From Gemmatimonadota bacterium (GTDB lineage: Bacteria > Gemmatimonadota > Gemmatimonadetes > Gemmatimonadales > Gemmatimonadaceae), in contig JARIFA010000016.1 in NCBI GenBank assembly GCA_031127075.1, forward strand, positions 1-39,838: a stretch of DNA of 39,838 bases, given 5' to 3'. Shown here one piece after another: positions 1 to 39,838 of the stretch; the first letter of the stretch is position 1; every line of letters begins with the position of its first letter. A model generated the notes under the pieces. That model was not told the DNA's origin. It saw nothing but the letters and a program-made list of their open reading frames with translations, and did no database searches. The position numbers and the translations under genes were made by a program.

Positions 1-537
1 GGGGGGGCGCGCGGGCCCGCCGCCGCGGGGATCTCTGTCCCCATCGTCAGCATCGGCTCGACCCCGACGGCCTCCCACGTCGACGATCTCGCCGGAGTGC
101 ACGAGGTGCGCACGGGGAACTATGTGTTCTACGATGGCATGCAGGTGGCCATCGGGTCCTGTGGTCCGGAGGACGTGGCGCTCACCGTCCTCGCGGCGGT
201 GGTGCATCGTGATCGGGCCCGCGGGAAGGTGATCCTTGATGCGGGGGCGATTGCCCTGAGCAAGGATGCCGGGATCGCCGATGCGGACGGGGTGACCCAC
301 TTCGGGCGTCTCGTGACGTTCGAGGGAGAGGATTTCGGATTGCGGGTGACGGGGCTCTCGCAGGAGCATGGGTGGGTCCAGGTGGCGGACCCCGCCCTCT
401 TGGACCGACTGCCGGTCGGGGCCCGGGTCCGGGTGCTCGCCAACCATTCCTGCCTCACGGCGGCGCAGTTTCCGCACTACGAGGTCTGTGACGGCACGCG
501 GGTCGTCGATCGATGGGTGAACCATCGCGGGTGGTGA
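1..537 (+). CDS. PLP-dependent D-amino-acid enzyme (D-threonine aldolase / D-serine dehydratase-like), C-terminal part
   Basis: The reading frame is open from the first base, so the N-terminal alanine-racemase-type barrel holding the PLP lysine lies outside the window. What remains matches the C-terminal beta domain of this fold-type III family: 'SIGSTPTASH' (substrate/PLP phosphate loop), 'EVRTGNYVFYDGMQ', 'VILDAGAIALSKD', and near the end 'LANHSCLT'. That last motif is the metal site. From memory, D-serine dehydratases bind Zn with a His-x-Cys pair, as here, while the best-studied D-threonine aldolase uses His-x-Asp, so dehydratase-like chemistry is slightly favoured. The likely role is cytosolic breakdown of a D-hydroxy-amino acid. 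The GTG at 97 is internal to the conserved domain and is not the start. The stop at 535-537 is followed by the next gene after 10 bases, so the two may be cotranscribed. Confidence 0.85.
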   Translation, partial: GGARGPAAAGISVPIVSIGSTPTASHVDDLAGVHEVRTGNYVFYDGMQVAIGSCGPEDVALTVLAAVVHRDRARGKVILDAGAIALSKDAGIADADGVTHFGRLVTFEGEDFGLRVTGLSQEHGWVQVADPALLDRLPVGARVRVLANHSCLTAAQFPHYEVCDGTRVVDRWVNHRGW

Positions 538-547
538 GCGGCCTCGA

Positions 548-3100
548 GTGAACGTTTCGTCTCCGGTCCTCGTACGGCAGTTCGTGACCTCGTCCCGATC
601 CTTCGTCGCCACGGCACTCGGGGTCCTCCTCCTCGCGGGGCCTTCCACCGGCCGTGCGCAGGCCGCGAGTCCCGAGACGCCCGCCACGCGCGCCGTCCGC
701 ACCGAGGGCCCGATCCTCCTCGACGGGCGCGATGACGACGCGGTGTGGCGTGTCGCCCCCGTCACCGACGACTTCCATCAGTTCGCACCGGCTGAGGCGG
801 CTCCGGCGCGCTTCCGCACCGCATTCCAGGTCGCGTACGACGACCGGATGCTCTACGTGTTCGTGCGGATGTACGACCCGCACCCCGATTCGCTCGTCGC
901 CCTCCTGAGCCGGCGCGACGTCCGCACCCCGTCGGAGTGGATCAAGGTCGTGATCGACGGCTATCACGATCGGCGCAGCGGCATGCAGTTCATGGTGAAT
1001 CCCGTCGGCGTGAAGCGTGACGCGAACATCACCAACGACGTGGTCGAGGACGGCGCGTGGGACGCGGTCTGGGACGCCGCCACCCGCATCGATTCGCTCG
1101 GGTGGACGGCGGAGTACGCGATCCCCTTCAGTCAGCTCCGCTTCCAGCCGGGGGAGGCGCTCGTCTTCGGCTTCGGCGTCTGGCGTGATGACGTCCGGCA
1201 CGGGGAGCGCGACAGCTGGCCCGTGTATCGCCCGTCGCGCCAGACCTTCGCCTCCCAGCTGGGCGATCTCGTCGGTATCGAGGGGATTGGCGGACAGCGC
1301 CGCCTCGAGGTGATGCCGTATGTCGTCACCAAGAACGTGACGCAGCCGATCGCGGGGGGCGGCTGGCGGCATCCGCAACAGCAGGCCGCGGGGCTCGACT
1401 TCAAGGCGGGGCTCGGGCCGAACATCACCCTCGATGCCACCCTGAACCCTGATTTCGGGCAGGTGGAGGCCGATCCCGCGGTGTTGAACCTGAGCGCTTT
1501 CGAGATCCGGTTCGAGGAGCGGCGTCCCTTCTTTCAGGAGGGCGGGAATCTCTTCCGCTGCGGCGGGCCGTGCGAGGGGATCTTCTACACCCGGCGCCTC
1601 GGTCGCGCGCCGCAGCTGCGCGGAGCCGTGACCGATCCAGTCGCGAGCACAATCGACGCCGCGGCGAAGCTCACCGGGCGGCTACCGAACGGGCTCCAGT
1701 TCGGCCTCGTCGGCGTCTCCTCGGCGCGCGAGGTGGGGGCCAGCGGGACGACGATCGAACCGCGCACCCGTGCCGTCGTGGCGCGCGTGATCCAGGACTT
1801 CCGCGAGGGGCGATCGCAGATCGGGACGATGCTCACGGGACTCGTCCGCGACCTCGACGACGTGACGCGACCGCTCCTCCGCCGTGATGCGTATACGGCG
1901 CTGTTCCAGGGCTATCACCGGTTCGCGGAGCGCTGGGAGGTCTCGGGGTATGCCGGGCGCGTCCTGACGCACGGGAGCGAGACCGCGATGGCGCGGACCC
2001 AGCTCAGCAGCGTGCACTACGCCCAACGCCCGGGTGGCGAGCTCGCCTTCGATCCGACCCGCACCTCGCTCACCGGCGGGTCGACCTCGGCCTCGATCCG
2101 CCGCTACGCCGGGCGCGTCCGCTGGGAGACGACGACCCGCTACGCCGAACCCGGGACCGAACTGAACGACCTCGGCTTGGTGGTCCTGGTCAACGACGCG
2201 ATGCTGCGGAACCAGCTCTCGTTGGTCTCCGTGCGGCCGTCGTCCTGGTATCGTCGCGGGCAGCTCACCTTCAGCACCGAGCAGCATTGGACGACGGGTG
2301 GGCTCCCGTCGGGGGCGTCGGTGGCGGTGCGGGGGAACGGGGAGCTGACGAACTTCTGGGGCATCGAGTCGTACGCGACGGCGTGGAACCTCGGCGAGAC
2401 CTATTGCATCAGCTGTGCACGCGGTGGGCCCGCGCTTCGCGTGTCGCCGAGCGCACTGATGACCGTCGGCGTCGGCGGCGACATCCGGAAGGCGCTGCGC
2501 CCCGAGGTGGGGCTCACCGTCTCCGGCGGCGATGAGGGGCGGTCGTGGCAAGCCACCATCGAGGGCGGCGTGAACGGTCGCATCGGGACCCGGACCTCGC
2601 TCGAGTTCGGCGTGCAGTACGAGCGGCGGCGGAACGACACGCAGCCCTACGCCAACTATGGCGCGGCGCTGAGCGATACGACGCACTTCACCTTCGCCCG
2701 TCTCGATCAGACCACGTTGGCGATGGTGGCGCGGGCGAACGTGACGGTCACGCCGACGTTGAGCCTGCAGCTGTACGCGCAGCCCTTCGTGGCGAGCGGC
2801 GCCTTCGCCGATTGGCGCGAGCTCGCGGATCCGACGGCCCCCGTCTACGCCGATCGCTTCCGTCCGTTCGCCCGGGCGGGGTCGTCGCTGCAGGGCTACA
2901 ACGCGAAGCAGTTCAACTCGACGATGGTGCTCCGCTGGGAGTATCGCCTCGGTTCGACGCTCTTCCTCGTCTGGCAACAGGGGCGTGCTGATGGGCGAGA
3001 CCCCGGCACCTTCGAGGTCACGCGCGACCTCCGCCGCCTCTTCGCGACGCACCCGGACAACACGGTGCTGGTGAAGTTCTCCTACTGGATGACGCCCTGA
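548..3100 (+). CDS. Secreted DUF5916 protein with N-terminal CBM9-like (DOMON) domain
   Basis: An 850-residue protein from a GTG start. Residues about 15-40 form a signal peptide ending '...GRAQA'. Residues about 45-235 form a carbohydrate-binding-family-9-like beta-sandwich ('GPILLDGRDDDAVWR', 'VAYDDRMLYVFVRMYD', 'EYAIPFSQLRF'). The rest is the DUF5916 region ('LNPDFGQVEADPAVLNLS', 'FEERRPFFQEGGNLF'), whose C-terminal half has alternating hydrophobic strands and ends '...VLVKFSYWMTP', like an outer-membrane beta-barrel. Members of this family are common in Bacteroidota and Gemmatimonadota. Their function is unknown; surface binding or transport of sugars is only a guess. Length is usual for the family. 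The GTG is the most upstream start giving a complete signal peptide. Confidence 0.88.
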   Translation: MNVSSPVLVRQFVTSSRSFVATALGVLLLAGPSTGRAQAASPETPATRAVRTEGPILLDGRDDDAVWRVAPVTDDFHQFAPAEAAPARFRTAFQVAYDDRMLYVFVRMYDPHPDSLVALLSRRDVRTPSEWIKVVIDGYHDRRSGMQFMVNPVGVKRDANITNDVVEDGAWDAVWDAATRIDSLGWTAEYAIPFSQLRFQPGEALVFGFGVWRDDVRHGERDSWPVYRPSRQTFASQLGDLVGIEGIGGQRRLEVMPYVVTKNVTQPIAGGGWRHPQQQAAGLDFKAGLGPNITLDATLNPDFGQVEADPAVLNLSAFEIRFEERRPFFQEGGNLFRCGGPCEGIFYTRRLGRAPQLRGAVTDPVASTIDAAAKLTGRLPNGLQFGLVGVSSAREVGASGTTIEPRTRAVVARVIQDFREGRSQIGTMLTGLVRDLDDVTRPLLRRDAYTALFQGYHRFAERWEVSGYAGRVLTHGSETAMARTQLSSVHYAQRPGGELAFDPTRTSLTGGSTSASIRRYAGRVRWETTTRYAEPGTELNDLGLVVLVNDAMLRNQLSLVSVRPSSWYRRGQLTFSTEQHWTTGGLPSGASVAVRGNGELTNFWGIESYATAWNLGETYCISCARGGPALRVSPSALMTVGVGGDIRKALRPEVGLTVSGGDEGRSWQATIEGGVNGRIGTRTSLEFGVQYERRRNDTQPYANYGAALSDTTHFTFARLDQTTLAMVARANVTVTPTLSLQLYAQPFVASGAFADWRELADPTAPVYADRFRPFARAGSSLQGYNAKQFNSTMVLRWEYRLGSTLFLVWQQGRADGRDPGTFEVTRDLRRLFATHPDNTVLVKFSYWMTP

Positions 3101-3127
3101 GCCCTCGCGCGCCCTCCCGGCGAAGCG

Positions 3128-3133
3128 CATCTT
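3128..3133 (+). promoter_or_regulatory. Possible -10 hexamer (CATCTT), weak
   Basis: CATCTT ends 7 bases before the ATG of the MFS transporter at 3141. It differs from TANNNT only in the first base, and the same hexamer at the same 7-base spacing precedes the symporter gene at 31070 on the other strand. No -35 match is visible. It is weak alone and is listed because of the recurrence. Confidence 0.3.
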
Positions 3134-3140
3134 CCCGCGC

Positions 3141-4769
3141 ATGGCTCCTCTCCCCGACACCACGCGTGACGCCCGCCGCGTGATCCTCGCGTCGTCCCTC
3201 GGCACCGTCTTCGAGTGGTACGATTTCTATCTTTACGGGTCGCTCGCCGGCATCATCAGCACCCAGTTCTTCTCCGGGGTGAACCCGACTGCGGGGTTCA
3301 TCTTCGCCCTCCTCGCCTTCGCCGCCGGGTTCGCGGTGCGTCCCTTCGGCGCCCTCGTCTTCGGTCGGCTCGGTGACCTCGTCGGGCGGAAGCACACCTT
3401 CCTCGTCACCATCCTCATCATGGGGGCCTCGACCTTCGTCGTCGGGGTGCTGCCCTCGTACGCGCAGATCGGGATCGCGGCACCCGTGATCCTGATCCTC
3501 CTGCGCCTGCTCCAGGGCCTGGCGCTCGGCGGTGAATACGGTGGAGCCGCCACCTATGTCGCGGAGCATGCCCCGCCGGGTGAGCGGGGGAGCTATACGT
3601 CGTGGATCCAGACGACGGCCACGATGGGACTCTTCCTCTCGCTCCTCGTCATCACGCTCTGCCGCGTGACGCTCGGCGAGGCGACCTTCGCGGCGTGGGG
3701 CTGGCGCATCCCCTTCCTCGTCTCGCTGGTGCTCCTCGGCATCTCGGTCTGGATCCGGCTCGCGCTCGAGGAGTCACCCGTCTTCAAGGCGATGAAGGCC
3801 GAAGGGACGCACTCGAAGGCGCCGCTCCGCGAATCGTTCGGCGAGTGGCGGAACCTCCGCGTCGTGCTGATCGCGCTCTTCGGGCTCACCGCCGGGCAGG
3901 CGGTGGTCTGGTACACGGGGCAGTTCTACACGCTCTTCTTCCTCACGCAGACGCTGAAGGTCGACCTCCAGACGTCGAACGTGCTCGTCGCCATCTCCCT
4001 CCTCCTCGCGACGCCCTTCTTCGTGGTCTTCGGTCGGCTCTCGGACCGCATCGGCCGGAAGCCGATCATCCTCGCCGGCTGCCTGCTCGCCGCGCTCACG
4101 TACTTCCCGCTCTTCCGCGCGCTGACGCACTTCGCCAATCCCGCGCTGGAGGCAGCGCAGGAACGCGCGCCGGTCGTGGTGGCCGCCGATCCGACCGAGT
4201 GTTCGGTGCAGTTCAATCCCGTGGGGACGAGCACCTTCACCTCGAGCTGCGACGTCGCGAAGGCGGCGCTCGTGAAGCGCGGCGTCCCGTACACCAACGA
4301 GGCCGCGACCGGGGCTGCGACGATCCGCGTGGGGACGGTCGAGATCCCGTCGTACGACGCGACCGCTGCCGACGCCCGGCAGAAGACGGGGTTCGACGAG
4401 GAGCTCGCCGCCGCCCTCGATGCCGCGGCGTACCCGAAGGCCGCCGATCCGGCCGGCATCAACCGTCCGATGGTCGTGCTGGTGCTCTGGGTGCTCGTGC
4501 TCTACGTGACGCTCGTCTATGGCCCGATCGCGGCGATGCTCGTCGAGATGTTCCCGACGCGGATCCGCTATACGTCGATGTCGCTCCCATACCACCTCGG
4601 AAACGGCTGGTTCGGCGGCTTCCTGCCGACGACCGCCTTCGCCATCGTCGCGTCGACGGGCGACATCTACTCCGGGCTCTGGTATCCGGTGATCATCGCC
4701 TCGGCGACCTTCGTCATCGGCTGGCTCTTCGTTCGCGAGACGAAGGACGTCGACCTCCACGACGGCTGA
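3141..4769 (+). CDS. MFS transporter, metabolite:H+ symporter (MHS) family
   Basis: A 542-residue inner-membrane carrier. The N-terminus has the MHS hallmark 'SLGTVFEWYDFYLYG', followed by the loop 2-3 motif 'GRLGDLVGRKHTFL' and 'LQGLALGGEYGGAATYVAEHA', as in the ProP/KgtP/ShiA group that takes up organic acids, betaine or related solutes with protons. The second half repeats the signature ('GRLSDRIGRKPIIL'). A soluble insertion of about 110 residues (roughly 335-445), containing Cys354 and Cys370, sits between the eighth helix or so and the C-terminal helices. That makes the protein longer than the usual 430-450 residues. The substrate cannot be told from sequence. It converges with the amidohydrolase downstream. 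Confidence 0.92.
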   Translation: MAPLPDTTRDARRVILASSLGTVFEWYDFYLYGSLAGIISTQFFSGVNPTAGFIFALLAFAAGFAVRPFGALVFGRLGDLVGRKHTFLVTILIMGASTFVVGVLPSYAQIGIAAPVILILLRLLQGLALGGEYGGAATYVAEHAPPGERGSYTSWIQTTATMGLFLSLLVITLCRVTLGEATFAAWGWRIPFLVSLVLLGISVWIRLALEESPVFKAMKAEGTHSKAPLRESFGEWRNLRVVLIALFGLTAGQAVVWYTGQFYTLFFLTQTLKVDLQTSNVLVAISLLLATPFFVVFGRLSDRIGRKPIILAGCLLAALTYFPLFRALTHFANPALEAAQERAPVVVAADPTECSVQFNPVGTSTFTSSCDVAKAALVKRGVPYTNEAATGAATIRVGTVEIPSYDATAADARQKTGFDEELAAALDAAAYPKAADPAGINRPMVVLVLWVLVLYVTLVYGPIAAMLVEMFPTRIRYTSMSLPYHLGNGWFGGFLPTTAFAIVASTGDIYSGLWYPVIIASATFVIGWLFVRETKDVDLHDG

Positions 4770-4808
4770 CCTCGCGACGCGGGCGGGGCGGTGCGTGGCC
4801 CCGATGAT

Positions 4809-4828
4809 GGCGTGGTGAGGCCCACGCC
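4809..4828. terminator. Bidirectional terminator-like hairpin
   Basis: A perfect 7-bp stem, GGCGTGG (4809-4815) with CCACGCC (4822-4828), closes a 6-base loop. It lies in the 65-base gap between the converging MFS and amidohydrolase genes. There is no T-tract on either strand, so it is a candidate only. Confidence 0.5.
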
Positions 4829-4834
4829 GCCCGG

Positions 4835-6526
4835 TCAGCGCAGCGTCGGATCTCGGTAGGTGTCGCGCCCGCCCATCACGGTCAGCACCGGCCGGGCGCG
4901 CGTGAACGTCGCGAGCGTCGCGTCGAGGATGTCGTCGGAGAGCACCACGAGGTCCGCCAGCATCCCCGGGGCGAGCGTCCCGATCTCCCGTTCGCGGAAG
5001 GCGGCGTAGGCGGCGTCGCGGGTGTAGTGCCGGAGCGCGGCCTCCACGCCGATGCGGTGCTGCGGCTCCCACCCGCCCGCCGGGGTGCCGTCGGCGAGCT
5101 GCCGGAAGACCGCCATCTGCATCCCGAGGATCGGGCTCATCGGGAAGACGGGATAGTCGCTGCCGAAGGCCTGCACCGCGCCCGCGTCGTCGAGCGCCTT
5201 GAATGGCATCGCGCGCGCGGCGCGCTCGGGACCGAGGAGCGGCACATAGTTCTGCAACGCGGTCGGGTCCGGCGTGGCGAAGACCGCCTGCGTCGACGCG
5301 ATCACGCCGAGCGCTCGGAAGCGCGGGAGGTCCGAGGGGTCGGGGACCTCGAGGTGCTCGATGCGAGGGCGGCGGTCCCGCGGCCCGTTGCGGCGCGCCA
5401 CCGCCTCGTACGCATCCAGCGCCTGCCGGATCGCCGCATCGCCGATCGCGTGGAGCTCCACCTGCATACCGGCGCTGTCGTAGCGCGCGATGGTCGCGAC
5501 GAGGGTGTCGAGCGACCAGCGGGGGAGTCCCGTCCCGCCGCCGACGGCGTAGGGGGCGAGCATCGCGGCGGAGCGGGCGTCGACGGTCCCGTCGAGCATC
5601 CCCTTCGCGATGCCGTGCCGGAGCAGTGGCCCCCGATCGCGATCGCGACGCGCGGTCCATTCGGCGAGGGCGGAGTCGCTCGGGAGCGGGACGAAGGGGA
5701 CCGCGATACGGAACCGCGTCAGCAGCGTGCCCTCGGCGAGCGCCCGCGCGAACGCCTCCTCCTCCGCCTCGTTGAGGCCGTTGGCCACCTGCAGGGCGGT
5801 GAGCCCGTCGCGGGCCGCCGCAGCCATCGTCGCCTGCAGCGCGGCGTAGACCTCGTCCGCGTTCGGGGCCGGAATCCGTTCTTTCACCGGCCACGCGGCC
5901 GTCTCGCGCAGGAGTCCCGTCGGCGTCCCGTCACGGGTGCGGTCGATCGCGCCGCCAGCGGGCGCGACGGTCGTTCGGTCGATGCCCGCCAGCCGGAGCG
6001 CGACACGGTTCGCGATCGCCTGATGCCCGTCGCGGTCGACGAGCAACACGGGACGGTCAGGGAAGGCGGCGTCGATCGCCGCGCTCGTCGCCGTGTTCGC
6101 CTCGAACATGTCCGGGGTCCATCCGCGCCCGGTGACCCAGGCGTCCGGTGGCAGCGTCGCGGCGAAGGCCTGCAGGCGCGCGACGATTGAATCGACGGTC
6201 GGCGCGCCGGTGAGGTCGGCGTCGCGACGTGCCGGCAGATGCCAGTGCGCGTCGTGGAAGCCCGGGACGACGCGTCGTCCCCCGAGGTTCTCGACGCGGG
6301 TCGTCTCGCCAGCCAGCGCCTCGATCTCCGCGTCGTATCCGACCGCGATGATCGTGTCGCCGCGGATCGCGAGCGCCGTTGCGGCGGGGCGGGCGGAGTC
6401 GCCGGTCCAGACGAGGCCGTTGAGGAGGATCCGGTCCGGCGGCGGGAGGTCCGGACCACAGGCGCTCGTGAGGAGGAGCGCGACGAGGGGGAGGGCGGCG
6501 TGCCGCACGCGGGGGAGGAGGCGCAT
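4835..6526 (-). CDS. Amidohydrolase family lipoprotein (YtcJ-like, amidohydrolase 3)
   Basis: A 563-residue metal-dependent hydrolase of the YtcJ/amidohydrolase-3 group, which cleaves amide or related C-N bonds; the substrate is unknown. The metal-site motifs are intact: 'PGFHDAHWHL' (HxH), 'IAKGMLDGTVDARS' (carboxylated Lys), 'RIEHLEV', 'ELHAIGDAAI', and 'GSDYPVFPMSP' (catalytic Asp). I chose the ATG at 6526 because it gives a lipoprotein signal sequence, '...VALLLTSACG', with Cys as the first mature residue. The upstream extension of the frame is Arg/Pro-rich and runs into the divergent gene. The protein is therefore probably membrane-anchored outside the cytoplasm. It is divergent from the beta-propeller gene at 6607 across 80 bases. 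Confidence 0.9.
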   Translation of the reverse strand: MRLLPRVRHAALPLVALLLTSACGPDLPPPDRILLNGLVWTGDSARPAATALAIRGDTIIAVGYDAEIEALAGETTRVENLGGRRVVPGFHDAHWHLPARRDADLTGAPTVDSIVARLQAFAATLPPDAWVTGRGWTPDMFEANTATSAAIDAAFPDRPVLLVDRDGHQAIANRVALRLAGIDRTTVAPAGGAIDRTRDGTPTGLLRETAAWPVKERIPAPNADEVYAALQATMAAAARDGLTALQVANGLNEAEEEAFARALAEGTLLTRFRIAVPFVPLPSDSALAEWTARRDRDRGPLLRHGIAKGMLDGTVDARSAAMLAPYAVGGGTGLPRWSLDTLVATIARYDSAGMQVELHAIGDAAIRQALDAYEAVARRNGPRDRRPRIEHLEVPDPSDLPRFRALGVIASTQAVFATPDPTALQNYVPLLGPERAARAMPFKALDDAGAVQAFGSDYPVFPMSPILGMQMAVFRQLADGTPAGGWEPQHRIGVEAALRHYTRDAAYAAFREREIGTLAPGMLADLVVLSDDILDATLATFTRARPVLTVMGGRDTYRDPTLR

Positions 6527-6594
6527 ATCTACTGACCTACGACGTGGGACCCTGACCCGCAAGCGGCGCTCTCGCGGCACGAGCCCCCGAGCCC

Positions 6595-6600
6595 GACATT
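6595..6600 (+). promoter_or_regulatory. Possible -10 hexamer (GACATT), weak
   Basis: GACATT ends 6 bases before the ATG at 6607. It fits NANNNT rather than strict TANNNT. It is included only as a member of the recurring near-start motif seen in this window, and no -35 is visible. Confidence 0.2.
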
Positions 6601-6606
6601 CCCGGG

Positions 6607-7698
6607 ATGACTCCCTTTCCGCGCCGTCCCCTCGTCCGGCTCTTCCTCGCCTTCGACCTTGTCGTGGTCGCCTACCTCGCGTTCTGGCCGGTGCCGATCG
6701 ATCCGGTGGCGTGGGAGGCGCCGGTGGATGCCGGCTACGTCGGCGCGTTCGCGGCGGATAGCGCACTCGTGGGCGCGGAGCCGGTGCCGCTGGGCGATCA
6801 CTCGGGGCCCGAGAGCGTGGCGCGTGACGCCGCGGGACGGATCTACGCGGCGACCCGCGACGGCGCCATCGTCCGACTCGACGCCGAGGGGCAGAACCCG
6901 GTCGTCTGGGCGCGCACCGACGGGCGACCGCTCGGGCTCGCCTTCGGCACCGATGGCCTGCTCTACGTCGCTGACGGGATCCGCGGACTGCTCGCCATCG
7001 ACACGACGGGGCAGGTGACGGTTCTCGCGACCGAGGCGGAGGGGCGCCCCTTCGGCTTCGCCGATGACCTCGACGTCGCGCCCGACGGCCGCGTCTACTT
7101 CAGTGACGCCTCGAGCAAGTTCACCGTGGCGGCGCGTGCGGACGCCGCCGCCAGTACGCTTGATGTCCTCGAGCACGGCGGCCACGGTCGGCTCCTCGAG
7201 TGGGACCCGGTCACGCGGCAGGTACGGGTCGTCGCGGCGGGGCTCCAGTTCGCCAACGGCGTGGCACTCACCGCCGATGGCCGGGCGGTGCTGCTCACGG
7301 AGACGGGGGCGTATCGCATCCTGCACGTGGAGGTCCAGGGCCCCGGGCGTGGCACCGTCACGCCGATCCTCGAGAACCTCCCCGGCTTCCCCGACAACAT
7401 CTCGCGCGACGCCGAGGGGCGCTTTTGGATCGCACTCTTCGCCCCGCGGAAGGCGATCGTCGACCGGCTCGCGCGATACCCCGCGCTCCGGAAGGTGATC
7501 GTGCGCATCCCGGCGGCGCTGCAGCCGAAGCCCGCGCGGTACGCGCATCTCATCGCGATCGACGAGACGGGGCGCGTCCTCGATGACCGACAGGACCCCG
7601 TCGGCGGCTACGCGCCGATCACCGACGTGCTCGCGACGGATCGCTGGCTCTATCTGGGCAGTCTCTCCGAACCGACGCTCGCCCGCGTCCCGCGCTGA
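6607..7698 (+). CDS. SMP-30/gluconolactonase or strictosidine-synthase-like beta-propeller protein
   Basis: A 363-residue protein with an N-terminal hydrophobic segment (about 10-28, 'LFLAFDLVVVAYLAFW') that should anchor it in the membrane with the propeller outside. Repeated blades carry 'GPESVARDAAGRIYAATRDG', 'PLGLAFGTDGLLYVADG', 'FADDLDVAPDGRVYFSDAS', 'FANGVALTADGRAVLL', and 'FPDNISRDAEGRFWIALF'. The 'YFSDAS' and 'LPGFPDNI' motifs are typical of the strictosidine-synthase/APMAP group, whose bacterial members are probably lactonases or esterases with a bound metal. The substrate is unknown. Its stop codon and that of the converging alpha/beta hydrolase are one base apart. Confidence 0.87.
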   Translation: MTPFPRRPLVRLFLAFDLVVVAYLAFWPVPIDPVAWEAPVDAGYVGAFAADSALVGAEPVPLGDHSGPESVARDAAGRIYAATRDGAIVRLDAEGQNPVVWARTDGRPLGLAFGTDGLLYVADGIRGLLAIDTTGQVTVLATEAEGRPFGFADDLDVAPDGRVYFSDASSKFTVAARADAAASTLDVLEHGGHGRLLEWDPVTRQVRVVAAGLQFANGVALTADGRAVLLTETGAYRILHVEVQGPGRGTVTPILENLPGFPDNISRDAEGRFWIALFAPRKAIVDRLARYPALRKVIVRIPAALQPKPARYAHLIAIDETGRVLDDRQDPVGGYAPITDVLATDRWLYLGSLSEPTLARVPR

Positions 7699-7699
7699 C

Positions 7700-8533
7700 T
7701 CAGCTGGGCGCGCGCTCCTCGAGCCACTCGTCGAGGTACGCGAAGACGGGCGCGGGATCGACGGCGTTGAATATCTCGTGGTAGAGGCCGCCGAAACTCT
7801 TCGCGCGGACGACGTGTGGCGGCGCCTGCATCGCGAACTTCGCGCTCCCGGCCGGGTCGACGAGGTGATCCTCCAGCGCCCACATCAGGAGCGTCGGGAC
7901 CGGCCACTGCCGCGCCTGAGCGATCACCTCGCCGCCGCCCGCCAGCACCGCGCGCGCGAGCCGCGGCGTGATCCGGTCGTGCACCAGCGGGTCCGCTTTG
8001 TAGGCGGCCACCACCGCGGCGCTTTTGGAGATTTTGTCGGGCTGCACGCCGTTGTGCACGGCAAGGCCGGGGAAGAGCGCGGACCCGATGACCAGCTGGA
8101 GCCGCTGCACGAGATTCGTCTTCACCGCGAGCGCGGGCGAGGAGAGGATCAGTCCGTCCACGGGCCGATACCGGCGCGCCACCACCTGCGCTGCGATCTG
8201 TCCCCCCATGCTGTGGCCGAGCAGGAAGAACCGGTTCTGCGGATGCGCGCGACGGACGACGTCCATCACGAGCGTGAGGTCGTCGAGGTGGTCGTCGGCC
8301 CGACGGACCGCGCCACGGCGCCCCTCGGACTTCCCGTGCCCCCGGAGGTCATACGTGACACAGTCGAAGCCCTGCTTTGTCAGGTGCATCGCGAGCTTCA
8401 CGTATCGCCCCGCGTGTTCGCCGAGTCCGTGCACCACCAGCACCGTGCCCCGCGGGCGGCCCGTACGCTTCCACCACCGCACCATCAGGGTGGTGCCGTC
8501 GCGCGTGGAGATCTTCTCGGGGGTCGTCGACAT
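7700..8533 (-). CDS. Alpha/beta hydrolase, monoacylglycerol-lipase type
   Basis: A 277-residue serine hydrolase. The oxyanion region 'LVVHGLGEHAGRY' and the 'YDLRGHGKSEG' motif are characteristic of the Hydrolase_4/monoglyceride lipase family. The nucleophile is Ser108 in 'LLGHSMGG', the acid is probably Asp222 in 'ALEDHLVDP', and the base is His252 in 'GLYHEIFN'. There is no signal peptide, so it is a cytosolic enzyme likely to hydrolyse monoacylglycerols or similar esters. Length is normal for the family. The upstream 60 bases are shared with the divergent DCC-family gene. Confidence 0.92.
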   Translation of the reverse strand: MSTTPEKISTRDGTTLMVRWWKRTGRPRGTVLVVHGLGEHAGRYVKLAMHLTKQGFDCVTYDLRGHGKSEGRRGAVRRADDHLDDLTLVMDVVRRAHPQNRFFLLGHSMGGQIAAQVVARRYRPVDGLILSSPALAVKTNLVQRLQLVIGSALFPGLAVHNGVQPDKISKSAAVVAAYKADPLVHDRITPRLARAVLAGGGEVIAQARQWPVPTLLMWALEDHLVDPAGSAKFAMQAPPHVVRAKSFGGLYHEIFNAVDPAPVFAYLDEWLEERAPS

Positions 8534-8593
8534 GCGCGGGGGGTGGCGGGCGGCGGGCGAGGGTCAGAACTTCCGACACTCTCCGAGAAACAT

Positions 8594-9067
8594 ATGACCG
8601 CGACGGAAGCTCCCGCCACGAACTCGACCCCGATCGACGCCCCGATCGACGCCCCGATCGACGCCCCGATCCTCGTCTACGACGGGGATTGCGCGTTCTG
8701 CGCACGGTCGGTGCAGTTCATCCTGCGCTTCGACCGTCGCCGCACCGTCCGCTTCGCCGCGCGTGACGGGGGGCACGGCAGGGCGGTGCGCACACGCCAT
8801 CCGGCGTTGGCGTCCGTCGATTCGTTGCTCTGGGTGGAGGCGCGCGGAGCGGGGGAGCTCGTTCGGACGCACGCCGATGCCGCCCTCGCCGTGGCACGCT
8901 ACCTCGGTGGGATCTGGGCGGTGCTCGCCGCGTTCGGCGGGGTCGTGCCGCGCCCGGTGCGCGATGCCGTGTATCGGTTCATCGCACGGAACCGCCATCG
9001 TCTCGGCGGTGGGGCAGCGGCCTGCGTCGTCTTCACGCCTGAGGAACGCGCCCGGACCCTCGACTGA
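8594..9067 (+). CDS. DCC family thiol-disulfide oxidoreductase (DUF393)
   Basis: A 157-residue protein with the family signature 'LVYDGDCAFCARSVQFI' (Cys33, Cys36), followed by 'VRFAARDG', 'ALAVARYLGGIWAVLAAF' and 'AVYRFIARNRHRLGG'. The family has a thioredoxin-like fold and is named for the DxxCxxC motif; its physiological partners are unknown. I chose the ATG at 8594 because conservation begins at residue 27 and the longer upstream frame overlaps the hydrolase on the other strand. Residues 13-26 are a low-complexity 'PIDA' tandem repeat encoded by a 12-base DNA repeat. This is an unusual N-terminal extension absent from typical members, which begin near the VYDG motif. Confidence 0.9.
   Translation: MTATEAPATNSTPIDAPIDAPIDAPILVYDGDCAFCARSVQFILRFDRRRTVRFAARDGGHGRAVRTRHPALASVDSLLWVEARGAGELVRTHADAALAVARYLGGIWAVLAAFGGVVPRPVRDAVYRFIARNRHRLGGGAAACVVFTPEERARTLD
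8628..8671 (+). repeat. 12-bp tandem repeat inside the DCC gene
   Basis: Three exact copies of CCCCGATCGACG (8628-8639, 8640-8651, 8652-8663) and a partial fourth copy of 8 bases. The unit length keeps the reading frame and encodes the repeated tetrapeptide Pro-Ile-Asp-Ala. Exact identity of the copies points to recent slippage expansion. Confidence 0.9.
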
Positions 9068-9077
9068 GGCGTCGGGT

Positions 9078-9092
9078 GCGCGTGAAGCGCGC
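9078..9092. terminator. Possible hairpin between convergent genes
   Basis: GCGCG (9078-9082) pairs with CGCGC (9088-9092) around a 5-base loop, in the 73-base gap between the converging DCC and MocA-like genes. The stem is short and alternative pairings with the flanking GGTGC/GCACC are possible. Confidence 0.3.
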
Positions 9093-9140
9093 CGGGCACC
9101 ACCTGTCGCGTGACGATCGACGGCGCGACGGGGGGCGCCC

Positions 9141-9746
9141 TCAGTTCGACAGCGCTGCGTAGTCTTCGGGGGTGTCGATGTCGCGCAGCGCGTCGGCAGG
9201 CCAGTCGTGCACGTCGGCCTCGCTGAAGTGCGCACGAACGACGGCCTTCCCGCACCCTTCGCCGGTCCAAGCGAGCAGTTCGGGCCAGAGCGCCCGCCGG
9301 AAGAGGAGCGGCGGCGCCGGCACGTCACCATAGCGCGAGACCTGCAACGGCGCTGTGCCCGTCGCATCGGCGCACACGAGCGCGGCGACCATCGGCGCGG
9401 TGACGTGGACCATATCCGCCAGCAGCACCACGGTGGACGCGACCTCCGCTCCCAGTGCCCGGAGTCCGGCGTGCAACGAGGCGCTCGTCGGGGCCGTCGG
9501 GTCCGTGACACGCACGCAGTGCACGTCGAGTCCGTCGAGCGCCGCTTCGACCGCGTCAGCGTCGTGCCCGGTGACGACCACGAGCGGCGCACAGCCCGAC
9601 GCGCGCATCACCTCCGCGGCGCGACGCACCATCGGCACCCCATCCACGGGGAGCAGCTGCTTCGTGCGGCCCATCCGCGTCGCGGCGCCCGCGGCGAGGA
9701 GGATCCCCGCGACGACGCGGGGCGCGTCGGTCGGCTCAGCCGACAT
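9141..9746 (-). CDS. mocA: Molybdenum-cofactor nucleotidyltransferase (MocA-like)
   Basis: A 201-residue NTP-transferase of the MobA/MocA superfamily. The N-terminal nucleotide-binding signature is 'GILLAAGAATRMGRTKQLLP' and the metal-binding Asp is in 'VVLLADMVHV' (Asp112). MocA adds CMP to molybdopterin to form the cytosine dinucleotide cofactor used by xanthine-dehydrogenase-family enzymes, which fits its place at the end of an operon with such an enzyme and xdhC. The usual late 'GDxGA' loop reads 'GEGCGKAV' here, a small deviation. The start ATG at 9746 overlaps the end of xdhC by 11 bases. A guanylyl- rather than cytidylyl-transferase cannot be excluded. Confidence 0.85.
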   Translation of the reverse strand: MSAEPTDAPRVVAGILLAAGAATRMGRTKQLLPVDGVPMVRRAAEVMRASGCAPLVVVTGHDADAVEAALDGLDVHCVRVTDPTAPTSASLHAGLRALGAEVASTVVLLADMVHVTAPMVAALVCADATGTAPLQVSRYGDVPAPPLLFRRALWPELLAWTGEGCGKAVVRAHFSEADVHDWPADALRDIDTPEDYAALSN

Positions 9747-10764
9747 CGGCGTGGATCGGGGCGACGCGGTCCCGCAACGAGCGCGGGGCCCGCCCGCTGC
9801 GCACGGCGAGGATCTCGGCGATGACGGCGAGCGCCACCTGTTCGGCCCCATCCGTCCCGATGTCGAGTCCCACGGGGCCGAAGAGCCGCGTGCGGTCGAA
9901 CGGTCCGGTCGCCTCGAGTCGCGCGACGATGCGGTCCGTCCGCTGCCGCGGGCCCAGGAGACCGAGGTAGCGCGCCGGACTCGCCCGGAGCGCGTCGAGA
10001 TAGTCGGTGTCGTCGCCGAAGTGGTGCGTCATCACGACCGCTGCGTCGTCGGCGTCGAGGGCAAGGCGCGCGCCGAGCGCGTCCGCCGTCGCCTCGAGGC
10101 GACGGATCGGGTCGGGGAACCGCGCCGCGGTGAGGAGCCCCGGGCGGCGGTCGACGACGGTCACGCGGAACCCCACGAGTTCCCCGAGGCGGGCGAGGGG
10201 GATCGCGTCGTCCCCCGCACTGACGATGACGAGCCGCGGTGCCGGCTCGTGCACCTCGATGAAGCGTGCGATCGCGCCGTCATCCTCGAGCCGCGTGCCG
10301 CTGGCACGCAGCGCCTCGGCGGCCGTCCCGGTGACGACCGCGAACCCGGTGACGCGGTGCGCCGCCATCGTGGTCATCGTCACGAACGGCGCTTCGGCGG
10401 CGAGCGCGGCCTGCATCGTGACGCGCGCCTCCGCGAGCGGCTCGATGAGGAGCTCGACCTCGCCCTCGCAGCCCACGCCCAGGTCCCACGCGGCGATCTC
10501 GTCAGCACCGCCGCAGTAGGACCGCCGCTCCGAGACCCCGGTGGCGAGGACCTGTCGCGCGACCTCGCGCACATCCCCCTCGAGACACCCGCCGCTCACA
10601 TTCCCCACGTGCGTGTCGTCCTCGAACACGACGAGCTTGGCGCCCGGATGACGGTACGCCGAGCCCCGCACGCGGATCACCGTGGCGAGCGCGGCGCGCC
10701 GGCCCGGCGCGCACGCGGTCGCGAGCGCGGCATAGACCTGCCGCGTCTCGAGCCATCCCTTCAC
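9736..10764 (-). CDS. xdhC: XdhC family molybdenum-cofactor insertion/sulfuration protein
   Basis: A 342-residue protein with both XdhC domains. The N-terminal CoxI/XdhC domain has 'GSAYRHPGAKLVVF' and 'GNVSGGCLEGDV'. The C-terminal Rossmann domain has 'RLVIVSAGDDAIPLARL', 'VTVVDRRPGLL', 'VVMTHHFGDDTDYL' and 'YLGLLGPRQRTDRI'. XdhC binds the Mo cofactor, protects it, promotes its sulfuration and delivers it to the xanthine-dehydrogenase-type subunit. Its start is 4 bases after the stop of the Mo subunit gene and its end overlaps mocA, so it is translationally linked to both. It acts in the cytoplasm, before Tat export of the enzyme. Confidence 0.93.
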   Translation of the reverse strand: MKGWLETRQVYAALATACAPGRRAALATVIRVRGSAYRHPGAKLVVFEDDTHVGNVSGGCLEGDVREVARQVLATGVSERRSYCGGADEIAAWDLGVGCEGEVELLIEPLAEARVTMQAALAAEAPFVTMTTMAAHRVTGFAVVTGTAAEALRASGTRLEDDGAIARFIEVHEPAPRLVIVSAGDDAIPLARLGELVGFRVTVVDRRPGLLTAARFPDPIRRLEATADALGARLALDADDAAVVMTHHFGDDTDYLDALRASPARYLGLLGPRQRTDRIVARLEATGPFDRTRLFGPVGLDIGTDGAEQVALAVIAEILAVRSGRAPRSLRDRVAPIHADVG

Positions 10765-10768
10765 GCGG

Positions 10769-12964
10769 TCAGCTCCAGCGCAGGTCGTGCCGCGAGAGCG
10801 GGAGCGAACGCACTCGCTTGCCCGTGGCGGCGAAGATCGCGTTGCAGAGGGCCGGGATCACCGGCGGGAGCGCGGGCTCCCCCATCCCGGTGGGCGGGTA
10901 GTCCGTGATGCGGAAGTGCACCTCGACCGGCGGGACCTCGGTGATGCGCAGCAGCTCGAACTCGTCGAAGTTCGACTGTACGACGCGACCCCCGTCCACG
11001 GTGATCTCCTGCCGCAGCGCCTCGCTGATGCCATCGAGCACGGCGCCCTGCACCTGCGCCATCGCGCCGCTTGGGTTGATGATCTGGCTCCCGACGTCGC
11101 CGGCGACCCAGACCTTTCCGATCTTCAGCTCACCCGACGGGCTCACCGAGGCCTCGACCACTTCGGCGAAGTAGCCACGATGGCTGTAGTGGAAGCCGAC
11201 GCCCATCCCGGTGCCGCGCGGGAGGCGGCGCGTGCCCCACCCCGACTTCTCCGCGACCAGTGCGAGGACGCCGCGCATCCGCTCGGCGACCAGCGCTGGC
11301 GCCTGCGGGCCGGTGGTGGGCGCGGAGGCCGCCTGCGCGAGCAGGTCCATCCGGAACGCGATGGGATCCTTCCCCGCGGCGAGCGCGAGCTCGTCGAGGA
11401 AGGAGTGGAAGACGAAGGCGATGGCGTTGCTCGTCGGCGCACGCAGCGGCCCGGTGGGGACGCCGAGCGGCATCGTCGAGACGCCGAGCGAGTAGTTCGG
11501 GACGAAGGCGGCGGGGAACTCCGAGGGCGAGAGCGAGGCGGAGTTCGCGAAGCTCTCGCCCTCGCCGAACGTCACGAAGTGGTTCTGCCAGGCGACGATC
11601 TTCCCCTGCGCATCGACGCCCGCCTTCAGGCCATGCCAGCCGGCGGGGCGATAGAAGTCGTGCTGCATATCGTCTTCGCGGGTCCAGGTGAGTTTCACCG
11701 GGACGTTCGCGAGCTTGGCGATCGCCGCCGCCTCGACCATGTAGTCGTTCGTGAGGCGCCGTCCGAAGCCGCCGCCGCCGCGCACCATGTGGATGTCGAT
11801 CGCCGTCGGGGCGATGCCGAGGGTCGTGGCGACGAGCTGGCGTCCCGGCTGCGGGTTCTGCGACGAGGTCCAGAGGGTCATTCGGCCGTCGGCCCAGTGC
11901 GCGGTGCACCCCTGCGGTTCGAGCGGGGCGTGCGCGAGGAACGGATAGGCATAGCGCGCCTCGACGACCTTCGCGGCGCCGGCGAAGGCGGCCGCCACGT
12001 CGCCGTCGGTGCGCAGCACGCGCTGCGGGGCGCCGGCGAGGAGCGTCTCCGCCCGCGCGGCGTAGCCCGTCGAGGACTGTGTCGCCGTCGGATGGTCGGC
12101 CCAGGTCACGCGGAGTCGCTTCCGCGCCGAGCGCGCGTGCCACCAGGTGTCGGCGACGATCGCGACGCCGGGGACGAGGCCCTGCAGGTTCGTCGTCCCC
12201 TCGACCACGAAGGCGTGGGTGACGCCGGGGAGCGCGAGGATCTCGTCGAGATTCGCGCTCGCGACCTTCGCGCCGAAGACGGGCGCCTTCTCGTAGATCG
12301 CGTGCTTCATCCCCGGGACGGTGACGTCGATCGAGAAGAGCGGCTGCCCGGTGACGATCTTCGTGTTGTCGACGCCGGGAATCGACGTTCCGATGATCGC
12401 GAAGTCCTTCGCGGCCTTGAGCGGCACCGTCGCCGGGTCGGGAACCGGGAGGGCGGCCGCACGCGTGGCGAGTTCCCCGTAGGGGAGCGTCCGGCGCGAC
12501 GCCCGATGGTGGACGGCGCCATCGGCCGTCGTGAGCTCCGCCGCCGGCACGTTCAACGCCTGCGCCGCCGCGGCGATCAGCATCTGGCGTCCCACGGCGC
12601 CGGCCCGGCGCAGCGGTTCCCAGTTCATCGGGGTCGCCGTGCTCCCGCCGGCGAACTGCCGGCCGTAGCGCGCCTCATCCGCCATCGCCTGCTCGACGGT
12701 CACGCTCGCCCAGGCGACATCGAGCTCCTCGGCCACGAGCATCGGGAGCATCGTGCGCACCCCCTGTCCGACCTCCGGGTTCTTGGCGAGGATCGTGATC
12801 GCCCCCGTGGGGGTGATGCGGATGAACGCGTTCGGGGCGAAGGCGGTGGCCGGCTGCATCGCGCCGAGCGCGGCGACGCCGTCGAGGTCGACCATCGTGG
12901 AGAGCAGGAGCCCGCCGCCCGCGAGGGCGGAGACGCGGAGGAAGTCGCGACGATCGGTGGTCAT
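10769..12964 (-). CDS. Tat-exported molybdenum-binding subunit of xanthine-dehydrogenase family (isoquinoline 1-oxidoreductase beta-like)
   Basis: A 731-residue large subunit. The start at 12964 gives a twin-arginine signal '[16 protein letters not shown]'. Then come the Mo-cofactor domains with '[20 protein letters not shown]', '[18 protein letters not shown]', '[13 protein letters not shown]', '[15 protein letters not shown]', '[13 protein letters not shown]', and a C-terminal '[14 protein letters not shown]' whose Glu (about 696) matches the catalytic base of the family. The domain order and Tat signal are those of IorB-type periplasmic hydroxylases acting on N-heterocycles or aldehydes; the substrate here is unknown. 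There is no FAD subunit gene nearby, as expected for this two-subunit type, which usually passes electrons to a cytochrome. The gene starts 4 bases after the stop of the [2Fe-2S] subunit gene. Confidence 0.92.
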
Positions 12965-12968
12965 CGGC

Positions 12969-13436
12969 TCACTCCCGTCCGGCGCGCATCGCGGCGGCGC
13001 GCTTGATGCCGTCGCGGATGCGGTGATAGGTGGCGCAGCGGCAGAGGTTGCCGTACATCGCCGCGTCGATGTCGGCATCGGTGGGGTTCGGCGTGTTCGC
13101 GAGCAGCTCCGCCGCCTGCATCAGCTGGCCGGCCTGGCAGTAGCCGCACTGCGGGACGTCGAGCTCCTGCCACGCCTGCTGCAGGGGGTGATTCCCGTCG
13201 GGGGAGAGGCCCTCGATCGTCGTCACGCGCCGGCCCTGCACCGCGCTCGCCGGCACCTGGCAGGAGCGGGTCGCCGAGCCGTTCACATGGACGGTGCAGG
13301 CACCACAGAGCGCCGCGCCGCAGCCGTACTTCGTCCCTTTGAGGTCGAGCACGTCGCGCAGGATCCAGAGGAGCGGCATGTCGGCGGGCACGTCGACGGT
13401 GCGCGCGCTGCCGTTGACGGTGAAGGTGACCTTCAT
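12969..13436 (-). CDS. [2Fe-2S] subunit of xanthine-dehydrogenase family (isoquinoline 1-oxidoreductase alpha-like)
   Basis: A 155-residue electron-transfer subunit. The plant-type cluster ligands are Cys39, Cys44, Cys47 ('[14 protein letters not shown]') and Cys59. The second, helical cluster has Cys97, Cys100 ('QCGYCQAGQ') and Cys132, Cys134 ('LCRCATY'). All eight ligands are present and the length matches the family. It has no signal peptide and is presumably exported bound to the Tat-signal-bearing large subunit. Its ATG overlaps the stop of the preceding lipoprotein gene (ATGA). Confidence 0.95.
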
Positions 13437-13909
13437 GGGCGGGTCCTCCGATAGGTCCCGGTGGTGAGCGGGGCGGTGAGGTGGCTGGGGAAGCGTTCGG
13501 CGGTGCGGACGGTCGTCGAATCGAGCGCGAGCAGCGCGATCGCACGCGGGGCGCGGAGCGTCGACGTCAGCGTGTAGGTGTCAGCCGCGGCGATCCACGT
13601 GCCGCGGTCGACGAGGGTCTCGGTGCGGTCGAGCACACCGCTGAGGAAGACGCGCATCCAGGCGCGCTGCTCCCAGCGTCCCGTGGTATCGATCGTGATG
13701 GCGGCGGAGTCGAGGATGATCTGTTCGAGCACGACGCCGATCCCGCGCGCGGAGACGGTCGCGGGGAGCGTTGTGTCGTTCACCGCGTGGAGATACCAGG
13801 TCGCCCCGGCGACGGTCGGGGGGGTCGAGGGCAGGAGCACCTGCTCCCCGGTGCAGGCGAGGCCGGCGGCGCAGAGCAGGAGCGCGAGGGAGCGGCGGGT
13901 CGAAGCCAT
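13433..13909 (-). CDS. Hypothetical lipoprotein, first gene of the molybdo-hydroxylase operon
   Basis: A 158-residue protein I do not recognise. The start at 13909 gives a hydrophobic signal '[14 protein letters not shown]' with a probable lipid-modified Cys19. The lipobox is imperfect, with Gly-Leu-Ala before Cys. The mature part looks all-beta, with short strands and many Thr ('[15 protein letters not shown]', '[17 protein letters not shown]', '[14 protein letters not shown]'), similar in style to small lipocalin-like secreted proteins of this phylum. It ends in an ATGA overlap with the [2Fe-2S] subunit gene, so the two are translated together. Whether it assists the enzyme in the periplasm or is an unrelated passenger cannot be told. 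The upstream extension of the frame is low-complexity and was not used. Confidence 0.72.
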
Positions 13910-14042
13910 GGCGGAGCGGGCGAGGGACGGGCGGCGGCGCAGGTCGCCGTGCAGATCACCCTCGAATCTCACCCTGACACGGACGTCGGGCAAACTCGGG
14001 GCGCGATTGGCAGAGCCGGCTCCTACATTACGCTCGCCGCGT

Positions 14043-15506
14043 ATGCCTGTTCCCGCGCTCGACGTCCCCCTCCTGCCGCGCCCCTGGGGTGCCGCCCTCA
14101 CGGCGGCGCTCGTCGTCGTGAATCTCGTCGCGAGCCTGCACGCGATCCTCCGGAAGCGCGACGTGCGGGCCGCGACGGGGTGGACCGGCCTCATCTGGCT
14201 CGTGCCCGGGATCGGCGTCCTCCTCTACACCACCCTCGGGCTGAACCGCATCAAGCGCCGCGCGAGCCTGATGCACCGGGCCCGTCGCCGCGCCCCGCTC
14301 ACCACCACGGGGCAGCTCCGCATCGCGCGGGCACGCGGGCAGGCCCTCGCCGACCCCCAGCTCCACGGCCTCGCCACCCTCGCCGAGGCCGTCGCCGATC
14401 GACCGGCGCTGAGCGGGAACGGGGTGGCGCTCCTCCGGAACGGGGATGAGGCCTATCCGGCGATGCTCGAGGCGATCGCCGGCGCACGGCACACGATCGG
14501 GCTCTCGACCTACATCTTCGGCGACGATGCCGCGGGCCAGCCGTTCATCGAGGCGCTCGCCGCCGCGGTCCGCCGCGGCGTCGAGGTCCGCGTCCTCGTC
14601 GACGGCGTCGGGGCGCGCTACAGCTGGCCGCCGGCGCACCGCGCCCTCCGCGCCGCCGGCGTCCCCACCGCGCTCTTCCTCGCCGGCCTCCGCGACGCGG
14701 GGCTCGGCTTCTTCAACCTCCGCACGCATCGCAAGATCCTCACGGTGGATGGCCGCGTCGCCTTCACCGGCGGGATCAACATCCAGGCGCGGAACGTGCA
14801 CGCCGCCCACCCGACGCGGGCCATCCAAGACCTGCATTTCCGGCTCGATGGCCCCATCGTCGCGCAGGTGCAGGACGCGTTCGCCGAGGACTGGGCGTTC
14901 ACGACCGATGAATTCCTCGAGGGCACGGGGTGGTATCCCCGGCTCGAGGAGGGAGGAGACACGGTCGCGCGCGTCATCACCGACGGCCCCGACGGCGACC
15001 TCGAGGTGCTGCACACCATCCTCCTCGGCGCCCTCGCGATGGCCCGTGAGTCGGTGCGGATCGTCACCCCCTACTTCCTCCCCGATCAGAGCCTCATCGC
15101 CGCCCTCGGCGTCGCGGCCCGTCGCGGCGTGCAGGTGGACATCGTCCTCCCGTCGCGCGGGAACATCCCGCCGGTGCAGTGGGCCGCTGCGGCCCAGCTC
15201 TGGCAGGTGCTCCGCCCCGGCTGTCGCGTCTTCTTCACCCCGCCGCCGTTCGACCACAGCAAGGTGATGGTCGTCGATCGCCGATGGGCGCTGATCGGCT
15301 CCACCAACTGGGATCCGCGGAGCCTGCGCCTGAACTTCGAGCTCGATGTCGAGCTCTACTGCCCCCGCTGCGCGGCGGCGCTCGACGACCTCGTCGCCGA
15401 CCGCATCGCGCGCGCGCGCCAGACCTCCCTCGCGGAGCTCGACGGGCGTCCGGTCCTGCTCAAGGTGCGCGACGGGATCGCGCGGCTCTTCTCACCCTAT
15501 CTGTAG
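14043..15506 (+). CDS. cls: Cardiolipin synthase (phospholipase D superfamily)
   Basis: A 487-residue membrane enzyme that joins two phosphatidylglycerol molecules, or an equivalent donor and acceptor, to make cardiolipin. It has two N-terminal hydrophobic segments (about 17-34 and 48-66, the latter 'IWLVPGIGVLLYTTLGLNRI', typical of Cls). Two HKD catalytic motifs follow: 'HRKILTVDGRVAFTGG' (His229, Lys231, Asp236) and 'HSKVMVVDRRWALIGSTN' (His405, Lys407, Asp412), with 'NWDPRSLRLNFEL' after the second. The length matches ClsA-type enzymes. The ATG at 14043 begins just before the first transmembrane segment. A TACATT hexamer lies 13 bases upstream and could be a -10 giving a very short leader. 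Confidence 0.93.
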   Translation: MPVPALDVPLLPRPWGAALTAALVVVNLVASLHAILRKRDVRAATGWTGLIWLVPGIGVLLYTTLGLNRIKRRASLMHRARRRAPLTTTGQLRIARARGQALADPQLHGLATLAEAVADRPALSGNGVALLRNGDEAYPAMLEAIAGARHTIGLSTYIFGDDAAGQPFIEALAAAVRRGVEVRVLVDGVGARYSWPPAHRALRAAGVPTALFLAGLRDAGLGFFNLRTHRKILTVDGRVAFTGGINIQARNVHAAHPTRAIQDLHFRLDGPIVAQVQDAFAEDWAFTTDEFLEGTGWYPRLEEGGDTVARVITDGPDGDLEVLHTILLGALAMARESVRIVTPYFLPDQSLIAALGVAARRGVQVDIVLPSRGNIPPVQWAAAAQLWQVLRPGCRVFFTPPPFDHSKVMVVDRRWALIGSTNWDPRSLRLNFELDVELYCPRCAAALDDLVADRIARARQTSLAELDGRPVLLKVRDGIARLFSPYL

Positions 15507-15510
15507 CGCT

Positions 15511-15526
15511 GCCGCCGGTCGGCGGC
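15511..15526. terminator. Bidirectional terminator-like hairpin
   Basis: GCCGCC (15511-15516) and GGCGGC (15521-15526) form a perfect 6-bp stem with a GGTC tetraloop, in the 33-base gap between the converging cls and DUF456 genes. There is no T-tract. Confidence 0.5.
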
Positions 15527-15539
15527 GTGCGGTCGTGGG

Positions 15540-16034
15540 TCAGGCCGCGGCCGACCAGCAGACGATCACCGCGACGAGCACCCCGAAGGCGACCTTCACC
15601 GCCGCCGCGACGACACGTCCGACGAGGGCGCCCCACGCCACGCGTCCGGCGCGGACCTCATCGCCGTGCACCGAGTACTCGGCCGCGAGCGCGCCGGCGA
15701 AGGCGCCGAGGAAGGAGCCGACGAGGGAGCCGAGCAACGGGACCGGGACGCCGACGATCGCGCCGACGAGCCCGCCGGCCAGCGCCCCCCAGGCCGCCCG
15801 CGATGAGCCGCCCGTCCGCGTCGTCGCTCGCATCGAGACGGCGAACTCGAGCATCTCCGCCACCGCGGCGAGCGAGGTGGCCACACCGAGCGCCACCCAG
15901 GTGAGTCCGGCGGCGGGGGCGAGCCCCTTGTAGAGCGCCGCACCGGCGAGGAAGAGCCAGGTCCCCGGGAGACCGAGGGCGGTCAGCGGGAGGGAGACGA
16001 GCGCACCGAGCGCGAGAAGGAGGACCGGGAGCAT
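15540..16034 (-). CDS. DUF456 family membrane protein
   Basis: A 164-residue very hydrophobic protein with the DUF456 features: an N-terminal helix pair 'LALGALVSLPLTALGLPGTW', a glycine-rich middle 'AAWGALAGGLVGAIVGVPVP' followed by 'GSLVGSFLGAFAGALAAEY', and a C-terminal helix 'VAFGVLVAVIVCWSAAA'. The PGTW turn and the two GxxxG-rich helices are diagnostic. The function of the family is unknown. Its start lies only 16 bases from the divergent 32-residue peptide gene, and the two appear to share one promoter. Confidence 0.88.
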   Translation of the reverse strand: MLPVLLLALGALVSLPLTALGLPGTWLFLAGAALYKGLAPAAGLTWVALGVATSLAAVAEMLEFAVSMRATTRTGGSSRAAWGALAGGLVGAIVGVPVPLLGSLVGSFLGAFAGALAAEYSVHGDEVRAGRVAWGALVGRVVAAAVKVAFGVLVAVIVCWSAAA

Positions 16035-16039
16035 CCGAG

Positions 16040-16045
16040 TATCTT
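16040..16045 (+). promoter_or_regulatory. -10 hexamer TATCTT, leaderless-type spacing
   Basis: TATCTT ends 5 bases before the ATG at 16051. It overlaps the minus-strand hexamer TAAGAT (16046-16041) in a 16-base divergent gap, so one A/T-rich element could serve both directions. Any transcript from it would begin at or within a few bases of the start codon. Confidence 0.5.
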
Positions 16046-16046
16046 A
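16041..16046 (-). promoter_or_regulatory. -10 hexamer TAAGAT, leaderless-type spacing
   Basis: Read on the minus strand, TAAGAT is followed by 6 bases and then the ATG of the DUF456 gene at 16034. It shares five base pairs with the plus-strand hexamer. Confidence 0.5.
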
Positions 16047-16050
16047 GGGA

Positions 16051-16149
16051 ATGGCCCGCCCTTTCCGCGAGACATTGGTCCGGGTGATGACCGTCCAGGT
16101 CGTCACGCTCCTCGTCCTCTGGTGGCTCCAGCGCCGGTACGGGCTCTGA
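16051..16149 (+). CDS. 32-residue single-helix membrane peptide upstream of the sodium:solute symporter
   Basis: A complete small reading frame, ATG at 16051 to TGA at 16147-16149, whose stop is 2 bases before the ATG of the symporter. It starts 'MARPFRETLVRVM', continues with a hydrophobic stretch of about 14 residues ('TVQVVTLLVLWWL'), and ends 'QRRYGL'. This is a basic-hydrophobic-basic layout of a one-helix membrane protein with a positively charged C-terminus. The spacing, a -10-like hexamer directly upstream and the clean membrane topology argue that it is real. Several transporter families are known to have tiny membrane partners, and a role in assembly or stability of the symporter is inferred from position only. 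It could also be a translated leader. Confidence 0.65.
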   Translation: MARPFRETLVRVMTVQVVTLLVLWWLQRRYGL

Positions 16150-16151
16150 CG

Positions 16152-17837
16152 ATGCAGACGCTCGATTGGGTGGTCGTTGTCGGGTATCTCGGCTACATCG
16201 TCTGGGACGGGCTCCGGCGTGCCCGCGGCACGACCGACATCGAGGGATACTTCCTCGCGAACCGTAGCTTGCCGTGGTGGGCCGTCGGCCTCTCGGTGAT
16301 GGCGACGCAGCTCTCGGCGATCACCCTCGTCGGGACGACGGGGCAGGGCGCCACCGATGGCCTCCGTTTCGTCCAGTTCTACTTCGGGCTCCCGCTCGCG
16401 ATGGTGCTCCTCGGCGTCACCCTCGTGCCGTTCCTGCATCGCGCGAAGGTCTACACCGCGTACGAGTATCTCGAGCGCCGCTTCGACGGGCGCACGCGGA
16501 CCCTCACCAGTCTCCTCTTCCTGCTGTCGCGCGGCCTCTCGTGCGGTGCGATCATCTCCGCGCCGGCGGTCGTCCTCTCGGCGGTCCTCGGCTGGCCCCT
16601 CGCGTGGTGCGTCGCGATGATCGGCGTCCCGACGGTGTTGTACACCGTGGTGGGCGGCGTGCAGGCCGTGACGTGGGCGGACGTGAAGCAGATGGTCGTC
16701 ATCGTCGGTGCCGTGGGCGCGATGGCCGTCGTGCTGATCACCCGAATCCCTGTCCCGCTCGACGATGCCCTCGCCGTCGCGGGGGCCGCCGGTCGTCTCC
16801 GCGTCTTCGACCTCTCGTTCTCGCTCGAGAATCCCTACACCCTCTGGTCGGGACTCATCGGCGGCACCTTCCTGATGCTCTCGTACTTCGGGACCGACCA
16901 GAGCCAGGTGCAGCGCTACCTCGCCGCGCGGTCGGTCGACGAGGCGCGGAGCTCGCTCCTGATGAGCGCCTACTGGAAGATCCCGCTCCAGGCGCTGATC
17001 CTCCTGCTCGGGGTGCTCGTCTTCCTGTACCACGTGTTCCAGACGGGGCCGCTCTATCACAACCCGGCCCACGAGCGCGCGATGCGTGCCGCCGCGCCGG
17101 CGACGCTCGACTCGCTCACGGGTCGCTATGCCGACGTCTCGGCGGCGCGCGCCGCCGCGGCCCGCACGATGGTGGGGGCCCGTGCAGCCGATGATCCCGC
17201 CGCGCTCGCCGACGCGACCGCCGCGTATCAGGCGCAGGAGCGTGCCGCGGATGCGCTCCGCGCCGAGGCGCTCGCGGAGGCCGGGAAGGTCGTGACCGGC
17301 CCGACGCGTGACGTGAACTACGTGATTCCGCGCTTCGTCCTCGACGTCCTTCCCGTGGGGCTGGTCGGGCTCTTCCTCGCGGCGGTGCTCGCCGCCGCGA
17401 TGTCGAGCATCGCCGCGGAACTCAATTCGCTCTCGACCGCCACGATCGTCGACTTCTACCGCCGGCGGTTCGTGACGGTCGCGGATGAGGCGCATTACCT
17501 ACGCGCCTCCAAGTGGGCCACGGCGCTCTGGGGCGTCTTCGCCTGCGTCATCGCGCTCTACGCCGCGACCCTCGGTTCGCTCATCGAGGTCGTAAACCGC
17601 TTCGGCTCGTTCTTCTACGGCTCCATCCTTGGCGTCTTCCTGCTCGCGATGCTGCCGCGCGCGCGGGCGCGCGGGGCGTTCGTCGGCCTGATCGCGGGGA
17701 TGCTGACGGTCGGGGTGGTGAGCGTGCTCCGCCCCGAGATCGCCTTCCTCTGGCACAACGTGATCGGTGCGGTGGCCGTCGTGGCGGTCGGCCTGCTGCT
17801 CAGCGTCGGTGCGCCGGAGCATCCGGCGCCGCGCTGA
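16152..17837 (+). CDS. Sodium:solute symporter (SSS family)
   Basis: A 561-residue inner-membrane transporter of the LeuT-fold SSS family, which couples Na+ influx to uptake of sugars, carboxylates or similar solutes. Seen motifs are 'GYFLANRSLPWWAVG', 'MATQLSAITLVGTTGQGA', 'YTVVGGVQAVTWADVKQM', 'YFGTDQSQVQRYLAARS', and 'AVLAAAMSSIAAELNSLST', the last being the TM8-type Na+-site helix with conserved Ser. Residues about 303-385 form an alanine-rich, charged, coiled-coil-like insertion between two transmembrane helices; compact family members lack it. The substrate cannot be assigned. The gene follows a 32-residue peptide gene by 2 bases and is certainly cotranscribed with it. Confidence 0.92.
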   Translation: MQTLDWVVVVGYLGYIVWDGLRRARGTTDIEGYFLANRSLPWWAVGLSVMATQLSAITLVGTTGQGATDGLRFVQFYFGLPLAMVLLGVTLVPFLHRAKVYTAYEYLERRFDGRTRTLTSLLFLLSRGLSCGAIISAPAVVLSAVLGWPLAWCVAMIGVPTVLYTVVGGVQAVTWADVKQMVVIVGAVGAMAVVLITRIPVPLDDALAVAGAAGRLRVFDLSFSLENPYTLWSGLIGGTFLMLSYFGTDQSQVQRYLAARSVDEARSSLLMSAYWKIPLQALILLLGVLVFLYHVFQTGPLYHNPAHERAMRAAAPATLDSLTGRYADVSAARAAAARTMVGARAADDPAALADATAAYQAQERAADALRAEALAEAGKVVTGPTRDVNYVIPRFVLDVLPVGLVGLFLAAVLAAAMSSIAAELNSLSTATIVDFYRRRFVTVADEAHYLRASKWATALWGVFACVIALYAATLGSLIEVVNRFGSFFYGSILGVFLLAMLPRARARGAFVGLIAGMLTVGVVSVLRPEIAFLWHNVIGAVAVVAVGLLLSVGAPEHPAPR

Positions 17838-17840
17838 TGC

Positions 17841-17943
17841 ATCTGGCGATGCGGCGGGTGCGCATCGCGATCTGGAGATGCGGGACGGAGACCCACGCCT
17901 GAAGGGCGGGCCGCCCGAAGAATATGCGGCGGCGAACGCATAT
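17841..17943. promoter_or_regulatory. Structured intergenic region upstream of arginase
   Basis: The 174 bases between the symporter stop and arginase hold several ordered elements. A near-identical direct repeat, ATCTGGMGATGCGG, occurs at 17841-17854 and 17870-17883 (13 of 14 bases equal, 29 bases apart). A 13-base palindrome GGGCGG-G-CCGCCC lies at 17904-17916. A perfect 7-bp inverted repeat ATATGCG/CGCATAT lies at 17922-17928 and 17937-17943 with an 8-base spacer. The first palindrome may end the symporter transcript. The A/T-containing inverted repeat is the best operator candidate. The regulator is not known. Confidence 0.45.
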
Positions 17944-17999
17944 CCGGCGCAAACGGTGCAAGCCTATGCGAGACGGGGATGAGATCGCGCCCCGAGGGG

Positions 18000-18005
18000 T
18001 AGGAT
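18000..18005 (+). promoter_or_regulatory. -10 hexamer TAGGAT, leaderless-type spacing
   Basis: TAGGAT is followed by exactly 6 bases and the ATG of arginase at 18012. No TTGACA-like -35 lies 16-18 bases upstream. No good Shine-Dalgarno sequence fits between, which agrees with a leaderless transcript. Confidence 0.45.
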
Positions 18006-18011
18006 GCGTCC

Positions 18012-18923
18012 ATGACCGCCATCCGACTCATCGGCGTCCCCATGGATCTCGGCGCCTCACGCCGCGGCGTCGACATGGGGCCCTCCGCCGTCCGCTACAC
18101 TGACCTCCGCGATCGGCTCGTCGCCCTCGGGCACGACGTCGAGGACGCGGGGAACGTCCCGGTCCCCTTCCGCGAGGATGCCGCGAAGGGCGCACAACGC
18201 GGCGCCCGCTACCTCGGGGCCATCACCGAGGTCTGCACCGCTGTCGCCGCCGCCACGCGCGACGCGCTCGCCGTGGGACGCACGCCGGTGGTGCTCGGTG
18301 GGGACCACGCGCTCGCGGCCGGTTCGGTGGCGGGGGCGGCCGCGCACCTCGCATCGGATGGCCGACGTCTCGGGCTCCTCTGGATCGACGCGCACGGGGA
18401 CCTCAACACGCCGGGGACCTCGCGGTCGGGGAACGTCCACGGGATGCCGCTCGCGGCGATCCTCGGGCACGGCGACCGCGCGCTCGCCGGGATCGCGGGG
18501 GCGACGCCGGCGGTGCGCGCCCGTGACGTGGCGCTCATCGGGCAGCGCGACCTCGACAGCGCCGAGCGGCACCATATCACGACGTGGGGCCTCGCCACGT
18601 ACACGATGCGCGCGCTCGATGAGCGCGGGGTGCGGACCGTGCTCGAAGATGCCATCGCCACAGTCACGCGCGAGACCGATGGCCTCTGGGTCTCGTTCGA
18701 TATGGACGTGATCGATCCCGCCGAGGCGCCGGGGGTCGGCACCGCGGTCCCCGGCGGGATGACGTATCGCGAGGCGCATCTCGCGATGGAGATGCTGGCG
18801 GACACGGGGAAGCTCGTGGGCCTCGACATCGTCGAAGTGAACCCCGTACTCGACGAACACAATCGCACGGCCGAGATCGCGGCGGAGCTGATCCTCAGCG
18901 CGCTCGGCAAACGGATCCTCTGA
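18012..18923 (+). CDS. rocF: Arginase
   Basis: A 303-residue ureohydrolase that splits arginine into ornithine and urea in the cytoplasm. All Mn-cluster ligands are visible: His99 in 'LGGDHALAAGS', Asp126, His128 and Asp130 in 'WIDAHGDLNTP', and Asp230 and Asp232 in 'SFDMDVIDP'. The substrate-binding features 'TSRSGNVHGMPL' and Glu275 in 'DIVEVNP' are those of true arginases rather than agmatinases or formimidoylglutamases. Length is typical for RocF. The next gene, a predicted ornithine cyclodeaminase, starts about 10 bases later, so the pair probably converts arginine through ornithine to proline. Confidence 0.95.
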   Translation: MTAIRLIGVPMDLGASRRGVDMGPSAVRYTDLRDRLVALGHDVEDAGNVPVPFREDAAKGAQRGARYLGAITEVCTAVAAATRDALAVGRTPVVLGGDHALAAGSVAGAAAHLASDGRRLGLLWIDAHGDLNTPGTSRSGNVHGMPLAAILGHGDRALAGIAGATPAVRARDVALIGQRDLDSAERHHITTWGLATYTMRALDERGVRTVLEDAIATVTRETDGLWVSFDMDVIDPAEAPGVGTAVPGGMTYREAHLAMEMLADTGKLVGLDIVEVNPVLDEHNRTAEIAAELILSALGKRIL

Positions 18924-18932
18924 GGACCGATG

Positions 18933-20027
18933 ATGCCGACCACTCGCTATCAGCCGCCGGACTTCACGGCGCCCCATCTCGTGGCGGCGCCCCCCGCGCG
19001 CACCGCGCCCGTCACGCAGGACGGCGTGCTCCCGGATGGCTTCTTCGCGACGACGAACCTCCCGACGTATGTGAAGGGTGAGGACGGGCGCTGGACCCTC
19101 CCGCGCGAGCCACGGATGGACGGGGTGCTGGTGCGCGGTGCCGACGGCGCGTGGTGGGTGCGCGAGGGGCGCCGCGTGCGCGCCGGGGACGCCGTCGTCG
19201 TCGGGACGGCGGAGGACGGGCGCGAGGGGGTGCTTGTCCACGCGCACGGCTTCGTGGCGGAGGCCGGCCCGGGTGGCGACTTCCACTTCATGTCGAGTCA
19301 GGTCTCCCGCGAGAAGCCGATCGACTACACGGCGATCGCGCGGATGCTCGTCGAGGAGAAGCGGCGCGGCGGCTACGTGCTCTGGGTCGCGGGACCCGCC
19401 CTCGTGCATTCGCGCGCGCGCGACAACCTCGTCTGGTTCATCCGGAACGGCTATGTGCAGGCGCTGCTCGCCGGGAACGCTGTCGCCGTGCACGACATCG
19501 AGGCGGCGATCGTCGGCACGACCCTTGGGATGACGAGTCAGGGGGAGCCGACACCGGGCGGGCACGCCGCCCACATGCGGGCCATCAATGCCGTGCGTCG
19601 TGCGGGATCGATCGCGGGCGCGGTCCGTGCGGGGCGCATCACCAGCGGCATCATGCACGCCTGCGTCGTGGAGGAGGTGCCGTTCGTGCTGGGAGGCTCC
19701 ATCCGCGATGATGGGCCGCTCCCCGATGTGTTCACCGATGTGGTGGAGGCGCAGGCGGCGACGCGGGCGCACACGGTGCAGGCGACGATGGCGGTGATGA
19801 TCGCGACCGCGCTGCACTCGATCGCCGTGGGGAACATGCTCCCGGCGTACTACGAGGATCCGCAGCGCGGGCTCTGCGAGCTCCCGACCATCTGTGTCGA
19901 CGCGAGCGAGTTCCTCGTGGGGAAACTCAAAGATCGCGGGACCCACCAGGCGGTGGGGGTCGTGACGAACGCGCAGGACTTCATGAGCATCCTGCGCGCG
20001 GCGGTGGAGCGGGAGGTCGTGGCGTGA
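18933..20027 (+). CDS. TIGR00300 / LOR-SDH domain protein, probable ornithine cyclodeaminase
   Basis: A 364-residue protein of the TIGR00300 (LOR/SDH bifunctional enzyme conserved region) family. It is not the classical mu-crystallin-like ornithine cyclodeaminase. Seen motifs are 'DFHFMSSQVSREKPIDYTAI', 'LAGNAVAVHDIEAAIVGTTL', 'GHAAHMRAINAVRRAGSI', 'PFVLGGSIRDDGPLPDVFTD' and 'TICVDASEFLVGKLKDRGT'. Established knowledge: archaeal members and the C-terminal part of cyanobacterial AgrE/ArgZ-type enzymes convert ornithine to proline and ammonia, probably with NAD. Position directly behind arginase supports that activity here. Two ATGs (18930, 18933) are adjacent; the second has the better spacing from the GAGG at 18922-18925. 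The C-terminal 'VVTNAQDF' region is complete. Confidence 0.88.
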   Translation: MPTTRYQPPDFTAPHLVAAPPARTAPVTQDGVLPDGFFATTNLPTYVKGEDGRWTLPREPRMDGVLVRGADGAWWVREGRRVRAGDAVVVGTAEDGREGVLVHAHGFVAEAGPGGDFHFMSSQVSREKPIDYTAIARMLVEEKRRGGYVLWVAGPALVHSRARDNLVWFIRNGYVQALLAGNAVAVHDIEAAIVGTTLGMTSQGEPTPGGHAAHMRAINAVRRAGSIAGAVRAGRITSGIMHACVVEEVPFVLGGSIRDDGPLPDVFTDVVEAQAATRAHTVQATMAVMIATALHSIAVGNMLPAYYEDPQRGLCELPTICVDASEFLVGKLKDRGTHQAVGVVTNAQDFMSILRAAVEREVVA

Positions 20028-20033
20028 CGCGGG

Positions 20034-20065
20034 ACGGGTCGGCGCCGCGCTCGGCGGCGACCCGT
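20034..20065. terminator. Strong bidirectional hairpin terminator candidate
   Basis: ACGGGTCG (20034-20041) pairs with CGACCCGT (20058-20065). Inside it CGCCG (20043-20047) pairs with CGGCG (20052-20056) around a CGCT loop, with a single G-G mismatch between the two stems. This gives 13 base pairs in the 46-base gap between the converging cyclodeaminase and Rieske genes. There is no T-tract. Confidence 0.6.
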
Positions 20066-20073
20066 GGGGCCGG

Positions 20074-20592
20074 TCAGCCGACTCGCACGCCGCGCGCCGC
20101 CCACCCCTCGGCGTCGCCGTCCACCGGCTGCGCGGTGTCGACGACGATCTTCCCGCCCTCGAGGCGCACCGCGTATCGATCCAGGCTCCGCGGCGACTTG
20201 CCTTGGATGCGCGTCCCCTCGGCGCGGAAGGTGCTCTTGTGCTTCGGACAGAAGAACCGCTGCTGCGCCGGCTGCCACTGCACCATCGTGCCCTTGTGCG
20301 GGCACTCGAGGTCCGCGGCGTAGACCATCCCCTGGTGGCGGATCAGGATGACCCGGTTGGTGCGATCGATCGTCGCGCCGTCCGCCGCGGGGATGTCGTA
20401 GGTCACCGTCGCGCCCGAGACGAGCCCGGTGGCGACGGTGCGGGCCATCGCGTGCAGCGGTGCCGCGTCGCCGGCGATGGCGGTGATGGCGGCGACGGCG
20501 AGGAGCCCGTCACGAAGGAAGCTCCGCCGATCGGGGTCGGCGCAGGTGCCGCCACAGGGGTCGATGGGCTCGGCGGCAGGGAACTCGGACAT
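20074..20592 (-). CDS. Tat-exported Rieske [2Fe-2S] protein
   Basis: A 172-residue protein with a twin-arginine signal 'DRRSFLRDGLLAVAAITAIA' and a Rieske domain. The cluster ligands are Cys97 and His99 ('ECPHKGTM') and Cys115 and His118 ('FFCPKHKSTF'). The C-terminal 'YAVRLEGGKIVVDTAQP' is the usual closing strand. It lacks the extra disulfide Cys pair of cytochrome bc Rieske subunits and stands alone, so it is more like small arsenite-oxidase-type or QcrA-like electron carriers. The partner is unknown. The 20 residues before the RR motif hold a Cys-x3-Cys pair ('DPCGGTCADP'), unusual for a Tat signal N-region. The start at 20592 was chosen over an in-frame start 16 codons upstream because the conserved pattern begins here. 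Confidence 0.88.
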   Translation of the reverse strand: MSEFPAAEPIDPCGGTCADPDRRSFLRDGLLAVAAITAIAGDAAPLHAMARTVATGLVSGATVTYDIPAADGATIDRTNRVILIRHQGMVYAADLECPHKGTMVQWQPAQQRFFCPKHKSTFRAEGTRIQGKSPRSLDRYAVRLEGGKIVVDTAQPVDGDAEGWAARGVRVG

Positions 20593-20692
20593 CGCGGTGC
20601 TCCAGGGTGCGAGTGATGCGCGGGCATAACCTTCCGCCATTCATTCCCCGGCACAAGCTCGAGGTTCCCCGACGGGCCATCGCAGGGCGTGT

Positions 20693-20698
20693 TACACT
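20693..20698 (+). promoter_or_regulatory. -10 hexamer TACACT, leaderless-type spacing
   Basis: TACACT is followed by 7 bases and the GTG at 20706. If it is a real -10, transcription would start at the GTG itself. This supports that GTG as the start of the MFS gene over the in-frame start about 100 bases upstream, which would overlap the divergent Rieske gene. Confidence 0.45.
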
Positions 20699-20705
20699 TG
20701 CGGGC

Positions 20706-21992
20706 GTGACCGCTGACGTCGTCCCGCCCACTCCGTCGCCCGGCTCGACCGGCCCCGCGCTCGAGGCCTCGCCCGCGGGCGCGCCGCGGCGGGCGGCGCT
20801 GGCGTTCATCTTCGTCTCGCTGATCCTCGACATCGTCGCCTTCGGCATCGTGATCCCGGTGTTGCCGCAGCTGATCAAAGGATTCGTCGGCGGCGACACG
20901 CAGCGGGCCGCGCACTGGTACGGGATCTTCGGTACCACGTGGGCCGCGATGCAGTTCCTCTGCTCGCCTCTGCTCGGTGCGCTCTCCGACCGCTTCGGCC
21001 GTCGCCCGGTGCTGCTCCTCTCGATCACCGGCCTCGGACTCGACTACCTGTTGATGGCGCTCGCGCCCTCGCTCACCTGGCTCTTCATCGGGCGCGTCCT
21101 CTCGGGGATGACGGCGGCGGGCTTCGCCACCGCGACGGCCTACATCGCCGACGTCACGCCGCCGGAGCGCCGCGCTGCCTCCTTCGGTCTCGTCGGCGCC
21201 GCGTGGGGCTTCGGCTTCATCATCGGCCCCGCGCTCGGCGGCATCCTGGGCGCGTCGAACCCGCGGCTCCCCTTCTTCGTCGCCGGCGGGATCGCGCTGC
21301 TCAACGCGCTCTACGGGCTCTTCGTGCTGCCGGAGTCGCTCCCGCCGGAGCGGCGCGCGCCCTTCCGCTGGAGCCGCGCCAACCCCTTCGGTGCGCTCAC
21401 CCTGCTCCGCGCGCACCGCGAGCTCATCGGTCTCGCCTCTGCGAGCCTGTTCTACGCGATCGGGCATACGGTGTTCTCGAGCGTCTTCGTGCTCTGGGCC
21501 GGCTACCAGCTCGACTGGGACGCGCGACAGGTCGGCTACGCCCTCGCGATGGTCGGCGTGCTCAACGTGGTGGTACAGGGCGGCATCGTCCGCCCCCTCG
21601 TGCAGCGCCTTGGCGAACGACGCGCCATCGCCATCGGCGCCACCGCAGGGGCGGCGGGGTTCTTCTGGTATGGCATCGCGACGAGCGAGCTCGCCTTCTG
21701 GCTGGGGGCACTCGTCTACTGCCCCGCGGGGCTCTTCAATCCCTCGCTCCTCGGCCTCATCTCGCGTCGCGTCGGCCCGTCGGAGCAGGGACAGGTCCAG
21801 GGCGCGAACAGCAGCCTCACCGGGATTGCCGGGATGATCGGCCCGGCGCTCTTCACCGCCGCGTTCTCGTCGGCGATCGCCCCCGGCGGCGCGGTGCATC
21901 TTCCCGGGATCCCGTTCCTCATCGCCGCGGCCCTTTTCGCAGCTGCGGGACTCACCGCGTGGCGCGCCTCGCGACCGACCGTTTCCGCCTGA
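20706..21992 (+). CDS. MFS efflux transporter, TetA-like (DHA1 family)
   Basis: A 428-residue twelve-helix transporter. '[20 protein letters not shown]' is the typical first helix of the TCR/Tet DHA1 group, '[21 protein letters not shown]' is motif A, and '[14 protein letters not shown]' is motif C, the antiporter signature of drug efflux pumps. The probable activity is proton-driven drug or metabolite export; that tetracycline is the substrate cannot be concluded. The N-terminal 30 residues before helix 1 are Pro/Ala-rich and low complexity, so the true start could be slightly different. I prefer GTG 20706 because of the hexamer placed 7 bases before it. A small secreted-protein gene follows after 17 bases. 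Confidence 0.88.
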
Positions 21993-22009
21993 CCGGAGTG
22001 CTTCCACCC

Positions 22010-22438
22010 ATGCCGACCGCTGTGCTCTCACCCCGACTCCTCCGCGCCGCGTTGGCGCTGATCGCCCTCACCGCGCTGCCGCTCCCCGCCCAGGGCACGG
22101 CACGTTGGCAGGAGATCGGGCGCACGGTGACCGGCAACGCCGTCTTCGTCGATCCGCGCACGATCGTCCGTGAGGGGGATCGCGTCTCCGCCAAGGTGCG
22201 GAGCACCTACGGCACGCCGTCGATGACGCCGAAGGGGCTCATCACCGCGTCGCGCGCGGATGCGACCTTCGACTGCACCCGCAAGGCGGTGCTGGTCCGC
22301 GAGACGACGATCTATCTCGATGAGAAGAAGGGGACGATCTACGAGCGGCGCGTGCCGCAGAACCCCGGCTACGGGCCCGTCTTCCGAAGCAACTTCTCCG
22401 GCGTGGCGTTGGACTACCTCTGTGCGCAGCGCCGGTGA
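22010..22438 (+). CDS. Small secreted protein, surface-adhesin protein E-like
   Basis: A 142-residue protein with a signal peptide (about 1-28, 'LLRAALALIALTALPLPAQG'). The mature part has the pattern of the surface-adhesin protein E family: an initial Trp ('RWQEIGRTVTGNAVFVDPRT'), 'RVSAKVRSTYGTP', a Cys in 'ATFDCTRKAVLVRETTIYLD' and a C-terminal Cys in 'LDYLCAQRR' that probably form a disulfide. The family assignment rests on this pattern and is moderate. A GGAG at 21994-21997 gives a reasonable ribosome site. It probably shares a transcript with the MFS pump upstream. The function is unknown. Confidence 0.75.
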   Translation: MPTAVLSPRLLRAALALIALTALPLPAQGTARWQEIGRTVTGNAVFVDPRTIVREGDRVSAKVRSTYGTPSMTPKGLITASRADATFDCTRKAVLVRETTIYLDEKKGTIYERRVPQNPGYGPVFRSNFSGVALDYLCAQRR

Positions 22439-22455
22439 CGGCGCGCTGCCGTCAC
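22435..22455. terminator. Hairpin terminator candidate containing both stop codons
   Basis: GTGACGGC (22435-22442) and GCCGTCAC (22448-22455) form a perfect 8-bp stem with a 5-base loop. The TGA stop of the plus-strand gene (22436-22438) lies in the left arm, and the stop of the minus-strand gene (22454-22452) lies in the right arm. Confidence 0.6.
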
Positions 22456-22889
22456 TCGCCGAGCGCGGGGTGCCGCCAGCTGTAGAGCAGGCCGAGGAGC
22501 CCGAACTGGGCGAGCGTCCCCGGGGCGAGTGAGGGCGCCTCGCCGCGGATCACCGTCAGCCAGAGGTCGAGTCCGAGCAGCGACGGGTCGAAATCGTGCT
22601 CCGTCGTGTAGTTGCCGGTGAGGTGGAAGTAGATCCCGGCCGGTGCCGCGAGGAGGAGCAACCCCATCACCACCCGGAGCGCACGGAGGCTGTGGCGACC
22701 GCCATCCCATGCGTGCCAGCCGCCGACCGCCAGTGTCGCGCCGAGTAGGGCGAAGGGGACGAACTGCGGCGGATCCTCGTAGTGCTCGAGGAGGACCAAC
22801 TCGCCGATCAATCCCGCCGCGCCGAGGAGGAGGAGGGCGAGCATCCCGCGCCGGAGGAGGGCGACGACGTCGGCAGTGGTCACGGGCAC
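22452..22889 (-). CDS. Hypothetical membrane protein
   Basis: A 145-residue protein I do not recognise. It has four predicted transmembrane segments (about 15-33 'GMLALLLLGAAGLIGELVLL', 42-60 'FVPFALLGATLAVGGWHAW', 70-88 'RVVMGLLLLAAPAGIYFHL', and 125-138 'LAQFGLLGLLYSW') with a polar loop 'TGNYTTEHDFDPS' between the third and fourth. It lies 27 bases downstream of the DUF4097 gene on the same strand, so they are likely cotranscribed. No charged catalytic pattern is visible. Confidence 0.75.
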   Translation of the reverse strand: MPVTTADVVALLRRGMLALLLLGAAGLIGELVLLEHYEDPPQFVPFALLGATLAVGGWHAWDGGRHSLRALRVVMGLLLLAAPAGIYFHLTGNYTTEHDFDPSLLGLDLWLTVIRGEAPSLAPGTLAQFGLLGLLYSWRHPALGE

Positions 22890-22916
22890 CTCGGGGGTGG
22901 GGGGCAGCGCATCAGC

Positions 22917-23705
22917 TCAGAAGGTCCTGATGGTGATGCTGCCGTTCACCGTGGAGGCGCGCAAGTCGGGGCCGCCCGTGCCGATCCGCGCCTTCACCTT
23001 CCGCCGGCTCAGTTCGCCGTCGAGGAGCACGGGGAGCGCCGAGGTGATCTTGCCGTTGACGACGCTGAGGTCGACGTCGGCGTTCGCCGTGGGGGGAAGC
23101 TCCAGCGTGATCGACCCGTTCACCGTCGAGAACTCCACGTCGGTCGTGGCACTCGGCGTGGTGCGCGCGGTGATGCTCCCGTTCACCGTCGATGCGGAGA
23201 CGGCACCCGTCGTATTCCGCGCCGTGATGCTGCCGTTGACAGTCGAGACGTCGACGTCGCCGGCGAGGCCGGTGATGGTGACCCCGCCGTTGACGGTGTG
23301 CGCATCGACGCGCGTCCCGACGGGGACCTTGATCGTCAGCTTGACCGAGACGTCGTTGTTGCGGACGCGGCTCCGACCTGAGACGATCCCCTCCGGCTCA
23401 CAGCGCGCCGTCGGCCCCCAGAGCGCGCAGATGGTGAGGTCGCCGCCGTTGCCGGCCTGGCGCGCCTCGATCCGCACGGCCTCAGGGTCGCCGCGGCGCC
23501 ACTTCTTCTCGGCGACGACCTCGACGGTCGTCCCCGTCCCGGGTTCCACCTCCACAGCACCATTCACGTTGTGGATGTGGACCGCTCGCCCCGCGGCGAC
23601 GCTGCCGCTCCATCGCCAGCTCGTCGTCTGGGCGTGCAGCTGGGTCACGACGAGGAGCGCGGCGGCGAGGCAGAGGGCGGGGCGGAACGGGGCGGGGCGG
23701 CGCAT
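22917..23705 (-). CDS. Secreted DUF4097-type beta-repeat protein
   Basis: A 262-residue protein with a signal peptide ending '...VVTQLHAQ', followed by a right-handed beta-repeat domain. A short unit with core V-N-G-x-[IV] occurs seven times: 'HNVNGAVEV', 'HTVNGGVTI', 'STVNGSITA' twice, 'STVNGSITL', 'SVVNGKITS' and 'STVNGSITI'. This is the stacked-strand pattern of DUF4097 (putative adhesin) proteins, which in many bacteria accompany anti-sigma or small membrane proteins. Cys in 'LTICALWGPTARCEPEG' may form a disulfide. The start at 23705 gives the standard signal peptide and has a GGAG five bases upstream. The molecular function is unknown. Confidence 0.85.
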   Translation of the reverse strand: MRRPAPFRPALCLAAALLVVTQLHAQTTSWRWSGSVAAGRAVHIHNVNGAVEVEPGTGTTVEVVAEKKWRRGDPEAVRIEARQAGNGGDLTICALWGPTARCEPEGIVSGRSRVRNNDVSVKLTIKVPVGTRVDAHTVNGGVTITGLAGDVDVSTVNGSITARNTTGAVSASTVNGSITARTTPSATTDVEFSTVNGSITLELPPTANADVDLSVVNGKITSALPVLLDGELSRRKVKARIGTGGPDLRASTVNGSITIRTF

Positions 23706-23783
23706 CGGGACTCCGGGGACGGTAGGGCACGCGGTGATACTCGTCATACGACGGGGCGGCGTCCCGGGTTTCGCGGGTGCGCA

Positions 23784-26033
23784 TCACACGGGTTCGGTTG
23801 GCACCAGCACGAGGGTGGCGATGAGCCGAGCGGTGCCGGCTCTCGAGGATGCTGCCGGGGGTGGGGCCTCATCCTCGAAGACATCAGAGATCGCCCGTAA
23901 GAAGAGGGCGTCCTCCCGGACCAGGAGGGCGGCGCGGAGCCGGCCCGTGCGGCCGGTCTCCAGACGTCCGGCGGCGCGTGCGAGCCAGCGCGCATGCTGG
24001 GATGCTGCCGCGTGCCGCTCGAGTGCGGGCATCCGCGCCACCATCGCATCGAGCCGCTGTCGCAGTCGCACGAGCTCGGGGGGCGGAACATCGGGTGCGA
24101 CCGCTGTGGAACGCCACGTCGACTGCGCGAGGTACCGCACGAGCGCACGGCGTACCTCGGCGACGGCGGTGTGTGTCATCGTTGGCATCGGGGCGGCAGA
24201 GGCGGGCGTCTCGATGTCAGCGCGCGAAACGGATCCGGTCGGCGGCGCGATCGCTGGCGCGCCGGTCGATCGCACCGCGCCGATCCACCGTCGGAGCCGG
24301 CGCGGATCATCCGTCGCCTTCCACCGTCCGTCCGCGCCACGGCGGACTCCGATGAATCGCTCGCCGTCCACGGTCCGCGTGAGCGCGATTCCCCGCAGAT
24401 CCCTCCCCGTCCGCACCGCCGTCCGCGTGGAGCGATCGGTGAGCGCGAGGAGTCGCACGCGCAGCAGACTGGCGTCCCCGGCATCAGCCACCGCGTCCCG
24501 ACGCAGCCGTGCTTTCGTGGTGAGCCGCTGGGCGAGGCGGAGGAGTCGTGCGCATCCGGTGGGCGCGGCGAATCGATAGCAGTGGATCACCCCACCAGAA
24601 CCCGCGCGCCGGATGCGGCCGAGGCGCTGTTCGAGGCGCGCTGGCGTCCACGGCAGGTCGGCGTGTACAAGCCAGCGGATCGCGGGGAGCTCGATCCCCT
24701 CCGAGAGCACGTCGCTCGCGAGGACGAGGCGGATCCCCCGCGGGTCGTCGGGGCGCCACGGACCCGCGTCGCGCTGCAGCGCCGCGACGACCTCGGCGCG
24801 CGACCATCGGCCCGCGGCCGCACGCACCCGCGCACCGGTGAGGCAGACGACACCGGGTTCCGTCCGCAGCGCCGCGTGCAGCGCCTCGATCGTCGCGCGG
24901 TGGTGGGCGAAGACGATGCCCCGCTCGGTGGGTTCCGCTGTCAGTCGCTGCCACAGCACCAGTGCGCGGAGCGACGATTCCCCCGCAATCCACGGGCCGA
25001 TGCGGTCGCGCAGCGCCAGCACCGCATCGAGATGTCGACGGACGACCGCGTACGCCGCGGCGCACCAGTCGGCATCGCCGGTGCCATCGCGGTCATCCGC
25101 GCGCGTGACGCGTGTCCCTGGGGTGCCCCTCGCGATGACCGCCGCCGGTGCGTCGGGTGCACCGAGCAAGGTGGCGAACGCGAGCTGGGTCACCGAACCG
25201 TCAATCACCCACGCCCGGAGCGCCGCTTCCGTCGGGCGTCGGCCCGCCGCGAGCAGGTCGCGGATCGCCTCGCCACGCTGCACCCGCCGCCGGAGTGCCG
25301 CGTCGAGCGCGGCGAGGCTCGACTGCCACGCCATCGCCAGGGTGGTGAGGACGAGGGGCAGCGCCGCCGTGCCGGCCGTCAGCGGGAGTGGGGGTGGCAG
25401 GGCGGCGAGCGCGGTCGCGAGCCCGGGCACGTCCACCGCGCCCTCGAGCGTCCCGCCGCGTATGACGGTGGGTCGCGCCGCCGATGCACCACCGCAAATC
25501 ACGCAGGCGCCGAGCGCCGCGCTGGAGAGGTGCGCCGCGCGGGGACCGAGGAAGAGGGCGAGCAGTGTGGTGCGGTCTGCGAGGCGGTTCACCACCGGCG
25601 TCGCGGAGAGGAGGAGCACGGTCCGACCGATGCACGCGGCGGCGAGCGTGCGGTATCGTCGCGTGTGTCGGGCGCGTAGCTGGTGCGCCTCGTCGACGAT
25701 GAGAAGTGCCGCCGGTGGACATACGGCGCCGCGACTGACCGCCTCGAGACTCACGAAGGCGATGCCGAGGCCGGCGCGCGCAGCGAGCGTGGCCCAGTGC
25801 GTGCGGACCGCGGCTGGTGCGCAGACGACGGCACTCGGATACGTCGCGGCGACCGCAAGCGCGACGACCGTCTTCCCGGTTCCCGGTGGATCCGCGAGGA
25901 GCGCGCCCCCGACGGCGCGGCAGGAGGCGAGGAGACGCTGGACCGTCGCGACCTGGTCGGGTCGCAGGGTGAAGCCGCCCACCCGGGGCGTCACGGAGGC
26001 GACGGATGCGATGGATGTGGCGCGATGGGCCAC
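23784..26033 (-). CDS. SF2 DEAH-type helicase paired with a DNA methyltransferase
   Basis: A 749-residue helicase. Motif I is 'DPPGTGKT' (48-55), motif II 'IVDEAHQ' (DEAH 114-117), motif III 'LLSATPVVN' (143-), motif V 'LVLASDVLSEGIELPAIRWL', and motif VI 'EQRLGRIRRAG' (Gln469 to Arg476). All core motifs are intact, with the SNF2/RapA-like layout. A region of about 200 residues (155-355) between the two RecA domains replaces the usual linker and carries a lone 'CVIC' pair. The C-terminal 250 residues match nothing I know. It starts 9 bases after the stop of the adenine methyltransferase gene, so the two form one unit. No nuclease motif is visible. Such helicase-methyltransferase pairs occur in restriction and phage-defence loci; that role is inferred. 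Confidence 0.85.
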   Translation of the reverse strand: MAHRATSIASVASVTPRVGGFTLRPDQVATVQRLLASCRAVGGALLADPPGTGKTVVALAVAATYPSAVVCAPAAVRTHWATLAARAGLGIAFVSLEAVSRGAVCPPAALLIVDEAHQLRARHTRRYRTLAAACIGRTVLLLSATPVVNRLADRTTLLALFLGPRAAHLSSAALGACVICGGASAARPTVIRGGTLEGAVDVPGLATALAALPPPLPLTAGTAALPLVLTTLAMAWQSSLAALDAALRRRVQRGEAIRDLLAAGRRPTEAALRAWVIDGSVTQLAFATLLGAPDAPAAVIARGTPGTRVTRADDRDGTGDADWCAAAYAVVRRHLDAVLALRDRIGPWIAGESSLRALVLWQRLTAEPTERGIVFAHHRATIEALHAALRTEPGVVCLTGARVRAAAGRWSRAEVVAALQRDAGPWRPDDPRGIRLVLASDVLSEGIELPAIRWLVHADLPWTPARLEQRLGRIRRAGSGGVIHCYRFAAPTGCARLLRLAQRLTTKARLRRDAVADAGDASLLRVRLLALTDRSTRTAVRTGRDLRGIALTRTVDGERFIGVRRGADGRWKATDDPRRLRRWIGAVRSTGAPAIAPPTGSVSRADIETPASAAPMPTMTHTAVAEVRRALVRYLAQSTWRSTAVAPDVPPPELVRLRQRLDAMVARMPALERHAAASQHARWLARAAGRLETGRTGRLRAALLVREDALFLRAISDVFEDEAPPPAASSRAGTARLIATLVLVPTEPV

Positions 26034-26042
26034 GTCACCGAC

Positions 26043-29000
26043 TCACCCGGCGGGGCGCAGCGCCGCGAGCGAGGCCAGCGGCACCCCGAACGCGTCGGCC
26101 ACCAGCGCATCGTGACTCGTCGGATCGATCGGGCGACCCATCGCCGCGGCGCGCCCGATCGGCGCGAGGAGCGTGCGCGCGCGCGACCACTCCCGTGGGA
26201 CGGGCAGCAGTGCGCAGGTCCAGCCGAGGAACCGGTGATAGCCGCCGCGCGCGGGCTCGGCGAGGCAGGCGAGCCAGCCGATCATCACGGGGGCGTTGAG
26301 CAGTGCGGCGAGCGCGTGCGCATCGGTCTCGTCGCGGGTGCGGACGACGTAGCAGCTGTTGAGAGGGACGTGCGGATCTCCGGCGGGAAGAACGCGCGCT
26401 CGCGGGGTCCGTCCGATGTCGGCCCAGACCACGCGCGGCCGGTCGGTGGCGGCGCCGTCCGTGCGGAAGAGCGCCCACCACGCGCTCGCGCGGTCGCTCC
26501 GGCGTTCGAGCGGCGCGCGCCAGCGCTCGAGCCAGCGGCGCGTACGCGGTGGGAGCGTCGAGAGGGGTCGCCCGGCGACATCGTGGGTCCAGACGACCGA
26601 TTCCCCCGCCGCCAAGTCCCGCGCCTGCAGCGTCTCGCCGCGGAGCACCGGCCGCAGCGTCGCGCGCTCGACCGCGCCGTGCGCCTCGCCGCTGCGGACT
26701 GTCACCAGGTCCGGTGCCGTCAGCGCGCCCGGTGTGACGATGAAGGCGGCGTTGCATCCCGTCTTCACACCGAGTGTCGGGCGACCGAGCGCGGAGGTGG
26801 CGAGCGGGATGCCGGCCGCCCGGAGGCGATCGAAGGCGGTACGCACATCGGGCGGGAGCGTGAGCCAAGGGGCCCCGGTGGTCTCGTCGAGCGCGAGGGC
26901 ATGACGTGCGAACGACCAGGTGGTCTCCTGGGCGCCATGTCGTCGCGTGCAGGTGATGCGTGGCGGTGGGTCGCCGGTGCGTCGGGCGAGGAGTGCGGCG
27001 GGATAGACCGCGGCATCGAAACCGCCGGCGTCATCCTCCCAGACATCAATGGCGAGCGGCGGCGCTTCGCGCGCGAGGAAGGCACGCACCCCACCGCCGG
27101 CGAGCGATCGCCAGAGCTTTGCGGGGAGGAGGAGCGCCACGTGCCCGTCTGGCCGCGCGAGGCGGACGCTCCGCTCCACGAAGAGGCTCGCGAGATCCAC
27201 CTGCGATGCGAAGCCGCGGCCGGCGCCCGACGCGGCCGCGCCCGCCTCCCACGCCGCCGCGCGTGCCGTCTCGAACCGTGACCGCAACGACTCGCGCTCC
27301 GCCGGAGGCACGGCGTGCGGCCGCACCCAGGGAGGATTCCCGATGACGAGATCGAAGCCGCCCGCCCGCGCCGCCTCGGGGAAGTGCGTCGCGAAGGCGA
27401 AGGGGGTCGCAGCCCCCGCGCGGAGCGCTCGCAGCGTCGCTCGGGCGGTGCGGACGGCGTCGCGCAGCGTGGCGAGTGCGGCGCGTCCCGTGGCATCGAC
27501 GCCGTGGCGTCGACGAAAGAGATCGGGACCGCGTGCCGCGAGGAGTCGTTCCCGACGCGCGTGCATCGCAGCGTCGAGCCGCACCTGAGCCACCGTGATC
27601 GCCGCCTCCCGCTCCGCCCGGTCGAGGAGCCGCGCCAAGGTGCGTTTCCGTGCCCCCGAGGCGCGTGCGTACTGGAGTCGCAGTCCCGTGAGTGCCGCCC
27701 CGCGGGGCGCACGGGCGCCGCCCGCCGCCTCGCCACCATCGGGTCGAATCACGCCGAACGCCGGCCCTGCGAGCGCATCCCCCTGTCGCACGTTACGGTC
27801 GAGGTTCGGGAGCGGCGGAAGCGCGGCGAGATCGGTACGCTCGTCCTCGACGACGAGCGCGAGCCAGAGCCGGAGCTGACAGAGCCAGACGGCGATTGGA
27901 TCGCGGTCGATGCCGAAGAGCGAGCGGCAGAGGATCTCCCGACGAACCGTCGCGGGAGGACGATCGTCGCCCGCCGCTATCCGACGTCGGCTCAGCGAGT
28001 CGAGCGTGTGCACGAGGAAGGCGCCGGAGCCGCAGGCGGGATCGAGGACGCGCGGGAAGCCGAGCGGATCGTCCGACAACGCCGCCAGCCCACGCTCGGC
28101 GACACGCACGAGGATCGCGGGGGGCGTATAGAAGGCGCCGTGTGCACGTCGGCGTGCGCTCCCCATCAGCGATTCGAACGCGCGTCCGAGCATCTCGGGG
28201 TCCACGGCCGCCTCGCTCCATGTCGTCGCCTGTTCGCGCATCGTGAGCCGATACCGCGGGAGCAGGTCGCAGACGAAGGCGGCGATGGCGCCGTCCGGGA
28301 GGCGCAATGCACCCGCGGGCCCTTCGAGGGGGCTCCGCGCGAAGAGTCCGCCGTTGAGGAAGGGGACCGCGCCGAAGGCACGCGCCGCCGCCGCACGCCG
28401 CCGCACCGGGGTGTTGAGCGTGCCGAACATCAGCGGGTCGAGCAGTCGCGCGTGCAGCGCGCCACCGATCCGCTCCACCTGATGCCGCAGGAAGGCGCGG
28501 TCGTGGTCGAGCCACCCCTTCGCCTCGAGGAAGGCGAGGAAGAGCAGCCGCGACGTGGTCAGCAGGGCGGCGATGCGGCGCGACTCGGCGTCCGCGCGCC
28601 CGACGGCACCGTCGCCGAGTCGCACGACGAGTCCCTCGAGGTCGCGGTAGAACCGCGCCGTGAGCGCATCCCGCCCAAGGCACGCGCGCCACCGGTGATG
28701 GGTGAGCGCGTCGCCGCCGGCCGCCGCCGCGGCGAGCGCGGTGAGCGTCTCCGCATCCGAGGGGCGCCGCGTGTCGAGCGAGACGAGGAGCGCGGGAAGC
28801 GGCCCACGACCCGAGGCGTCCGGCGCGGCGATCGCACATTCCCGCGTGCCCGCGTGCCGTGCCACGACGAGCCACTCGCTCGCCGCCTGTCGACGCGCGA
28901 GCGCACGCGCGAGGGTGGGGAGCCGCTCGCGGAGCGCGGGACCCTCCGCCGTCTCGAGCAGGAGGGCGCGCCGGGCACCCTGTATCGCGACGGCGGCCTC

Positions 29001-29150
29001 CCACGCGCCGTCAGTCAGCCCGAGGCGGTCGCATGCCACCCGGTCGAGGCGGCGTGCCGCCGGGAATCCCAGCGGGGGGAGAAGGGTCGAGAGCGGGGCG
29101 TTCCCAGCGACTCCGGCGAGGAGCGCGGCCGCGGCGTGGGCGGTGAGCAT
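26043..29150 (-). CDS. Eco57I/type IIG-like N6-adenine DNA methyltransferase
   Basis: A 1035-residue protein. Residues 1-180 form an unrecognised N-terminal domain. Residues 185-345 are the helical region common to these enzymes, ending 'AFESLMGSARRRAHGAFYTP'. SAM-binding motif I is 'VLDPACGSGAFLV' (368-380), then 'LFGIDRDPIAVWLCQLRLWL', and catalytic motif IV is 'LVIGNPPWV' (NPPW 605-608). The C-terminal third (about 720-1035) resembles a TaqI-like target-recognition domain: 'PLNSCYVVRTRDE' then 'GYHRFLGWTCALLPVP'. It should methylate adenine at a specific DNA site. Type IIG enzymes of this size carry an N-terminal PD-(D/E)xK nuclease; I cannot find one. The helicase gene follows after 9 bases. 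The gene begins 37 bases after a HAD phosphatase gene. Confidence 0.9.
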   Translation of the reverse strand: MLTAHAAAALLAGVAGNAPLSTLLPPLGFPAARRLDRVACDRLGLTDGAWEAAVAIQGARRALLLETAEGPALRERLPTLARALARRQAASEWLVVARHAGTRECAIAAPDASGRGPLPALLVSLDTRRPSDAETLTALAAAAAGGDALTHHRWRACLGRDALTARFYRDLEGLVVRLGDGAVGRADAESRRIAALLTTSRLLFLAFLEAKGWLDHDRAFLRHQVERIGGALHARLLDPLMFGTLNTPVRRRAAAARAFGAVPFLNGGLFARSPLEGPAGALRLPDGAIAAFVCDLLPRYRLTMREQATTWSEAAVDPEMLGRAFESLMGSARRRAHGAFYTPPAILVRVAERGLAALSDDPLGFPRVLDPACGSGAFLVHTLDSLSRRRIAAGDDRPPATVRREILCRSLFGIDRDPIAVWLCQLRLWLALVVEDERTDLAALPPLPNLDRNVRQGDALAGPAFGVIRPDGGEAAGGARAPRGAALTGLRLQYARASGARKRTLARLLDRAEREAAITVAQVRLDAAMHARRERLLAARGPDLFRRRHGVDATGRAALATLRDAVRTARATLRALRAGAATPFAFATHFPEAARAGGFDLVIGNPPWVRPHAVPPAERESLRSRFETARAAAWEAGAAASGAGRGFASQVDLASLFVERSVRLARPDGHVALLLPAKLWRSLAGGGVRAFLAREAPPLAIDVWEDDAGGFDAAVYPAALLARRTGDPPPRITCTRRHGAQETTWSFARHALALDETTGAPWLTLPPDVRTAFDRLRAAGIPLATSALGRPTLGVKTGCNAAFIVTPGALTAPDLVTVRSGEAHGAVERATLRPVLRGETLQARDLAAGESVVWTHDVAGRPLSTLPPRTRRWLERWRAPLERRSDRASAWWALFRTDGAATDRPRVVWADIGRTPRARVLPAGDPHVPLNSCYVVRTRDETDAHALAALLNAPVMIGWLACLAEPARGGYHRFLGWTCALLPVPREWSRARTLLAPIGRAAAMGRPIDPTSHDALVADAFGVPLASLAALRPAG

Positions 29151-29187
29151 GCGCGGAGGGTGACGCCCCCCGTCGCACGCCCCGGCA

Positions 29188-29844
29188 TCACGCCATCGCG
29201 AGCCGCGTCACGAGACCGCGGAGCTCCGCGAACCCGGTCAGCCAATGATCGGGCGCGGTCGGCGCGAGCTGCTCGCGCGAGAAGGGCCCCCAGAGGGCGG
29301 CCGCCGTCTGCACGCCTGCCGCGCGCCCCGCACGCATGTCATGCGTCGAGTCCCCGACGAAGAGTGCGCGTTGCGGCGGGATCCCGCCAAGCGCCTCGAG
29401 TGCGTGCCAGACAGGCTCGGGTTCAGGTTTGTGGCGCGTCGTCGCATCCATTCCGACGACGGCGTGGAAGCACGGCTCGATGTCGAGGAGTCGGAGCGCC
29501 CGACGGGCGCCGACCTCGAGCTTCGACGTGACGAGCCCGATGGGATGGCCCGCCGCGTGGAGCGCGCGGACCGTCGCGACGGCACCGGGATACTCATGCG
29601 TCATCGCATCGTGGTGCGCCAACTGGTACTCGCGATACCGCGCCTTCAGGTGCACCACGTCGCCGTCACCGTCGGCCCAGCGGGCGAGCATCGCGTCGAG
29701 CGGCGTCCCGATGGCGGCGACCCATTCATCGCGCGGTGGGCGGCGCGTGCGGTCGTCGAACGCGAACTCCATCGACTGCACCAGGAGCTCGATCGAGTCG
29801 ACGAGGGTCCCGTCGAGGTCGAAGAGGACGGCGAACGGGGTCAC
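29188..29844 (-). CDS. HAD family hydrolase, phosphoglycolate-phosphatase-like
   Basis: A 218-residue cytosolic phosphatase. Motif I is 'VLFDLDGTLVDS' (nucleophile Asp9, acid Asp11), motif II is 'IGLVTSK', and motifs III-IV are 'RHKPEPEPVWHALEAL' and 'ALFVGDSTHDMRAGRAAG'. The helical cap follows motif I directly, as in Gph/PpaX-type enzymes (subfamily IA). Likely substrates are phosphoglycolate or pyrophosphate, but specificity cannot be read from sequence. The GTG start at 29844 overlaps the stop of the symporter gene (GTGA), which fixes the start and suggests coupled translation. Confidence 0.92.
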   Translation of the reverse strand: MTPFAVLFDLDGTLVDSIELLVQSMEFAFDDRTRRPPRDEWVAAIGTPLDAMLARWADGDGDVVHLKARYREYQLAHHDAMTHEYPGAVATVRALHAAGHPIGLVTSKLEVGARRALRLLDIEPCFHAVVGMDATTRHKPEPEPVWHALEALGGIPPQRALFVGDSTHDMRAGRAAGVQTAAALWGPFSREQLAPTAPDHWLTGFAELRGLVTRLAMA

Positions 29845-31070
29845 GCCCGCTCGCCGCGCGCGAGGATCACCGAGGCGGTGAGATGGCCCGTGACGTTCGT
29901 CGTCGTGCGGAACATGTCGGGGATCGTGTCGGCACCGAGCAGGATGCCGATCCCCTCGACGGGGATGCCGGCAGCCGTGAGGATCGGCACCATCACGACG
30001 ATCGACCCGCCGGGGATCCCCGGGACGGAGAACGACGTGACGACCGCCGTGAGCGCGATGGTGAGGAGCTGCGCCGCGCCGAGGTCGACCCCGTAGAGAC
30101 GCGCGATGAAGCAGACCCCGACGGTCTGGCCGACGCCGGCGCCGGCGCGGAAGAGCGTCGAGGCGAGTGGGACGAGCACGCTGCCGATCGCGGGCGGGAG
30201 CCGCAGGGTCTCGCGCACGCTCTCGAGCATCGCGGGGAGCGCGGCGAGCGACGATCGGGAGCTGAAGGCGATCGACTGCGCGGGGAGCGCCGCGCGCACG
30301 AACGTGGCGAGCGGGATGCGGCCGAGGGTCGCGGCGGCGGGATAGAGCACCCCCGCCACATACAGCACGCAGAGGCCCGAGACGATCACGATGTAGCCGC
30401 CGAGCGCGGCGAGCGCGGCGAGGCCGAGCTTCGCCGCGACGCCGACGGTGAGGGCGAAGACGCCGATCGGCGCGAAACGGAGGATCGCGCGCACGAGCCG
30501 GAGCGACGCGTCCATCAGACCGTCGAAGAACGCGATGACGGGGCCACGCTTCTCGGGCGCGACGCCCATCAGCGCGGCGGCGAAGGCGAGCGTGGCGACG
30601 ATGAGCGGGAGCATCGCGCCGTCGGCCATCGCCTTGAACGGGTTCGCGGGCACGAGGCTGACGAGCCACTCGCCGGCGCTCGGGAGTGCCGCCGCCCCGC
30701 TCGCCGCGTCGGGGGCGCTCGCCTGCAACGCCGCGATCGCCGCGGGGTCGATCGGGATCCGCGCGAGGAGGGGTGGGCCGAGCGTCACGCCGAGCGCGGC
30801 CGCGACGCCGACGGCGACGATGAAGAGGAGCAGGGCGCGGGCGCCGAGCCGACCGACCGTCCGCTGGTCTGGGGCCGAGGCGACGCCGACGACGAGGCTC
30901 GAGACGACGAGCGGGATGACGGTCATCCGGATCGCGTTCACGAAGAGGAGCCCGAGGGGCTCGAGCGCGCCGAGGAGCCCGAGCGCCGCGGGGGCGTCGG
31001 CCCCGGCGAGCGGGAGCCCGACGGCGAAGCCGGCGACCAGCGCGAGGAGGACCTGCGAGGTGAGCGACAT
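29841..31070 (-). CDS. Dicarboxylate/amino-acid:cation symporter family protein, atypical
   Basis: A 409-residue inner-membrane protein of the DAACS (GltP/DctA) family. The HP1 loop 'AFSSRSSLAALPAML' and the TM8 stretch 'DTIPDMFRTTTNVTGH' are recognisable, including the substrate residues Asp385, Arg388 and Asn392. Two cation-site features differ from the model transporter GltPh. The NMDGT motif of TM7 reads 'FRAGA' (307-311), and the Asp at the position of GltPh Asp405 is His396. These changes remove side chains that bind Na+, so a proton-coupled or otherwise different mechanism is likely. I chose the ATG at 31070. The AGGAGG beside it lies on the other strand and is not its ribosome site. 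The gene is coupled to the HAD phosphatase by a GTGA overlap. Confidence 0.88.
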   Translation of the reverse strand: MSLTSQVLLALVAGFAVGLPLAGADAPAALGLLGALEPLGLLFVNAIRMTVIPLVVSSLVVGVASAPDQRTVGRLGARALLLFIVAVGVAAALGVTLGPPLLARIPIDPAAIAALQASAPDAASGAAALPSAGEWLVSLVPANPFKAMADGAMLPLIVATLAFAAALMGVAPEKRGPVIAFFDGLMDASLRLVRAILRFAPIGVFALTVGVAAKLGLAALAALGGYIVIVSGLCVLYVAGVLYPAAATLGRIPLATFVRAALPAQSIAFSSRSSLAALPAMLESVRETLRLPPAIGSVLVPLASTLFRAGAGVGQTVGVCFIARLYGVDLGAAQLLTIALTAVVTSFSVPGIPGGSIVVMVPILTAAGIPVEGIGILLGADTIPDMFRTTTNVTGHLTASVILARGERA

Positions 31071-31077
31071 AGGAGGA

Positions 31078-31083
31078 AAGATG
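31078..31083 (-). promoter_or_regulatory. Possible -10 hexamer (CATCTT), weak
   Basis: On the minus strand CATCTT is followed by 7 bases (TCCTCCT) and the ATG of the symporter at 31070. It is the same hexamer and spacing as before the MFS gene at 3141, but it is not a strict TANNNT. Confidence 0.3.
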
Positions 31084-31123
31084 GCGTCCCGGGGGCGGGG
31101 TGGGTACATATGAGGCGGGTGTT

Positions 31124-31207
31124 AGGTGCCAGGTGCCAGGTGCCAGGTGTCAGGTGCCAGGTGTCAGGTGCCAGGTGTCAGGTGCCAGGGTCCAGATGTG
31201 AGGTGCC
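31124..31207 (+). repeat. Heptanucleotide tandem array 1 (AGGTGYC)
   Basis: Twelve consecutive 7-base units. Units 1-9 (31124-31186) are exact AGGTGCC or AGGTGTC, units 10-11 are degenerate (AGGGTCC, AGATGTG), and unit 12 is AGGTGCC. From unit 3 to unit 9 the sixth base alternates C,T,C,T,C,T,C, so a 14-base higher-order unit is also present. It lies in the 227-base gap between the divergent symporter and rhodanese genes. No reading frame or CRISPR-like spacer structure is present. Confidence 0.92.
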
Positions 31208-31247
31208 GCGTCGCCGAGCCTGATGCGTGGGATGCGCACACACGACC

Positions 31248-31296
31248 GCCTGACCCCTAATCCCTGATCCCTGACCTCCGACCCCTGAGCCCTCCT
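31248..31296 (+). repeat. Heptanucleotide tandem array 2 (CCCTGAY), opposite orientation
   Basis: Seven 7-base units: GCCTGAC, CCCTAAT, CCCTGAT, CCCTGAC, CTCCGAC, CCCTGAG, CCCTCCT. Read on the minus strand the core is TCAGGG, which resembles the (T/C)CAGGTG core of array 1 on the plus strand, so the two arrays are degenerate inverted copies about 40 bases apart. The array ends 1 base before the ATG of the rhodanese gene, so any ribosome site or promoter of that gene lies inside it. Confidence 0.8.
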
Positions 31297-31297
31297 G

Positions 31298-31654
31298 ATG
31301 AAGACCGCTTCCGACCTCATCGCCGACGCTAAGAGCCGCATCCGCCAGGTCACCGTCGCCGAGGTGCAGCAGGCGCTGACCGCCGCCGCGCCGCCGCTCG
31401 TGATCGACTGCCGCGAGCCGCAGGAGACGAACCTCGGCCGCATCCCGGGCGCGCTGGTCATCCCGCGCGGGGTCCTGGAGACGAAGATCGAAGCCGTCGC
31501 CCCGCGCGACGCCGACATCATCCTCTACTGCGCGAGCGGGAATCGCTCGGCCCTCGCCGCGGACACGATGCAGCAGATGGGGTACACGCGCGTGGCGTCG
31601 ATGGCGGGCGGCTTCGGCGGCTGGGCCGCGGCGGGCGGGCCGGTCGAGTCCTGA
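31298..31654 (+). CDS. Rhodanese-like sulfurtransferase
   Basis: A 118-residue single-domain rhodanese. It has 'PPLVIDCREPQETNLGRIPG' (the CH2A-like region with Asp37) and the active-site loop 'YCASGNRS' with catalytic Cys78, followed by 'MAGGFGGWAAAGGP'. The six-residue loop fits a sulfurtransferase rather than a Cdc25-like phosphatase. There is no signal peptide, so it is cytosolic and transfers sulfane sulfur to an unknown acceptor. The ATG directly abuts a heptamer repeat array, with no normal Shine-Dalgarno. The Nudix gene starts 5 bases after its stop. Confidence 0.93.
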   Translation: MKTASDLIADAKSRIRQVTVAEVQQALTAAAPPLVIDCREPQETNLGRIPGALVIPRGVLETKIEAVAPRDADIILYCASGNRSALAADTMQQMGYTRVASMAGGFGGWAAAGGPVES

Positions 31655-31659
31655 CGGCC

Positions 31660-32253
31660 GTGGACGCGGGCGCGCATCCCTTCGTCGCCCGCGTCACGCG
31701 CGCCCTCGCGGCGCGCCCCGGCGTCCCCGCCGGGCGGGACGGGACGTTCCGCGAGGCCGCGGTCGCGCTCGTCCTCCGTCCGATCGAGGACGACGATGCC
31801 GAGCTGCTGCTCATCCGTCGCGCCGAGCGCGCCGACGATCCGTGGAGCGGACAGATCGGGCTGCCTGGGGGCGGCGTTGATGCCACCGATCGCTCGCTCG
31901 AGCAGACCGCGATCCGCGAGACACGTGAGGAGGTCGGACTCGACCTCGACGTGCACGGCCGTGTCCTCGGGGTGCTCGATGACCTGCGGCCGCGGACGCC
32001 GCACCTGCCATCGATCATCGTGCGGCCCTTCGTGACGGTGTACACGGGGGATCCTGCCGTCACCATCAGCGACGAGGTCGCGGAGGCGCGCTGGGTGCCG
32101 CTGTCCGCGCTCCGGCGGCCCGAAGCGCGTGCGCGCACCACGGTGCGCGCGCGCGGGTTCACCTTCGAGGTCGAGGCCGTGCAGCACGGGGATTTCACCA
32201 TCTGGGGGATGACCGAACGCATCCTCACGGGCTTCGAGGGGATCATCCGATGA
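31660..32253 (+). CDS. Nudix hydrolase, CoA pyrophosphatase-like
   Basis: A 197-residue protein from a GTG start. The region 'WSGQIGLPGGGVDATDRS' followed by 'TAIRETREEVGLD' has the spacing of the NudL/YeaB coenzyme A pyrophosphatase group, where a conserved Asp-x2-Asp replaces part of the canonical Nudix box. The REx2EE metal ligands are intact. The probable reaction is cleavage of CoA or acyl-CoA to 3',5'-ADP and 4'-phosphopantetheine (acylated in the latter case). It overlaps the PAP2 gene by ATGA and follows the rhodanese by 5 bases, so the three form one operon. Confidence 0.88.
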   Translation: MDAGAHPFVARVTRALAARPGVPAGRDGTFREAAVALVLRPIEDDDAELLLIRRAERADDPWSGQIGLPGGGVDATDRSLEQTAIRETREEVGLDLDVHGRVLGVLDDLRPRTPHLPSIIVRPFVTVYTGDPAVTISDEVAEARWVPLSALRRPEARARTTVRARGFTFEVEAVQHGDFTIWGMTERILTGFEGIIR

Positions 32254-32975
32254 GCGATTCGGTGCGGGATTCGCGCAGTCACCTGCCGCACGTTCTGGTC
32301 CACGACGACACGCAGTCGTGGCGCCCGCTCGTGCGCGCACTCGCCATCACCGCCGTGCTCACCGGGCTCGCCTGGATGGCCGATGGCTGGGTCTATGCTC
32401 GATGGAATGACCCACGGGTCTACGACCGCGATTGGGGACGCCTCCTCCGCGTGATGGGGTTCCTCGGTACCTGGCTCGCGCTCGCGGTGGCGATCGCGCT
32501 GCAGGAGGGCGCCGAGCCCGCGCGGCGCGCGCGCGCGCAACGTCGCGCCTCCCTGCTCTTTTGGTCAGCCGCGCTTGGTGGGATCGTCGCGGAGGTGGGA
32601 AAGCTCACGATCCGGCGTGAACGCCCGGAGCCGAACGATGGGGTGCATGCGTTTCGCGACTGGGGGGAGCGCACGTGGAGCTCCGCCGGGTTGGCGATGC
32701 CGAGCTCGCATACGCTGGTGGCGTTCGCGGGCGCGGCGATGCTCGCGCGGCTCTACCCGCGGGCGCGGTGGGTCGGGTACGTCCTCGCCACCGGGTGCGC
32801 GCTCACGCGGGTGATGGCGCGCGCACACTTTCTGAGCGATGTGGTGCTGGCGGCGGGGCTGGGGTGGATGGTGGCGTGGGGGATAGCACGGCGATTCACA
32901 TCGCGATCGGCTTCTTCGGCGCCACCTTCGGATCGACCAGCGGCCGCCGCTCGCGCAGGTGCTCCTCCATCCTGA
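32250..32975 (+). CDS. PAP2 family membrane phosphatase
   Basis: A 241-residue membrane phosphatase. The three PAP2 motifs are intact: 'KLTIRRERP' (Lys118, Arg125, Pro126), 'PSSHT' (151-155, His154), and 'RVMARAHFLSD' (Arg187, His193, Asp197). Several transmembrane helices flank them ('ALAITAVLTGLAWMADGW', 'FLGTWLALAVAIAL', 'VVLAAGLGWMVAW'). It probably dephosphorylates a lipid phosphate such as undecaprenyl-PP or phosphatidic acid on the outer face of the membrane. The last 28 residues are low-complexity Ser/Ala/Pro and overlap the 3' end of the S9 peptidase gene on the opposite strand by 80 bases. The end may be an extension produced by loss of an earlier stop. Confidence 0.9.
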   Translation: MSDSVRDSRSHLPHVLVHDDTQSWRPLVRALAITAVLTGLAWMADGWVYARWNDPRVYDRDWGRLLRVMGFLGTWLALAVAIALQEGAEPARRARAQRRASLLFWSAALGGIVAEVGKLTIRRERPEPNDGVHAFRDWGERTWSSAGLAMPSSHTLVAFAGAAMLARLYPRARWVGYVLATGCALTRVMARAHFLSDVVLAAGLGWMVAWGIARRFTSRSASSAPPSDRPAAAARAGAPPS

Positions 32976-35892
32976 GCCGCGGCACCCCCTCCTGCATCCA
33001 CTGGGGCGCCGGCTTCCCCTGCAGGAAGTGGTCGAACCACTCCTGCATCCGCATCGCGTAATCCTTCTGGTTGGCGGGGCGGGCGAGCCCGTGGTTCTCC
33101 CCGACGTACTCCAGCAGCACGACCTCCTTCCCGAGCTCGCGCAGCGTGTTGTAGTGCGTGATCCCCTGGTTGAAGTCCACCGCGCCGTCACGGTCGTTGT
33201 GGAGGATCATGAAGGGGATGTTCACGTTCTGCGCGAACCGGTTCGGCGAGTTGCGCAGGTACGCATCGGGGTTCCGCGCATAGCTGGAGCGGAAACGTCC
33301 CTGGCTCGAGATGAAGATTCCCTGGTTCGTGTTGCCGCTGTTCCAGTACACGGAGCTGAACATCGAGACCATATCCGTGAGCGGCGCGCCGGCGATTGCG
33401 GTCTTGAAGAGGTTGGTCTGCGTGGTGATGAAGCTCGTCTGGTATCCACCCCAGCTGTGCCCCTGCAGCGCGACGTTCGTGGAGTCCACGATCCCCGCGG
33501 CGATCGCGGCCTTCACCGCCGGCACCACGCACCACACCGCCGACCGGCCCGGCTCATCGAGCTGATACCGGATGTCGGGCATGAAGTACGCGTAGCCGCG
33601 CGACGTGTACACGCTCGGATTCGCGTAGCGCGTCGCGTTGGGCTGCGCGTAGGCGTGGAGCCCCTGGCTCAGCAACTCATAGATGTACGTCAGGGTGGGG
33701 TAGCGCTTGCCCTCCTCGTAGCCCGCCGGGAGGAAGAGCGCGCCCTGCATCGGGGTGTCGCTATTCTCGCACGTGTAGTCGATGAGCCGCGCCCCGGCGC
33801 TCCACGCCACCTCCGCCTGTTGCGGATTGGCGTCCGTGAGGCGCCGCTCGTTCGCGAGCCCGGCGTCGGCGACGTACCAGTCGGGGAATCGCACGAAGGT
33901 CTGCCGCGTGAACGCCCAGATCTCGGCGTCACGCGCACGGCGGAAGTCGACCTTGGCGTCCTCCCACGCGAGCACGCGCGTCCCACCACGCTGGGCATCC
34001 ACCTGCATGAGCCCCTCGCGCTTGGTGCGCTCGCCATACGTCTCGACGAAGAGCGGCTTCGTGAGGTCGATCCCCTTCTCCTTCGGGTCTGCCCCCACCC
34101 GCATCTGGTAGCGGATCCCCTGCGCCTTGCCATTCCCCGTCACGTTGAGCGCCGGACCGCCCGCGACGCCGACGCGCCAGAGGTCCCAGTTGTCGCGCAC
34201 GAAGAGCTGGCGCGAGTCTCGCGACCACCCGAACGGCGGCGCCACCGGCGGCTTCACGACGTTGTGGTCGTCCTCGTCGTCCCAGAAGGTGGCGGCCACG
34301 CCCTCGGTCACGCGACGCGACTGGCGCGTGGCGAACTCGTGGACGTGCCAGTGGCCGTCGTCGTACCACGCGGCCCGTTGGCCATCCGGCGCGAGGAGCG
34401 AGCGATATGGGCCGCCGGGGTTCTGCAGCCCCTTCGCGATCAGCGTCCGCTCGCCCGTGGTCGCGTCGATCGCGTAGAGATCGCGCAGCGCACGGCCGTC
34501 GACGCTCGCCTGCCGCTCGTAGGGCGTGAAGTCGGCGCCGAGCGCCCACCGGTCGCCGTCGGCGATGACGACATCGCGCACGGTGGCATCGGAGAGGCGT
34601 ACCACCTTCGGCGTGGCGATGTGCCACGCCGCGAGGTAGCTGAAGCTGCGGTCCTGCGCTTCGGTCACCTGCTGCGCGCTCTGGAGCCGCGGGTCCTTCC
34701 AGTGCCAGAGGATCAGCGACGGCGTGTCCTCGTCCTGTCGGGCCGGCGCGATCTGGCCGCCCGCGCCGGCGCCCGGGGCTGGTGCGCTCGCCCCGCCCCC
34801 CACCGGTGGCGCCGTCGAGGCCGGCGGTGCGGGCCGCGGCTCCCGCAGCCCGAAGTAGATCGTCCCCTGCGCGTCGCTCCACTTGGGCATGCGGTCGGCG
34901 CTCACCATCAGGCCGGCCGGCATCCCCGCACTCTGGTCGTCGATGCTGAGCGTCACCGGCGTGCGTGAGGTGAGGCGCGCCCAGCCGAGGATCGTCGACG
35001 CGGTGTCGCGCGCGGCGGAGTCGGCGACGGAACGGATCACGGCGAGCGCATCCCCCGTGTCGGCCCAGGCGAGCCGACGGTACTGCGCCTTCGCGCCGTC
35101 GAGCGCACGCACCACACCCGTCGATAGCTCGCGCAGCTGGACGCCATTGCCGAGCTGGTCGCGCTGGTCCACGGTCCACGCCAGATAGCGGCCCGCCGCG
35201 TCGAAGGCGAACTCACCCACGCCGACGAGCGTCACGGGCGCGCCTCCCGTGAGGTCCACGAGCAGCACCGTCGACCCGCTCACCGCCGGTGCGCCGTTGC
35301 CGCCGGCCGGCGCGTCAGGAGGCATCAGCTGCACCGCGAGTACGTCGGAGCGGTCGCCCGCGAAGCGGAAGCTCCGCGCGCGCTCGAACTCCCGCTTCGC
35401 ACCCGTCGTGAGGTCGATGACGCCGACCTTCGTCACGGGCGTCTTGCGGTCCCGCCGCGCCTTCCGTGCCTCCTCGGCGGTCGGATACACGGTGTAGGCC
35501 ACCCACCGGTTGTTCCCCGAGATGGCCACGCCGCTCGCGCCCCCGAATCCCGCGGCAGGCTCCCCGATCGCCACGCGGGTCTCCGTCGCGCCTGCCGCGG
35601 TGCCGCGCACCACGAACTCGGCGTCCCCCTCGTTCGGGGCGAGCACGTAGGCCATCCAGCGCCCGTCATTCGAGAGCGCTGGGGTGCGGATGCCGCGCCA
35701 GGAGAGGAGGTCTTCCATCGTAAGCGGCCGCTTCGGCGCGGTCGTCGCCTGGGCGGCCGTCGCCGCGCCGCGTGCGGCGGTCGGCACCGTCGGCTGCGCC
35801 GAGACGGCGGCCGGCAGGGTCATCAGCACGGTGGCGCCGAGCCCCCTGAGGGCGGGGAACGAACGGCGGAGGAGCGACGGCACGAGCGGCAT
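32896..35892 (-). CDS. Secreted S9 family (prolyl oligopeptidase-like) peptidase
   Basis: A 998-residue protein with a signal peptide ending '...TLPAAVSAQ'. Residues about 55-700 hold a beta-propeller with repeated 'ALSNDGRWMAYVLAP'-type blades. A Pro/Ala/Gly-rich linker interrupts it near 350-385. The catalytic alpha/beta-hydrolase domain has Ser813 in 'LQGHSWGGYQTS', the acid probably Asp902 in 'LHNDRDGAVDF', and His934 in 'GENHGLARP'. S9 enzymes cut short peptides after proline or, in other clans, act as acylaminoacyl or dipeptidyl peptidases. Export suggests use of external peptides. It is larger than most (about 700-800 residues) because of the extended propeller. Gemmatimonadota carry many such paralogues. 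Confidence 0.93.
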   Translation of the reverse strand: MPLVPSLLRRSFPALRGLGATVLMTLPAAVSAQPTVPTAARGAATAAQATTAPKRPLTMEDLLSWRGIRTPALSNDGRWMAYVLAPNEGDAEFVVRGTAAGATETRVAIGEPAAGFGGASGVAISGNNRWVAYTVYPTAEEARKARRDRKTPVTKVGVIDLTTGAKREFERARSFRFAGDRSDVLAVQLMPPDAPAGGNGAPAVSGSTVLLVDLTGGAPVTLVGVGEFAFDAAGRYLAWTVDQRDQLGNGVQLRELSTGVVRALDGAKAQYRRLAWADTGDALAVIRSVADSAARDTASTILGWARLTSRTPVTLSIDDQSAGMPAGLMVSADRMPKWSDAQGTIYFGLREPRPAPPASTAPPVGGGASAPAPGAGAGGQIAPARQDEDTPSLILWHWKDPRLQSAQQVTEAQDRSFSYLAAWHIATPKVVRLSDATVRDVVIADGDRWALGADFTPYERQASVDGRALRDLYAIDATTGERTLIAKGLQNPGGPYRSLLAPDGQRAAWYDDGHWHVHEFATRQSRRVTEGVAATFWDDEDDHNVVKPPVAPPFGWSRDSRQLFVRDNWDLWRVGVAGGPALNVTGNGKAQGIRYQMRVGADPKEKGIDLTKPLFVETYGERTKREGLMQVDAQRGGTRVLAWEDAKVDFRRARDAEIWAFTRQTFVRFPDWYVADAGLANERRLTDANPQQAEVAWSAGARLIDYTCENSDTPMQGALFLPAGYEEGKRYPTLTYIYELLSQGLHAYAQPNATRYANPSVYTSRGYAYFMPDIRYQLDEPGRSAVWCVVPAVKAAIAAGIVDSTNVALQGHSWGGYQTSFITTQTNLFKTAIAGAPLTDMVSMFSSVYWNSGNTNQGIFISSQGRFRSSYARNPDAYLRNSPNRFAQNVNIPFMILHNDRDGAVDFNQGITHYNTLRELGKEVVLLEYVGENHGLARPANQKDYAMRMQEWFDHFLQGKPAPQWMQEGVPRLRMEEHLRERRPLVDPKVAPKKPIAM

Positions 35893-35935
35893 AGGGGGCC
35901 TCGGAAGGGGAAACGCGATGCTCGAATCTGCGCGC

Positions 35936-35941
35936 TAGCTT
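35936..35941 (+). promoter_or_regulatory. -10 hexamer TAGCTT, leaderless-type spacing
   Basis: TAGCTT is followed by 6 bases (TCCTCC) and the GTG of the DtxR-type regulator at 35948. The 55-base divergent gap to the S9 peptidase contains no clear DtxR-box palindrome. The hexamer is the best promoter element in it. Confidence 0.45.
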
Positions 35942-35947
35942 TCCTCC

Positions 35948-36418
35948 GTGCCACGCGCTGCCGCTCCCCTCACCCGCCAGGCCGAGGACTACCTCAAGGC
36001 GATCCACGCGCTCGAGCGCGTGGGCGCGGCCGCTGGGACCAGTGATATCGCCGCCCGGCTTGGGATCGCCGCCGCCAGCGTGAGTGGGATGCTCCGTCGG
36101 CTCGCACGGCTCGGCCTGGTGAGCGTCGAGCGCTACAAGGGCGCACGGCTCACACCAACGGGCCGGGCGGAGGCACTCCTCCTCATCCGTCGCCATCGCG
36201 TCATCGAGACCTACCTGGTGGAACGCCTCGGGTTCGTCGGCGACGAGGTGCACGAGGAGGCGGAACGCCTCGAGCATGCCGCCAGCGACGCCCTCATCGC
36301 GCGAATGGCCGATGCCCTCGGGCACCCGACGCTCGACCCGCACGGCGCGCCGATTCCGGCGGCACGGACGGCCGCCCACAAAGCCGCCCGCACGTCCGCC
36401 CGCACAGCCGCCCGGTAG
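35948..36418 (+). CDS. DtxR/MntR family metal-dependent transcriptional regulator
   Basis: A 156-residue regulator from a GTG start. The winged helix 'LTRQAEDYLKAIHALER' and 'TSDIAARLGIAAASVSGMLR' is followed by the wing 'VSVERYKGARLTPTGRAEA' and the dimerisation/metal region 'RRHRVIETYLVERLGFVGDE', 'VHEEAERLEHAASDALI' and 'ALGHPTLDPHGAPIP'. The usual His and Glu metal ligands appear in place. There is no C-terminal SH3/FeoA domain, so it is of the short MntR/TroR-like form. The last 20 residues are an Ala/Arg/Thr tail. It probably senses Fe2+ or Mn2+. It precedes a four-gene ABC operon by 82 bases, and control of that operon is possible but unproven. Confidence 0.9.
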   Translation: MPRAAAPLTRQAEDYLKAIHALERVGAAAGTSDIAARLGIAAASVSGMLRRLARLGLVSVERYKGARLTPTGRAEALLLIRRHRVIETYLVERLGFVGDEVHEEAERLEHAASDALIARMADALGHPTLDPHGAPIPAARTAAHKAARTSARTAAR

Positions 36419-36500
36419 CACTGCGGCTCGCGCAGATCGTCGTCGCGACGGGAACTTCCGGCCCCGCCGCGGCATACGTCCCGCAGTCGCACCTCTGACG

Positions 36501-37400
36501 ATGCCCCCCGCCCCCCGACCGCTGCTCGCCGGCCTCCTCGCCGGCGTCCTGCTCCTGCCGAGCCTCCGGCCGGTGCCGCTCCGTGCGCAGACCCAAGCAC
36601 CGATCCGCGTACCGGTCGCCGCGCGTCGCACGATCGCGGTCGACGAGCGGCTCGCGGCTGCCGCAGGGCTCGCGATCGGCGACACCGTCCGCCTCGCCCC
36701 GACCGCCGGATCGCTCGGCGACCTCGTGCGCATCGTCGCGATCACCCGCCGCGGCGCCGATCCCAGCGAAGTCGCGCGTAACGAGTTCAAGGTCCGGCTC
36801 CACCTCGATCACCTGCAGGCCGTGACCGGGAGCGGTGACCGCGTCGGACGCTTCGCTGTCCGATCGAGCGCCGATGCGTCGGATGAGCCGAACGCCGCCC
36901 CCGACCGGGTCGCGGCCGCCATCAATCAGGCCGCCTTCGGCTTCCGCGCGTACCCGGCGTCGGCGGTGGCCGTCGAGACCTCCTCCACCTTCCGCGTGGT
37001 CAATCGCTTCCACCGCGCGATCGGCGTCATCACCATCGTCGCGAGCGCGATCTTCCTCCTCTGCATCACGCTCCTCAAGGTCGATGAACGTCGGCGCGAC
37101 GTCGGGGCGCTCCGCCTCATCGGCTGCTCGCGCGCGACGGTGCTCCGCGCGATCGTCCTCGAGGCGACCCTCGTCGCGCTCATCGGCAGCCTCCTCGGCG
37201 CCGCCCTCGGCTGGGCCGCCTCGGCGATCGTCAACTGGTACTACCAGGGCCTCTACCAGACGCCGCTGCGCTTCACTCTCGTGACACCCGGCATCGTCGG
37301 CTTCGCGGTCGTGCTTTCGCTCGGACTGGGCGTCGTGAGCGGGCTCCTCGCCGGTCGCCGGCTCGTGCGCACCGCGCCGCTCGAACTCGTCGGTCGATGA
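36501..37400 (+). CDS. ABC transporter permease, FtsX/MacB type, short form
   Basis: A 299-residue permease. An N-terminal hydrophobic segment (about 6-28, ending 'LRPVPLRAQTQ') looks like a cleavable signal peptide of the style seen in other secreted proteins here, rather than the usual RTxLT-type first helix of FtsX permeases. A periplasmic domain of about 140 residues follows, then three helices: 'VITIVASAIFLLCITLLKV', 'LVALIGSLLGAALGWAAS' and 'GFAVVLSLGLGVVSGLL'. 'RRRDVGALRLIGCSRATV' is the coupling loop contacting the ATPase. Its end overlaps the next permease gene (ATGA). It is probably one half of a MacB/LolCDE-like exporter or extractor. I chose the ATG at 36501 from the hydrophobic segment. 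Confidence 0.85.
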   Translation: MPPAPRPLLAGLLAGVLLLPSLRPVPLRAQTQAPIRVPVAARRTIAVDERLAAAAGLAIGDTVRLAPTAGSLGDLVRIVAITRRGADPSEVARNEFKVRLHLDHLQAVTGSGDRVGRFAVRSSADASDEPNAAPDRVAAAINQAAFGFRAYPASAVAVETSSTFRVVNRFHRAIGVITIVASAIFLLCITLLKVDERRRDVGALRLIGCSRATVLRAIVLEATLVALIGSLLGAALGWAASAIVNWYYQGLYQTPLRFTLVTPGIVGFAVVLSLGLGVVSGLLAGRRLVRTAPLELVGR

Positions 37401-38584
37401 TCGCCCGGCTCGCCCTCGCCGCGCTCACGCGCCGTCGCGCCCGCACCGCCCTCACCATCGCCGGCGTCGCCGTCGCCGCCGCGATGCTCCTCGATATGGT
37501 GATGCTCGGCTCCGGGATGCGGGAGAGTTTCCGGGGCTTCATCGACCAGCAGGGCTTCCAACTGCGGCTCACCCCGCGCGGCACGATGCCCTTCGACTCC
37601 GAGGCCACGGTCGGTGGCGCTGCCGCGCTCGTCACCGCGCTCCGCGCCGATCCGGACATCGCGCGCGTCGGTCCGGTGCTCGGCGGCAAGCACTTCGTCG
37701 CGGTCGATACCGGCGTGGTCGCGGGCTTCCTGCTCGGCCTCGATCCCACGGCGCAGGGCGATTACCGCCTCGAGGCGGGTCGCGACCTCGCCGCCGCCGA
37801 CGAGATGGTCGTGAGCACGGCGTGGCTCGTCGCGACCGGCCGTACCCTCGGTGATACGATCCGCGTCGCGGGCGGGTACGATCCGCAACTCCGCCGCGCC
37901 ACGGGGGAACGCACCCTGCGCATCGTCGGCCTCGGGCGCTTCCAGATGCTCGCCGCCTCCGACCGCGCGGCGGCGGTGCCGCTCGCCACCGCGCAGGCGA
38001 TGTTCGGCGCCGACCGTGCTGACCGGGTCTCCGTCCTCCTCGTCGAGACCCGCGGGGGGGCGGATGCCGAGGCGGTCGCCCGGCGCCTCGAGGCCGGCGA
38101 ACCCCGCCTCACCGCGCTCTCCACCGAAGCCGCGCTCAAGTTCGTCGACGAGCGCCTTGGCTATTTCCGGCAGCTCGCCTTCATCCTCGCCTCCGTGTCG
38201 CTCGCCGTCGGCTTCCTCCTCGTCACCACCCTCGTGACCGTCTCCGTGAACGAGCGCATCGGCGAGATCGCCGTGATGCGCGCCATCGGTGTGGCTCGCG
38301 CACGCATCGTCTCGCAGATCGTGCTCGAGGGCGTCGCGCTGTCCGTCGCCGGTGCGACCCTCGGCCTCGGCCTCGGCCTCGTCACCGCGCGCTGGCTCAA
38401 CGGCATTCTCGCCACCTTCCCCGGCCTCCCGGCGGCGTTCGACTTCTTCCGCTTCGAGCCCGCCGCGGCGTTCCGCGCGCTCGGACTCCTTGTCTGCTGC
38501 GGCATCGCCGCCGGGATCTGGCCCGCCTGGCGTGCTGCGACGCTCCCGATCGCCACCACCCTACGCGAGGAGGCCGTCGCGTGA
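37397..38584 (+). CDS. ABC transporter permease, FtsX/MacB type
   Basis: A 395-residue permease of ordinary layout. The first helix is preceded by 'LTRRRARTALTIAGVAVAAA', a periplasmic core of about 220 residues follows, and then three helices: 'FILASVSLAVGFLLVTTLV', 'VALSVAGATLGLGLGLVT' and 'LGLLVCCGIAAGIWPAWR'. The coupling helix is 'RIGEIAVMRAIGVARARI'. It overlaps the genes on both sides by 4 bases (ATGA with the short permease, GTGA with the ATPase). With the ATPase it should form a type VII (mechanotransmission) ABC complex acting on periplasmic or membrane cargo rather than moving it across the membrane. Confidence 0.92.
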   Translation: MIARLALAALTRRRARTALTIAGVAVAAAMLLDMVMLGSGMRESFRGFIDQQGFQLRLTPRGTMPFDSEATVGGAAALVTALRADPDIARVGPVLGGKHFVAVDTGVVAGFLLGLDPTAQGDYRLEAGRDLAAADEMVVSTAWLVATGRTLGDTIRVAGGYDPQLRRATGERTLRIVGLGRFQMLAASDRAAAVPLATAQAMFGADRADRVSVLLVETRGGADAEAVARRLEAGEPRLTALSTEAALKFVDERLGYFRQLAFILASVSLAVGFLLVTTLVTVSVNERIGEIAVMRAIGVARARIVSQIVLEGVALSVAGATLGLGLGLVTARWLNGILATFPGLPAAFDFFRFEPAAAFRALGLLVCCGIAAGIWPAWRAATLPIATTLREEAVA

Positions 38585-39294
38585 CGTCCGCCGCTCCCGT
38601 CCTCAGCGCGCAGGCGATCCGCCGCGCGTATCCCCTCGCCGGCCGCTCGGTGGAGGCCGTGCGTGGGCTCTCCCTCGAGGTGATGGCCGGTGAGTGGGTC
38701 GCCGTCGTCGGGACGAGCGGCTGTGGCAAGTCGACGCTGCTGAACCTCCTCGGTGCGATCGACCGCCCGACCACCGGTCGCATCGTGATCGCGGGGCGCG
38801 ATGTCTCCGCGCTCGGCGACGCCGAGGCCACGCGGTTCCGGCTCACCGGCGTCGGGTTCGTCTTCCAGCGATTCTACCTGATGCCGACGCTCACGGCCGC
38901 CGAGAACGTCGAGTTGCCGATGGCGGAGGCGCGCGTGCCACGAGCCCAGCGCGAAGCGCGGGCGCGCGAGCTCCTCGCGTACGTGGGACTCGACGGGCGT
39001 GCCGACCATCGGCCGTTCCAGCTCTCCGGCGGGGAGCAGCAGCGTGTCGCGATCGCGCGCGCGCTCGCCAATCGTCCGGCGCTCCTCCTCGCCGATGAGC
39101 CCACTGGCGAGCTCGACGCCCGAACCGGGGCCGAGATGATCGCCCTGTTCGACCGCCTTAACCGCGATGGGACGACCATCGTCACCGTCACCCACGACGA
39201 GGAGCTCGCGCAGGCGGCGCGTCGCGTCGTGCACATGAAGGATGGCGTCATCGTGGACGATGTCCTGCGACGCCCACTGGACGCGCGCGCGTGA
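38581..39294 (+). CDS. ABC transporter ATP-binding protein, LolD/MacB type
   Basis: A 237-residue ATPase from a GTG start. Walker A is 'GTSGCGKST' (44-52), the Q-loop Gln96 is in 'GFVFQRFYLMP', the signature is 'LSGGEQQRVAIARAL' (148-), Walker B is 'LLLADEPTGELD' with Glu173, and the switch His205 is in 'VTVTHDEELA'. The 'FVFQ' and 'DEPTGELD' wording is typical of the LolD/MacB/FtsE group. The start overlaps the upstream permease stop (GTGA) and its own stop overlaps the following permease start (GTGA), so four genes are translationally chained. Confidence 0.95.
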   Translation: MTSAAPVLSAQAIRRAYPLAGRSVEAVRGLSLEVMAGEWVAVVGTSGCGKSTLLNLLGAIDRPTTGRIVIAGRDVSALGDAEATRFRLTGVGFVFQRFYLMPTLTAAENVELPMAEARVPRAQREARARELLAYVGLDGRADHRPFQLSGGEQQRVAIARALANRPALLLADEPTGELDARTGAEMIALFDRLNRDGTTIVTVTHDEELAQAARRVVHMKDGVIVDDVLRRPLDARA

Positions 39295-39838
39295 TCTGGC
39301 GTCTCGCTCTCCGGGGCCTACTCGATCGCCCGTGGCGCTCTGCCTTCCTGCTTGGCGGCTTCGGGCTCGGGGTCGGCGTCATGATCACCCTGCTCGCTAT
39401 CGGCGAGGCGATGGTCGCGCAGTCGCTCGACGAGAAGCTCGTCGGCGGCGGCGACGTGACGGTGCTCCCCGAGGGGCTCGACCTCGAGGTGATGAAGACG
39501 GGTGGGGTCGGTGGGATGTTCGTCTCCATCACCAATGCGCGGTTCGTCCATCGGCAGTTGTTGGCGTCGCCGCGCCTCGCGTCGCAGGTGGCGGCCGTGG
39601 CGCCGCAGACGGATGGGGTGCTCCTCTACGTCCGGCACGCGGGTGTCGAGCATGCGGTACGCGCGATCGGGGAGCTCCCCTCGGCGACCGAGGCGGTCGG
39701 TGCCGCGCCGACCATCGTCGCCGGCGCGTGGACGGACGATGACGCGGATCGCCGATGGCTCGCGCCCACCGCGGCGGAACTGCGCCACGAGATCGACCGC
39801 TTCCATCACACGCCGGACGCGGTGCCGCCCGACGAGCG
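39291..39838 (+). CDS. ABC transporter permease, FtsX type, N-terminal part (runs off window)
   Basis: A GTG start at 39291 overlaps the ATPase stop (GTGA). At least 182 residues are visible and the frame is open to the window end. It begins 'IWRLALRGLLDRPWRSAFLL' and continues 'GLGVGVMITLLAIGEAM' (first transmembrane helix), then the periplasmic domain with 'GGDVTVLPEGLDLEVMKTGG' and 'GMFVSITNARFVHRQLL'. This wording recalls permeases encoded beside AttH/CrtC-like lipocalin proteins, a similarity I recall but cannot check here. The C-terminal three helices lie beyond the window. It is the third permease of the operon. Confidence 0.85.
   Translation, partial: MIWRLALRGLLDRPWRSAFLLGGFGLGVGVMITLLAIGEAMVAQSLDEKLVGGGDVTVLPEGLDLEVMKTGGVGGMFVSITNARFVHRQLLASPRLASQVAAVAPQTDGVLLYVRHAGVEHAVRAIGELPSATEAVGAAPTIVAGAWTDDDADRRWLAPTAAELRHEIDRFHHTPDAVPPDE

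Follow-up and report, generated by a model that had tools for sequence, protein, structure and literature searches.

Pairs of DNA methylases and helicases are known from bacterial defence, and orphan methylases that form part of a core genome are known as well. Restriction modules that combine a PLD (HKD) nuclease domain with an SF2 helicase have been described (PMC12839542; PMC10853773; PMC2292703), and in the BREX-related (BR) type 2 systems an HKD-SNF2 helicase is paired with an N6-methylase (PMC12839542). A contrast between conserved orphan methylases, which are kept clade-wide, and restriction systems of patchy occurrence has been documented in Halobacteria, and the parts of that account on which we draw do not mention a dedicated SNF2 ATPase partner (PMC6471742). 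Such a partner is present at the locus analysed here, which lies in a window of 39,838 nucleotides from a Gemmatimonadota bacterium (contig JARIFA010000016.1, positions 1 to 39,838). A limited literature search returned no description of an order-wide, core and nuclease-free methylase together with an SNF2 ATPase.

The locus consists of two minus-strand genes, both assigned by Pfam and alignment. The upstream gene (26043-29150, ATG start) encodes an Eco57I-type N6-adenine DNA methyltransferase of 1035 residues, and its stop codon is followed after 9 bases by the start of a gene (23784-26033, GTG start) for a SNF2/RapA-like SF2 ATPase of 749 residues. These genes, the methylase motifs, the order and the spacing are as given in the preliminary description of this DNA. 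An ARAGORN call of tRNA-Val (cac) inside the methylase gene (28605-28698, minus strand) was rejected as a false positive, having no Rfam match and no counterpart in any of eight relatives. Three conserved neighbours lie on the same strand and are often common to the order-level loci: a HAD-family phosphatase resembling PpaX and phosphoglycolate phosphatase (29188-29838), a sodium:dicarboxylate symporter (SDF, 29841-31109) and, 3' of the helicase, a DUF4097 (toastrack) protein (22917-23747). The latter two serve as synteny markers only. No nuclease gene was found among the annotated conserved neighbours of the pair at order-level or class-level loci. The HAD homologue is found near the pair at many order-level loci and at 4/4 loci of the class-level family f9 (L181-L184); this proximity may be coincidence. 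In E. coli, gph sits within the dam operon.

The methylase (Pfam matches to Eco57I, 1.3e-15, and N6_Mtase) has a predicted structure with a mean pLDDT of 88.9. An N-terminal alpha/beta domain with no conserved active site (about residues 1-145) is followed by a helical spacer containing an FLNGGLF motif (about 146-330), a catalytic core bearing DPACGSGAF and NPPW (about 331-460 and 591-760), a target recognition domain (TRD; about 761-985) and a helical tail. Residues D370, P371, G374, S375 and G376 of motif I, and N605, P606, P607 and W608 of motif IV, are invariant in 38 order-level homologues. The closest solved folds of the core and TRD are those of the adenine methylases CamA (7lni, 1e-20; profile match 1e-22) and M.BseCI (7qw6, 1.3e-20; profile match 2e-27), with MmeI next. 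CamA, from Clostridioides difficile, is an orphan methylase of the core genome. Both are orphan or type II enzymes of about 580 residues and differ from the methylase described here in having neither its 330-residue N-terminal part nor a helicase partner. The first 145 residues are, along with the C-terminal tail, the least conserved part of the protein (mean pairwise identity 0.27); values for the spacer, core and TRD are 0.44-0.51. Across residues 1-170, where an invariant nuclease triad is absent, each column of D, E or K is occupied in at most 26 of the 38 sequences, which speaks against the earlier suggestion that the N-terminus is the effector. The domain may be an inactive relic of a type IIG nuclease domain. 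The protein thus combines an Eco57I-type methylase with a TRD but does not carry the PD-(D/E)xK nuclease that type ISP and type IIG enzymes hold in the same polypeptide, and we reject identity with either type because the nuclease active site is missing from its N-terminus.

The helicase matches the Pfam families Helicase_C, SNF2 and ResIII, and Foldseek searches of its structure returned generic SNF2/SF2 motors only. Lobe 1 (about 20-165) holds the Walker A and DEAH motifs and lobe 2 (about 360-490) holds motif VI, QRLGRIRR; K54 of Walker A, D114, E115 and H117, and Q469, R470, G472 and R473 of motif VI are invariant in the 38 homologues. Given this invariance in both proteins, both enzymes are expected to be active, a prediction that rests on their sequences. 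The helical region between the lobes (about 166-355) had been singled out as an unusual insert of 200 residues, but a profile-to-RapA alignment gives 166 positions against 157 residues in RapA; it is of the size normal for a RapA/SNF2 inter-lobe region, and we discard it as a new domain. The C-terminal region (about 500-749), the other part proposed as an effector, is partly common to ordinary PLD-SNF2 helicases, and K507 is its sole invariant residue; a metal-binding pattern is absent and the region was rejected as a nuclease. As the preliminary description held, there is no nuclease motif in either protein: none was found, or is conserved, among the homologues.

The nearest kin of the pair are PLD (HKD) nuclease-SNF2 helicase and Eco57I-type methylase pairs (PADLOC C3a139, 'HKD+Snf2'; for example loci L134, L153, L171 and L172), which occur in many phyla. 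Common to the two are the adjacency of the genes, a homologous helicase core and part of its C-terminal region, and the spacer and core of the methylase. However, the distant pairs are mostly helicase-first and carry an N-terminal PLD domain (PF13091, HxK...GSSN) that places Walker A near residue 280, whereas the Gemmatimonadota pair is methylase-first, has no PLD domain and has its Walker A near residue 50. In a set biased toward the best tblastn matches, the PLD domain was found at the helicase N-terminus in 6/6 distant relatives scanned, and most of the remaining helicases examined show HxK, usually accompanied by GSSN. The strict pattern HxKxxxxD, which also misses some true PLD domains, occurs in 0/55 Gemmatimonadota helicases. 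At the order level Walker A lies at residues 27-101, typically about 50 residues from the start, which leaves no room for a PLD domain. The helicases of family f9 have about 190 extra N-terminal residues, and a degenerate PLD domain is possible there; as a candidate it did not hold up, since the linker alone matched a PLD-helicase linker (probability 96.5) and the 190 residues upstream of it gave 0.5. One genome (G011) encodes a PLD-SNF2 helicase (L197, C1:2137164-2139881; C3a139, 1e-107) in addition to the nuclease-free core pair. The earlier idea of a reduced system fits with the presence in distant relatives of a nuclease domain that is missing here. We infer that the Gemmatimonadota pair may descend by nuclease loss from a PLD-bearing module, with caution because the PLD relatives mostly have the opposite gene order.

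Resemblance to established defence systems is real but partial, and the earlier view that the pair fits neither type ISP, BREX nor DISARM is upheld, their defining domains or partners being absent. The family profiles nearest to the methylase are MADS2, PglX, DrmMI and type IIG, and those nearest to the helicase are DpdE and DrmD. In class 1 DISARM, as here, an SNF2 helicase (DrmD; profile match 1.6e-18) adjoins an adenine methylase (DrmMI; 3.8e-18), but the scores fall far under the curated cut-offs (66.5 against 610 bits). DrmA was not detected in the genome that contains the window (81.5% complete), and 3 of 31 relatives have a match. PglX/BrxX of BREX has a similar architecture of spacer and adenine methylase and an SF2 helicase partner, but here the PglX score is 35 bits against a cut-off of 400. 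PglZ (PF08665) was absent from the same 81.5%-complete genome, with no match above cut-off in the sampled genus members. In agreement with the preliminary description, no drmA/B/C, pglZ or brx genes, brxC/DUF499 included, were identified in the examined neighbourhood of the pair. On these absences we reject identity with class 1 DISARM and with BREX. The methylases of BR systems have a DUF1156 N-terminus, to which the methylase described here has no Pfam match.

The distribution of the pair is that of a core gene. Among 61 relatives of the same order, largely metagenome-assembled so that incompleteness tempers any absence call, the methylase is matched in 56, two of them (G001 and G012) with remnants only, and the helicase in 54, one being a remnant; the pair is usually single-copy. 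A hand count from the table of the phylum sample gives 115 order members of at least 90% completeness with the pair and 15 without it or with a fragment only. At all 36 loci measured the genes are adjacent, on the same strand and methylase-first, separated by -89 to +145 bases when homologue start codons, including those of the helicases, are set by rule. The pairing is conserved, and the adjacency, although not the N-terminal PLD nuclease, is shared with PLD-SNF2 modules. Some genomes of class-level family f4, and those of f9, also retain the pair. In a methylase tree of 86 sequences each of five families forms one group with support of 100, and the tree agrees with taxonomy, needing four changes for five groups, which is the minimum. 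There was no full-length relative among 72,556 plasmids (best coverage 26%) and no match among 50,697 phage records. From its near-universality, synteny and tree congruence, and the lack of plasmid or phage carriers, we conclude that in one Gemmatimonadota order the pair belongs to the chromosomal core and is inherited vertically. A type I restriction subunit used as a control, HSDR_N, was found in 11/61 of the same genomes, and the defence role first proposed for the pair is not supported by a distribution so unlike that of a patchy defence-island gene. Outside Gemmatimonadota we found single methylase-first pairs, at about 32-33% identity, in Acidobacteriota (L127) and Myxococcota (L131). 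L131 groups with order families f2 and f3 (support 91), a placement that points to rare transfer or to misbinned contigs; L127 branches deep in the clade.

The pair is nonetheless dispensable, as losses in the sister species G001 and G012 indicate, and this is a poor fit to an essential role. In the close sister G001 (L061, 9210-10079) a 290-residue open reading frame fuses methylase residues 1-79 to helicase residues 511-749; the flanking genes are intact and the flanks are about 87% identical in DNA. The G012 remnant comprises 192 residues of methylase. These remnants show recent loss. The two genes tend to be lost jointly, most genomes without one also being without the other. None of the five order genomes that are at least 90% complete and smaller than 2.45 Mb keeps the pair, and median genome size is 3.0 Mb without it against 3.6 Mb with it (rank test p = 1e-4, uncorrected for relatedness). 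In G032, a 7.5 Mb genome rated 100% complete, the methylase is present (L077, C2) and its helicase partner undetectable. In G029 a CRISPR-related or casposon-like island of about 11.6 kb (L080, about 3958-15562) has inserted into the methylase gene and interrupts its C-terminal part; the cargo includes genes for Cas1 (PF01867, 3e-42) and for a Hypoth_Ymh protein, and a 1027-residue open reading frame without Pfam match.

The TRD is conserved along with the rest of the methylase. Within the window's family TRD identity (0.56) matches that of the core (0.53-0.59; all family means). For core identities of 0.35-0.45, TRD means among the 56 Gemmatimonadota methylases are 0.35-0.37, with a minimum of about 0.28, and those among the distant, mostly PLD-associated methylases are 0.17-0.20; the two sets differ little (0.47 against 0.45) once core identity reaches 0.5-0.6. 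The absence of any TRD replacement across the 56 sequences suggests that the methylase target is fixed.

We think it probable that the pair constitutes a methylation system related to restriction-modification, nuclease-free and inherited vertically as part of the core genome, with a dedicated DNA translocase and a role that is probably epigenetic. It is related to a widespread, restriction-modification-like module of PLD nuclease-SNF2 helicase and methylase, and its own nuclease was either lost or never present. The locus shares with conserved orphan methylases both clade-wide vertical inheritance and the lack of a nuclease gene nearby, and it is this near-universal inheritance, unlike that of patchy restriction systems, which leads us to favour a domesticated epigenetic system. 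The methylase would mark one fixed motif chromosome-wide; the ATPase, presumably a physical partner of the methylase, would move on double-stranded DNA and either clear bound proteins so that sites can be reached and maintained, or act on unmethylated sites; and the mark may regulate genes or help to maintain the chromosome, in the manner of CamA or CcrM. A more specific proposal, to which we give only low credence, is that the SNF2 motor strips proteins from the DNA and thereby allows a core adenine methylase, the pair having been domesticated from a restriction-modification module, to set and preserve an epigenetic mark throughout the order.

Even a core locus passed on vertically could be a defence, and we have weighed two forms of this against the epigenetic reading. 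The pair might provide constant core immunity by a non-cleaving, BREX-like mechanism: host DNA would carry the mark of the methylase, and phage DNA lacking it would be blocked by the SNF2 motor, which the methylase or its TRD would guide. Its nearest profiles are indeed components of defence systems, its distant relatives are restriction-modification-like pairs, and BREX itself shows that methylase systems are able to act with an SF2 helicase (PMC12839542). Most defence genes, however, are not near-universal, syntenic and tree-congruent without detectable mobile carriers; the TRD is conserved; and the BREX and DISARM partners sought at the locus, and PglZ and DrmA in the genome, were not found, so that we regard such immunity as rather unlikely. 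Less likely again is a restriction system whose nuclease acts in trans: the pair would provide methylation and translocation, and an unlinked host nuclease would do the cutting, an idea that draws on the resemblance of the helicase to PLD-fused motors and on separate nucleases in some PLD-helicase systems without a fused one (PMC12839542), but that sits poorly with a fixed TRD, unusual for restriction systems, and with conserved neighbours that include no identified nuclease gene. Finally, the missing nuclease, the remnants in G001 and G012 and the insertion in G029 might be taken as signs of a functionless restriction-modification relic in decay. We consider this very improbable because decay would not preserve both active sites, and their catalytic residues do not vary among 38 proteins that are 23-60% identical to the window protein; the pair is also retained across families and by some class-level relatives.

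The locus suggests that a restriction module has been turned into a housekeeping system, and it cautions against classing genes as defence on profile matches alone, since core genes can be mislabelled in this way. If the proposed role of the SNF2 motor is correct, the methylation-remodelling pair would be a functional parallel to the association of eukaryotic DDM1/HELLS with DNA methylases. The locus also opens the epigenetics of a little-studied phylum to direct test.
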